64,000 nucleotides of DNA from Erodium maritimum. Taxonomy: Eukaryota > Streptophyta > Magnoliopsida > Geraniales > Geraniaceae. The notes beneath the pieces are model-generated. The model was given only the letters and a program-made list of their open reading frames with translations. It had not been told where the DNA came from and searched no databases. Where the stretch lies: positions 38,579,111 through 38,643,110 of the forward strand of contig OY997593.1 in NCBI GenBank assembly GCA_963921825.1, written 5' to 3'. The position numbers and the translations under genes are program-made. Below, one piece after another: positions 1 through 64,000 of this stretch (positions are counted from its first letter, which is position 1; each line of letters starts with the position of its first letter).

Positions 1-1069
1 GCTCCTTCACACTCCGTTGATCAGTCATAGGGATCGGCTCTAATACCAATTTTACGGGTCCCTGGGACTGATCTTTTTACCAGTCTTTGAAGCACAAGAT
101 CAGCCTTCGAAGACTGATTTGATTTAGACTTCTTTCCAATGGCTACTGTGACAGTAAGCTAACTAAGAGATAGATAACTCTAATTTAGAATAAATTTATG
201 CTTGTTTATTCTTCTGCCATACAGGTTCTTTAAATAAGAAAGTAAACTCAAAATAGCTCATGGTGGGAGATTATACCTCGTAATTACAGGGAAATCAGAT
301 GATGCATAGCTACCAAGCATCATCTAGATTATTTAAATAATAATTGCCTAGAATTCAGCTACCATTTCTCATGTCCTGTGAGACCATAACATGGACACAT
401 TGAATGGGGGTTATTGATGGTAAGTCGAGCACTAATGCAGGAACTATTTCGGGGCAGAGGGAGTTATACATGTTGGTTACCTGCCAGTGAAAGCTGCATG
501 TTAAGTATCAGTAGTACCCATGCTCTTGAATGAGATTGATCTTCTACATAATATACTATGTAAGAATCTATAATGGTACAAAAGGAAGAACCGCATGGAG
601 GGGCTTGCGCGGGAGTGTAGTTTCCTTGTTGCATTAGTAGTATTATTCAGGAAAGTAGATTCCATTATGTATTAGGAAAGCTCTAGTAGGTTTTATTATG
701 TATTAGGAAATCTCTCTTCTTATATAGAGAGCATGAGAGGAACAAATGAGAGCAGTCAATTAAGGGGAAATATAATTGTAGAATAGAAAAGTTATAGAGA
801 TCTTGCGTGTACGAGGTCTTGACTTCTCTCCCACAAATACTACAACAACCCATCCCGTAACAGGATCCAAATCTGGGTTGATACCAGAGTGCTTGTGTGA
901 TTTGATTTTGAATAAGGTCTGGGTAGAGTTGCTTTTACGATTTATCTGCATGTAATCTATGTATTGCTCTTTGGTTCTGTTGTCTATAAAGTTGATATTC
1001 TTCTGTATTGTCTTGTTCCCTTTTTATTGGCTGCTCAGCGTGTGGATTAAGAGGTTAGATAGTGTACAC
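1..1069. other. Intergenic, possible LTR-like remnant, no gene
   Basis: I see no coding region here. A short direct repeat built on ATGTATTAGGAAA occurs near 669 and 700, followed by a TATA-like TTATATAGAG near 720. A TGGTATCA string on the minus strand near 880 recalls a retrotransposon primer site. These could be parts of an old LTR, but no paired ends or TSD were found, so this is a weak guess. Confidence 0.25.
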
Positions 1070-1072
1070 TAA

Positions 1073-1326
1073 GAGCATCTCCGGTCATTAAAAGTTTTGG
1101 TGACTGAAAGAGGAAGTTGAAAGACTAAAAAATTAAAATCGGCTGAAAGGGAGAGGATGAAAGGAGAAAACAAAATTGTTTCTCTGCCTACGTTTTTCCG
1201 TCGGCGGGTAGAGCTGTCAGTAAGCTTACCGACGTGCCCATCCATCAACGTTTCTCTTCTTTCCGTCTACGTTTTGGCTCCGCTAGCTCCTTTTTGCTAC
1301 CGATCTGCCAACAACTAGAAATGTTC
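1073..1326. mobile_element. Tourist-like MITE (PIF/Harbinger type)
   Basis: The 254-bp segment starts GAGCATCTCC and ends with a related inverted sequence (GAAATGTTC). It is flanked by TAA on both sides, which fits the 3-bp TWA target of PIF/Harbinger transposons. GAGCATCTCC also ends the Harbinger-type element finishing at 52572. The inverted ends are diverged, so the call is moderate. It has no coding capacity. Confidence 0.5.
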
Positions 1327-1517
1327 TAACCAAAATTGATGCATTAAACACAACGTAAAAGTACGGAAGTATATGAATATAAAGGTTAAAAGGTTAAATA
1401 TAGAAATTTATACTAAAATATTTGTTACGAACAATAAGTTATTCAAAGTTTTAAACCGTTAAAAGGATATACCTTACATATTAATCGCAGTCATCTATTA
1501 GTAAGCAAAGTATAAAG

Positions 1518-2132
1518 CAAGGTTGTAAAAAGTGTTAGGTGCTAGTTGGCAAAAAGGGGTCCTGGACGTTAGGCGAGGATTAATCGGATTATTATTTTTT
1601 ATTATATGTATTATCACATTTTATATTATACTATATAAAAAATATTAGTATTATCAAACATTAAATATATATAAAAACATAAACATTCAACTAAATTAAA
1701 AGTATTATAAAATTCTAAACAGAAGATCATCAAGTATAACTTTATCACCTCAATCACCATAAATTTGTGCATTTTTTATATTTTAAAAATATTAAATAAA
1801 GAGATTAATAGTGTGAATCAAACTCAAAAACATTTTTTTATCGGAAAATCAAACCTAAAATGTAACACTTGTTCAAAGTATGCTCTATTAACTCAACTAG
1901 CATAATTTTATGGTCTCCCTTAGTTTGTAAAAGATTAGATTTTTTTTTTAATTATGAATCTGACCAGACGATTGACCAAACCGATCAATTATAATCATTC
2001 AAGCAACGATTAATTGGCCATATTTTGCTCAAACGTCTTGAAACGCTTTAGGAGGAAAATCGGATTGCCATAGCCCATTTCAATGCCTATGCGAGGCCTA
2101 GACGCCTTCAGACGATGATTTTTGCATCCTTG
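1518..2132. mobile_element. hAT-type MITE with 8-bp TSD
   Basis: The 615-bp element has 14-bp imperfect inverted ends: CAAGGTTGTAAAAA at the left, TTTTTGCATCCTTG at the right. It is flanked by an exact 8-bp duplication, GTATAAAG (1510-1517 and 2133-2140). An 8-bp TSD with short inverted ends is the hAT signature. The interior is AT-rich with no transposase reading frame, so it is non-autonomous. The exact TSD argues for insertion that is not very old. Confidence 0.78.
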
Positions 2133-2859
2133 GTATAAAGTAATCATTTTTCCCTCTCTACCTTCTATTAGTAAAAATAAACAATAGGATATAAAGCGAT
2201 CATTTTACTCTTTTGTATTTGAATTAATTTGCTCATATAGGTTAAAACACTACTTTATCCTTTTTTTGTCATTTTTTTTGAAGAGGCTTAGATTTAATTT
2301 TGTTATTAAGATATATAATCCATTATAAAAGGTACTTAGTTAATGAATTTCATCCATTAGATTCGGAAAAAAAATAAGAAGTTTGATTATTTTAACATTA
2401 TTAATGACACATTTATAAATCTTTGTATTTTTATTATTATTTTAGAATTTTACCATTCATGTGATGTTATTTATGTCATTTTATTTTTTTCTTTTACCCA
2501 TCACATATTAATCTAACTCCACGTTATTTTCTTAATTCCCTCTCCACGAGTTCGTCTCTCTCCCCATAATACAAGTTCTTTGCCGTCCAAGCTCGCTTAT
2601 GTCTTGCCGGAACCAGGGATGTCAAGGAAGAGCGCTCATGTTCTGGCATTCTCTTTTTCTTCTTAAGCTTCTCCTTCTGCTCAAGAACCGTCACGTCGTA
2701 GACATCCAGACATGCACCGACGTGGAACGATTTTCCAGCGAGTTCAATCTGAACACGTCACGGCGAGGAGCACGTTACAACTAGGGGAGTTATGTCATAT
2801 GCTCGTGTTCTTCAGTTCTTTCGAACACGCTTAGTTCTTCCGCTCATGTTACTATGTTA
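2133..2859. other. AT-rich intergenic stretch, no supported gene
   Basis: Mostly AT-rich sequence with a more balanced patch near 2540-2790. A 61-codon open frame from ATG 2599 has no recognisable motif and no gene context, so I do not call it. Confidence 0.4.
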
Positions 2860-3837
2860 GAGTATGTACAATGGAAAGAACCACATAAGAGAACCGTATT
2901 AGGGAACTGTATGCTGACTGTGCAAAATAGTGGTTCTCAGCCTTGAATTTAAGTGTGTTCCACAATTGTGAGAACCAGATAGGGAACTGGATTGTAAGTG
3001 GATGTTGACTGGATACTGATTGGAAGTTGAATTGATATTTTATTGATTATATTAAAATCTTTATTGACATAGTAAATATTATATAACATTGAAATAAATT
3101 TGACAAAAATAATTAATAATAACATAAATTAATTATAAATAATATTAACACAAGTTATTAAAAATGAATTTCAACTTTTAAAGTTATTGAAATAAATTTA
3201 GCGAACTTAATTAATAATAAAATAAATTAATTAATAATACACTTCAAATTAATTAAAAATTGTATTCCATGTTTAATTTATCCCTCCAAAACCTTAAAAC
3301 AAAAAGGAAATAATCAATCGGATTTTAAAAGAAGGAATTAGCCCCTCCAAACGACCTCGGATGACCGAAAAACATCGTACATCATGGCGAAACGATGAGT
3401 TTTTCTCAGGAGCCCGGTTCGAGCCGAAAAATGCTAAGATCTCCTCGGAAACGAACACTAACGAGTTTTACATTTTCGTATAAAAAAAGGGTCAATTTTG
3501 AATGTTGCATAATATTTATTATAGTGTAAAATTATCTATTTATATTTTAATTTTGGACTAATCCTATTTAGGTAAAATATGGTTTATGTACTTAAAAAAA
3601 AATAAACAATCGAGATGGCCACGTGTCGCGATGTGAGTGGCTGGCGCGCGACCAGCGACCCACGAACCACAAACCGAAATAAGGGTCGTGAGTTGTGGAC
3701 TACGACCACGACCCGGTATTTAACGGTTCGTGGCCGCAGGAATTGCAGCCCACAACGAGCGACCCACGAACCACGAACCGCTAAATAGCGGATCACGGTT
3801 CGTAATCGAGACATGGTGCATTGCGTTATACCTGCTC
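2860..3837. mobile_element. Possible Harbinger-like element(s)
   Basis: The left end reads GAGTATGTACAATGG after a TTA, and the right end in reverse complement reads GAGCAGGTATAACGC. The ends resemble each other and other Harbinger-type termini, but the flanking triplets differ (TTA versus TCA). The AT-rich left part and GC-rich right part (which repeats CGACCCACGAACCAC) differ so much that two abutting elements are possible. Confidence 0.3.
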
Positions 3838-3867
3838 TCATAAATGTAGATTCATGTAGTTATAGAT

Positions 3868-5620
3868 TTTTTTTATCAATAAGGCAATAAGATAAATACA
3901 ACCTAGACACCAAAAAATAAGGTAAGAAAATGCTATACACCAAACAAACGCAAAACAAACAGGATAAGGAGCAATAATCAATCTCTGATCAAGATACAAA
4001 AAGAAGGGTTGCCACTAAGAACCAACACCTGAATCAGATCCACTCCTCAATAAGAAGTGTAAATTGACCAACAGATGGAATAAGTTCCCCTAATTGAAGA
4101 GCTTTCTTTCGACATAAGTTAACTCAGAATCAACTTAACCTTGTAGCGGATGACAACTTGAATTGATGAGATGCTTACACTTGATAAGAAAGCCACTAGG
4201 AAAGAATGCATGAGCCCAACGGATATGAAACGAACCTGCTCCTCAAGCAGAAAAGGGGGAGGTCTGGATGAACTATAAATCCCCATCTTGATAAGCTTAC
4301 TTGCGATATAAGTTATCTCTGAAGTTGTAACAGCTTTCAACAAAAGCGAGCTTAAGGAGAAAAATTGCACCGAGGAGTAACGCCTCATTAAGTGAATCCA
4401 AGGAGCCTGTAGAAGACAACAATAATAAGAAACACTACACCTAGGAAAGCACTACCCACTCACATAGATGAGAGAATCCCACACTCAGAACTGAAAGAAC
4501 CTCTGTTAAGAACACAAAAAACTGAAAAAATCCTCACCATCTCACACTACTCACCAACCACCCCCAGAACCCAACCCCAAACCCCCCAAAATAAACAGAC
4601 TTGAGATACCCAAAACCAGCCTATGATGAGCCAGCCTCAATTTAGCCAATTGATACAATCTAGGGGAGCTGAGAGCCACATCTGAAAAGAAATGTAGGAG
4701 TTGGAAGGTTTGAATTTAGCCCATCCCCAAACATAGGATTGATAGACCACCTTCATAAAAATTTCATGAGAAGTAAGCATATTTCCATTGAATACTTTGT
4801 CATTTCTTGCTTCCCAAATTTGCCAGCAACAGAGTTTGATAATATTTCTCAAAGAATTTTTGTACATGTAGTGTAGTAAATATCTCCAAGACGACATTAA
4901 GTCTTTAACAAGGCCATAAATAGCCCAATAGATTCCCCACCGTTGAGCCAATAAACAGCAAACCAACCAAGCCTTTGGACAATGTAAAAGGACATGTGCT
5001 TCATCCTCATAATTCTAGTAGCATATTGGACAAATAATTTCTTCTATAATTAAAGGTACACCTCTGTTTTCTAAGAATCATTTAGAGGGGATGGCATCCA
5101 AACAGGCTAGCCAACAAAATGCAGTTATTTTTGGAGGAATGCCAGGAAACCACATATATTTGAACCATGAAACACATTGTTGATCAGAGATACCTTGTTG
5201 TGCAACCAATGAATAAAGCCTTTTGATAGTGAACCCTTTGTTATCCCAGATCCAATTTAGGATGTCATCCTACTCAATGAGGCGAATGCCAGTTAATATT
5301 TTAGATAAAAAATGAACCCTCATAAATTTCCCATCCTCTGAGATCTCTCCTCCAATTTATATCCCACGAAAGACCATCCCAGGCCCCAACCACCATCATC
5401 TTCTTTGACTAAGATAATAATTACAATCTTGGGAAAAGAAATTTGAAAGAAAAGTCTCCCTACCATGCATCATCCCAAAAGAAAATCATCGCCCCATTTC
5501 CCAACCTCTATTGCAGTCCTCTTTGACCAAAAAAAATTGGAAAAAGAAGGATCCTTGATGAGAGAAACAATATAAGACATGAAACAACATTTTCCAACTT
5601 CTGTAAATGCAGATAAGTCC
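3868..5620 (-). mobile_element. L1-type LINE, 3' part of ORF2 and 3' UTR
   Basis: Read on the minus strand, this is the 3' end of a non-LTR retrotransposon. The stretch near 5050-5230 translates to a zinc-binding reverse transcriptase C-terminal domain (zf-RVT) with the typical string PPKITAFCWLACLDAIPSK. It is followed at 4637-4966 by the usual ending CWQIWEARNDKVFNG. About 770 bp of untranslated sequence then runs to an A-rich tail, seen as TTTTTTTT at 3868. Frames are interrupted, and the endonuclease and RT core are absent, so the copy is 5'-truncated and dead. The right limit is approximate and I found no convincing TSD. Confidence 0.72.
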
Positions 5621-5742
5621 CATTATGTGTGATGTGGTTCCGATGCAAGCTGGTCACCTTCTTCTATGACAACCATGACAGTTTTTTTTTATAGAAACTC
5701 AACATAATGGTCGGACCAACTACTACTCTTTCACTCACAACT

Positions 5743-5915
5743 AGGGGTGGGCATGATCGGTTTAATCGACAATTGTCCCAACTCCAAGCCCCATACCGAA
5801 CTGTCCGGTCTCCGATAGTCGGCACCGGCACCGCACCAGAACCAGGAAAGCACAAAAAAAATCCGACCAAATCAAATCAGGTTGGTTTTACGGTTTCAAC
5901 CGACCACCCATATTA
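5743..5915. mobile_element. Small hAT-like relic with GGGTGGGCA-type end
   Basis: The segment starts at AGGGGTGGGCA and ends in a related inverted sequence (ATGGGTGGTCGG in reverse complement). The AGGGGTGGGCA terminus is common in plant hAT-derived small elements, and a second example ends near 35830. The open frames on both strands here are by-products of its repeated CCG-rich composition. Confidence 0.35.
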
Positions 5916-6232
5916 ATAAATTGTCTATCTATTATGGTCCAAATTCCATAAAAATAGCAGAAGAACGGGGCAAATTTGTGTAGCATTCGTTCTCCGGGAG
6001 TGAGGGAAAACAAAACAAAAGGAAGATAGAGATTTTATGAGAACAGACAAATTGTAATTTTAGAAAATATAGAAGAAGAGTTGTGTGTTAAAGAAGCTAG
6101 CATTTTGGAGATCTTTGCCAGAGTATTTGCTTTGTTGAGAGATACTAAACAGTTTTTGTGAGATAAAGGCTAGAAATATTATTGTGTGAGGTGTGATGGT
6201 GGTTGCATGAGTAGAATAGTAAAGAGGGATGT
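5916..6232. other. Intergenic, nothing recognised
   Basis: A purine-rich stretch near 6000-6200 without a reading frame, RNA gene or clear repeat structure. Confidence 0.4.
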
Positions 6233-6648
6233 ATTTTTTTTTATCAGCAAAAGTTGTATTGATGGTCCAATTCTTTGAAATAAAGAAAAGGCCAAGAGTT
6301 TAAAAATAAACTCTCAAGACACCAAATTGGTACAATCTAGTACCCACCCAACCAATCTACATTACCTGTGATCCAAGTTACTGAACCAAACCAAAAACCT
6401 CTACCCAACCAAATCCATAAATTAGTTGTTTGCAACTCAAGTCAAACCATAAAACCCTTTTTCCCAAAAAAATACCCCGGATCAACAACCTTTGTATACA
6501 AACCACCCAAGAGCACAAAACATAACCAGCTCAGTCTTGCCTGCAATTCAAACCAGACCTTAATGCCCTTCCCGAGCCAACTGCAGATTATGCAGCATTT
6601 GTCCATCTCAAAAGAGTCCTTGTAGGCCACATAAGTAAATCCTCCAAA
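6233..6648 (-). mobile_element. LINE 3' end fragment
   Basis: On the minus strand this ends in CTGATAAAAAAAAAATAC, the same kind of GATAAAA-tail that ends the LINEs at 6649 and 44023. No domain is recognisable, so only the untranslated end of an L1-type element seems present. Its upstream part was replaced or interrupted by the neighbouring LINE that ends at 6649. Assignment rests on the tail alone. Confidence 0.45.
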
Positions 6649-8230
6649 TATATTTTTTTGATAAGCGAAAAATTTATTAAGCAGATGTTCTATAAGAACT
6701 ATAGAACAAAGCAAGAAAAGATCCAAAGAAACATTTTCCTCAGACCAGTACAACTACCAAAAGTACAAAAAATAACAGAAACAAGACAGAACGTAAACAA
6801 AAACTCATTGCCTACTTCCTATCCGGGTTCAGACAAGTAAACCGGTTAGAAACCGAAACAGGGGTTAGGGCTTGATCATAAGTCGGTTCCAGGTAATCCT
6901 CGTCCTTCCTACGCTCGAAATCCTTCTTGTACTGATCAAGCGAAAAAGAACAAAGATCAACATCCTTTCTACCAACTTTCGAACTGTAACTCCAATTACC
7001 TGAGCTATGTTTTATGGCAATGTTCACAATGAAACGTCCCATTTTATCCCCTTAGTCAGCGGAAGTTATGGCTCTTGTCTGATAGACAACAATTGGTTGC
7101 GCAATAACCTTCGACTGACCATTCTTGCGCAATAACCTTCGACTGACCATTCTTTGGGCATCCAGTCTCTTTGTTTCAACCCCAGAGATGGGTAATTTTG
7201 CTAAGGCTTCCTTCCAAGGACTGCCTTGAAACCCAACTTCCAGAATCGGGTCACCACCCCGAGGACGATTGGCATGCGCTTCTAAACCTGAGCCAACTAT
7301 CGAGTCCAAATCATTCCCAATTCGGTCAAAATTACCAGCCAAACTCGGGTCCTCACGGGCCACCATATGGGCCTTATCGTAAGGAGAAATTGGCCCATAC
7401 CACCTTTGGAGAGGGGCCGACCCAACCTGATCAATTGCAGGCTGAACAGGACCCGACCCAACCTGACCCATGTATAGTTATGTCTTCTCCCCAAGCCCAA
7501 CAACTGACCTAAGTGTTTCTCTAGCTGGACCCATGGACACCAATTCATCTTGGGCTTGAAAAGAGCCCAACACTACTGGATCTATGCCTGAAGGAGCGAC
7601 TGAAAATGACACGACGTCGCAGCTGTCTTCGTTCTCGCGATACAATCCCGGACGATCCACCGCAATCGCAGATGCAATTACGTCTTGAATGGGATCCTTA
7701 TCTAAATCAACAAAATTTTCTCAATGATTTAGAGGAACTTGAAAATCAAAACGAGACAGAATCGCGAGAATCCGGAGAAATAAAAAAGGGGACATCGCCG
7801 GTCGGAACAACGGCAGACGGTGTACTGACTGGAATGACATCCACCAGAGCTGCAGCTGAACTTTTCTGTTGACCATCCCTCAAAACGCCAGTCGAACGCA
7901 GCTGCAAGAGCATCTCCCGAAGTGCTCTGTTCTGCTTTTCCAGTCCATCCAACACAACTCTAGGACGAGCCAGAGCGACGAAGAGGACGTAACCATTTAT
8001 TTTGAACCCATTATGACTCTCCACGGCTTGAGACGATGCTGACGAAGTCGAGAATGTAACGAAACCGAAATACTTCCCTCCTATGTTTGAACGTCTCAAA
8101 ACAGAGCAAGATAAGATCGAGCCAAACGATCCAAAAACATTGCGAACCCATCCTTCTGAAGATCCATATGGGAGATTACGAATAAAAATCTCCCTTGAAC
8201 TGACATGGACTTGGCTCGGCAATGACTGAG
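6649..8230 (-). mobile_element. ORF1-only L1-type LINE, copy 1
   Basis: A minus-strand non-LTR retrotransposon with an unusual layout. An ORF1 with an RNA recognition motif runs down to a stop at 6812 and is followed after only about 160 nt by the poly(A)-type tail (TTTTTTTGATAAG on the plus strand at 6649-6664). No endonuclease or reverse transcriptase (ORF2) lies between ORF1 and the tail. The element at 44023-49064 has the same order and a similar 3' UTR. Plant L1 elements with an RRM in ORF1 are known (BNR-type LINEs), but those carry ORF2. This copy is 5'-truncated close to the RRM and no clear TSD was seen. Confidence 0.72.
6812..8222 (-). pseudogene. LINE ORF1 with RRM domain (decayed)
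   Basis: The first 158 codons (7746-8222) encode a full RRM: RNP2 is IFIRNL (about residues 12-17) and RNP1 is KYFGFVTF. A predicted helix with ENQ/RE-rich residues follows. Later pieces in other frames (7052-7471 and 6812-7042) match the C-terminal half of the copy at 44178-48981, including GSPWKE, KVIAQP-VVYQTRA, SGNWSYSSKVGRK and the ending VSNRF-CLNP. Several frameshifts separate the pieces. A 29-bp tandem duplication starting TTGCGCAATAACC (about 7097-7154) is private to this copy. In L1 elements ORF1 protein binds the element RNA, so an RNA-chaperone role is expected. Confidence 0.7.
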
Positions 8231-8261
8231 GACCAACTGAGACTGGGTGCTCCGAAACTTG

Positions 8262-8880
8262 TTGGGCTAGCCCTTATCATTCTTCTCAATGGGCTCATCT
8301 CTCTCTTCTAAATAATTTCCCTCCAAACCCGTAAACGGGCTTGTCCATGAGGATGCGTATTAGAATATAGCTATAATTGGACCTTCAACTACCAGCTTGA
8401 GCTTTTAGTTGAGTTGGTCCTTTAATATGGTATCAGAGCTTGACACCTCACGGACCCGGGTTCAAACCCCACTCCTTACAAAAATTTCTAATTTCTCTCA
8501 ATTTATCAAAATAGCCCTAATGGGCCAGCCCTTATATCTCTATTCTTAATGGGCTTATCTCCTCTTCTAAATAATTTACCTCCAACCCCGTAAATGGGCT
8601 TGTCCGTGAGGGCACATGTTAGAATATAACTATAATTGAGTCTTCAACTATCTGCTTGAGCTTTTAGTTGAGTTGGTTCTCTAATATGGTATCAGAGCCT
8701 GTCACCTCACGGACCCGGGTTCAAACCCCATTCTCTACAAAAATTCTATTTCTTCTCTATTTATCAAATTTGCCTCAAAGTGGGCTAGCCCTTATCAGTC
8801 TTCTCAATGAGCTCATCTCTCTCTTCTAAAAATTCACCTCCAAACCCGTAAACGGGCTTGTCCGTGAGGACGCGTATTGA
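8262..8880 (+). repeat. Tandem ~258-bp units, TRIM-like LTR relics
   Basis: Two full units and one partial unit of about 258 bp follow each other. Each carries GGGCTAGCCCTTAT- or GGGCCAGCCC-type starts and a segment beginning (TG)TTAGAATATA. The two full units end in ATGGTATCAGAGC, the usual primer binding site for initiator Met-tRNA in plant LTR elements, followed by CACCTCACGGACCCGGGTTC. Short LTR-like units next to a primer site fit a TRIM (terminal-repeat retrotransposon in miniature) caught as a tandem array. It carries no gene and is a fossil. Confidence 0.5.
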
Positions 8881-10490
8881 TCATCAGATCACTTGTCTTC
8901 AAAACAAAGCCCTGTAAACCTATTCCGAACTTCCTGTAGAAAAATGCAATATTAAACGAGAGAAAGCCCTCAATTCTCCTAGCAGGTCACTAGCAATAGA
9001 TCCAAGTATCGAAACTCCAATCCCCACACTACAACAGTAGAGTTAGCAACGCCTAGAAAATGTAAAAAGCTAAACCAAGAGTCCGAGAGTAGTACCAGGA
9101 CATAAAGAAAAGAAACAAAACACGCAAAATAGTTTCCTAAAATCTACCCCCACACAGGATCAACAAAGAGAACAAAAAATTTCTCCACACAAGAAACCAG
9201 TACCAGAAAGTCCTAGAGACAACTAAACCCTACCTTACCAAACTCAGAATCCACTCCCCTACAATACCCCCCAATACCACCCCAAACCCCAATCCCCAAA
9301 ACTCAAAGTTCTAAACCAGGATCATGTTGAAAGATTCTGAGTTCTCCACCAACAAAAGCCATGGAGACATGTTCTGAGGCTTCTCTGTCTATTCACTAAA
9401 CCAGACCCCTGTTGCTTGAGGCTAAAGTAATCTCAAAATAGACTTCCCCAGATCAGAGAAGGATTCAACTCCACCCAAAACTCTTAGCATTTCCTTCTCA
9501 CACAAGTCTTTGGAGTTCTGATCCAAGCTTGGTATGAAAAAGACTTATGATTGTTGAACATGGACCACTCCAGATTAAAAGTGTAGCTCTGTACCTTTTG
9601 TAATATTGTCTTATGAGATACCAAAACCTAATTGAAGACCAAATCATTCCTGGCCATCCATATGTGCCAAAGGGTGACAAAAATGGTTGATCTCCATTGC
9701 TTATAAGAGGAAGCAGGGCTGATATAAGTCCAAGAATAAATAAATCCCAGAAAATCTCCCACCATAACACTACTGATCCCCCACCAATCAAGAACTGCAG
9801 TCCACACCAATCATGACCTATGGCAAGTTAAAAGTAGGTGATTAATTTCCTCAAAGTCCTGACCACATAAAGGGCAAAGGGATTCTTGTAAGCTAAATTG
9901 AAGTCATCTCCCATCTAGAAATAACTTAGTGGGCAAAGCCTTATGGCATGTCAGACAAACAAAGGCTGAAATTTTTGGAGGGAGATTAGGAGACCAAAGC
10001 AGTTTTGCCCAATGTCTCACTTGTGTACCACTATCCTCCAAATGCCAATACATTCTTTTCACTTTGAAGCAAGTTTCATGCAATTTCCTTACCACCTTGT
10101 CTTGACCAGAGTCTTGTAGAGAAAAAAAGGTTGAGCTGATCTGACAATAATCTAAATTGGCCAAGCTCCCAACCTCTTAGTTGTCTTCTAAAGTGTATGA
10201 ACCAATTCCCATTATTCCATAAATGCAAAACCTTCAAGTTTTTGTGAATGGAAAGATGAAAAAGTCTCTAGAATCTCTCCTTCAGAGGAACATCAATCAG
10301 CCAAATGTCACCCCAAAAGTCCACCCTTACACCATTATTCACAAACCATTCCAGACCAGAGAAACCAACTGCACTGCTGAATTTTTGATCAGCAAGAAGT
10401 GCTTGTACATGACTTAAGAAATTTTGATTCCCTGCAATCTTTAACTGAGACAGGTCCCAACCATCTTTGCTCTAACCATATTTTGCACAT
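8881..10490 (-). mobile_element. L1-type LINE fragment (ORF2 C-terminal region)
   Basis: Minus-strand frames at 9904-10164 and 9628-9810 encode the zf-RVT region of a LINE ORF2. The strings PPKISAFVCLTCHKALPTKLFLDGR (split for length: PPKISAFVCLTC then HKALPTKLF) and LWHIWMARNDLVFN are diagnostic. Frames are broken by stops, and the RT core and endonuclease are absent. It differs in detail from the LINE at 3868-5620, so it is a separate insertion. The 3' tail is not obvious and the lower limit is set by the TRIM-like repeat. Confidence 0.68.
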
Positions 10491-10702
10491 ATAATTTTTT
10501 GGGGTAACTCAATGTCCTAACTCCCAACTTTCAAAAATTGCTAAATCCTAAACCAAGCAAACTTAAATTGTCATGTAGTAATGTTGACCCAACTTTATTC
10601 ACCAACTATTTGTAATTTTGGACGGACGTTAATTTTGTCATGTGAAAAGTCGGTTTTTCTCTCTAAAATCTGTGGTTGAATATCAGCTATGGACACGCCC
10701 AT

Positions 10703-10818
10703 ATCAACTTCGTTCTCTCTCTCGCACAAATCAACTTCTTTCTCTCTCACACAGATCAATTTCGTTCTCTCTCGCACAGATCAATTTCGCTATCTCTCGC
10801 ACAAATCAATTTCGCATT
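10703..10818. repeat. 25-bp CT-rich tandem repeat, about 4.5 units
   Basis: The unit ATCAATTTCGTTCTCTCTCG followed by CACAG repeats four to five times with few changes. Open frames on both strands here are products of the repeat. It lies at the start of a possible transcribed leader. Confidence 0.75.
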
Positions 10819-12742
10819 CGTCAACAAGGTCAATTTCGCGTTGAACCCTAACTCGTCAACAATCTGTTGTTGAGCCCATGCTCCATTTCCTCAACTGCTT
10901 CAGCTTGCAAGCTCCATTTCGTCAACAAGCTCCATCCTTGCGATCTTGAGGTAAGCACTGTTGAACCCTAACTCGATTTTGGAATTTCGTTTTGTTAGGG
11001 TTTATAGGGCTTCGATCATGTTTTTCTTAATGTCCTTATGAGGACTGTGTATCTAGGTTGAAGTTAATGTTCAAGAGAAACATGTTTTTCCTGTACTGTA
11101 GACACATAATCACTATAACTTTCCGAGTGTAGTTTATGAGCATGTAGTGGTGATCAACTAGTTACAATGATTAATATCCGTGTTTTGGTGTAATTTCTCC
11201 TTGCTCAAAATAGCCTATGTAATACGAGACGTATACAAACATATAACATAGGTTATTTGTATATGCTTTTGTATTTGGGAAAGGTACAATAGAATCTGCA
11301 CCAGAAATAGTACATTAAAATGCCTTTTCCTTTTTTTCTAGACAATTAAAATGTGTAGTAATTATTTGTATTCATGCATGTGTGTAAATTAGTGATGGTA
11401 GATGTAGATGCTATGTTTAAGTGACCAAACTAGTCTTGCATATAGCTTTCTGTGTTTAAATGCCTTGTGGGTTCTGCAAAAGATAGTTGTTCTTTATTTC
11501 AGTTTTCGTCCATGATTATATTTTTGTCAACTGGTTCAATCATGTCTTAACCGGGCAAGAATAAATTTATATATTTGTTGGGTACTTTATCTTGACATGT
11601 CAAATTTGAACATCAACTGTATCCTAAATGTTTGTTTCATAATATCTTACATGAATATATAAGATATTAGACTAAGATTGTGCTAAGCTTCCTCATTTCC
11701 CCTTTTCTACCATCTCATTCTTTATCTCTGTTCCCATGAGTTTACTACATAGAACTTGATTTTATTTGACTATGGGTCTCGCTGGTTAGCTTACATAGAA
11801 GTTTTGCAAATACATCTTATATAACATGCCTAAAGGGGAATGAAAAGGAAGGTAGAAATCATCTCTAGCATGAGTGATGTGGAATCTAATCAACTGCAAA
11901 TTCTCCAAATTGTTTACATCCAAAAATTTATATTAACTCCCAAGAAAATGTCAACGGTGGATCCAACCGAATGATTATGGTTAGATGGATACTTCCTTGC
12001 CTTCCCTCCTACTAGTTTCTCCTGTTCAGTTAGTTGTAACACTTTCATCTCTGATTTATCTTGCTGCATTGAGAGCTCTTGAAGATTGAGTTATGGTAAA
12101 CTGAATATAGCATTCATATAGTTCAGGTGACGTGGTTTTGTGAGTTATTGTTATTGCTAATTACCTAAATTCTTCTTTAATGTGCTTATTTTTATTTTAT
12201 TTTTTCCCATTTAAGGCAAAATTGACTTAGTAGAGGACCTTGACAGTTTGTATCCTTTTTTGTGATGGTGGTCAGTCAAATTCCTTGAACTTTGCCATTT
12301 CTTGAGGCCTTGAACTTGAGCTAGCTATGGACCACTTTCAAATTCCCAGGACAAATTATTAAGGAATAGGATGGGAAAGTACATTTTTTCCCATATATGT
12401 TGAAACCACCATGACTCCTCCTCTAGATTATTGGAATATTTTCCGAAAATATAGATGAACCAGTATTTAATTTTGATAGATTATGAAACGCACGCAATTT
12501 AGTCTTAATGATTTTTTTTTTCTTGAGGCCCTTCAGAGTTGACATCATGTGTGGTTTCATTTTTCGCAGGCTGCTGCAGGGTTAGGAAAATGAAGGGCTA
12601 CTCGAGGAAATGGAAAAGACTAGTCTTGTTTATGAAGCGCTACTCTCTTTTGGATAAAAAGTTTAAGACAATATTTTATTTGGTTGTAAGATGTGGCAGA
12701 CCACATGTTAGTGGATCAACCTTTATTTGGTTAAATGGTTAA
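10819..12742 (+). other. Possible small or non-coding transcription unit
   Basis: After the CT-rich repeat comes a stretch with plant-leader character: GTTGAACCCTAACTCG appears twice, near 10840 and 10961. A good donor (CTTGAG then GTAAGC near 10950) lies in it. About 1.6 kb later a pyrimidine tract and TTTTTCGCAG (near 12570) form a plausible acceptor, followed by a 50-codon frame from ATG 12590 to stop 12742 (MKGYSRKWKRL..., basic). I do not recognise the peptide. A solo LTR begins two bases after its stop. A spliced host RNA is possible, but nothing proves it. Confidence 0.25.
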
Positions 12743-12744
12743 AT

Positions 12745-15642
12745 TGTCACGCCCCAATTTCAGTAAAACTGAACTCGGAACGCGAATGTTTAAAACAATA
12801 AAACATTTTGAAACCTTTTAAATAAATCACTTTAAAACCACAATTTAGTCATGAAAATAATTATTTACAACTCAAAGTACGTCCCAACAAGCTGACAAAA
12901 TACAAGGTATACGTCGCTAGACTCAAAAGAAAACCCGGACTCCGCTCCTACCACTTTAAGCTTCGAGAGCTCACCTAGTCCATCCCGCGACCAGTACCTG
13001 TAGGAAAAGCAGCTAGGGGTGAGCGTTCGCTCACCACCACGGATAACAGACTGACTACGGCATACTTAGCAGACAATGCCGGTAACACCAACACCAAACC
13101 CAACATCGGGGACTACTATCCCCAAACTCAAGTAACCCGACTGACACACAACCGTCACTTTCCTCAACCTACTCAACACTCGGACACGTAATGTAGACCC
13201 GAAACAACGATTGACGACCTCCTCCAAAGACACGAAAGACAACCACGCAACACCCAAGATCACAAAGGATCGCACACCAAACAAGATCACAAAGGATCGC
13301 ACTCCAGCTGCTCAGTAACCCCCATCACGCCCTTTACCGATCCCTGTCAGGCCAGGCGCTCGACCTGTTGCACTTTTCCCGACACAAAGTCGGATCAGGC
13401 TGTCGACCTGTCACCCCAATCCACGCACGCGCGACCAGGACCCCTTTCCTTACAAGCGGGCCCCCTACCCCGTCTGAACATGCAGACGCGTGCGATCACA
13501 GGACCCCCGTTTCATGAAGAGGGCCCCCAACCTCAGGTAACCACAATCACAATCAAAAGCAAAATTCAACAAACATCAACAACACTGGTTCAACACTCCA
13601 CAGGCACTCATGGCCACCCAAGACACCAACGGTAAAACACGGGTTCAACAACCCCACGGGCACTCAAGGCCACCCAAAACACCAACGGTAGAACACGGGT
13701 TCAACAACCCCACGGGCACTCGCGGCCTCTCAAGACACACCAACAGTAACTCACGGGCTCAACAACCCCACGGGCACTCATGGCCACCCAAGACACACCG
13801 AGAATAACTCACGGGATCAACAACCCCACGGGCACTCATGGCCACCCAAGACACCAACAGTAAAACACAGGCTCTCATGGCCACCCAAGACACAAACAGT
13901 GAAGTACGGGATCTCATGGCCACCCAAGACACAAACAGTAGAATACGGGCTCTCATGGCCACTCAAGACACAACTACACAATCAACCTCCGGGCATAACC
14001 AATGCCTCCAGCAGTTCTAATATCAACAGGCTCACAATCAACATCCGGGCATTACCAAATGCCTCTAGTAGTTCTAATATCGAAAGTTCACTGCTCCTAC
14101 GACACTACTAAGTGTCACATGCATTTCTATTGTTCGATACGTTCCTGTATCATACGACACCACCCGGTGTCGCCTGCCTTTCTAATGCTCGATAACTTAC
14201 TTAACCCACGACACCCAAGTGTCACATGCATTTCTACTGTTAACTTTCCCTAGTCAGGGCCGAGATCCGGCTACTTTTCCCTACCTCTTGAAGCGTGTCA
14301 AACCCGATACTCTTAATCCGGAAAAGCTCCATAATTCCCGCTTAGCCTCCTATTTCCACGGTAGGCGACACGGTCTACAATCATTACAATCAACACACTT
14401 TTTAAGTAAGCAAGCGAAACCCGAATTTAAAGAATTAAACGCTCAAATGCAACCCCGACAATGTCGATCACTCCCAAACTTCCCAATTGCTCGACATTGT
14501 CACTAATGGACCCGGAAAAGCCCGATTCGCCCGACATGGCGAATCTGCCCAGGTTTTGAAAACGTCCTTCCGGGGCTCCGAAAATTCCCGTTTTCATTTC
14601 TACGGTCTTAGAATAATTCAACGGTTCCTATGCACTCGACGAAATCAAATTCCGACTTTCGAGTAATTTAATTCGCGTTTAAAGTTTCTAAATCCGTTAA
14701 TTACAACTTTTACAATTTAATTCCAAAATTCATTCCGGGTGTAAATTAACGACTTGGGGTTCGTCCAAAACCACCCGAACACGAAAACCCGAGACCCGAA
14801 CATGTGGGCCCCACACGGCCATAATGGGAAAATTTTCCTTTTCGCCCCAAAACGTTCATAACGAACCCCACACCTCAACTCAACCATAAACTACTAGTTT
14901 TTAACCCAAACCCTAACTTTCAAACTTAACAAAACGAAAATCGGTTAGATGCTCACCGTAGAGAATGACGGTGTCAACTCGATTCCTTGATCGTTGAGAC
15001 AATCCACCAGTTCGATCGACGGGAAAATCACCAACTCCAAACACCCCCTTCTCTTTTCTCTCTTCTTCTCCTTCTCCTTCTCTCTCTATTTTCTCTCTCC
15101 CTTTCTTCTTTTTTTTGAGTTGTGGCCGAGACTCTCTCTTCATTTCCTTTAAATTTGTTTTAAAAAAAACTAAACCAATTTCTACTTATTTACAAACTAT
15201 CACTCATTCTTCTTTTTGTTTTGTTCAAGAAACCTAACACCACCACATAATTGACATGTGGCAAATGGGTCCCACACCTTTTGGAAAATATATTCTAGAT
15301 ATTTCTCAGTCAGATTTGCGAAATTCGGCCGTCTCGGGCCCCGAACGGGACTTTTTCCAAGAAATTACGAAACTTCACGGGCCACAAGGAAACGGCTCAA
15401 CTAAGACTTCTGTGACGATGACCAAGCTTTTTGGATCCAAAACGGACCTCGAACGGACCAAAACGTCGCTCGGTTGACTTTTCCAGCAAAAAGTCAACAT
15501 TTCCAAATTGGTCAGAAAGTTGCCCTGAGTCCCCCGGAACTCACTTTGGTCAATATCGGGGTCAAGTTAAGTCCGATATGACCCTCGGGGTCAAATTTAG
15601 GTTCATTTAAGTGTCTGGCGTTGACCGAGGGTGGTTCTTACA
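12745..15642 (+). mobile_element. Solo LTR, ~3-kb gypsy-type family, copy 1
   Basis: A 2,898-bp segment starts TGTCACGCCCC and ends TTCTTACA, with an exact 5-bp TSD, TAAAT (12740-12744 and 15643-15647). TG...CA ends with a 5-bp TSD and no internal region indicate a solo LTR left by recombination between the two LTRs of one element. TGTCACGCCCC is a common 5' end of long plant Ty3/gypsy LTRs (Tekay/Del-like), from which I infer family and orientation. Related copies lie at 36649-39988 and 44556-47836. It is a fossil without coding capacity, and the exact TSD argues against great age. Confidence 0.8.
13590..13975. repeat. LTR-internal minisatellite (GGCCACCCAAGACACCAA)
   Basis: About nine degenerate units of 30-60 bp, each with a GGGCACTCATGGCCACCC or GGGCTCTCATGGCC core followed by AAGACAC. 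It lies inside the solo LTR. The same motif family expands differently in the two other copies (37440-37900, and reversed at 46390-46960). Confidence 0.75.
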
Positions 15643-15742
15643 TAAATGTTTATGAAACATGTTTTGTGGAGAGTTTAAAATATTAAGGTTACTAGCATTT
15701 ATAGCGTTTATATGTTTGGCAGATATGTTTCCTTCAATATTT

Positions 15743-15920
15743 TAAGATCTTGAACTATTTCTGAGATCTTGAAATATTCTGAGATCTTGAAATATTTCGG
15801 AGATCTTGGAATATTTTTGAGATCTTGAAATATTCTGAGATCTTAAAATATTTCTGAGGTCTTGAAATATTCTGAGATCTTGAAATATGTATGAGATCTT
15901 GGAATATTCTGAGATCTTGT
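15743..15920. repeat. GAGATCTTGAAATATT tandem repeat, block 1
   Basis: About nine units of 18-21 bp built on GAGATCTTGAAATATT. The core contains the BglII-type palindrome AGATCT. The block starts about 100 bp after the solo LTR ends. The minus-strand frame of 73 codons here is produced by the repeat. Confidence 0.85.
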
Positions 15921-16622
15921 TTATGTTATGGTGATGGCTTGTTACAGAAAGTGGAGATCCCATGAATGTTTCTTATGGCTACCTAGAAGCTTTTGTGAAT
16001 TGTGAATTTGAAAGTGAAACCATATTGTTTGTAAAGTTAAAGGAAGAGAATGATTAAAGCTCTCTTGTTCATGTTGACTCTCTTTGCCAGACATCAATTC
16101 AATTCACCATTAAAGACTGAATTCATGGAATCACAAGTAGAACACAATCATCTTGAGAAAGAAAAAACAAGTATTATTTCCAATCCATCCACACTACTTA
16201 CTGTTATGCTTTTATGCTAGCAAAATGTTTCAATCACATAGTTAAAGGTTCACATCCAAACATCCAAAAGTAGAATCATAAACGTTCACATCCAAACATG
16301 GTTCTATGTACTAATGTTCAGTTAATCTAAGAGATGTTTAAAGACAGTGCCGCATAAGTACACAACTTTTTCTGATATAAAGTGACATCACTTGGAGTCA
16401 TGTATGTTCTTACGTCCAAACCTTGTAGCTCCAGCTCACAGTACTTCACTGTAAAGACACCAGAGTCTCCTCTGCACATTATAAACAATTTAATCATAAT
16501 ACGACTTCAACGACAAGAATGAGTAATCAAACATTGAACAAGAAAACACCATGTCTTCGACATGATTGGTCTCTTACAAGCTAAAATCAGTAGATTAAAA
16601 GACTTGAACCTCAACTATAAAT
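15921..16622. other. Unique sequence between two repeat blocks
   Basis: No gene, RNA or transposon signature is visible. The stretch separates two blocks of the same short repeat. Confidence 0.4.
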
Positions 16623-16818
16623 ATGTATGAGATCTTGAAATATTTTGAGATCTTTAAATATGTCTGAGATCTTGAAATATTTCTGAGATCTTGAACTATT
16701 TCTCAGATCTTGAACTATTTTTGAGATCTTGGAATATATCTGAGATCTTGGAATATTTCTGAGATCTTGAAATATTTCTGAGATCTTTGAATATTACTGA
16801 AATCTTGGAATTGTTTCT
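16623..16818. repeat. GAGATCTTGAAATATT tandem repeat, block 2
   Basis: Nine to ten more units of the 18-21-bp repeat seen at 15743-15920, in the same orientation, with similar internal variation (GAAATATT, GGAATATT, GAACTATT). Confidence 0.85.
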
Positions 16819-16996
16819 AGGAACTCACTCAACATAACCATATTGCAATTTATAACATTGATTCATACCGTATCTATTTAGTTAATGTCATTTATGTGAC
16901 AATAATCTTCATATGTATTAATGATCTGCTAAATTTTTTTACATACCAACACATAAAACTGCATTCACCATTCTTGCACAATTCACAAAACATGAA

Positions 16997-17206
16997 CTAA
17001 ATAAATATATGCTTCATTCTTTCGTTTTGAAGAGCCTCATTCTTTCGTTGTTCGTCTTTTAGAGCATCTTCTAAATAAGTTGCTTCATTCACCATCCTTG
17101 TACAATTCACCATCCCCAAACAAAAAATTATCACTTTAGTATTCTGAATTTGTTTTTTTAGCTCAAGAACCCTAGAATTTGGGTATTTTAAAACAAACCC
17201 TATCAT
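16997..17206 (-). other. 70-codon frame with coiled-coil character, unrecognised
   Basis: The minus-strand frame ends in EDALKDEQRKNEALQNERMK, which has the charge pattern of a coiled coil. Some plant transposase tails look like this, but I see no other domain near it and would not name it. The frame starts in the telobox repeat block, so it could be chance. Confidence 0.15.
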
Positions 17207-17640
17207 TTGGAGATTTTCAGCTCATAAACCCTATCACTTGGAGATTTTCATCTAATAAACCCTAGCATTTGGGGATTTTCAGCTCATAAACCCTGTAATG
17301 TGGAGATTTTCAGCTCATTAACCCTAAAATTTGGGGGTTTTAAAACAAACCCTACAATTTGGGGAATTTCAGCTTGTAAACACTAGAATTTGGGGATTTT
17401 TAAACAAACCCTATAATTTAGGGATTTTCAGCAAGTAAACCCTAGAAATTGAGGATTTTTAAACAAGCCCTAGAATTTGGGGATTGTTTTCTCAGGGACC
17501 ATACAATTTGGGGATTGTTTTCTCAGGGACCATACAATTTGGGGATTGTTTTCTCAAGAACCCTACAATTTGAGGATTTTTAGCCCAAGAACACTATAAT
17601 CTGTGTATTTTCATCTCATAAACTCTAGAATATGAGGATT
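17150..17640. repeat. 31-bp tandem repeat carrying telobox motifs
   Basis: About 14 units near 31 bp built on AAACCCTAGAATTTGGGGAT followed by TTTCAG. At least six units contain the exact plant telobox AAACCCTA and several more a one-base variant. Two neighbouring units near 17490-17555 (GGGGATTGTTTTCTCAGGGA) are nearly identical, which suggests recent local duplication. Teloboxes are known plant promoter elements bound by TRB proteins. Whether these are bound is unknown. Confidence 0.85.
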
Positions 17641-18072
17641 CCTAAACAACATCATGAACTGAAAATCCATACCGAACAAAACTTCCAATCACATGATCCT
17701 TTGGGCCATAAACTCTACTCTCGAGCTATTTATGTTTGCAATCTCTACCACGCTTCTTAGATTGAGATAAACCATGGAATCAAAACTTCCAATCGCTTAT
17801 GATTCCCTCTAAAATGGTATTTGAAACTAACAAGAGAGAAGAAACACGTGAGACAGTCAAATTGAGGCTTCAAGAGAGAAGAAAGAAAGGGAAATCTTGT
17901 GATTTCACACATACAAAATGACTCACGTGAGAAGCACGTGAGTCACTGTTCACGGAAACAGTCAGGTTTAATAGTATTTAATGGTTTTTGGTAATTAAGT
18001 TTTGAAATCCGGTACTATTTGACAATTTTTCAAAGTTTGGGTGCGGATTTGACAGTTGACTTTAGTACAACG
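17641..18072. other. Intergenic, repeated CACGTGAG sites
   Basis: No gene seen. CACGTG (G-box core) occurs three times between 17840 and 17945, twice within CACGTGAG. Could be part of a promoter read toward the telobox array, but no matching gene is visible. Confidence 0.25.
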
Positions 18073-18399
18073 TTAGTACATGGAGTTAACCCTAAATTTT
18101 TTCCAGAGAGAATTGGTCTCCAGTGCAAATCTCCACCACCATTTAGCCAAGAGTACAACATTCATAACATAGAGGCTCTTGATCCCCAGTTCACCATTCT
18201 CTTTAGATGTACAGATCATTCCCCATTTTACTTTGTGTAGTACCTTCTTTGTGACTGAACCATTCCACAAGAATCTTCTTTGCCACTTCTCCATCTCTTG
18301 TATCACTTTCTTGGAAGCTTTGAATAAGGACATATAATACATTGGAAGTGAGGAAAGAGAGGATTTGATCAAAGTGATCCTCCCCCTAAAATTTAGTGT
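18073..18399 (-). mobile_element. LINE ORF2 fragment (RT C-terminal region)
   Basis: The 99-codon minus-strand frame reads like the segment after the catalytic core of plant L1 reverse transcriptase: IKSSLSSLPMYYMSLFKASK, then WQRRFLWNG, then ENGELGIKSL and LLAKWWWRF. All motifs are in the family order. Both ends of the LINE are missing, so this is a short relic. Confidence 0.75.
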
Positions 18400-18767
18400 C
18401 TTGGATTGCCATAGATTATATTTCCTGTATTAGGGGTAGTGTTTTGGTGATGATGGTGAATAATGTTGAGGAAAGAACACAATTGTGTGGTTGTAAATGA
18501 TTTTAGATAAGGTTTAGTGTTGAATGAAAGAATTGATGGAATCAAGACACTGTGATGTATTCTTTTACTTTTTATTTATTTTGTTTTTATTCTAAATATT
18601 CATTTGACCGAGACATGTTGTGGTGTTCATGTATTTTAAAAATATCGGTAGCATGTCTAGTACAACAATAAGAGGACGGTGTTAGATATGGGCTCAATAG
18701 AGTATATTTAGGCCTTAAGACCCAATAGTTTTGTTTCGTTTGGAAAACCTTCGGTTTTTGGACTTTC
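18400..18767. other. Intergenic flank of the copia array
   Basis: No gene recognised. The last five bases (CTTTC, 18763-18767) are the left target duplication of the array that follows. Confidence 0.4.
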
Positions 18768-20455
18768 TGTTAGTCTTAGTGCCCGTAGTTCAATCCTAAA
18801 TGTCCAAATGTACATATCATCGTTAGCAATAAAATTAAAGCGGCTTTATATTACTTATGTGTTGGAGTAATATATCGATGTGTGCTCTGATCTAGGCCCA
18901 CCATGCGAATAGAACCATAGATCGAGATAGATCACACTCGATGGGTCCCTAGTCAACAAAGCTTCACTAGAAGCGACTAGTATGAAAGATGGCTTTTTAT
19001 GGCTTACGTTCTGTTAGTCATTGGAATGGGATTCCGGAGTCTGATCATAGATATCATATGGGACATGATATTGGACGACCCGCCCTGAATATGTGCCATA
19101 GATTAAGTCATGAACATATTCAGTGTTGTAGCTTGTCATGTATCCTTAGACCAAGGAGTCTTTGTGATCGCTATGTAGTCAACAACTGAGTTTGACCTGA
19201 GCCTAACGTTGTCCGTAACAGGGCTTCCATAACGGCCAGGATTGGCTTGGGGACGGGCTACATGAGTGACACGAAAGACGGCTAAGGGATTTATCCCTCA
19301 TACTAAGGTATGGGAAAGATATCGGTTCTCGGCCGCTTGATCGAGAGTGACTGAAAGAATAGCATGGCCATGCACATGATATTGGGTATCATATCTTCAG
19401 TCATCTCACATATCAAGGAACGGTGATTGAGAATAATAAGGATGACGGCTCTATGCCTTATCTCAATCAGGATATCGGAGATAAAAGGATAATGACAGGG
19501 ACGACGGAAAGGTTAGAATCGACAGGGTCGATTCGCTATGCAGTGTCAGGCAATACTAAAGTCTCGTTAGTTGCCACTTAAATAGGATCAAGTAAAATGG
19601 GATTTTACGTTGATCTATTGACATGCATAAACCTAAGGGTCACACCGGAGGATGAAACTCATTGACACATTTATGGAGAATGGCCAAAAGGGAGTTGTCT
19701 CGGGACATGACCAAAACTGGGTTTTGGGTCATGTGCCCGTACGTGAATAGGACTTTACGGATCGAGACAAGGCTTGGAGTCTTGGGATTGATCGCGTCGG
19801 ATAATGTTGGACATTTCCGGTATGGAAGGCTTGGAGGCGATGAGCGAATCACGGGACCTCGTTAGAAATGGCCACGGGCCATGTTCCAAGAGGCCCATGA
19901 AAGGCCCATGCAACCAAGGCCCATAGAACTAATTAATCAAGTCTTGATTAATTAGTACTAAGTAAGCAAGACAAGGATTAAGGTGTTGGTGATTCACCAC
20001 CTAACCCAATCTTGTCTTGCCATACTTTGTCCTATTTACACCTTACTTGACACCATACTTGTCCCATGCCTTTAGTTGGACAAGTATGGGTTTTGTTATG
20101 TTTAATTCATCTTTTTTCAACATAACAAACACAAGACAAGAATAGGAAACACATTTTCTCTCCCTCTTCCATGGCCATTTCGGGTTTGGCTAGTTTCCAC
20201 CTCCATGTTTGTGTTCTTGAGTCCTCAAAGAGAAGAACTACGTGGCTTTGATTCCCATGTGGATACGTAGGCGTCTTGGAGACTCAAGCCAATCATTCGT
20301 TAACCGGTGTTCTTGTTTTGGTAAGAACTAGTGCTGAATTTTTCTCTTGTGAATCCATTCTTTGTTAGTTGTTTCATGGTTTTAATCGTCTCTTGGTTTT
20401 CATTGATTTTCCGCTGCGAGTTGGTTCATCTCCAACCCTACCTCGAGACCCAACA
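18768..20455 (+). repeat. Copia array LTR 1
   Basis: Starts TGTTAGTCTTAGTGCCCG and ends CTCGAGACCCAACA, followed one base later by the TGGTATCAGAGC primer site at 20457. A 27-nt palindrome (19929-19955) and a longer stem-loop (19966-20020) sit near its middle. Confidence 0.92.
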
Positions 20456-23400
20456 GTGGTATCAGAGCCGTGCTACCTTCGGGATTCACAAGACGGTGTT
20501 CAAAGTTTCGGTTTTGCTTGAAAGTTTCGTTTTTGGCATGTTGTTTTGCTAAATTGATTGATAACATGTGTTAAATTTTTGTTTATGGATTTAATGCATG
20601 TAAAAGGAATTTTTGAAAATTATTTCAAATCTGGAAATTTTGAAAAAAGTTTGATTTTTCGGGTCTCGGGAGCGGGACTCTCGGGGAGCCGAAACCGAGA
20701 CCGAACGGGGATCCGTTGGACGGAGCTAGGCCAAGCATGACCATTGGATGGTTGATATGCCAAGGCTAAACCTTTTTGTTAGTTATGACGAGTTTGGAAC
20801 CGTCATGACGAACTCGAAGATCAAATGTTCAAAAGTTTCATTTTTGAACGGTTTCGATAAACCGAGCATCAAAAAAAAAAAATTCGAAACTTGGCTATTA
20901 ATTAAAACCGGAAAATCACATGATGTTTGATAACATGCTTGTTTGATAACACGATGTGTGATGTGATGTTGGCATGGTGTACATAATAGCCCCGAGCTCG
21001 ATTTAATTATTTATCGCTTTTCACGACCTGCGAGCCGTTAGAGTTAGCGTGTAATTATTATTTCAAGGTGTGGTCGTCGAACCACTTGTTTGTAATATTT
21101 ATTTATTCCCGACCTGCGAGTCGTGTATTAAATTGTAATATTTTACTGAACACGAAGAAAGGGCGAAAAGGTCATTTGGTGGCTTTTCGGGTGTTGGCAT
21201 CGGCTTGGAGTCGGTGGAGCTCAAGAAGCTAGTGGGAGTTAGTTTAGGGGGCTATTATGTGCACATTTATCGCTTTATGCTTGGTTTAGTTTATGCATGA
21301 TTAATTCTATGTGTTTTAGAATTGCATGCTTAACTTTATTTACCGAGCATATCACCTCACATGCAAAGATAAAATTGGAATTTTAATCCTTGTGTGTGAA
21401 CCCTTAGAACCGTCATTACATTGGATGTAGTTGACGGGTTCAAAGGAAGAATTACATTGGATGTAATTTGAGGCATCATTGCATTTGGAATGTAGTTGAT
21501 GTGCTCATCGCATCTAGGATGTGCCAAAGTTTTGAACACAACTGGACAAGTAAAAGCGGGTCATGTCCGATACCTCCCAATAATCAACACCTTACTACCT
21601 CCCCGTCCTATGGGTGTCGTGCGCATTAGCGGAGCATCCATGGGGAAGCGGGGTAGTAGGTTTGGACGACATATGTGGGTGTCGTGCGCATTAGCGGAGC
21701 ACCTACATAGTGACGGGCCATAGTTGAAAATTGGTGGACCCGACTACGATTCTCAGCCTGAGGTTGAGCTAGGGTAACAGATAGGGTAAGTCGTGTACAT
21801 AAGTACATACCCTAGCCAAGAGTCACATTGGATGTGATTGGATGGAGTCCTACCTACATAGCTCGATTAAGTGGTGAGCATTAGTTCAACTTAATCGAGT
21901 GAATCAAGGATCTTGGTTTCAGATTCTAAAGGTTTAGAATCGATTGTTGGTGTTTAAGCTTGATCTTCATAAAATTTATTCAGTTTACTGATTGAATTTT
22001 ATCTGTTGTAGATCAAATGGCAAATTCAGCGAACATTAATAGTTTGTCATTAAAAACCATTCTTGACAGGGTCAAGCTAAATGGGACAAACTATTTGGAC
22101 TGGTACAGAATTTTGAGGATAGTCCTCAAGTCTGAACGCAAAGAATATGTCCTTGACAAGGTTGTCTCTAAGACCATATCAGAGTTACATGAAGTGTCAT
22201 TAACTACTGAGAAGAATATCTCAGGGATCTGGGATCCAAGGATATTCTGATGGTCAACAAGGGAATTGGAAGTGGCAAGGGCTGGGCCCATGCGCACTTG
22301 GCAGGAAAGATGAGACACCTGAGAATGTCTGCTTCTACTGCCAACAGCCTGGTCATTGGAACCGGGATTACAGGAAGTTCACGGCTGATCTGAAGAAGGG
22401 CAGTGGGACTGCGCCTTCATCAAATAGCCTGGATGATCTGAAGAAGGGCAGTAGGACTGCGCCTTCATCAGGAAACCTGGATGATCTAAGGAAGGGCGGT
22501 GGGACCGTGCCTTCATTCGGTATTAACTCTATAGAGCTACATCTCTCTACTTCCAAAGATTTATGGGTATTAGATACCATGACTGAATCTCACACATGCA
22601 CTAATATATGGTGGCTGAAAGTAGGAGAGATTTGGAAAGCACGAAATGGACCTCAGAGTTGTGGCAACTGTTGTAGGATCCATGAGTCTTGTTTTGCCAA
22701 GAGGCCTTGTCTTAGTATTGTATAATGTATATTGCATACCTACTTTTAGTAGGAATATTATATCTGTATCCATGTTTGACAAGGAAGGATATAATGTTAA
22801 TATTGGAAATGGAGTTTTCAATGTTCTATGCAATGATATGTTTTATACCAGTACTGACATGGTTGGAGGATTGTACATATATAGATATGGGTAACAATGG
22901 CTCAAGTTCTATATATTCCGTTAATACCAAGAGGTCTAAATCCAACGATTTAAACCTAACTCTGTTATGGTACTGTCATTTGGGTCGCATAAACAAGAAG
23001 CGCCTATCAGCACTTCAGAAGTGCGGGCTTTCAGGTTCATTCGAATTTCATTCGATCGATAGGTGCAAGGTTTGTTTGATGAGCAAAATGACTAAAGTTC
23101 CCTTTATCGATCGCGATGAAAGTGTTGGGTCTCGATGGAGGGTATGAACACATACTTGCAGCGGAAATAACTCGAGACCATGTCATAGAACACTACCAAA
23201 TATTAGATACACAAGAGAATAAACAATATGGATGTTTCCTTACCAACTAGTTCAAGAAAAGGAAGAGAACACCAAAGAAACGATGATCGGCTTGAGTCTC
23301 CAAGACGCCTACGTATCCAAATGGAATCAAAGCCACGTAGTTCTTCTTTAGATGACTCAAGAACACAACAAGAGGGGGGAAAAGTGCCAAACTCGAAATT

Positions 23401-26400
23401 GTAGTGTGAGAGGGAGAGAAGTTGTGTTTCTATTCTTGTCTTGTGATTTGTTGTAGGAAAAAGATGACTTAAACCATCAACAACCATCAAGGACAAGTAA
23501 GGTGTGAAGCATGGTGTGAAGTAAGACAAGCATGGTGCTAAGTATGGCAAGACAAGATGGGTTAGGTGGTGAATCACCAACACCTTAATCCTTGTCTTGC
23601 TTACTTAGTACTAATTAATCAAGACTTGATTAATTAGTTCCATGGGCCTTGGTTGCATGGGCCTTTCATGGGCCTCTTGGAACATGGCCCATGGCCATTC
23701 CCAACGAGGTCCCGTGACGTGCTCATCGCCTCCAAGCCTTCCATACCGGAAATGTCCAACATTATCCGACGCGATCAATCCCAAGACTCCAAGCCTTGTC
23801 TTGATCCGTAATGTCCTATTCACTTACGGGCACATGACCCAAAACCCAGTTTTGGTCATGTCCCGAGACAACTCTCTTTTGGCCATTCTCCATAAATGTG
23901 TCAATGAGTTTCATCCTTCGGTGTGACCCTTAGGTCTATGCATGTCGATAGATCAACGTAAAATCCCATTTTACTTGATCCTATATAAGTGGCAACTAAC
24001 GAGACTTTAGTATTGCCTGACACTACATAGCGAATCGAACCAATCGATTCTAACCTTTCCGTCCTCCCTGTCATTATCCTTTTATCTCCGATATCCTGAT
24101 TGAGATAAGGCATAGAGCCGTCATCCTTATTATTCTCAATCACTGTTCCTTGATATGTGAGATGACTGAATATATGATACCTAGTATCATGTGCATGGCC
24201 ATGCTATTCTTTCAGTCACTCTCGATCAAGCGGCCGAGAACCGATATCTTTCCCATACCTCAGTATGAGGGATAAATCCCTTAGCCGTCTTTCGTGTCAC
24301 TCATGCAACCCGTCCCCAAGCCAATCCTGGCCGTTATGGAAGCCCTGTTACGGACAACGTTAGGCTCAGGTCAAACTTAGTTGTTGACTGCATAGTGATC
24401 ACAAAGACTCCTTGGTCTAAGGATACATGACAAGCTACGACACTGAATATGTTAATGACTCAATCTATGGCACACATTCAGGGCGGGTCGTCCAATATCA
24501 TGTCCCACATGATATCTATGATCAGACTCCGGAATCCCATTCCAATGACTAACAGAACGTAAGCCATGAAGAGCCATCTTTCATACTAGTCGCTTCTAGT
24601 GAAGCTTTATTGACTAGGGACCCATCGAGTGTGATCCATCTCGATCTATGGTTCTATTCGCATGGTGGGCATAGATCAGAAATCACATCGATATATTACT
24701 CCAACACATAAGTAATAGAAAGCCGCTTTAATCTTATTGCTAATGATGATATATACATTTGGACATTTATGATTGAACTACGGGCACTAAGACTAACAGA
24801 AAGGGCGGGTGAATTATTGGGGCTGATACACTCGAATGTGTGTAGACCAATAAGTTCACTTGCCAGGAGGGGTTTTAGCTACTTTATCACATTTACTGAT
24901 GATTACAGTAAATATGGTTATGTCTATTCGCTGAGACATAAGTCTGAAGCTTTTGATAAATTCAAAGAGTTTAAGACTAAAGTAGAAAACCAACTCGACA
25001 AAGGTATTAAGGCACTTCGATTGGATTGAGGTGGAAAATACTTGACCACAGAGTTATTAGATCATATAAAAGAGAATGAGATCCTTTTGGAATGGACTCC
25101 TCATGGGACACTGTAGTTGAAAGGTGTAGCCAAACGGAGAAATCGGACATTGTTAGACAATGGTCCGTTCCAAGATTAGTTGGACTGATCTCCCAATCTC
25201 TTTCAGGGGTTATGCTCTAGAGACGACCGCATTCATAGTGAATCGGGCTTCGACGAAGGGTGTGGAAGGGAAACCATTTTTAAATGGTACGGGATGATGC
25301 CCGCTTTGTCCTTCCTAAAGATTTGTGGTTGCGAGGCTTATGTGAAACATTTGGTTTCGACTAAGCTCGAACCAAGATCTGAGATATGCACCTTCGTGTG
25401 GTATCCCAAAGCAACAAGGGGATACTACTTCTATAATCCCAGTGAGAACATGGTGTTCGTCGCTTGGGGTGGGGTCTTTATGGAAAAGGAGTTTTGTTTC
25501 CAAAGACGTCATTGGGAGGACTGTGCATCTCGAAGAAATTCAGGATGGTACAGATCTGTCTAAACCAATTGGCAACCCAGTAGAAAGGAGCCAGAGATTG
25601 TCGTAGAGTAAGAACCAATTCCTGTTACAATTCCGGAAGGTCCAAGGCGATTTGAAAGGATCAATCTTCCACCTCCAATATATGGTATCCGGAGGTGACA
25701 ATGAAGTCATGGTGGATCACGATGATCCAGCCACCTTTCAAGAAGTCGTGGATGGGCCCGACTCCGAGTTATGGCTGGGAGCCATGAGGGAGGAAATGCA
25801 ATCCATGTCAGACAACCGAGTCTGGGAACCGGTTGATCCCATCAATGGTGTGAAGACCATCGGATGCAAATGGATCTTCAAGGTGAAGATGGACATGGAT
25901 GGCAACCCTCTGACCTACAAAGCTCAACTGGTGGCGAAAGGTTATAGGCATGGATTGACTATGAGGAAACCTTCTCCCTAGTGGCTATGGTCAAAATCGA
26001 TCCAAATTCTTCTTGACATAACTGCGTATTATAATTACGAGATATGGCAAGTGGATGTCAAAACCGCTTTCCTAAATGGAAATTTGACTGAGTACGTTTG
26101 TATGTCTCGGCCCAAAGGTTTTGACGATCCGAAGAATAAAGGAAAAATTTATAAGTTGTTGAAATCCATTTATGGATTGAAACGAACTTCTCGGAGTTGG
26201 ATCTTTCGTTTTGATGAAGCTGTAATTGGATTTGGTTTAATCAAGAACGAGGATGAATCTTGCGTTTATAAGAAGGCTAGTGGGAGCAAGATTACCTTTC
26301 TGGTTCTCATTGAAAACGACATCCCAACCTTGCACGAGACTAAAGCTTGGTTGAGGAAGTGTTTTTCAATAAAGGACTTATGCGATGCTTCTTATATCTT

Positions 26401-27219
26401 AAGGATTAAGATATGTAGAGATCGCACCAAGAGGGTCTTGGATTTATGTCAGGGAACCTATGTGAACAAGGCATTGAGTAGGTTCTTAATGCTCGATTCA
26501 AAGAAAGGACTCTTACCCACTAGTCATGGCATTCATCTCAGCAAGACTTAGTGTCCTAAGACACCTGATGAGCTGAAAAGGATGATGAGAATCCTATGCG
26601 CCTGGGGGTAGGATCGATCATATATGCCATGACATGTATGAGACCAGACGTCTCGTAAGCCTTATGTTGTACCAGTAGACATCATTCTAACCCGGGGGAA
26701 AGATGATGTTGAACTAGTCGTCGAAGGATGAGTAGACGCTAGTTTTCCAAGACAAATCCAGATGACTTTAGAAGTCAATCAGGATATGTGTTTACGCTGA
26801 ATGGTAGAGCTTTAGCTGGGAGAGCGTAAAGCAAGATATCATTGCCGAATCTACGATAGAGGCCAAGTACATGGATGCTGCAGAGGCAGCTAAGGAGGCT
26901 ATGTGGATTTGGAAATTCATGGCAGGGCTGGGTGTAATTAAAAACCCATCCAGCCTGGTGAATCCATCTTGCGACAACACAAGGGCCATTGCGCAAGCTA
27001 AAAGCCTAGATCGTATAACAAATCCAAACATGTACTGCGGCGTATCCACCTCATCAGATAAATACTGAACTGAGGTGAAGTGAAGATAACCGATATTGCA
27101 ACAGATGATAACATAGCCAACCCTTTGACTAAGGCAGTGTCACTGCCTGAACATGTTAGACATGTAAAGTCGATGGGGACATATTGGAGTTTAGATTGGA
27201 ACTAGGGCAAGTGGGAGAT
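20456..27219 (+). pseudogene. Copia internal region A (broken)
   Basis: A leader of about 1.56 kb precedes gag (from ATG 22017). Next come a zinc-knuckle-like stretch near 22320, integrase sequence (around 22900-23100 and 24805-25560), reverse transcriptase (about 25650-26560, with DVKTAFLNGNL) and RNase H (about 26840-27060). The region is broken at several points and cannot be a working pol. A solo LTR of the same family is nested inside integrase at 23123-24798. Apart from that insertion it is nearly identical to region B. Confidence 0.88.
23123..24798 (-). mobile_element. Nested copia solo LTR inside internal region A
   Basis: A 1,676-bp minus-strand LTR (TGTTGGGTCTCG...GACTAACA) related to, but clearly diverged from, the LTRs of the array. 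It has an exact TSD, GAAAG (23118-23122 and 24799-24803). Region B has the uninterrupted site at about 31570. The offset between the two internal copies changes by exactly 1,681 bp across it, which equals LTR plus TSD. No internal region remains, so it is a solo LTR. Confidence 0.93.
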
Positions 27220-28907
27220 TGTTAGTCTTAGTGCCCGTAGTTCAATCCTAAATGTCCAAATGTACATATCATCGTTAGCAATAAAATTAAAGCGGCTTTA
27301 TATTACTTATGTGTTGGAGTAATATATCGACGTGTGCTCTGATCTATGCCCACCATGCGAATAGAACCATAGATCGAGATAGATCACACTCGATGGGTCC
27401 CTAGTCAACAAAGCTTCACTAGAAGCGACTAGTATGAAAGATGGCTCTTTATGGCTTACGTTCTGTTAGTCATTGGAATGGGATTCCGGAGTCTGATCAT
27501 AGATATCATGTGGGACATGATATTGGACGACCCGCCCTGAATATGTGTCATAGATTAAGTCATGAACATATTCAGTGTTGTAGCTTGTCATGTATCCTTA
27601 GACCAAGGAGTCTTTGTGATCGCTATGTAGTCAACAACTGAGTTTGACCTGAGCCTAACGTTGTCCGTAACAGGGCTTCCATAACAGCCAGGATTGGCTT
27701 GGGGACGGGCTACATGAGTGACACGAAAGACGGCTAAGGGATTTATCCCTCATACTAAGGTATGGGAAAGATATCGGTTCTCGGCCGCTTGATCGAGAGT
27801 GACTGGAAGAATAGCATGGCCATGCACATGATATTGGGTATCATATCTTCAGTCATCTCACATATCAAGGAACGGTGATTGAGAATAATAAGGATGACGG
27901 CTCTATGCCTTATCTCAATCAGGATATCGGAGATAAAAGGATAATGACAGGGACGACGGAAAGGTTAGAATCGACAGGGTCGATTCGCTATGCAGTGTCA
28001 GGCAATACTAAAGTCTCGTTAGTTGCCACTTAAATAGGATCAAGTAAAATGGGATTTTACGTTGATCTATTGACATGCATAAACCTAAGGGTCACACCGG
28101 AGGATGAAACTCATTGACACATTTATGGAGAATGGCCAAAAGGGAGTTGTCTCGGGACATGACCAAAACTGGGTTTTGGGTCATGTGCCCGTACGTGAAT
28201 AGGACTTTACGGATCGAGACAAGGCTTGGAGTCTTGGGATTGATCGCGTCGGATAATGTTGGACATTTCCGGTATGGAAGGCTTGGAGGCGATGAGCGAA
28301 TCACGGGACCTCGTTAGAAATGGCCACGGGCCATGTTCCAAGAGGCCCATGAAAGGCCCATGCAACCAAGGCCCATAGAACTAATTAATCAAGTCTTGAT
28401 TAATTAGTACTAAGTAAGCAAGACAAGGATTAAGGTGTTGGTGATTCACCACCTAACCCAATCTTGTCTTGCCATACTTTGTCCTATTTACACCTTACTT
28501 GACACCATACTTGTCCCATGCCTTTAGTTGGACAAGTATGGGTTTTGTTATGTTTAATTCATCTTTTTTCAACATAACAAACACAAGACAAGAATAGGAA
28601 ACACATTTTCTCTCCCTCTTCCATGGCCATTTCGGGTTTGGCTAGTTTCCACCTCCATGTTTGTGTTCTTGAGTCCTCAAAGAGAAGAACTACGTGGCTT
28701 TGATTCCAATGTGGATACGTAGGCGTCTTGGAGACTCAAGCCAATCATTCGTTAACCGGTGTTCTTGTTTTGGTAAGAACTAGTGCTGAATTTTTCTCTT
28801 GTGAATCCATTCTTTGTTAGTTGTTTCATGGTTTTAATCGTCTCTTGGTTTTCATTGATTTTCCGCTGCGAGTTGGTTCATCTCCAACCCTACCTCGAGA
28901 CCCAACA
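27220..28907 (+). repeat. Copia array LTR 2 (shared middle LTR)
   Basis: Same ends and length as LTR 1, exactly 8,452 bp downstream of it. It serves as 3' LTR of region A and 5' LTR of region B, and the primer site for B follows at 28909. About eight differences from LTR 1 and four from LTR 3 were counted by eye. Confidence 0.92.
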
Positions 28908-31900
28908 GTGGTATCAGAGCCGTGCTACCTTCGGGATTCACAAGACGGTGTTCAAAGTTTCGGTTTTGCTTGAAAGTTTCGTTTTTGGCATGTTGTTTTG
29001 CTAAATTGATTGATAACATGTGTTAAATTTTTGTTTATGGATTTAATGCATGTAAAAGGAATTTTTGAAAATTATTTCAAATCTGGAAATTTTGAAAAAA
29101 GTTTGATTTTTCGGGTCTCGGGAGCGGGACTCTCGGGGAGCCGAAACCGAGACCGAACGGGGATCCGTTGGACGGAGCTAGGCCAAGCATGACCATTGGA
29201 TGGTTGATATGCCAAGGCTAAACCTTTTTGTTAGTTATGACGAGTTTGGAACCGTCATGACGAACTCGAAGATCAAATGTTCAAAAGTTTCATTTTTGAA
29301 CGGTTTCGATAAACCGAGCATCAAAAAAAAAAAATTCGAAACTTGGCTATTAATTAAAACCGGAAAATCACATGATGTTTGATAACATGCTTGTTTGATA
29401 ACACGATGTGTGATGTGATGTTGGCATGGTGTACATAATAGCCCCGAGCTCGATTTAATTATTTATCGCTTTTCACGGCCTGCGAGCCGTTAGAGTTAGC
29501 GTGTAATTATTATTTCAAGGTGTGGTCGTCGAACCACTTGTTTGTAATATTTATTTATTCCCGACCTGCGAGTCGTGTATTAAATTGTAATATTTTACTG
29601 AACACGAAGAAAGGGCGAAAAGGTCATTTGGTGGCTTTTCGGGTGTTGGCATCGGCTTGGAGTCGGTGGAGCTCAAGAAGCTAGTGGGAGTTAGTTTAGG
29701 GGGCTATTATGTGCACATTTATCGCTTTATGCTTGGTTTAGTTTATGCATGATTAATTCTATGTGTTTTAGAATTGCATGCTTAACTTTATTTACCGAGC
29801 ATATCACCTCACATGCAAAGATAAAATTGGAATTTTAATCCTTGTGTGTGAACCCTTAGAACCGTCATTACATTGGATGTAGTTGACGGGTTCAAAGGAA
29901 GAATTACATTGGATGTAATTTGAGGCATCATTGCATTTGGAATGTAGTTGATGTGCTCATCGCATCTAGGATGTGCCAAAGTTTTGAACACAACTGGACA
30001 AGTAAAAGCGGGTCATGTCCGATACCTCCCAATAATCAACACCTTACTACCTCCCCGTCCTATGGGTGTCGTGCGCATTAGCGGAGCATCCATGGGGAAG
30101 CGGGGTAGTAGGTTTGGACGACATATGTGGGTGTCGTGCGCATTAGCGGAGCACCTACATAGTGACGGGCCATAGTTGAAAATTGGTGGACCCGACTACG
30201 ATTCTCAGCCTGAGGTTGAGCTAGGGTAACAGATAGGGTAAGTCGTGTACATAAGTACATACCCTAGCCAAGAGTCACATTGGATGTGATTGGATGGAGT
30301 CCTACCTACATAGCTCGATTAAGTGGTGAGCATTAGTTCAGCTTAATCGAGTGAATCAAGGATCTTGGTTTCAGATTCTAAAGGTTTAGAATCGATTGTT
30401 GGTGTTTAAGCTTGATCTTCATAAAATTTATTCAGTTTACTGATTGAATTTTATCTGTTGTAGATCAAATGGCAAATTCAGCGAACATTAATAGTTTGTC
30501 ATTAAAAACCATTCTTGACAGGGTCAAGCTAAATGGGACAAACTATTTGGACTGGTACAGAATTTTGAGGATAGTCCTCAAGTCTGAACGCAAAGAATAT
30601 GTCCTTGACAAGGTTGTCTCTAAGACCATATCAGAGTTACATGAAGTGTCATTAACTACTGAGAAGAATATCTCAGGGATCTGGGATCCAAGGATATTCT
30701 GATGGTCAACAAGGGAATTGGAAGTGGCAAGGGCTGGGCCCATGCGCACTTGGCAGGAAAGATGAGACACCTGAGAATGTCTGCTTCTACTGCCAACAGC
30801 CTGGTCATTGGAACCGGGATTACAGGAAGTTCACGGCTGATCTGAAGAAGGGCAGTGGGACTGCGCCTTCATCAAATAGCCTGGATGATCTGAAGAAGGG
30901 CAGTAGGACTGCGCCTTCATCAGGAAACCTGGATGATCTAAGGAAGGGCGGTGGGACCGTGCCTTCATTCGGTATTAACTCTATAGAGCTACATCTCTCT
31001 ACTTCCAAAGATTTATGGGTATTAGATACCATGACTGAATCTCACACATGCACTAATATATGGTAGCTGAAAGTAGGAGAGATTTGGAAAGCACGAAATG
31101 GACCTCAGAGTTGTGGCAACTGTTGTAGGATCCATGAGTCTTGTTTTGCCAAGAGGCCTTGTCTTAGTATTGTATAATGTATATTGCATACCTACTTTTA
31201 GTAGGAATATTATATCTGTATCCATGTTTGACAAGGAAGGATATAATGTTAATATTGGAAATGGAGTTTTCAATGTTCTATGCAATGATATGTTTTATAC
31301 CAGTACTGACATGGTTGGAGGATTGTACATATATAGATATGGGTAACAATGGCTCAAGTTCTATATATTCCGTTAATACCAAGAGGTCTAAATCCAACGA
31401 TTTAAACCTAACTCTGTTATGGTACTGTCATTTGGGTCGCATAAACAAGAAGCGCCTATCAGCACTTCAGAAGTGCGGGCTTTCAGGTTCATTCGAATTT
31501 CATTCGATCGATAGGTGCAAGGTTTGTTTGATGAGCAAAATGACTAAAGTTCCCTTTATCGATCGCGATGAAAGGGCGGGTGAATTATTGGGGCTGATAC
31601 ACTCGAATGTGTGTAGACCAATAAGTTCACTTGCCAGGAGGGGTTTTAGCTACTTTATCACATTTACTGATGATTACAGTAAATATGGTTATGTCTATTC
31701 GCTGAGACATAAGTCTGAAGCTTTTGATAAATTCAAAGAGTTTAAGACTAAAGTAGAAAACCAGCTCGACAAAGGTATTAAGGCACTTCGATTGGATTGA
31801 GGTGGAAAATACTTGACCACAGAGTTATTAGATCATATAAAAGAGAATGAGATCCTTTTGGAATGGACTCCTCATGGGACACTGTAGTTGAAAGGTGTAG

Positions 31901-33990
31901 CCAAACGGAGAAATCGGACATTGTTAGACAATGGTCCGTTCCAAGATTAGTTGGACTGATCTCCCAATCTCTTTCAGGGGTTATGCTCTAGAGACGACCG
32001 CATTCATAGTGAATCGGGCTTCGACGAAGGGTGTGGAAGGGAAACCATTTTTAAATGGTACGGGATGATGCCCGCTTTGTCCTTCCTAAAGATTTGTGGT
32101 TGCGAGGCTTATGTGAAACATTTGGTTTCGACTAAGCTCGAACCAAGATCTGAGATATGCACCTTCGTGTGGTATCCCAAAGCAACAAGGGGATACTACT
32201 TCTATAATCCCAGTGAGAACATGGTGTTCGTCGCTTGGGGTGGGGTCTTTATGGAAAAGGAGTTTTGTTTCCAAAGACGTCATTGGGAGGACTGTGCATC
32301 TCGAAGAAATTCAGGATGGTACAGATCTGTCTAAACCAATTGGCAACCCAGTAGAAAGGAGCCAGAGATTGTCGTAGAGTAAGAACCAATTCCTGTTACA
32401 ATTCCGGAAGGTCCAAGGCGATTTGAAAGGATCAATCTTCCACCTCCAATATATGGTATCCGGAGGTGACAATGAAGTCATGGTGGATCACGGTGATCCA
32501 GCCACCTTTCAAGAAGTCGTGGATGGGCCCGACTCCGAGTTATGGCTGGGAGCCATGAGGGAGGAAATGCAATCCATGTCAGACAACCGAGTCTGGGAAC
32601 CGGTTGATCCCATCAATGGTGTGAAGACCATCGGATGCAAATGGATCTTCAAGGTGAAGATGGACATGGATGGCAACCCTCTGACCTACAAAGCTCAACT
32701 GGTGGCGAAAGGTTATAGGCATGGATTGACTATGAGGAAACCTTCTCCCTAGTGGCTATGGTCAAAATCGATCCAAATTCTTCTTGACATAACTGCGTAT
32801 TATAATTACGAGATATGGCAAGTGGATGTCAAAACCGCTTTCCTAAATGGAAATTTGACTGAGTACGTTTGTATGTCTCGGCCCAAAGGTTTTGACGATC
32901 CGAAGAATAAAGGAAAAATTTATAAGTTGTTGAAATCCATTTATGGATTGAAACGAACTTCTCGGAGTTGGATCTTTCGTTTTGATGAAGCTGTAATTGG
33001 ATTTGGTTTAATCAAGAACGAGGATGAATCTTGCGTTTATAAGAAGGCTAGTGGGAGCAAGATTACCTTTCTGGTTCTCATTGAAAACGACATCCCAACC
33101 TTGCACGAGACTAAAGCTTGGTTGAGGAAGTGTTTTTCAATAAAGGACTTATGCGATGCTTCTTATATCTTAAGGATTAAGATATGTAGAGATCGCACCA
33201 AGAGGGTCTTGGATTTATGTCAGGGAACCTATGTGAACAAGGCATTGAGTAGGTTCTTAATGCTCGATTCAAAGAAAGGACTCTTACCCACTAGTCATGG
33301 CATTCATCTCAGCAAGACTTAGTGTCCTAAGACACCTGATGAGCTGAAAAGGATGATGAGAATCCTATGCGCCTAGGGGTAGGATCGATCATATATGCCA
33401 TGACATGTATGAGACCAGACGTCTCGTAAGCCTTATGTTGTACCAGTAGACATCATTCTAACCCGGGGGAAAGATGATGTTGAACTAGTCGTCGAAGGAT
33501 GAGTAGACGCTAGTTTTCCAAGACAAATCCAGATGACTTTAGAAGTCAATCAGGATATGTGTTTACGCTGAATGGTAGAGCTTTAGCTGGGAGAGCGTAA
33601 AGCAAGATATCATTGCCGAATCTACGATAGAGGCCAAGTACATGGATGCTGCAGAGGCAGCTAAGGAGGCTATGTGGATTTGGAAATTCATGGCAGGGCT
33701 GGGTGTAATTAAAAACCCATCCAGCCTGGTGAATCCATCTTGCGACAACACAAGGGCCATTGCGCAAGCTAAAAGCCTAGATCGTATAACAAATCCAAAC
33801 ATGTACTGCGGCGTATCCACCTCATCAGATAAATACTGAACTGAGGTGAAGTGAAGATAACCGATATTGCAACAGATGATAACATAGCCAACCCTTTGAC
33901 TAAGGCAGTGTCACTGCCTGAACATGTTAGACATGTAAAGTCGATGGGGACATATTGGAGTTTAGATTGGAACTAGGGCAAGTGGGAGAT
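28908..33990 (+). pseudogene. Copia internal region B (broken)
   Basis: A near-duplicate of region A without the nested solo LTR. Gag starts at 30469, an integrase stretch with YGYVYSLRHKSEAF lies near 31690, reverse transcriptase at about 32420-33330 and RNase H at about 33610-33840. Broken at several points in the same manner as region A, so the decay came before the duplication or the element moved with helper proteins from another copy. Confidence 0.88.
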
Positions 33991-35678
33991 TGTTAGTCTT
34001 AGTGCCCGTAGTTCAATCCTAAATGTCCAAATGTACATATCATCGTTAGCAATAAAATTAAAGCGGCTTTATATTACTTATGTGTTGGAGTAATATATCG
34101 ACGTGTGCTCTGATCTATGCCCACCATGCGAATAGAACCATAGATCGAGATAGATCACACTCGATGGGTCCCTAGTCAACAAAGCTTCACTAGAAGCGAC
34201 TAGTATGAAAGATGGCTCTTTATGGCTTACGTTCTGTTAGTCATTGGAATGGGATTCCGGAGTCTGATCATAGATATCATGTGGGACATGATATTGGACG
34301 ACCCGCCCTGAATATGTGTCATAGATTAAGTCATGAACATATTCAGTGTTGTAGCTTGTCATGTATCCTTAGACCAAGGAGTCTTTGTGATCGCTATGTA
34401 GTCAACAACTGAGTTTGACCTGAGCCTAACGTTGTCCGTAACAGGGCTTCCATAACGGCCAGGATTGGCTTGGGGACGGGCTACATGAGTGACACGAAAG
34501 ACGGCTAAGGGATTTATCCCTCATACTAAGGTATGGGAAAGATATCGGTTCTCGGCCGCTTGATCGAGAGTGACTGGAAGAATAGCATGGCCATGCACAT
34601 GATATTGGGTATCATATCTTCAGTCATCTCACATATCAAGGAACGGTGATTGAGAATAATAAGGATGACGGCTCTATGCCTTATCTCAATCAGGATATCG
34701 GAGATAAAAGGATAATGACAGGGACGACGGAAAGGTTAGAATCGACAGGGTCGATTCGCTATGCAGTGTCAGGCAATACTAAAGTCTCGTTAGTTGCCAC
34801 TTAAATAGGATCAAGTAAAATGGGATTTTACGTTGATCTATTGACATGCATAAACCTAAGGGTCACACCGGAGGATGAAACTCATTGACACATTTATGGA
34901 GAATGGCCAAAAGGGAGTTGTCTCGGGACATGACCAAAACTGGGTTTTGGGTCATGTGCCCGTACGTGAATAGGACTTTACGGATCGAGACAAGGCTTGG
35001 AGTCTTGGGATTGATCGCGTCGGATAATGTTGGACATTTCCGGTATGGAAGGCTTGGAGGCGATGAGCGAATCACGGGACCTCGTTAGAAATGGCCACGG
35101 GCCATGTTCCAAGAGGCCCATGAAAGGCCCATGCAACCAAGGCCCATAGAACTAATTAATCAAGTCTTGATTAATTAGTACTAAGTAAGCAAGACAAGGA
35201 TTAAGGTGTTGGTGATTCACCACCTAACCCAATCTTGTCTTGCCATACTTTGTCCTATTTACACCTTACTTGACACCATACTTGTCCCATGCCTTTAGTT
35301 GGACAAGTATGGGTTTTGTTATGTTTAATTCATCTTTTTTCAACATAACAAATACAAGACAAGAATAGGAAACACATTTTCTCTCCCTCTTCCATGGCCA
35401 TTTCGGGTTTGGCTAGTTTCCACCTCCATGTTTGTGTTCTTGAGTCCTCAAAGAGAAGAACTACGTGGCTTTGATTCCCATGTGGATATGTAGGCGTCTT
35501 GGAGACTCAAGCCAATCATTCGTTAACCGGTGTTCTTGTTTTGGTAAGAACTAGTGCTGAATTTTTCTCTTGTGAATCCATTCTTTGTTAGTTGTTTCAT
35601 GGTTTTAATCGTCTCTTGGTTTTCATTGATTTTCCGCTGCGAGTTGGTTCATCTCCAACCCTACCTCGAGACCCAACA
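33991..35678 (+). repeat. Copia array LTR 3
   Basis: Full-length LTR, 6,771 bp downstream of LTR 2, followed directly by the right target duplication CTTTC. Confidence 0.92.
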
Positions 35679-35683
35679 CTTTC

Positions 35684-35835
35684 ATAACTGCTACCCGACC
35701 ACGATACTTTCGGTATACGTTTCTCACCACCGCAAAATCACCGGAATCTGTCGGTTACGATTTTTTTTTGTGCCAATAGCGGTTGGATTGGTCGGTTATT
35801 GGCGGTGCTGACTTTTTTTGCCCACCCCTACTCAG
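35684..35835. other. Possible hAT-like small element end
   Basis: The stretch ends TTTGCCCACCCCTACT, in reverse complement AGGGGTGGGCA, the terminus also seen at 5743. The other end would lie left of the copia array. No TSD was established. Confidence 0.3.
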
Positions 35836-35959
35836 AAGAATAAGAAGCACACTTAAGCTCCTCTTAATCCACAAGAAGTACATTAACTTACCTTTACATT
35901 ACACTTTCTACTGTTTTGAAGTATCTTGATTCATCAAATAAGGTGCTACTAATGATCTT

Positions 35960-36509
35960 TAAGGAAGGTTTGTTTTTAGGTCAAGAAGAGCATGAATTAT
36001 CTCCCGAAATGCTTGGAATACTAGACAAAGTTTAAAGACGTGTTTCCCAAGGAGATACCACCCAGTCTACCACCAGTAAGAGAAATTGAACATCAAATCG
36101 ATCTTGTTCCGGGGGCACCATTTCCTAGCACACCAGCTTATAGAGTCAATCCTAAAGTACTTCAAGAGCTAGAAAAGCCAGTTCAAGATCTCATGTCAAA
36201 AGGTTATCTCCATGAGAGTCTTAGACCATGTGTCGTACTAGTCCTTCTAGTTCCTAAGAAAGATGGAACATGGAGGATGTGTGTTGATTGTCGAGCCATC
36301 AACAATATCACTGTCAAATATAGACATCCATGTCAAATATATCCATCCAATTCCTAGGCTTGATGATATATTAGACGAGCTAAATGGAGCTACAATATTC
36401 TCTAAGATTTATTTAAGGAGTGGGTACAATCAAGTTATGATGAAGGAATGAGATGAATGGAAAACAACATTTAAGACTAAGCAAGGGTTATATGAGTGGC
36501 TGGTCATGA
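35960..36509 (+). pseudogene. Ty3/gypsy reverse transcriptase fragment (broken)
   Basis: The frames encode the start of a gypsy reverse transcriptase: a PPxREIEHQIDLVPG stretch, [16 protein letters not shown], and [12 protein letters not shown]. Only part of pol is present and it is broken by a few breaks. A minus-strand copia element is inserted directly at its right edge. A fossil, older than the copia that interrupts it. Confidence 0.8.
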
Positions 36510-36648
36510 TGTTGGGTCTCGATGGAGGGTATGAACACATACTCGCAACGGCAGCAAATAAAACCTGAGACCATGCAAGAAAAAACTACCACGATTAGAT
36601 TCACAAAACAAAATGAAATCATCATTTCTAACAATTGTTCAACAACAC

Positions 36649-39600
36649 TTTCACGCCCCAATTTCTGTAAACCGAACTCGGGACGCGAACGTTTAAAATA
36701 AGAAAGCACTTTGAAAACATTTCCATTAAAACATGTTACAATGCCAGTTTAGTTCAACAAAAGGATAATTACAATTCAAATAAAACATCCCACAAGCGGA
36801 CAAAAAGGCGAGGTATCCGTCGCTAGACCAAAAGTAAAAACCCGGACTCCCCTCCTAGCTCCACAAGCTTCGAGAGCTCACCTAGTCCGTCCCACGAACA
36901 GTACCTGTAGGAAAAGCAGCTAGGGGTGAGCGTTCGCTCACCACCACGGATAACAGACTGACTACGGCATAATTAGCAGACAATGCCGGCAACACCTACA
37001 ACCAACTCAACCCCGGGGATCACTGTCCCCAACCCAAGTACTCTGACTGACAAACACCCACGGTGACCTTCCTCGAACGACTCGACACTCAACACGTAAG
37101 TAGACACGACACAACGATCACGACCTCTTCCAAGGACTCAAAGGAACTACGCAACACCAAACAAGATCGCACACCAAACAAGATCACAAAGGATCGCAAA
37201 CCAGCTGCTCAGTAACCTCTCCCACTCACACGAACACGGATCAGGCTAGCCAAAGAGTGCTTACAACCTGTGATACTCAAACTCAGACCAGGCCAGCCAA
37301 AGAGTGCTTGCAACCTGTGTTACTCAAACCATGTCAGGCCAGCCAAAGAGTGCTTGCAACCCGTTGATACTCAAATTTGGTCAGGCCAGCCAAAGAGTGC
37401 TTGCAACCTACCGGGATCCGCAATCACAATCACAATCACAATTACAAGCAAATTCAAACACACAGGCACTCAAGGCCACTCAAGACACCTCAACAGTCAA
37501 GACTCGGGTTCAACAACCCCACGGGCACTCACTACCACCCAAGACACACCAACGGTCAAGACTCGGGTTCAACAACCCCACAGACACTCACTGCCACTCA
37601 AGACACACCAACGGTCAAGACTCGGGTTCAACAACCCCACGACACTCACGGCCACCCAAAACTCCGACAGTAAGACACGGGCACTCATGGCCACCCAAGA
37701 CACCAATTTAAACACACGGGCTCTCAAGGCCACCCAAGACGCCAAATTAAATACACGGGCTCTCAAGGCCACCCAAGACACCAAATTAAATACACGGGAT
37801 CTCAAGGCCGCCCAAGACGCCAAATTAAATACACGGGCTCTCAAGGCCACCCAAGACACCAAATTAAATACACGGGCTCTCAAGGCCACCCAAGACTCAG
37901 CAATAAATAACGCACAACAACCTTCGGCATAATCGATGCCTCCAACAGTCCTAAGGTCACTAGTTTCACAAACAACCTCCGGGCATGGTCATATGCCTCC
38001 AGCAGTCCTACTATCAACAGTTTCACAATCAACCTCCGGGCATGGTCATATGCCTCCAGTCAAACAATTAACGCTAAGTTCTCTGCTCCTAAGACACTAC
38101 TAAGTGTCACATGCTTTTCCAGTAATTACCAAGTTCCCGTAGCATGCTTTTCTAACATTTAAATAAGCCTATTCAACCCACGACACCCCGGTGTCACATG
38201 CAATTCTACTGTTAACTTTCCCTAATCAGGGCCGAGATCCGGCTACTTTTCCCTACCTCAACTGAAGAGCAACTGCTACGCTTCCTAGCTGCTGACGTTC
38301 TGGCTCGCTAACTCCGAGCTTCACTTCGATCGAAGCCGGACGCTAAAGAGGACACGAAAGCCATAAATTAATAACGGTTCCACCGCTAAATTAAAGGTTA
38401 CTATTAAACCAGTCTAGACCCGACAATTGTCCTTTAAACTCGAGCGAGCTAAAAGCGGGGTCACGGTGAATCGGGTTTGAGTACCCGAGCACCGAAACCG
38501 GTGCATGCGAGGCACGGTCCCAATGCACGAATCCCGAGGTCCGATTCAGCGGTCCGCTTTTGTTCCTTTTTAAACCCAAATAGCAGTCCATTCTACCCAG
38601 AATTCCAGAGTCGTTCCCAAATCCGATTAACAACCCTTTTTCAAAACAGAACGGTTTTTATTTTAAATCAAACTCCCCTTTTATTTCAAATCTATTTCTG
38701 TTCCGATCTTTTGAGCCCAAAATGAATTAAGTTCGGTTTTTGAACAACCGTCCCTAAATCCCGTTTACAAACTTGATTTTCAAAATTCCTCGATTTAAAA
38801 CCGTTTTTAAAACCGACTTGATTTTAAGTCCTTTTTATTTTAAATCCCCTTTTTCTTAAATCGATTTTCGTTTACAACCTTTTCTTTCCAAAACCTTGAT
38901 TCCGATTCCAACCAAAGCAGATCCAAAACCGTCTTTTATTATAATCTGATTTTGATTCAACAATTTCCCTTTTCGATTCAAAATCAGTTCTAAAACTTAA
39001 ACGATTCTTTAGCAGGTTTAACCGACATAATTTCCCCCAATCAGATCCACATCGACTCGAATTTAACAACACGGGAAACCTTAAACGAGGGGCTCGGTTT
39101 GGAAACCGGCCGGCCACCGACGGAGACGCCGCCGGCGACCAAACCTCGTGGTGAGAATCTCACCGTGGAAGGCGAGGTGGTGGAGCACGGCGGAGGGAGC
39201 GGCGGTGGTGGTGGTGGTGGTCGTGGGTTCGGCGGGGCACTCCGCCTCAGATCCGGACGGGTCTCACCAGATCCGGCGAGATTGTCTAGGGTAGACAATC
39301 CCGGCGCCGACGGGGGAAAGAGGCCGAGAGGGGTTCGGCGTTGAACACGGCCGGAGACACTGAGTGAGGGCGGAGGTGGCCGTTCGGGCTCGGTGGTGGC
39401 CGGAGATGGAGGCGGCGTGGTCGGGGCTGTGTGGGTCAAAGAAGAGAGGGAGAGAGATTGAAGAACGAGGGAGGAGGGTCGGACGTGGGAGGTGAGGGTG
39501 GACGGAGGTGAGGGTCGCCGGAGCTGGAGACGGGAGAGGGAGTGGTGGCCGGATCTGGTTAGGGCGAAGAAGAAGGAGGTCGGGGATGGGGTTTCGAAGA

Positions 39601-39988
39601 AGACGAAGATGGAGTGAGGGAAGGGAGAAGGCCAGAGATGGAGACGGGAGAGAGGGTGTGGCCGGAGGTGGTGAGAGGTCGCCGAAGAAGATGGAGGTCG
39701 CCGGAGATCGAGAGAGTGAATCGGGTTCAGGAGAGGAGAGAAGTGGGGGACTGGACGGCGCTGAAGGGAAAATTAGGGCAAAAACCCTAATTTTCGAGCT
39801 TTATAGCTCGGCCAGTCAGGCTGGGCCTCTAACGGGCCTGATGCACGGCCCAAAGCGCAGGGACAGGGCTCGGCCTGCTTGGGCAGGGTCTGGCCGGGTC
39901 AAGCTGGTCGGGTCTGGGTTGCTGGTCGGGTCCGGTCCGACCCGGCCCGACCCAATAGTTTTTTTTTTTTTTGAAAGCGGGTTTTACA
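36649..39988 (+). mobile_element. Solo LTR, ~3-kb gypsy-type family, copy 2
   Basis: A 3,340-bp solo LTR nested in the LTR of copia element C. Flanked by an exact TSD, AACAC (36644-36648 and 39989-39993). The left half matches copy 1 (TCACGCCCC start, minisatellite, AATCAGGGCCGAGATCC block). The right half from about 38270 is unlike the other two copies, being rich in GGTGG and CCGG-type sequence. This is therefore a different subfamily that shares only one half of the LTR. It has no coding capacity. The long GC-rich open frames at 39041-40080 are compositional. Confidence 0.8.
37255..37900. repeat. LTR-internal minisatellites, two types
   Basis: First, four units of about 43 bp around GGCCAGCCAAAGAGTGCTTG (37255-37410). 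Second, more than ten units of 39-52 bp around GGCCACCCAAGACACC (37465-37900), the last five nearly identical (AAATTAAATACACGGGCTCT). They lie in solo LTR copy 2 and produce overlapping long open frames that are not genes. Confidence 0.85.
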
Positions 39989-42900
39989 AACACAATAAGA
40001 GAAGAGAACACCAAAGAATGGATGATCGGCTTAAGTCTCCAAGACGCCTACGTATCCACTTGAGAATCAAAGCCATGTAGTTCTTCATATGAGGACTCAA
40101 GAACACCAAAAATGGAGAGAAACCAAGCCAAACCCGAAATTGTATGAGGAAGGAGAGAGAGAAAAAAGTTGCTTCCTATTTGTGTCTTGTGTTTATTATG
40201 TTGAAAAAGATGACTTAAACCAATTAAATCCCATCAACATAATAAAAAATAGTATAAGACAAGCATGGTGTGAAGCACGGTGTAAATAGGGCAAGTATGG
40301 TGTTAAGTATGGCTAGACAAGATGAGGTTAGGTGGTGAATCACCAACACCTTAATCTTTGTCTTGCTTACTTAGTACTAATTAATCAAGACTTGATTAAT
40401 TAGTTCCATGGGCCTTGGTTGCATGAGCCTCTTATGGGCCTCTTAGAACATGACACGTGGCCATTCCCAACGAGGTCCCGTGACGTGCTCATCGCCTCCA
40501 AGCCTTTCAGACCGGAAATGTCCAACATTATCCGACGTGATCAATCCCAAAACTCCAAGCCTTGTCTCGATCCGTAAGTCCTATTCACTTACAGGCACAT
40601 GACCCAATACCCAGTTTTGGTCATGTCCCGAGACAACTCCCTTTTGGCCATTCTCCATAAATGTGTTAATGAGTTTCATCCTCCGGTGTGACCCTTAGAT
40701 TTATGCATGTCAATAGATCAACGTAAAATCCCATTTTACTTGATCCTATTTAAGTGGTAACTAACGAGACTTTAGTATTGCCTGACATTGCATAACGAAT
40801 CGACCCTATCGATTTTAACCTTTCCGTCGTCCCTATCGTTATCCTTTTATCACTAATATCTTGATTGAGATAAGGCATATAGCCGTTATCCTTATTATTC
40901 TCAATCATTGTTTCTTGATATGTGAGATGACTGAATATATGATACCCAGTATCATATGCTTGACCATTCTATTCTTTAAGTCACTCTAGATCAAGCGGCC
41001 GAGAACCGATATCTTTCTCATACTGTAGGATGAGGGATAAATCCCTTAGCCGTCTTTCGTGTCACTCATGCAATCCGTCCCCAAGCCAATCCTGGCCGTT
41101 ATGGAAGCCTGTTACGGACAACATTAGGCTTAGGACAAACGCAGTTGTTTACTGTATAGTGATCACAAAGACTCCTTGGTGTAAGGATACATGACAAGCT
41201 ACGATAATGAATATTTTCATGACTTGATCTATAGAACATATTCATGTCGGTTCATCCAATATCATGTCCCACATGATATATATGATCAGACTCTAGAATC
41301 CCATTCCAATGACTAACAGAACGTTAGTCATAAAGAGTCATCTTTCATACTAGTCACTTCTAGTAAAACTTTGTTGAATAGGGACCCATCGAGTGTTAGA
41401 ACACTAAGTCTTGTTGAGATGAATGTCATGACTAGTGGGTAAGAGTCCTTTCTTTGAATTGAGCATTGAGAACCTACTCAATTACTTGTTCACATAAGTT
41501 CCCTGAGTTAAATCCAATACCCTCTTGGTGCGATCTCTACATATCTTAATCCCTAAGATATAAGCAGCATCGCCTAAGTCATTTATTAAGAAACATTTCC
41601 TCAACCAAGCTTTAGTCTCGTGCAAGGTTGGGATGTCATTTTCAATGAGCACCAGAAGGTAATCTTGCTCCCACTAGCCTTCTTATAAACGCAAGATTCA
41701 TCCTCGTTCTTGATTAAGCCAAATCCAATTACAGCTTCATCAAAACGAAGGATCCAACTCCGAGAAGTTCGTTACAATCCATAAATGTATTTGAACAACT
41801 TACAAATCTTTCCCTTATTCTTCGGATCGTCAAAACCTTTGGGCCGAGACACACAAACATACTCAGTCAAATTTCCATTTAAGAAAGCGGCTTTGACATC
41901 CACTTTCCATATCTCGTAATCAAGACACGAGACTATGTCAAGAAGAATCTGGATAGATTTGACCATAGCCAGTGGGGAGAAGGTTTCCTTATAATCAATC
42001 CCTTGGATATGTATTATAACCTTTCGCCACCAGTCGACCTTTATAAGTCAGAGGATTTCCATCCATGTCCATCTTCACCTTGAAGATCCTTTTGCACCGA
42101 TGGTACCCACACCACCGATGGGATCAACCAGTTCCCAGACTTGTTTGTCCAACATGGCCTCCATTTCCTTCCTTATGGCTCCCATCCATAACTCGAAGTC
42201 AGGTCCATCCACGGCTTCTAGAAAGTTTGTTGGATCCTCGTGATCCACCATAAGCTCATCGTTACCTCCAAACACAAAGTAACCATATCTCAGAGGTGGA
42301 CGAATAATCCTTCCAGATCGCCTTGGACCTTCAGGAATTGTTACTAGAATTGGTTCTTATTCTATGACCATCTATGGCTGTGGTCGTTTCCAGAGCATAA
42401 CCCAAGAAAGAGATCGGGAGATCAGTCCAACTGATCATGGAACAGACTATTGTCTAACAATGTCCGATTTCTCCGTTCGACTACACCTTTCAACTATAGT
42501 GTCCCAGGAGGAGTCCAATCCAAAATGATCTCATTCTCTTTTAGATGATCTTAAAACTCTGTGGTCAAGTATTTTCCACCTCGATCCAATCAAAATGCCT
42601 TAATACCTTTCCCGAGTTGGTTTTCTACTTCAGTCTTTTACTCTTTGAATTTATCAAAAGCTTCAGACTTGTATCTCACCGAATAGACATAACCATATTT
42701 ACTGTAATCATCAATAAATGTGATAAAGTAGCTAAAACCCCTCATGGCAAGCGAACTTATTGGTCTACACACATTTGAGTGTATCAACCCTAATAATTCA
42801 TCCGCCCTTTCACCGCGACCGATGAAGGGAACTTTAGTCATTTTTCCCATCAAACAAGCCTCGCACCTATCATTCGAATGAAATTCGAATGGACTTAGAA

Positions 42901-44177
42901 GTCCGTACTTGTGAAGTGCTGATATGCGTTTCTCGTTTATGTGGCCTAAACGATAGTGCCATAACAGAGTCTGGTCTAAATGATCGGATTTAGACCTTTT
43001 GGTATTAACGTTATAAATAGAGCTTGAGGCATTGTTACCCATATCTAATATGTCCAATCCTCCAACCATTTTTGCACAAACATAAAATATATCATTGCAT
43101 AAATTATTGAAAATCTAATTTCCAACATCAATATTATATCATTCGGTGTCCAACACGGATAAGAATATAATGTTCCTATTAAAATTAGGTATGCGATATA
43201 CATTGTTTAATACAGAACAAGGCAGCTTGGAAAACGAAGACTTACAGATCCTACAACAGTCGCCACAACCCTTATATTGTTGTCTACTCTAAGGTCCATT
43301 TTGTTCTTCTCCAAGCTTATCCTACCTTCCATCCACTACATGTCAGTGCATGTGTGAGATTCAGCTTTGGTATCCAATACCCATGAATCTTTGGAAGTAA
43401 AGAGAGGTAGCTCTATAAAGTTAATACCTGATGAAGGCGCAGTCCCACTGCCCTTCTTCAGATCATCCTTGTTTTTTCCGCAATCCCTTTTCGTTGACTA
43501 GGCTTCTGGAAATAGAAGCAGACATTCTCATCCTCCTTATCCTTCCTTGGGGACCCCTTGGTCCTTGAATGGATAGGAGCAATCAAGTGTCTCATCTTTC
43601 ATACCAAGTGCACAGGGGCCTTGCCCTTGCCATTACTAGTTTCCTTCTTGAAACTGGATCCATTTCTAACCATCAGAATATCCTTGGATTCCAAATCCTT
43701 GATATTCTTCTCAGCGGTTAAAAATGTGCCATGTAACTTTGATATGGTCTTATCGTGCATGTGATAGTTTATGATGAACTCAACATACGCACGAGAAAGG
43801 GAGCGCAGAATCCTATCTGCTGCCATCTTTGATTCTATCTTAAGACCCAGTCCATTAAGACGTTCGAGATGCTGATACGGGTGCATTTTAACACATAAAA
43901 GGGTCACATAATATCGAGTTATATAGACTTTTAGTGCTGTTTATTATCATATACCTAGGTTTATCATGAATAATTGTGTTTCTCTGTGTGTTCGGTGTTT
44001 TGCTGGAAAACTGATGTATTTTTTTTTTTGATAAGCTAAAATTTTATTGAACAATTGTTCTATAAGAATATAAAACAAAAGTAACAAAAAATCCAAAAGG
44101 ACCTTTTCCTCAAACCAATACAGCTACAAAGAGCAAAAACAGACCCGAAAAAAAAACAAGACATAAACACGCCTTTC

Positions 44178-44555
44178 TTAGATCCTTTTCGGGTTCAAAC
44201 AAGAAAACCGGTTAGAAACCGGAACAGGGGTTAGGGCTTGATCAGAAGACTGGTCCAAAAGATCCTCATCCTTCCCCAAAGAGTAGAGATCAACAACTTT
44301 CCTACCGACTTTCGAGCTGTAACTCCAGTCACCCGAGCTGTCTTTTTTAGCTACTGTCACCAGAAATTGTCCCAATGGATCCCCTTTAACAACAAAAGTC
44401 CTGGCTCTAGTCTGATACACCACCACTGGTTGTGCAATCACCTTCACCTGGCCCTTCTTAGGGCGGCCGCGTTTTCTTGGTACCGCCCCAGAAATCGGTT
44501 TTTCCAAGACTTCCTTCCACGGACTACCTTGAGACCCGACCTCCAAAGGCGGTAA
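44178..44555 (-). pseudogene. LINE ORF1 C-terminal part (AT-hook-like)
   Basis: This is the end of the RRM ORF1, cut off from its front half by the solo LTR that ends the piece at 44555. It reads GSQGSPWKEVLEKP, then an AT-hook-like KRGRPKKG, then KVIAQPVVVYQTRA and SGDWSYSSKVGRK, closing with VSNRFSCLNPKRI. The same strings recur in copy 1. The KRGRPKK core would suit nucleic acid binding in the minor groove, though in a LINE ORF1 it may simply aid RNA binding. Confidence 0.7.
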
Positions 44556-46389
44556 TGTAATAACCACTCCCGGTCAACGCAGTCAAACCTGCGAAAAACA
44601 GGAAAATTTAAAATTTTTAAGACTGACACTTGATTGAACCTAAAATGACCCCGAGTGTCATACCGGACTTAAGTTGACCCCGTTATCGACCAAAGTGAGT
44701 TCCGGGGAACTCAGGGCAACTTTCTGATCAATTTGGGAAATGTTGACTTTTCGCTGGAAAAGTCAACCGAGCGACGTTTTGGTCCATTCGAGGACCGTTT
44801 TGGATCCAAAGAGCTTAGCCGTCGTCGCAGCGGTCTTAGTTGAGCCGTTTCCTTGTAACCCGTCAAGTTTCGTAATTTTTGGGAAAAAGTGTACGTTCGG
44901 GGCCCGAAACGTCTGAGTTTCGCGAATCTGATTGGGAAATATCTTGAAGATATTTTCCAAAAAGACATGGGACCCACTTGCCACATGTCAATTAAGTGAT
45001 GGTGTTAGGTGACTTTTGAGAAAATATAAAGATGAGAAATGGAGGGGTGTTAGGCCATAAGTGTAAAAATAGGGTTTGTTGAGAGAGAGAGCAATAAGAT
45101 TGGAGTGAGCGGCGGCTTCCATTGCCAAGAGAGAAAGAGTGCTTCTGCTGCAAATTTATAATTGCACAATAAGTGTGCTTGTGGCCGAAGATGAAGAAGA
45201 GGAAAGCTTGGTTTATCATGATTTTGTCTCTTCTTGGTGTAGTTCCCAAAATAGTAAGGGATCAAAAGGTTTGGGTTGCGGCAACAAGAAGACAAGGAGC
45301 TAGAAATTAAAGGTTAGTCATTATTGTGTAGCTTCTTTAATTCTTGATTGGTGGAGGTTCATACTAAAAGCTTGGAGCTTGGTATTAGTGGTGGATGGTT
45401 ACAGTAACAATCAAGAATTAAATCACTAGTTGTGTAATTGATGCAAGATAGAGCTTGAGTGGTAAATGTTTGATTTGGATGGTGTTGTAACCACGGGTTA
45501 AGCAAATAAGAATCTTGTGGGTGAAGGAGCACACACAGGGGTACACGGCCAAAAATGTTTTTCTTCCTTTGTTGTTTCTTAAGTTGATATTAGAGCTATA
45601 TATCGGTAACAAAAGATAGGTAAATTTCTTTTGTACATTACCGTCTTGTTTTAAGAAATAAAGAATTAGGGCTTTTAAATTGTGGAAATTGGAAATGGCG
45701 GTTTAGAAACTTTAAACGTTAATTAAATGACTCGGAAGTTGGAATTCGATTCCGTCGAGTGCCTAGGAACCCTTGAATTATTCGAAGATCGTAGAAACGA
45801 AAACGGGAATTTTCGGAGCCTCGGAAGGGCGTTTACAAAACCCGGGCAGATTCGCCATGTCGGGCGAATCGGGCCTTTACGGGTCCCTTATCGACAATGT
45901 CGAGTAATTGGGAAGTTTGAGAGTGATCGACATTGTCGGGGTTAGGTTTGGGCATCGAGTTTAATGATTTTCAGTTTATTCCTGCAAGTTGTTAAGTGCC
46001 TTTAAATTGTGTTCTTTTAGATCGTGCCACGGACCGAGGCAAGGGAAAGCTGGGTGAGTGACTGAAATCATCACCGGAGCTCGTGGTTGGCTTTTGGGAG
46101 AACACGCACGAGGTAGGGAAAAGTAGCCGGATCTCGGCCCTGATTAGGGAAAGTTAACAGTAGAATTGCATGTGACACCGGGGTGTCGTGGGTTGAGTAG
46201 GTTTATTTAAATATTAGAAAAGCATGATACGGTATTGTAGCGTTTAAGAGAAAAGCATGTGACACTTAGTAGTGTCGTAGGAACAGAGAACTTAGCGATA
46301 ATTGAATTACTGGAGGCATATGACCATGCCCGGAGGTTGTTTGTGAAACTAGTGATCTTAGGACTGTTGGAGGCATCGAGTATGCCGGA

Positions 46390-46735
46390 GGTTGTTGTGC
46401 GTTATTTATTGTTGAGTTTGGGTGGCCTTGAGAGCCCGCGTTATTTATTGTTGAGTTTGGGTGGCCTTGAGAGCCCGCGTTATTTATTGTTGAGTTTGGG
46501 TGGCCTTGAGAGCCCGTGTTATTTATTGTTGAGTTTGGATGGCCTTGAGAGCCCGTGATATTTATTGTTGAGTTTGGGTGGCCTTGAGAGCCAGTGTTAT
46601 TTATTGTTGAGTTTGGGTGGCCTTGAGAGCCCGTGTTATTTATTGTTGAGTTTGGGTGGCCTTGAGAGCCCGTGTTATTTATTGTGGAGTTTGGGTGGCC
46701 TTGAGAGCCCGTGTATTTAAATTGGTGTCTTGGGT
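46390..46735. repeat. 45-bp minisatellite in solo LTR copy 3
   Basis: About eight units of TTATTTATTGTTGAGTTTGG followed by GTGGCCTTGAGAGCCCG, nearly identical. This is the reverse complement of the GGCCACCCAAGACACCAA family in copies 1 and 2, here freshly expanded. Confidence 0.88.
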
Positions 46736-47034
46736 GGCCATGAGTGCCCGTGTCTTACTGTTGAGGTTTTGGGGTGGCCGTGAATGCCGTGGGGTTGTTG
46801 AACCCGAGTCTTGACCGTTGGTGTGTCTTGAGTGGCAGTGAGTGCCGTAGGGTTATTGAACCCGAGTCTTGACCGTTGGTGTGTCTTGAGTGGCAGTGAG
46901 TGCTCATGCGGTTGCTGAACCCGAGTCTTGATTGTTGAGATGTCTTGAGTGGCCTTGAGTGCCTGTGTGATTGAACTTGCCTGTGATTGTGATTGTGGTT
47001 ACCTGAAGTTGTGAGTTCAAAAGGTCGACAGCCT

Positions 47035-47255
47035 GATCCGACTTAGTGTCGATGAATTGCGAGTTCTAAAGGTCGACAGCCTGAGCCGACTTAGTGTCGA
47101 TGAATTGCGAGTTCTAAAGGTCGACAGCCTGAGCCGACTTAGTGTCGATGAATTGCGAGTTCTAAAGGTCGACAGCCTGATCCGACTTAGTGTCGATGAA
47201 TTGCGAGTTCGAAAGGTCGACAGCCTGATCCGACTTCGTGTCGAGGAATTGCGAT
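47035..47255. repeat. 48-bp minisatellite in solo LTR copy 3
   Basis: Four to five units around GGTCGACAGCCTGATCCGAC followed by TTAGTGTCGATGAATTGCGA. Single versions of the same text occur in copy 1 near 13390, so the array expanded in copy 3 only. Confidence 0.85.
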
Positions 47256-47836
47256 AGGTCGATCCCTGACCTGATTGAGATTGGTTACTGAGCAGTTGGT
47301 GTGCGATCCTTTGTGATCTTGTTTGGCGTTGTGTAGTCTTTCTGTCGTGTCCTTGGAGGAGGTCGTCGATAGTTGTGTCGGGTCTACATTGTGTTATCGA
47401 GTGTTGAGTCTGTTGAGGAAAGTAATGGGTTGTGGGTCAGTTGGTTACTTGAGTTGGGGACTGTAGTCCCGGTGTCGGGTTTGGTTGTAGTGTTACTGGC
47501 TTTTCTGCTAATTATGCCGTAGTCAGTCTGTTATCCGTGGTGGTGAGCGAACGCTCACCCCTAGCTGCTTTTCCTACAGGTACTGTTCGTGGGACGGACT
47601 AGGTGAGCTCTCGAAGCTTGTGGAGCTAGGAGCGGAGTCCGGGTTTTGTCTTTTGAGTCTAGTGACGGATACCTTGTACTTTTGTCCACTTGTTGGGACG
47701 TGTTTTAAACTGTAATTATTATTTTGTTGGAAAAAAGGGTACTTTTAAAGTGTTTAATGAAAACAGGTTTCAAACGGCTTTATTATTTAAAATGTTCGCG
47801 TCCCTAGTTCGGTTTTACTGAAATTGGGGCGTGACA

Positions 47837-48981
47837 GGTAAAACCGAGCCCGCAGGGCCCAGGTCCTTCTCCATTCGCCTAAAAATAGTATCCAGACTCG
47901 GGTCCTCCCTGACCGGCGTGTGGGCCTTTTCCGAAGATGAAATAGGCCCAGAGAGCCCACTTGGCAGGCTTAGCCCATCAAGGACAGATGGATCTGCTTG
48001 ACTATGACCAAGCCCACCAAAACTGGTCCCTTGGCCCAAAGCGTCTTGAGGCCCAACCACAACCCCACGCGAACGATCCTTGTTCAACACCGTAGACGAA
48101 GACACGTACAGAGACTTCGACGAGATCGGATCAAGGACAACTGAGAAATCCATCCCTTGATTCGAAATCGAAAAAGGGATTCCGAAATTCAAGGACTCGA
48201 TTCCTGAAACGGGGGAAGGGCAAACAAGTCGAGGAAGCTCGCCCGATTTCGGTACGGACTCGGGCACGACTAGCGCCGGAATGACCTGAGGGGCGGCGAT
48301 TCCTTCAGGACACTCTATCTCAGCATCCTCCTGACGAACACGGTCTCCGGAGCTAAGAAACTCGACGTCCCGCTGAGCATAAACGATGCTCTGTTTCACA
48401 GAGGTAATGTTCTGTTTCAAGTTCTCGCCTAAGATAGTCGTCGGAGGGCTTAAGCTACGCCGAGAAAACGCTACAAAAAGTATATGCCCTTTCACATTAG
48501 CCCCATTTAAGGTCTCAAGCGCCTTCTGCGCGGCAAGGGACGTCGTGAATCGAACAAAACCGAAGAAAAAGCCTGCCCTGTTTTCTCTTTTTAGCAGCGA
48601 GAAGGAAGTGATTTCGCCGAACAATGACAGCTTCTCTCTAAACCAAACTTCCGATGTTGGGTACGGTAGGTTCCGAACGTACAATTCTAAAAAACTCGCC
48701 TCGTATCGAACCGAGTGTCGTCGTCTACGCCCCACATCATCCGAGCGAGCTCCGGCGGAATCTCCTTCTTTGGAGTCAACGTTCAGAGGAGCAGAGTTCG
48801 GAATAGGGTCGACGTCCGAGATCGATTGCCTCCCCATCCCTTTCGCAGGAGCTGTACGAGGATTGTCCCGACGACGCACCCCTGAACCCACACCCTTGCC
48901 CGGCTGCTCACCACCACCCTTGACCGGACAGTGATTATCCGGCGTGCAGATGGAACGATACTTCTTGTACAGGGACAACAA
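47837..48981 (-). pseudogene. LINE ORF1 N-terminal part with RRM
   Basis: About 380 open codons. After a basic, Gly/Pro-rich leader (KGGGEQPGKG, RRRR) comes an RRM at about residues 99-175 counted from the TTG at 48981. RNP2 is LYVRNL (100-105) and RNP1 is FFFGFVRF (138-145). The remainder is Ser/Pro/Asp-rich and low in structure. The frame stays open up to the solo LTR insertion at 47836, so the ORF was probably intact when the LTR landed. No ATG fits the frame clearly, so the true start is unsure. Expected role: binding of LINE RNA. Confidence 0.75.
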
Positions 48982-51716
48982 GCCTGAACAAAACGAATAG
49001 AACTCCTCCAGATTTGAGGCTCCCTAAGAACGTTTGAGAGAACACTTCTTCTTCATGTGTTTGTAAAACCGATGTATTTTGGGTGTTTCGTGCAAGTGGA
49101 TCAATTTTTTTCGTTCCGAAATATATTCATGGTTGGTCTTGTTTTGTAGGTCTTGAAAATAGGAATTTTTGGCGCAAGAACGAGATCAAGCGGAGCTCAA
49201 ACGAAGTCGGAGCGAGCAAAATAGCAAGATATGAGCAAAAATGGAACAACAAGTCAGAGGGCGACAAGTGGCGCCGCCAGCTCAGCCGCCTCTCCTCCCT
49301 GCGCGACAGCTGGCGACGCCGAATCAACCTACAACTGACGCGTGTCCCAGCCGGCCCGTTTCTCCACGTGGCTTTCTCCTGCGCTTGACACATGGCCATC
49401 CCAACCGCCATTCAGCTCCTGCGCGACACCTGTCCCAGCCGCTCCACCTCTGCCCGCGCAACACCTGTCCCGGCTGTGCACCTCACACTCCCATGCGTGG
49501 CTTTCTTCTATTGGTGATCAAATAGGACAACAACTCAATTTGGTGTCAGCCGCAATTTTGGATATAAGACACACCGAACCAGAGATAATATTTTGTATAG
49601 TTTTCTTTTCTTTTGAATTAAAGAGAGAGTTTATTATTTTGAATTTGATTGTTGAGGATCTATATTTTGTGAGTAGAGCATCAATTTGAGATTTATTTGA
49701 GGTAGTGATTTTTGGAGAAAAGCTTCATTGTTGGCTACACAAGTGGATTTTTTTGGTGGATTTTCAAGAGCATCAAGGCTATAGATTGGAGGAGAGATGG
49801 AACAAGCTTTGGACGACTAATTCAGTGATTGTTTCTCAACTTTCATCTTGATTATGAGTTTAATTGTTTGCTTCTTCTCATCTTTGTATTTTCTCACCAT
49901 GAACACCTAAACCCCCAATTTCTAGGGCTTTGGGGGATTAGAGTAGTGATTTCCATGTTTTGAATGCTTCTATTGTAGGTTGGATTTAAATCCTAGCTAG
50001 AACTAACGGGCTTAATACAACTGCAATATTCATAGACTTGTTTTGTCGAAAGCTAGAAGTTGTCATAGAGCTTAACGCTTTGGATCTTCCTACATCGAGA
50101 GTCGAAAGAACTCGATGGTTGGATTCCATTAGGGTCCGAATCGTTTGAAAGAAGTTAGGACTAGAGTCGAGATAACTCGTTGCCTCTAAAATAAATCGAC
50201 ATCGCAACAATCGAACGTGTTCAATTTTATGGAATGAACTCGATGAACTCATGCTCTTGATTTCTCTTCATTTGATTCAAGATAAGAAAACTCTCTTTTA
50301 AATTCTATATTTTCTTTTTGCTCGTTATAGGTTTATTTTCAAAACATAAAAATTAGATTTTTACCGAAACAGCTTAGCTACAAACTTTAGATAGCAAGTG
50401 ATTGTCTATTGCTCTCTTGGGCTCGATATCCCGGAATTTACTTCCGGTTACTACTTGGCGACCGGTACACTTGTCGTGTCCCGTTTTTGCGCTTAAAACC
50501 CGCAGGACGAGCCAAGTTTTATGCCCCTTCATTTTCTGGACATGAGGGATAGCCTTGTCAAGTACATATTCTTTGCGTTCAGACTTGAGGACTATCTTCA
50601 AAATTTTGTACCAGTCCAAATAGTTTGTCCAGTTTAGGTTTACCCTGTCAAGAATGGTTTTTAATGACAAACTATTAATATTCGCTAAATTTGCCATTTG
50701 ATCTACAACTGATAAAATTCAATCAGTAAACTGAATAAATTTTATGAAGATCAAGCTTAAACACCAACAATCGATTCTATACATGTAGAATCTAAAACCA
50801 AGATCCTTGATTCACTCGATTAAGCTGAACGAAGGCTCACCACTCAATCGAGCTATGTAGGTAGGACCCCATCCAATCACATCCAATGTGACTCTTGGCT
50901 AGGGTATGTACTTAAGTACACGGCTAACCCTATCTGATACCCTAGCTCAATCATGGCTAACAATCGTAGCCGGGTCCACCAATTTTCAACTATGGCCCGC
51001 CACTATGTAGGTGATCCGCTAAGGTGCACGACACCCACATATGTTGTCCAAACCTACTACCCCGCTTTCCCATGGATGCTCCGCTAAGGCGCACGACACT
51101 CATAGGATGGAGAAGTTGTAAGGTGTTAATAATTGGGAGGTATCGGACATGACCCGTTTTTACTTGTCCGGTTACATCCTAGATGCGATGAGCACATCAA
51201 CTACATTCCAAATGTAATGATGCCTCCAATTACATCCAATGTAATTCTTCCTTCGAACCCGTCAACTACATTCAATGTAATGACCGTCCTAAGGGATCAC
51301 AAATAAGGATTAAAATTCCAATTTTATCTTTGCATGTGAGGTGATATGCTCGGTAAATAAAGTAAAACATGCAATTCTAATCCAACACATAGAATTAATC
51401 ATGCATAAAATAAACCAAGCATAAAGCGATAAATGTGTACATAATAGCCCCCTAAAATAACTCCCACTAGCTTCTTGAGCTCCATCGACTCCAAGCCGAT
51501 GTCAACACCCCAAAAAAGACACCAAATGACATTTTCGCCATTTCTTCGTCTTGAGCAAAATATTACAATTTAATACACGACTCGCAGGCCGGGAATAAAT
51601 AAATATTACAAATAAGTGGTACGAAGACCAAACATCAAAAAAAAATTACACGCTAACTGTAACAGCTCGCAGGCCGTGAAAAGCGATAAATAATTAAATT
51701 GAGCTCGGGGCTATTA

Positions 51717-52572
51717 TGTACACTTAGTGCCTCGATTTTTGTGCACACACACTATTCAGGGAATAATGTGTGTGGGACGGCGCTGCCACGACGAAAAACC
51801 CTCCCTCCATCCCTACAAATACCTTGCCCCTCCCTCTCAAATTCTCACACCTTTCTATCAAACTCTCTCTTAAATTCTCTCATCATCCATCGTTTTTTCT
51901 TCTTGGAAAATGGCTTCGTCTTTTGGGGCAACTAATCCACTGTGGTCGAAAGAGAAGGAGATGCACTTGGTGGTGGCGTGGCTAACCGTTGCCGAGGTAG
52001 GGGAAGTACTGGGAAAACGTCCACCTTACTTTCCTTGAAACCACAGATGAAAAGTGCCCTACACGGACAAGGAAGCAGATGAAGGGTAATTTCCTTCGGA
52101 TGAGCCAAAATTGTAAGGCATTCAATGCGATATACCAGGGCCGTCTCCACGATCATAGAAAAGGAGCAACGATGAAGAAATCTATACTACGATTATGGCC
52201 GATTACAAGGCAAAAAACAAACCATAGACTAAACGTGATGTGTGGGAGATGCTGAAGGATGAGTGTAAGTGACGTATGCACATTGACATGATTAGAAAAT
52301 AGTTGAATGGTCGTATGTTTATTTATCGTTCATAGGTTGAATTATTGTTCATAATTTAGCATATGTATTTCATATTTGGTATAAATAAATAACTAGTTTT
52401 ATTTGAGGTGACTTTGAAAATATGAAAAGTCCAATAACTCTAAACAACTACTAATTATTTGCTATTAGAGAATGAGTGGTAGGAGGTAGTGGTTTGGAGG
52501 AGAGAAATACTCAAAATGTATTCATACTACTCCTCCAAACCACTACACAGACGATTATCATTGGAGATGCTC
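51717..52572 (+). mobile_element. PIF/Harbinger-type element, left end lost
   Basis: The right end is GGAGATGCTC (52563-52572) followed by TAA, the inverted form of the GAGCATCTCC terminus seen at 1073. Inside lies a relic of the Myb-like second protein of Harbinger elements. No left terminus is found, because the sequence meets the copia C leader at 51716. No DDE transposase is present. Confidence 0.6.
51910..52275 (+). pseudogene. Harbinger Myb/SANT-like ORF relic
   Basis: From ATG 51910 the frame reads NPLWSKEKEMHLVVAWLTVAE, close to the W(S/T)xEEDxxLVxAWL start of the plant Harbinger Myb-like DNA-binding protein (also found in NAM-associated proteins). A stop follows after 42 codons. Later frames keep scraps of the family, such as RMSQNCKAFNAIYQGRL and EMLKDECK. 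It is therefore a frameshifted pseudogene of about 120 codons. In active elements this protein helps the transposase bind the ends. Confidence 0.6.
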
Positions 52573-52909
52573 TAAAAGATTAGAGAACACATTTTAGATC
52601 TATTCAGTTGTAATCGAGATTTACTATACCCGAAATAATCTTTATATTCTACGATCCTATCGGTAAAACCCGTTTGGACTTTTATCCTTTAAAAACAAAA
52701 AGAAGGGAAGGAAAAGAAAAATCAAAAGTCGTAGTCAATCTTTCTCTCCCAATCCTCTCCAAACCAAACCTGCCCTCCACTCTCCTTTGTATTATCACTT
52801 TAAAAACACCAATTCTCTTTATCTTCCTCAAAATTTACCCGCCCAAAAGCAATTCAATCTCTAGGGTTTGGTGGTAGCTGTTCTCCCACTCCATGCGCTG
52901 CCGACCCTC
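52573..52909 (+). promoter_or_regulatory. Probable promoter and 5' leader of the PHD-BAH gene
   Basis: Only about 340 bp separate the Harbinger end from the start codon. The stretch has a TATA-like TTTATATTC at 52641 and a CT-rich patch (TTTCTCTCCCAATCCTCTCC at about 52741), both usual in plant core promoters. No transcription start can be fixed from sequence. Confidence 0.4.
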
Positions 52910-52982
52910 ATGGACGCTCCACCTCAGGAATCGCTGGTTCCATCTTCTAAGAAAGCACGGCTGTGCGGGCCCGGGGAGGTGA
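52893..52982 (+). promoter_or_regulatory. Upstream ORF overlapping the main start
   Basis: An ATG at 52893, 17 nt before the main ATG and in another frame, opens a 29-codon frame that ends in TGA at 52980-52982, inside the main coding sequence. If it lies in the mRNA, ribosomes must skip it to make the PHD-BAH protein, so it could lower translation. Confidence 0.4.
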
Positions 52983-55900
52983 GGAGGGTGGCTGAGATTG
53001 TGCTGGTATTGTCGGCCTTGGCGCAGGTGCGCGGTGGGAGGACGCCCACTCCCGAAGAGGAGGAGTTGATGGTGGAGGCGAGGGACAAGATGGCTGGGAT
53101 GTGTCAGGACCTGCCGCCCAGAGATATCTTGTCTGGGGAGGTTGTGGGGAATGTGATGGAGGTTATGGGGCTTAATGCCAAGGCTAAAGATCTAAGGTTA
53201 GGGTTTAGGGCTACCAGGTTGACCATTGCTGAGAAGATGGCTCTTGCTAAGAGAAAGGTATGTTTTTATATTTTGGATTATTTTGCAGCAAGTAATAACT
53301 TTTCTTCTTCGATGTTAGGTTATGTTAGTGGACATTGTAAATGTGTGTACAAACGTCTAATGAAGAGGACAAGGAAATCCATCCATTGTCTATGCCATAG
53401 TCAAATTACCCATATGCTAATTAACTGATTAAATGGGATTGGGCAATTGTAACAATAATTTAGGAAGTTTAATAATGACCAAGTATATAAAGATATTCAA
53501 TTTGATGTACATGATGTGTAATCAGAAAACGAGCAGTTATTAATTCACTGGCAACTTTGCTACCCTTGATTTCTTTCTCAATTTTTTTTCAATAAATAAA
53601 AGATTTATAACATTTCCGAATTTCTTTTCGCCAGTTCAATATCAGTTCTTAACTTTCAAAACTATGGAAGTCCTGGAGACATGAGGTAGTGTTCAATGAC
53701 TGAATCAGTATATTGTTCGGTGTCACATGCTGCTTTCACTTTCCCAACCGGATCAATGGGCATTATTTACACTCCAATTGATGTTATTATGATTTGGCTA
53801 CTCAATGTTGAGTTCATAGATGACTGATGATTTCAATCCTTGTCTTTCTGCCCTTTATTGTATACGTATGAAAAGTGAATCACAGGGAATGACAAATTTC
53901 CTAGCAAGGTTGATACAAGTTGTCACCACAATGTTCACCTTGAAATATAGGAGGGATTTATGATATGATAAATTGTGTTATTTGATCTTTGTTATCTTGT
54001 AACTGAAAGTCATAATTTCGTTAAATTGTGTAATACAAAATTTTGGCTTATTCAAGGTTATAATAATAATCTCAGGCTTAACAATGGACTAGAGATTAAG
54101 GTAATTTTTATTCTCTTATAAAACTTGTTGCCATGACAATCTGCTGCTTTGTTACTAAATTTCCAAAAGAAAAATAGTCTTCGGTTACCGTATACACCCA
54201 CAATATTCTGATTGACTGCTATAGACAGTTAATATAATATTGGAGATTTCATAGTTTCCTCATATGCGTGAAATTGTGTTAGACGAGATAGTAATTGGCC
54301 TTTGTTAATAAATATCACTCCAAGGGTTACATTCACACTGAATTTGTTAGGCCAATTGTGTTTGACAATGACTAGTATTACAGACTAAGTTTTGATTGAT
54401 TGCTGACAAAACAGTTTGTTGTTATGGCACTACACTCTTCATATTTCCCTTAGATACGTCGAATTTAGACAAGATAGGAATTGATTTTTGTTTATATATA
54501 TATATATATATATATATATCACTGCAATAGTTATATTTACATTAGGTGTAATATGTTTGACAGGCCTAGACCTAAGTTATTTAATTGTTATTTCCTTGGT
54601 TGTGTAGGAAATCTTTTCGTTTATTTTTGTTTCAGTATGCCTGATATAGACTGTCCCATATGATTTATGTCAGACTGAGTCATGGAATCTTCTTAATGCT
54701 TATTGTCTAGTTGGAAGATTGCAAGAAATTCACTCCTCATCCTGCTACTTATTCATCTCATCCATTACAAAAGGGCTATGGTACTGCAGCTGAAAACCGA
54801 GGAACATCAGATCCTGTTCGTGCATTTTCATCAGATAAACACATACATACACCAATTCCTGCTGGAAGCTTCCCAGCTTCAACACCTCTAAGTCATGCTC
54901 CTGCTGCACCTTCTACTTCTTTATCATATCAGTTTCCTAGTAATAAGGTAAGAGCATCTGTGGTTTCCAGTGGATTGCGTGGCAGCAATTTAGGAAGGGA
55001 TTCATCTTTGGCAGCATTACCTAAGGTTGAAAGAGGTCTGCTGAAGGTGGATGGAGGATCAAATGGGACTTCTTATGCGTCCCCTTGTGTCCGAGGTAAT
55101 GTTTACCCCTTGTTGAGAATGAAAGTGTCTTCTTCCATTTGTATGTACATTGGATATATTGGACTTACTAATCCTACAAATCTATGTGCAGCAAATTCTT
55201 CTGCTGAATGTCCACTGGTGAATTATCCAACCTGGTCTGTATATCCTCTATCTGCTTCATCGGCTAAAAGTGGACCAGATAATAAATGGCCAAATCAGAC
55301 TCTTGCCAAGGTTGAAGGAACTATTGATACAAATTTGGTACAGATGGCTCCTCAAGCAGCAAGGGATCAAACCTTTTGGCCATTTATAACTCAAACACCA
55401 TCAGGAAGTTTGTCACCTCAGCCTTTGCCGGCGATGAATATTGGTGATGCTTCATCTTATACTCATCACGATGAGATTGCAAAAATTGTTCAGACGGTGT
55501 TACGACCACAGCTTCCTGACCATCCCACATGGACTCCACCTTCAAGGGATTACATGAGCAAGCCATTGGGTTGTTTTATGTGCCAACGTACTGTTACTGA
55601 GGTGGAAACTGTGCTCCTTTGTGATGCGTGTGAGAAGGGATATCACTTGAAATGCCTGCAACCATATAATCAAAAAGGAATCCCCAGGGGGGCGGAGTGG
55701 CACTGCCCAAAGTGCTTGCAGTTAAGCAGTGGAAAGCCTTTGCCCCCTAAATATGGACGTGTCATGAGAAATTTAAGTTCGCTAAAAACAACTTGTATTT
55801 CAGCTGAAGTTCAATCATCTTCAGAAAAGAAATCAGGAACTTCAGATTTGAAGGCAAGCCAACAGAAGATAATAACAAATGAAAGCAATACTGTACAAAG

Positions 55901-57923
55901 TCTTACACCAACTAGTGCTAACTTTATCAACCATGCTGATGTGCCATATAGTTCAAAGATTCCAAATGTGGGAAGAATGCAAGGGAATAACCTTACATCA
56001 AGCACACATGATGTGGATGAAAAGCCTTCTTTGGTAACTTACCAAGTTATTTCAGCAAAACAGATGGGGGGTCAACATATTCAGCCATACGATTCATCTG
56101 AACAGGTCCCTGAGTCAAGACCTCAATCAGTGGGTGAATCATCTGATACTGTCCCTACTAGGATTGGTCATATGGAACGATCAGACAACCCACAAAGTAC
56201 TAGCTGGACAGCATTCCCCCAATGTGTTGAACTGACATTGGACAATCAGAACTCTGTGGTTAGAGAGTCAGATAAATCCGCTATCGAAATTGTTGATACT
56301 GCATCAGTATGTAGTTCTAAGATAGATGGCCTTGACATCTCACAGTCCAAATCTATTTTGTCAAAGAATGGCAATTCTATGGTTAGAGACTTAGATAAGT
56401 CCTTCACGACTGACGTTGTCGATAAAACATCAGTATGCAGTGCAAATAGAGATGCCTTTGACATCTTACAATCCATATCTAGCAATGTTACTAGAGAGAT
56501 CTCTTCTTTTGATAGATTACCTGATGTTGGATGGATTGGTGATGCATTGCAAGTTGTGGACGGAAAAACGGTTCATAAATCCTGTTCTGTTGGTGGAGTG
56601 ATGTATGAGGTGCAGGATTATGCTGTTTTTCGTTTCAACCATGACAAATTGGCTCCCTCTAGACTTAAGGTAAGCTCATTATCAAGCAGAGTAAGACACC
56701 TCTTACTGAAATACTTACATGAGAAGTGTACTTCTAGAATCTAAGATTAAGTTCATGCTGTCTAATGGCAGGCCATGTGGGAGAATAACAAAACTGGGTC
56801 AAAGTGGGTTATTGTCAATAGGTGTTACTTTCCTAGCGACTTGCCCAAAGTTGTAGGCTGCCCCCCTGCACCTGAAAGCAACGAGGTTATCTCTCTTCTT
56901 ATTTCCTCCCCAACTTTCCTCACACATTTTAATGTTGGATTAATTGTCAAAACCTACCCTAAAGTTTTGTCCACGCTTTTAAGGTGCACAAAGTATTGTC
57001 CACCATCGTCTGTTAGAAAATTGTTATTGCCCACGAACTATTGAATGCATTATGAATTGCCAGCAAATCTACTGCAAAATGACGAGTGTTAGCAGAAATG
57101 ATAAGCCAAAGCTGTAATCCATTATTTCCCACAAAACGACGGTGAACAATACTCTATGCATCTTAAAAGCGTGGACAAAAGATAAGATCTTTTTTTGGGC
57201 ATGGACAATAATTTAGGGTAAGTTTTGGCAATTAGCCCTTTAATGTTTTATAGTTGTATGAAAATCTGATGATTGGGCATGTTTGTTGACTGGTGATTGA
57301 ATCTGATGGTTGGTAGTAGCCCCATATCTTCATATTCCTTTTGTTTTTTTTAATGTTGTTTTTATGTGATTCCTTTTTAGTTTATAATTGAATATCAACT
57401 CATACGAGTTTTTTTGTTGCTTTTCCATAGGTATATGAATCTACTCATGATATCACCATGATGGCTAGCCTGATTCAAGGGCCATGCAAAGTTCTTCCTA
57501 CAACCAACTTTAAGGAAGAAAGAGAAAGAAGAGAACAGTTAGACACTGAAACTAATGGTGGAACATGCCCAGTTTTTCTGTGCAAGTATGTCCCTTCTTG
57601 CAACTTACAAGTAATTCTCTAGGATTCAATTGTTATGTATAAATATATCATCAGTTTAATCATGTTTGTGATTAGTTTACTGAATTTTTTGGATTAGTTT
57701 TGCCAACAATTTAAAAAATATTATTTCATTAAATGCAAACTGAAACCATGCATATGCTGAGAACACCTCTAAATAAAATATTGTGGCAAGTTTTTTACTT
57801 TGGGTTATGAAGTTTGAGATATGTGTTTTGAATTTATAACATTATGTGCTTATTGTCAGGTGGCTGTATGATGAACTGAAGGGGAGTTTTCAACCTATTT
57901 CCACTAAATCTGGTGATGCATAA
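52910..57923 (+). CDS. PHD finger and BAH-like domain protein (chromatin reader)
   Basis: Six coding exons: 52910-53257, 54711-55095, 55192-56669, 56772-56885, 57431-57585 and 57860-57923. All junctions are GT-AG, total 847 codons. Residues 1-116 form a conserved-looking block with KKAR (14-17). A long Ser/Pro-rich stretch follows, then a PHD finger with all C4HC3 ligands: C372, C375, C388, C391, H396, C399, C416 and C419, with W414 before the last pair. A low-complexity linker leads to a BAH-like domain (about 700-840; MYEVQDYAVFRF, WVIVNRCYFPSDLP, VYESTHD). PHD fingers often read histone H3 tails and BAH domains bind nucleosomes or methylated histones, so a nuclear gene-regulatory role is inferred. 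From memory it resembles Arabidopsis AT3G20280/AT1G50620 (unchecked). The start is the first in-frame ATG. Confidence 0.88.
55096..55191 (+). other. 96-nt in-frame intron, possibly retained
   Basis: GTAATG...GTGCAG with a good branch-point match (TTACTAAT) some 22 nt before the acceptor. Its length is a multiple of three and it holds no stop in the gene's frame, so retention would add 32 residues rather than end the protein. The encoded extra piece (YPLLRMKVSSSICMYIGYIG...) is hydrophobic, unlike its polar surroundings, which favours splicing. Confidence 0.65.
56937..57238. mobile_element. MULE-type MITE in intron 4 of the PHD-BAH gene
   Basis: A 302-bp element with inverted ends (GGATTAATTGTCAAAAC / GGGCTAATTGCCAAAAC) and an exact 9-bp TSD, TTTAATGTT (56928-56936 and 57239-57247). 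A 9-bp TSD fits Mutator-like transposons. Its ends match the elements at 58290 and 60901. The insertion respects the gene's splice sites (intron 56886-57430). Confidence 0.8.
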
Positions 57924-58289
57924 GTTTAGTGACATGATATTATTTTTTCTGGAGCCGACTATGGGGTTCTTTTTTAAATAGGTGATGAGTATTTTTTGTT
58001 CTAGTTTTCATGTTAACAACTTTGCTTATATTGTTTTGCCACTTGTTTTAGCCAGTATCTCTTATGAAGTATACTCTCTTTTTTCTGTACTCAACAGGTA
58101 ATCAGTAGCAGATTGGGGATTCAAAGAGTGGTTGGTAGTAAGGAAGTTTCACTGATTAATCTTGTACAAATATGTAACTGTAGCATTAATTTTTTGTATC
58201 ATCTTTCCAATAGCAATTCAAAGAGAAACGATGCTGGTCCCTTTATATTAGTGCTTAAACCAGCTATTACATTTTGACTAAATTATGAA
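57924..58289 (+). other. 3' UTR and downstream flank of the PHD-BAH gene
   Basis: AT-rich sequence without a new gene. A clear poly(A) signal could not be singled out. Confidence 0.4.
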
Positions 58290-58622
58290 GGGATAATTGT
58301 CCAAAACTACCCTAAAGTTTCGTCCACAAATGAGTTGATGCACTGAAGTTTTGTCCACGCTTTGTGGGTGCATTGAAGTTTTGTCCACGTTTTTATGGGT
58401 GCACTGAAGTTTTGCCCATGCTTTTGTGGGTGCATTTAAGTTTTGTCCACGCTTCTATTCAATCCTAGAAGCACTGCCCAGACCATCATTCTGAAATCCT
58501 TATTACGTCAAAACTAAAAAAGTCGTGGACAAAATTTCAGCGTAGCCACACAGCGTGGACGAAACTTTGTGCATCAACTCATTTGTAGACGAAACTTTAG
58601 GGTAGTTTTGGACAATTATCCC
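58290..58622. mobile_element. MULE-type MITE with 9-bp TSD
   Basis: A 333-bp element starting GGGATAATTGTCCAAAAC, with inverted ends of about 50 bp. Exact TSD AATTATGAA (58281-58289 and 58623-58631). Inside, a 30-bp unit (TGAAGTTTTGTCCACGCTTT plus GTGGGTGCAT) is repeated about four times next to the left arm. Same family as 56937 and 60901. Confidence 0.85.
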
Positions 58623-58631
58623 AATTATGAA

Positions 58632-60112
58632 ATGCTATTTTATTGGAGCTTCTGATATGATTTGATAAAAATCTCATATCAGAAGTGTTTTGGGTGTCAA
58701 TTTTGGTATCATCAAAATATCCTAGTAGTGCAATATTTGCAATGTTCTTAAACATAGCACAATGGCTTAGAAACTGTGTTCTTTTTTAATTTATCAGTGA
58801 AGACATTTAGATTAAGCCTCATTTTTTGATGAAGAAAAGAGTTACAAGTTAAGCAATCGAGGTACATATTGCAAGGTGTGAGAAATAATTGTGTTACAAT
58901 GAGAATCCCAAATCACTTCTGTGGTTTTGCATTTTGAGCTATGGAGCAAGATTAAGAGTGATAGGTGCTCTCAATCAAGTGTAAATCAGTGAGCTGTGGA
59001 CTGGTTAATGACTGAATGCTTCAGTAGAGAGGTGAGTCTTGAAATGAAATGATTAAGCTTCCAAGCACTTGAGTAGTAAATTGATCTGTACTAAGGTTGA
59101 AGTCTGCCTGTTGGGAAGGTGCATCAGTCAAATGGTTATAAAACCAGGGTTCTGCTACAGCATCAATTGAGCTAAGCTTTGATCTTCAATCTTCAAAATG
59201 AGGGTGGCTGTCTGATGGAGAGACAGTCAAATGAGCCAATCAACACCAGAAAGCTTCCTTAAACAGAGAGGCAGTGGGAAGTGGTTGCTTATGGTCCAAG
59301 AAACAACAGAAGGCAGCTGAAACAAAAGAAAACACTCGAAACTAGGTGAAAAACTACCCACGCACAAGAATTGAAGCCCAGGGAGACAAGAAGGCCCTTG
59401 ACCCAACTCTTGAAGAAGACTGTACCATTTCATTGGGGCCCTGCTGAAAAGGAGAGTTTCCAGAGGCTCAAGCGACCAGGTGCGTGTACTTCAATTTTGT
59501 AAGTAAAACTAAACTTACGGGTGATGCAGCTGGTCTTTTTGGGATATTGCTTATTACTATTTAAACTTGCTGTATTTTTGGCCGGATTCTTGATTTTATT
59601 CCGGTGTACAAATGCAGATTTCAGTTCAAAACATGTTTTATAAATCACATGTGTGCCTTTGCTTGACCAAATGCATATGCTCAAGGCTCCTTATTTGTAT
59701 TTAATTTTCTCTTACTTAAGAGTTGTGTATATTTGCAAGAGTTTTTAGTTGGCAAATTTCTTGATGGGCCAGTTTATGTCATCTCAAAGTTTGACATCTT
59801 CATTTTGTATGTTAGATTTTAAAGCGAATGGAATGTTTCGCCTGTCACCATAATTTTTTATACCATCCACAGTGATCAAGTATGACACTTGCTTCATAGG
59901 GTTTATATATTTTCTGAATCCTGATTTTTGCATTTGTTTACATGTATACATGCATATTTGTTCCAATGATTGTAATGCACAAAACAAGTCTTCTCCTGTC
60001 ATTGCATTTATTCACTGATTTTTTCTCCTTACTTTATAGAAAACATTATTGTACTTGTTGATACTCTTCCATGCCCCTCACAACAAATGATATGATCTGC
60101 ATGTGTGTCTTT
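58632..60112. other. Intergenic, nothing recognised
   Basis: No reading frame with a known motif, RNA gene or clear transposon end. Short frames on the minus strand near 59227-60002 have no domain or composition that supports a gene. Confidence 0.4.
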
Positions 60113-60381
60113 TATAAAGAAATTATGGGACATGTATTACGACTTCTGATTATGGTCTTATTATGAAGGTAAACAATGTTTCTAGTACATGGAAGGAATC
60201 ACGTCGCAAAGTGGATTTTCTACTCAGATATGTGTCCGCCATGACTCCCATTATCTATTGGATTAGTTAAGACGCTTATGACTACCGTATAAAGATATTA
60301 AGTTTAGCACTTTATGTCGGCCTTATGATCTCTAAAATGATGGATAAAGACCGTTTCTAAATGACCAAGTGGGAGACTATT
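60113..60381 (+). other. Possible copia 3' region remnant
   Basis: Ends in GACCAAGTGGGAGACTATTAG, which resembles the polypurine tract and LTR start of plant copia elements (compare AAGTGGGAGATTGTTAG at 27210). No pol sequence or LTR pair was found, so this is a tentative fossil. Confidence 0.28.
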
Positions 60382-60551
60382 AGAATATATTTAATTGAGT
60401 TATTAAATATAATTATTATCTTCCCTATTATGTGGTCAATTAGAAACTCATCCCTTTTAGGAAACATGCTATTCTAAAAGAGATGAGTTTCTAATTAACC
60501 ACATAATAGGGAAGATAATAATTATATTTAATAACCCAATTAAATATACTC
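60382..60551. repeat. Near-perfect inverted repeat (foldback), ~80-bp arms
   Basis: The arm starting AGAATATATTTAATT at 60382 is repeated in reverse complement up to about 60551, with only a handful of mismatches over some 80 bp and a loop of about 8-10 nt. Transcribed, it would form a long hairpin. It may be a small foldback element. Confidence 0.85.
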
Positions 60552-60684
60552 TACACTGCATCACTTCCTCACTCGTACTGAATATCAATTTGGTTAATGC
60601 TTTGCTCATTCCGCTTCAAGAGGTTTCAACATGTAGTTGACAAACTTGCGCCTGACTTATTTGATTTTCTACAAAAGAATAGCT

Positions 60685-60807
60685 ATCGTTCAACTTCCAC
60701 CTCCAAATCATACAAGTGAAGAGAAATTTGTAACTGAAATCAACATTGAGAAGGATGTGGGTGGGTTTCATCCTCTGAATATTGGCAAACTTGCAATGAA
60801 AGGCCGA
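60685..60807 (+). pseudogene. FolD (methylene-THF dehydrogenase/cyclohydrolase) fragment
   Basis: Forty-one codons read IVQLPPPNH...INIEKD, then [17 protein letters not shown]. This is the signature stretch of plant FolD enzymes (usually I(L)VQLPLPxH...[20 protein letters not shown]). FolD interconverts methylene-, methenyl- and formyl-tetrahydrofolate. The rest of the roughly 300-residue enzyme is not seen on either side, and the normally conserved second Asp of KDVDG is Gly. So it is a dead fragment. It lies between a foldback element (ending 60551) and a MULE-type MITE (starting 60901), a setting that suggests transposon capture or a local relic of a lost gene. Confidence 0.75.
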
Positions 60808-60900
60808 AGACTTTTAAACTTGATGTCATACCTGTATAATGTGATTGGATTTGCTCCAAAACTTTTCTAGGTATATTACACCATCGAACGGTTATTTTGT

Positions 60901-61257
60901 GGGATAAGTGTCCAAAACTACTCTAAAGTTTCGTCCACAAATGAGTTGATGCACAAAATTTTGTTCACGCTTTGTGGGTGCACTGAAGTTTTGTCCACGC
61001 TTTGTGGGTGCATTGAAGTTTTGCTCATGCTTTTGTGGGTGCATTTAAGTTTTGTTCACGCTTTATGCGTGCATTGAAGTTTTGTCCAAGCTTCTATTCA
61101 ATCCTAGAATCACTGCCCTGACCATCATTCTGAAATCTTTATTACGTCAAAACTAAAAAAGTCGTGGACAAAACTTCAGGGTAGCCACACATCGTGGACG
61201 AAACTTTGTGCATCAACTCGTTTGTGGACGAAACTTTAGGGTAGTTTTATTATTCCC
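60901..61257. mobile_element. MULE-type MITE, third copy
   Basis: Starts GGGATAAGTGTCCAAAACTA and ends with the inverted version (AGGGTAGTTTTATTATTCCC). Inner text, including the repeated GAAGTTTTGTCCACGCTTTG unit, matches the copy at 58290 closely. No matching 9-bp TSD remains, so an end may have changed after insertion. Confidence 0.8.
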
Positions 61258-62214
61258 ACTGAGATCATGATGGCCCTCCATGGCCAGCTATTTGTCTTCA
61301 ACCTAGAACTGGATTCCCATATCCGTGTTGGCCTCGTGTTTATGGTTTTTTTGTAAGTATCAGAACTCTACGTGGTGCCCGACCTTGCCATGTGCTGAAC
61401 TTCAGTTAATCCTATTTCATATTCCTACAATCCTAACTTTGGAATACAATGCTATTGTTTAGCAAAGTTGTTGGTTGCGAACAATTATGCTGAGCGGGTA
61501 ACATATTCCACTTTCAGATGCCTTTCTTGATTTCGGAACAATCAAGGTTCAATGACTGAAACAAACAAAATTTAATTACACGTTAGTTCATAGTTACCAA
61601 AACCTGCATCCAAATAGGTTTATTTAACAGTATTTGAATGTAATTTGTTCTCTTTTGGTTTGTACTGAGTTGTAACTCCAGTTGATGTCCTTTTTGTGCA
61701 TTGTTCCTAGGTTATATCTCGATGCACCTTCTTAAGTGTCCTTAATGTCGATTTTTTATTGATCATTTTAATTTCGTTTCGTAGGTTATTATAAGAAAAT
61801 TTTCAGCACGTTCTGGCCCTTCGGACCCCAAAAATTGTTGGTCTTCCTTGTGTTTGTTAAGTTTAAAGCATGCAAAATTGGTTCCCGCCATGTGACTTAT
61901 TTTTTGTTTGGTCATTGAGTTTTAGGATCAATGTATGATACGTAATAACTCTCATTCAAGTTACATTTTGTTATTTATGCGACAACTACTCTGATAATGT
62001 ACCAACACTCACTTTGTTTACATTTTTTTAGTTTACTCTTACGTTAATAGGGTTCTCATTTCCCGTATTGGTTCAACAAGTTAATTGCAATTATTATCAT
62101 AAGGGAAAAAACCTAGGAGAGTAATTTCATATTCTAACCTAGTTAATATTGAGTAATTTTGACAACATATTATAACAAGCACCGCGCATCAGGTAGTGCT
62201 TCCTCCTTGTTTCA
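61258..62214. other. Intergenic, nothing recognised
   Basis: No supported gene, RNA or transposon end was seen in this AT-rich stretch. Confidence 0.4.
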
Positions 62215-62223
62215 AAGAAAATA

Positions 62224-63255
62224 GGGAAAATGACACATAACCCTCGCTAACTATCGCATTTTTTCACATCACCCCCTAACTATTTTTTGTGACATTTAAC
62301 TCCCCTTACTTCGTTTTTTTTTCACTTTACTCTTTTTTCATTAAAAAACGGACGGAAATTGAACATGTGCACATCACATGCTATTATTTTTTTCTAAATC
62401 CCAAAACTACCCTTTTAACCAACAAAAACTAACTGCCCTAACCTAAAAACCTAACTTCATCTCCCCACATTTTCTATCTACCACGCCTCCACACCTTCTC
62501 AACCTCCTATCTCTAGTTCTTCTCTCAACCTTCCATCTCCACCACCACCATCACAACGTCTTCTTCAATTTGATTTCACTTTTATTTTTGTTTAGATTTA
62601 GTTCTCCAATTTCAAGGCTTTTAAGGATGTTCCTTTTGTGTATGATATGAGCAACAATTTTGTTTGTTGAGATTTAGTTCTCTGCAATTTCTTTTAAAAA
62701 ATTTGGGGAATGTGGCAACAATCAGTATTGATTTCGACAACATTGTATGTTTATGAAAAAGGTTCAACAACTCATTTGGATCAAAGCATGTTTCTCAGTT
62801 CATTTTGATTTGAGTTTCATCTTCATTTATTTCCCGGTCATGGATTCAAGTAACAGAGAGATGTAAAGATGGAGATGGAGATTTTTGGTCTTGGTTGACA
62901 TTTGAGTTCTCTGATTTTTTTTCTTTTGAAATTATTGAGATGAAGATGTAGAGAGACATGTAAAGATGGAGTAAGTGGAGGGTATTTTACTAAATCAACA
63001 ACGTTTCAAAGTTGTTGGGTATTTTTCTAGTTAATATAGACATTTCAAGGTTTTTGGGTTTTGCTAATTCAATGACATCAATTTGAAAATTTGATGATAA
63101 GTGGAGGGTATTTTCGACTTTTGACGTTAATTGGATGGTAAGTTAACAACGTTAGACTAAGAAAAATGAAGTTAGGGGAGTTAAATGTCACAAAAATAGG
63201 TAGGGGGTGATGTGAAAAAGTGTAATAGTTAGCGAGGGTTATGTGTCATTTTCCC
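62224..63255. mobile_element. MULE-like element, 1,032 bp, long inverted ends
   Basis: Inverted ends of about 93 bp starting GGGAAAATGACACATAACCC with few mismatches, and an exact 9-bp TSD, AAGAAAATA (62215-62223 and 63256-63264). Long TIRs with a 9-bp TSD fit Mutator-like transposons. The interior has no transposase frame and shows no clear host gene piece, so it is non-autonomous. Confidence 0.88.
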
Positions 63256-63338
63256 AAGAAAATACCTGGTATGTAGCAATGTAAAGACTAGAGAGAACCT
63301 CATAAAAGGCCACTAAAATATCACAAACGGCCCTGCAG

Positions 63339-63442
63339 ACTAGCAAGCTAACATTGCCTTATTAATTATTAGGGCTAAATATTAAAACATACTAGCAAGC
63401 CAAAATTGCCTTATTAATTATTAGGGATAAATATTAAAACAT
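63339..63442. repeat. 52-bp tandem duplication at a MITE edge
   Basis: Two copies of a 52-bp unit starting ACTAGCAAGC (63339 and 63391), differing at few bases. Each includes the first 22 or so bases of the foldback MITE that starts at 63421, so the duplication arose after that MITE inserted. Confidence 0.8.
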
Positions 63443-63910
63443 ACTCTTAAGTATCGGTCACGAACACTACATGTTTGTAAAATCATATATATCATACATA
63501 AAGTATTGGTCACGCGATTCTGTTAGTGAAAATGAACGGAATATTCTAATCTGTTAGTCATATGACAGTTAGTTGAGAGTAAAATGACGATTTTTACCTT
63601 ACTCATATCAACATTATGACTTTAGTAGGGAAAATTACTATTTTACCCTTATTTTATAATAAATATGTTTATTATAAAATAAAGGTAAAATGGCAATTTC
63701 ATCTATCAAAGTCTGATGTGAGTAAGGTAAAAATCGTCATTTTACTCTCAACTAGCTGTCACATGGCTAACAGATTAGAATATTCTGCCCATTTTCACTA
63801 ACAGAATCATGTGACCAATACTTTATGTACGACATATGTGATTTTACAAATATGCGTAGTGTAGTGTTCATGACCAATACTTAATAGTAAGTTTCAATAT
63901 TTAACCCTAA
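63421..63910. mobile_element. Foldback MITE with ~230-bp arms
   Basis: Starts TTAGGGATAAATATTAAAAC and ends in the inverted form (AATATTTAACCCTAA). The two arms pair along almost the entire 490 bp around a centre near 63665 (ATAATAAATATGTTTATTAT). Flanking TTA on both sides suggests a 3-bp TSD, but this is AT-rich DNA, so the superfamily is unsure. The 61-codon frame inside is a by-product. Confidence 0.75.
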
Positions 63911-64000
63911 TTATTAGTTGGTTCCTTGATGAAGAAAACAATCCTACTCCGGCACACATCGTGCAACTATGTCATAATTGTCACCCACATGAAAATAGTT

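Follow-up and report, generated by a model that had tools for sequence, protein, structure and literature searches.

The DNA analyzed here, a 64,000-nucleotide stretch of the Erodium maritimum genome (contig OY997593.1; "the window"), carries on its minus strand, at positions 49061-44023, a LINE composed of an ORF1 with an RNA recognition motif (RRM), a 148-nt 3' UTR, and a poly(A) tail (copy 1). A second, much diverged copy, which likewise lacks ORF2, lies approximately 36 kb away on the same strand, at about 8262-6653 (copy 2). The features of the two copies are as follows.

49062..49080, minus strand: 5' target-site duplication (TSD) of copy 1, with a 16-bp core at 49065-49080
47837..49056, minus strand: 5' part of ORF1, copy 1, beginning at the ATG and ending where the LTR is inserted, with a TAG at codon 11
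48484..48684, minus strand: RRM domain, copy 1 (Pfam RRM_1, E 2.8e-13)
44556-47836, minus strand: nested solo LTR, 3281 bp, TG..CA ends, flanked by GGTAA at 44551-44555 and 47837-47841
44178..44550, minus strand: 3' part of ORF1, copy 1, in phase with the 5' part, stop codon at 44180-44178
44030..44177, minus strand: 3' UTR, copy 1, identical to copy 2 at 104 of 146 aligned positions
44055..44078, minus strand: 3' hairpin, copy 1, 25 nt before the poly(A)
44019..44029, minus strand: poly(A), copy 1, 11 A, the final four shared with the TSD
44004..44022, minus strand: 3' TSD of copy 1, with a 16-bp core at 44007-44022
6812..8262 (5' limit approximate), minus strand: broken ORF1, copy 2, with the RRM at 7983-8189, the C part at 7249-6815, and the stop codon TAG at 6814-6812
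6660..6811, minus strand: 3' UTR, copy 2, with the hairpin at 6686-6708
6653..6659, minus strand: poly(A), copy 2, 7 A

The ends of copy 1 are defined by its TSDs, AAAATACATCAGTTTT (44022-44007, minus strand) and AAAATACATCGGTTTT (49080-49065), which match at 15 of 16 positions, or at 17 of 19 if the 19-bp version is used; depending on the TSD length chosen, the 5' boundary falls at 49061-49064. No further match to the 16-mer of at least 14/16 was found on either strand of the window. The preliminary description of this locus, a LINE between 15/16-matching TSDs that, its nested LTR aside, holds an RRM-bearing ORF1, a short 3' UTR, and an A tail, is thus confirmed and proved to be stronger than first stated. 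Both a poly(A) 3' end and a TSD, traits of the L1 clade, are present in copy 1. The nested element, also noted in that description, is a solo LTR with a perfect TSD (5/5), and the ORF1 frame is intact on either side of it; relatives of this LTR occur elsewhere in the window, one of them near 15.6 kb. An earlier placement of its left end at about 44577, with a 4/5 TSD, was replaced by 44556 after comparison with the 15.6-kb relative and a boundary check. In many of the comparisons reported below, the C-terminal piece of copy 1 ORF1 starts with six LTR-derived codons, which do not align to copy 2 and have practically no effect on the pair counts.

The ATG of copy 1 ORF1 lies in frame, 5 nt inside the 5' boundary, and the TAG is the single stop in 530 codons when both sides of the LTR are counted, which exceeds the approximately 380 open front codons described before. 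Pfam RRM_1 was detected in both copies, the RRM of copy 1 having been recognized at the outset. Judged by its RRM and its context, the frame was assigned as a putative LINE ORF1; an AlphaFold2 prediction of its C part with two sequences reached a mean pLDDT of 36.7. Across 43501-52500, translated in all three minus-strand frames, the Pfam endonuclease (EN), reverse transcriptase (RT), and zf-RVT models gave no match at E values up to 0.01, in agreement with the claimed absence of ORF2 between the defined ends of copy 1. The AT-hook-like motif (KRGRPKKG), listed initially as a kept feature, did not hold up: it scored 10.8 bits (E 0.52) against a Pfam cut-off of 17.4 in copy 1 and is not retained in copy 2, where a 28-nt tandem duplication adjoins the corresponding position. 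It was therefore given zero weight as evidence.

In copy 2, whose 5' end is undefined, no Pfam match to EN or RT was found in the minus-strand frames, and neither a TSD nor a clear 5' end was recognized, so that one of the two copies, copy 1, has its own TSD and copy 2 shows the poly(A) alone. Upstream of copy 2, the same strand carries part of an ORF2, a zf-RVT piece located within 10359-9487; a repeat cluster separates the two and runs straight into copy 2.

The junction leading from the ORF1 stop through the 3' UTR to the poly(A) is common to both loci (2/2 copies in the window), and the alignment of the two copies crosses it with small gaps only. The junction is therefore not confined to a single locus; such uniqueness was half of what the preliminary description had named as refuting a lineage. 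Of the many dispersed copies with the same junction and individual TSDs that a lineage was expected to show, one further copy was found; there are two copies only, the TSD of copy 2 is unseen, and a third copy of the junction was not found within the window. At the protein level, the copies share 57% identity in the C part of ORF1 and 34% in the RRM part (tblastn). Identity between the copies peaks in the final ORF1 codons and drops at the stop.

Across all ORF1 parts, omega between the two copies is 0.32 (bootstrap interval, 0.21-0.45; values of at least 1 in 0/500 replicates). Specifically, third codon positions of the RRM differ at 60/88 sites compared with 62/176 first and second positions (P 5e-7), and the third-position excess extends over all ORF1 parts combined (P 8e-10); for the final 67 codons taken alone it is not significant (P 0.07). 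As judged from the two sequences, the substitution pattern, the RRM included, shows purifying selection, which may have acted before or after the loss of ORF2; this was the outcome of the dN/dS comparison proposed in the preliminary description. Silent divergence is uneven, with third positions differing at 27/41 sites in the RRM, where silent sites are near saturation (pS 0.79), and at 25/81 in the C part, which could reflect recombination. Within a stretch picked after viewing the alignment, the last 23 ORF1 codons, third-position differences amount to 0/16, compared with 25/65 elsewhere in the C part (P 0.0018).

The 3' UTRs differ at 42/146 positions, a level similar to that of the adjacent ORF1 third positions (P 0.76) and lower than that of the RRM third positions. 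An AATAAA lies shortly upstream of the poly(A) in both copies. The 3' hairpins of both copies fold better than 200/200 shuffles; the stem differs between them by a G-U to G-C change, and no two-sided pair changes were found between copies 1 and 2. Each hairpin scores 9.5, a score of at least 9 being reached at 28/3000 random places, and an unrelated A-run at 15116 outscores both (10.5). Since the two copies are homologous, their hairpins are not independent evidence. Another candidate, spotted by eye in the ORF1 end (CCGGUU-UCU-AACCGG), was discarded, since the folding of that stretch does not exceed that of shuffled sequences (z -0.1 and -0.6).

The bases preceding the poly(A) of the copies are closer to a LINE-like tail at 6242 than to any of the other 38 non-self A-runs, a point in favor of a LINE-borne lineage; a further LINE-like tail, at 3874, shows no such likeness, ranking 20th among 41 runs, and counts against it. 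The tail at 6242 was rejected as that of a helper element: of the six pairs predicted for this tail and the two copies, three stay paired via two-sided changes and three are broken in one of the three sequences, making the three-way covariation weak, and its hairpin score of 6 is reached at 187/3000 random places. An association of the zf-RVT piece at 10 kb with this tail was likewise unsupported (3' UTR comparisons, z 3.1 and 0.4). Relatives were also sought in two collections that by design contain no plant genomes: viral contigs gave either no match at all or pattern matches (12 and 5) of which not one was confirmed, and prokaryote contigs gave 114 pattern matches, none confirmed, with a result of zero in another search.

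Both copies are old, and the identical manner in which ORF2 is absent suggests a lineage borrowing the enzyme of another element. Half-L1 elements of mammals are known to spread in this way. HAL1, specifically, is a nonautonomous L1 derivative coding for ORF1p only, with several independent origins in mammals, according to PMC5753468. The copies described here resemble HAL1 in being L1-type units with ORF1 alone, and differ from it in their plant host, their RRM-type ORF1 of approximately 530 codons, and, in copy 1, the near absence of a 5' leader. An RRM in ORF1 is known from the plant L1 BNR (Belline1), as indicated by the title of Heitkam and Schmidt 2009 as cited in PMC3747384 and PMC11603912, and BNR appears in a listing of plant L1 families in PMC9033089; the likeness lies in the RRM, and the copies here, unlike BNR, are without ORF2. 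We lean toward regarding copies 1 and 2 as members of an ORF1-only, HAL1-like lineage of RRM-type plant L1 elements mobilized in trans. The plant counterpart of HAL1 that the preliminary description had suggested is partly supported: it gains from the second copy with the same junction and from the purifying selection on ORF1, but the number of copies (two) and the unseen TSD of copy 2 count against it.

An origin of the copies as separate by-products of ORF2-bearing RRM-type L1s, in which retrotransposition follows the deletion of ORF2 or its splicing out at conserved sites, would require no ORF1-only lineage; we consider it improbable, if the most serious of the alternatives. The selection on ORF1 could have acted in ORF2-bearing sources instead, which would account for it, and the silent identity of the last 23 codons looks as if the ORF1 end, the most identical part, had an added role. 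Spliced L1 RNAs do retrotranspose in human, where they yield SpIREs (spliced integrated retrotransposed elements), shortened L1 copies from RNA missing an internal part (PMC5860796). However, the SpIREs that the abstract of this paper describes miss the 5' UTR or 5'UTR/ORF1 and are termed evolutionary dead-ends, whereas here ORF1 is retained and ORF2 is gone, and the same junction would have had to arise twice, in lineages whose RRM silent sites are near saturation.

We regard it as quite doubtful that L1 machinery moved mRNAs of a host gene family, be it a LINE ORF1 that was domesticated or a different RRM gene, and thereby produced the copies as processed retrocopies. The AATAAA and the mRNA-like bounds would fit such an origin, poly(A) and TSD suiting any L1-moved mRNA, but the 3' UTR diverges about as much as the adjacent third positions, and less than those of the RRM, and keeps its hairpin, which a copying signal explains better than an ordinary 3' UTR. 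It is very improbable that the copies are 5'-truncated LINE pieces with an RRM frame downstream of ORF2, as the zf-RVT piece upstream of copy 2 might suggest: the repeat cluster separates the two, the 5' TSD of copy 1 ends 5 nt ahead of the in-frame ATG, an unlikely truncation point, and we know of no LINE with such an arrangement.

Under the favored reading of an ORF1-only lineage, the unit measures approximately 1.75 kb, with next to no 5' leader, the RRM ORF1, the 3' UTR with its terminal hairpin, and the poly(A). Its RNA would be transcribed and translated into an ORF1 protein that would then bind its own RNA, presumably in cis; the EN/RT of a putative ORF2-bearing L1 helper would grip this RNA via the 3' hairpin and/or the poly(A) and insert it, in trans, by target-primed reverse transcription. 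The common ancestor of both copies would already have lacked ORF2. For LINEs and SINEs of maize and sorghum, PMC3747384 reports a hairpin at the 3' end, with UCU in its loop, in a lineage of plant L1s whose 3' end is stringent (monocot 1a in ME1); the resemblance of its loop to that of the copies here is short and may be due to chance, and the conserved CGAG beside the stem of monocot 1a is absent from them.

More tentatively, the copies may represent a long-lived plant lineage in which the RRM protein is kept by selection without ORF2, and RNA signals, i.e., the 3' hairpin and the silent-site-conserved ORF1 end, recruit the machinery of other LINEs, making it a SINE-like parasite coding for its own coat protein. 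If the existence of an ORF1-only lineage holds true, loss of ORF2 with retention of ORF1 would be a repeatable strategy, adopted in both mammals and plants; it would suggest that the plant ORF1 protein works mainly on its own RNA, and it would provide a compact natural unit for asking what a plant LINE reverse transcriptase requires of its template.

The preliminary description had reported a LINE with near-matching TSDs, an RRM-bearing reading frame (ORF1) and a nested LTR, and without the endonuclease/reverse transcriptase frame (ORF2). This observation was confirmed and comprises the following features:

49061-44023, minus strand: non-LTR retrotransposon copy (copy 1)
44022-44007 and 49080-49065: TSDs of copy 1, AAAATACATCAGTTTT and AAAATACATCGGTTTT, respectively, 15/16 identical
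44556-47836: solo LTR in ORF1 of copy 1, starting with TGTCACGCCCC and ending with TTACA, with GGTAA at either side

Extended to 19 bp, the TSDs match at 17/19 positions, and no other site in the 64-kb window, whichever the strand, matches the 16-mer at ≥14 positions. Copy 1 terminates at its 3′ end in 11 consecutive A, directly preceded by GCTTATC; the last four A are common to the TSD. The ATG of ORF1 (49056) lies five bases inside the 5′ boundary. Minus the LTR and one copy of the LTR's TSD, copy 1 is 1753 nt long. Its ORF1 stays in phase across the solo LTR; the two sides together comprise 530 codons with only one stop (TAG at codon 11) and include a clear Pfam match to the RRM (E 2.8e-13). 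A search of the three minus-strand frames of 43501-52500 returned no endonuclease or reverse transcriptase domain at E up to 0.01.

The solo LTR belongs to a long-LTR family characterised by 39- and 48-bp internal tandem repeats, further members being located at 12745-15642, which also looks like a solo LTR (TG..CA ends, TAAAT at either side), and at about 36648-38259. Elsewhere, a Copia-like cluster (18763-35231) holds three 99% alike segments (18768, 27220, and 33991), spaced by 8452 and 6771, together with an inverted relative at 23558-24803; it might represent LTRs and internal parts arranged in an array. Host-gene-like frames on the plus strand correspond to a PHD-finger protein and a DUF7797 domain (54711-56744 and 52865-53428).

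The junction of the ORF1 stop with 3′ UTR and poly(A) recurs once, in a diverged relative on the minus strand about 36 kb away (copy 2, about 8262-6653). Of the refutation envisaged in the preliminary description, namely, relatives carrying ORF2 and a junction confined to a single locus, the latter half is thus ruled out. The RRM frame of copy 2, taken from the ORF list, spans 8273-7746 (Pfam E 4.1e-13). Minus-strand tblastn and blastn matches to copy 1 cover the RRM, middle, and 3′-terminal (C) parts of its ORF1 as well as its 3′ UTR and extend to 6653. Protein identity is 34% in the RRM part and the following stretch and 57% in the C part, the ORF1 proteins ending in SNRFSCLNPKRI (copy 1) and SNRFTCLNPDRK (copy 2) before the stop. 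In copy 2, the ORF1 end is followed by the homologous 3′ UTR (104/146 aligned positions identical) and seven A, with no ORF2 between. Copy 2 is dead, as its ORF1 contains in-frame stops and at least one frame change. No recognisable TSD was found for it, and its 5′ end is undefined because the 5′ side passes straight into a cluster of repeat units (8262-8870; 184 nt alike at 8303-8486 and 8562-8745), the last of which, cut off, abuts copy 2. A profile built from both 3′ parts detected no third copy in the window.

Four aligned parts of ORF1 (306 codon pairs, 305 used) gave an omega of 0.32 between the copies (bootstrap 0.21-0.45; 0/500 replicates ≥1). For the RRM, on which the preliminary description had proposed a dN/dS test, silent divergence approaches saturation (pS 0.79, pN 0.35) and hence no omega is given; the test instead yielded an excess of third-position differences (60/88 codons, versus 62/176 first and second positions; P 5e-7). 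The same contrast reached P 8e-10 over all parts and P 0.07 for the last 67 codons alone. This pattern indicates that the sources of both copies, with or without ORF2 at that time, made an ORF1 protein that mattered. Under the preferred interpretation, the lack of ORF2 would be ancestral. The rival explanations are that both copies arose from an ORF2-bearing relative by splicing or deletion, that both are retrocopies of a host gene, or that both derive from a LINE with its gene order reversed.

At silent third positions, the C part is more alike than the RRM (25/81 versus 27/41 differing; P 4e-4), and the last 23 ORF1 codons (44181-44249; copy 2 end to 6815), a stretch picked after inspection of the alignment, differ at 0/16. 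Either RNA constraint or past recombination would account for this likeness. Near their 3′ ends, the two copies form the hairpins UGUUUUAUA-UUCU-UAUAGAACA and UGUUCUAUA-GUUCU-UAUAGAACA, both stopping 25-26 nt upstream of poly(A), with z values of -4.4 and -3.5 (51- and 53-nt pieces) or -3.1 and -2.4 (longer pieces). A single stem pair differs between the copies (G-U versus G-C), and no pair is changed at both sides. For a plant L1 lineage in which recognition is stringent, PMC3747384 likewise reports a 3′-end hairpin with UCU in the loop; the CGAG next to the stem of that hairpin is absent from both copies.

The window has 41 runs of ≥7 A, of which two belong to the copies. The 33 bases upstream of poly(A) in both copies are closest to those preceding a LINE-like tail at 6242, ahead of those at the 38 other non-self runs; a LINE-like tail at 3874 ranks 20. 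This likeness offers no more than a lead to a candidate helper LINE. ORF2 remnants of two other LINEs lie near the copies and on their strand:

9487-10359, minus strand: zf-RVT, E 4e-16
4643-5698, minus strand: zf-RVT, E 1.1e-14

According to PMC5753468, HAL1 derives from L1, is non-autonomous, encodes only ORF1p, and originated several times in mammals; L1 is called the likely supplier of its machinery in PMC4161310. An RRM in ORF1 is known in the plant BNR family. The literature searched, its scope not extending to key HAL1 and plant LINE papers or Repbase, contained no plant ORF1-only LINE, which is therefore weak evidence of novelty. Most likely, the ORF1-only unit would be transcribed, the RRM protein would bind the RNA of its own unit in cis, and the ORF2 protein of another L1 would copy this RNA in trans at a nick, giving rise to TSD and poly(A). 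Both copies, as ORF1-only units, would on present evidence work like HAL1, and two copies per 64 kb, extrapolated from one window, hint that copy number may be high.
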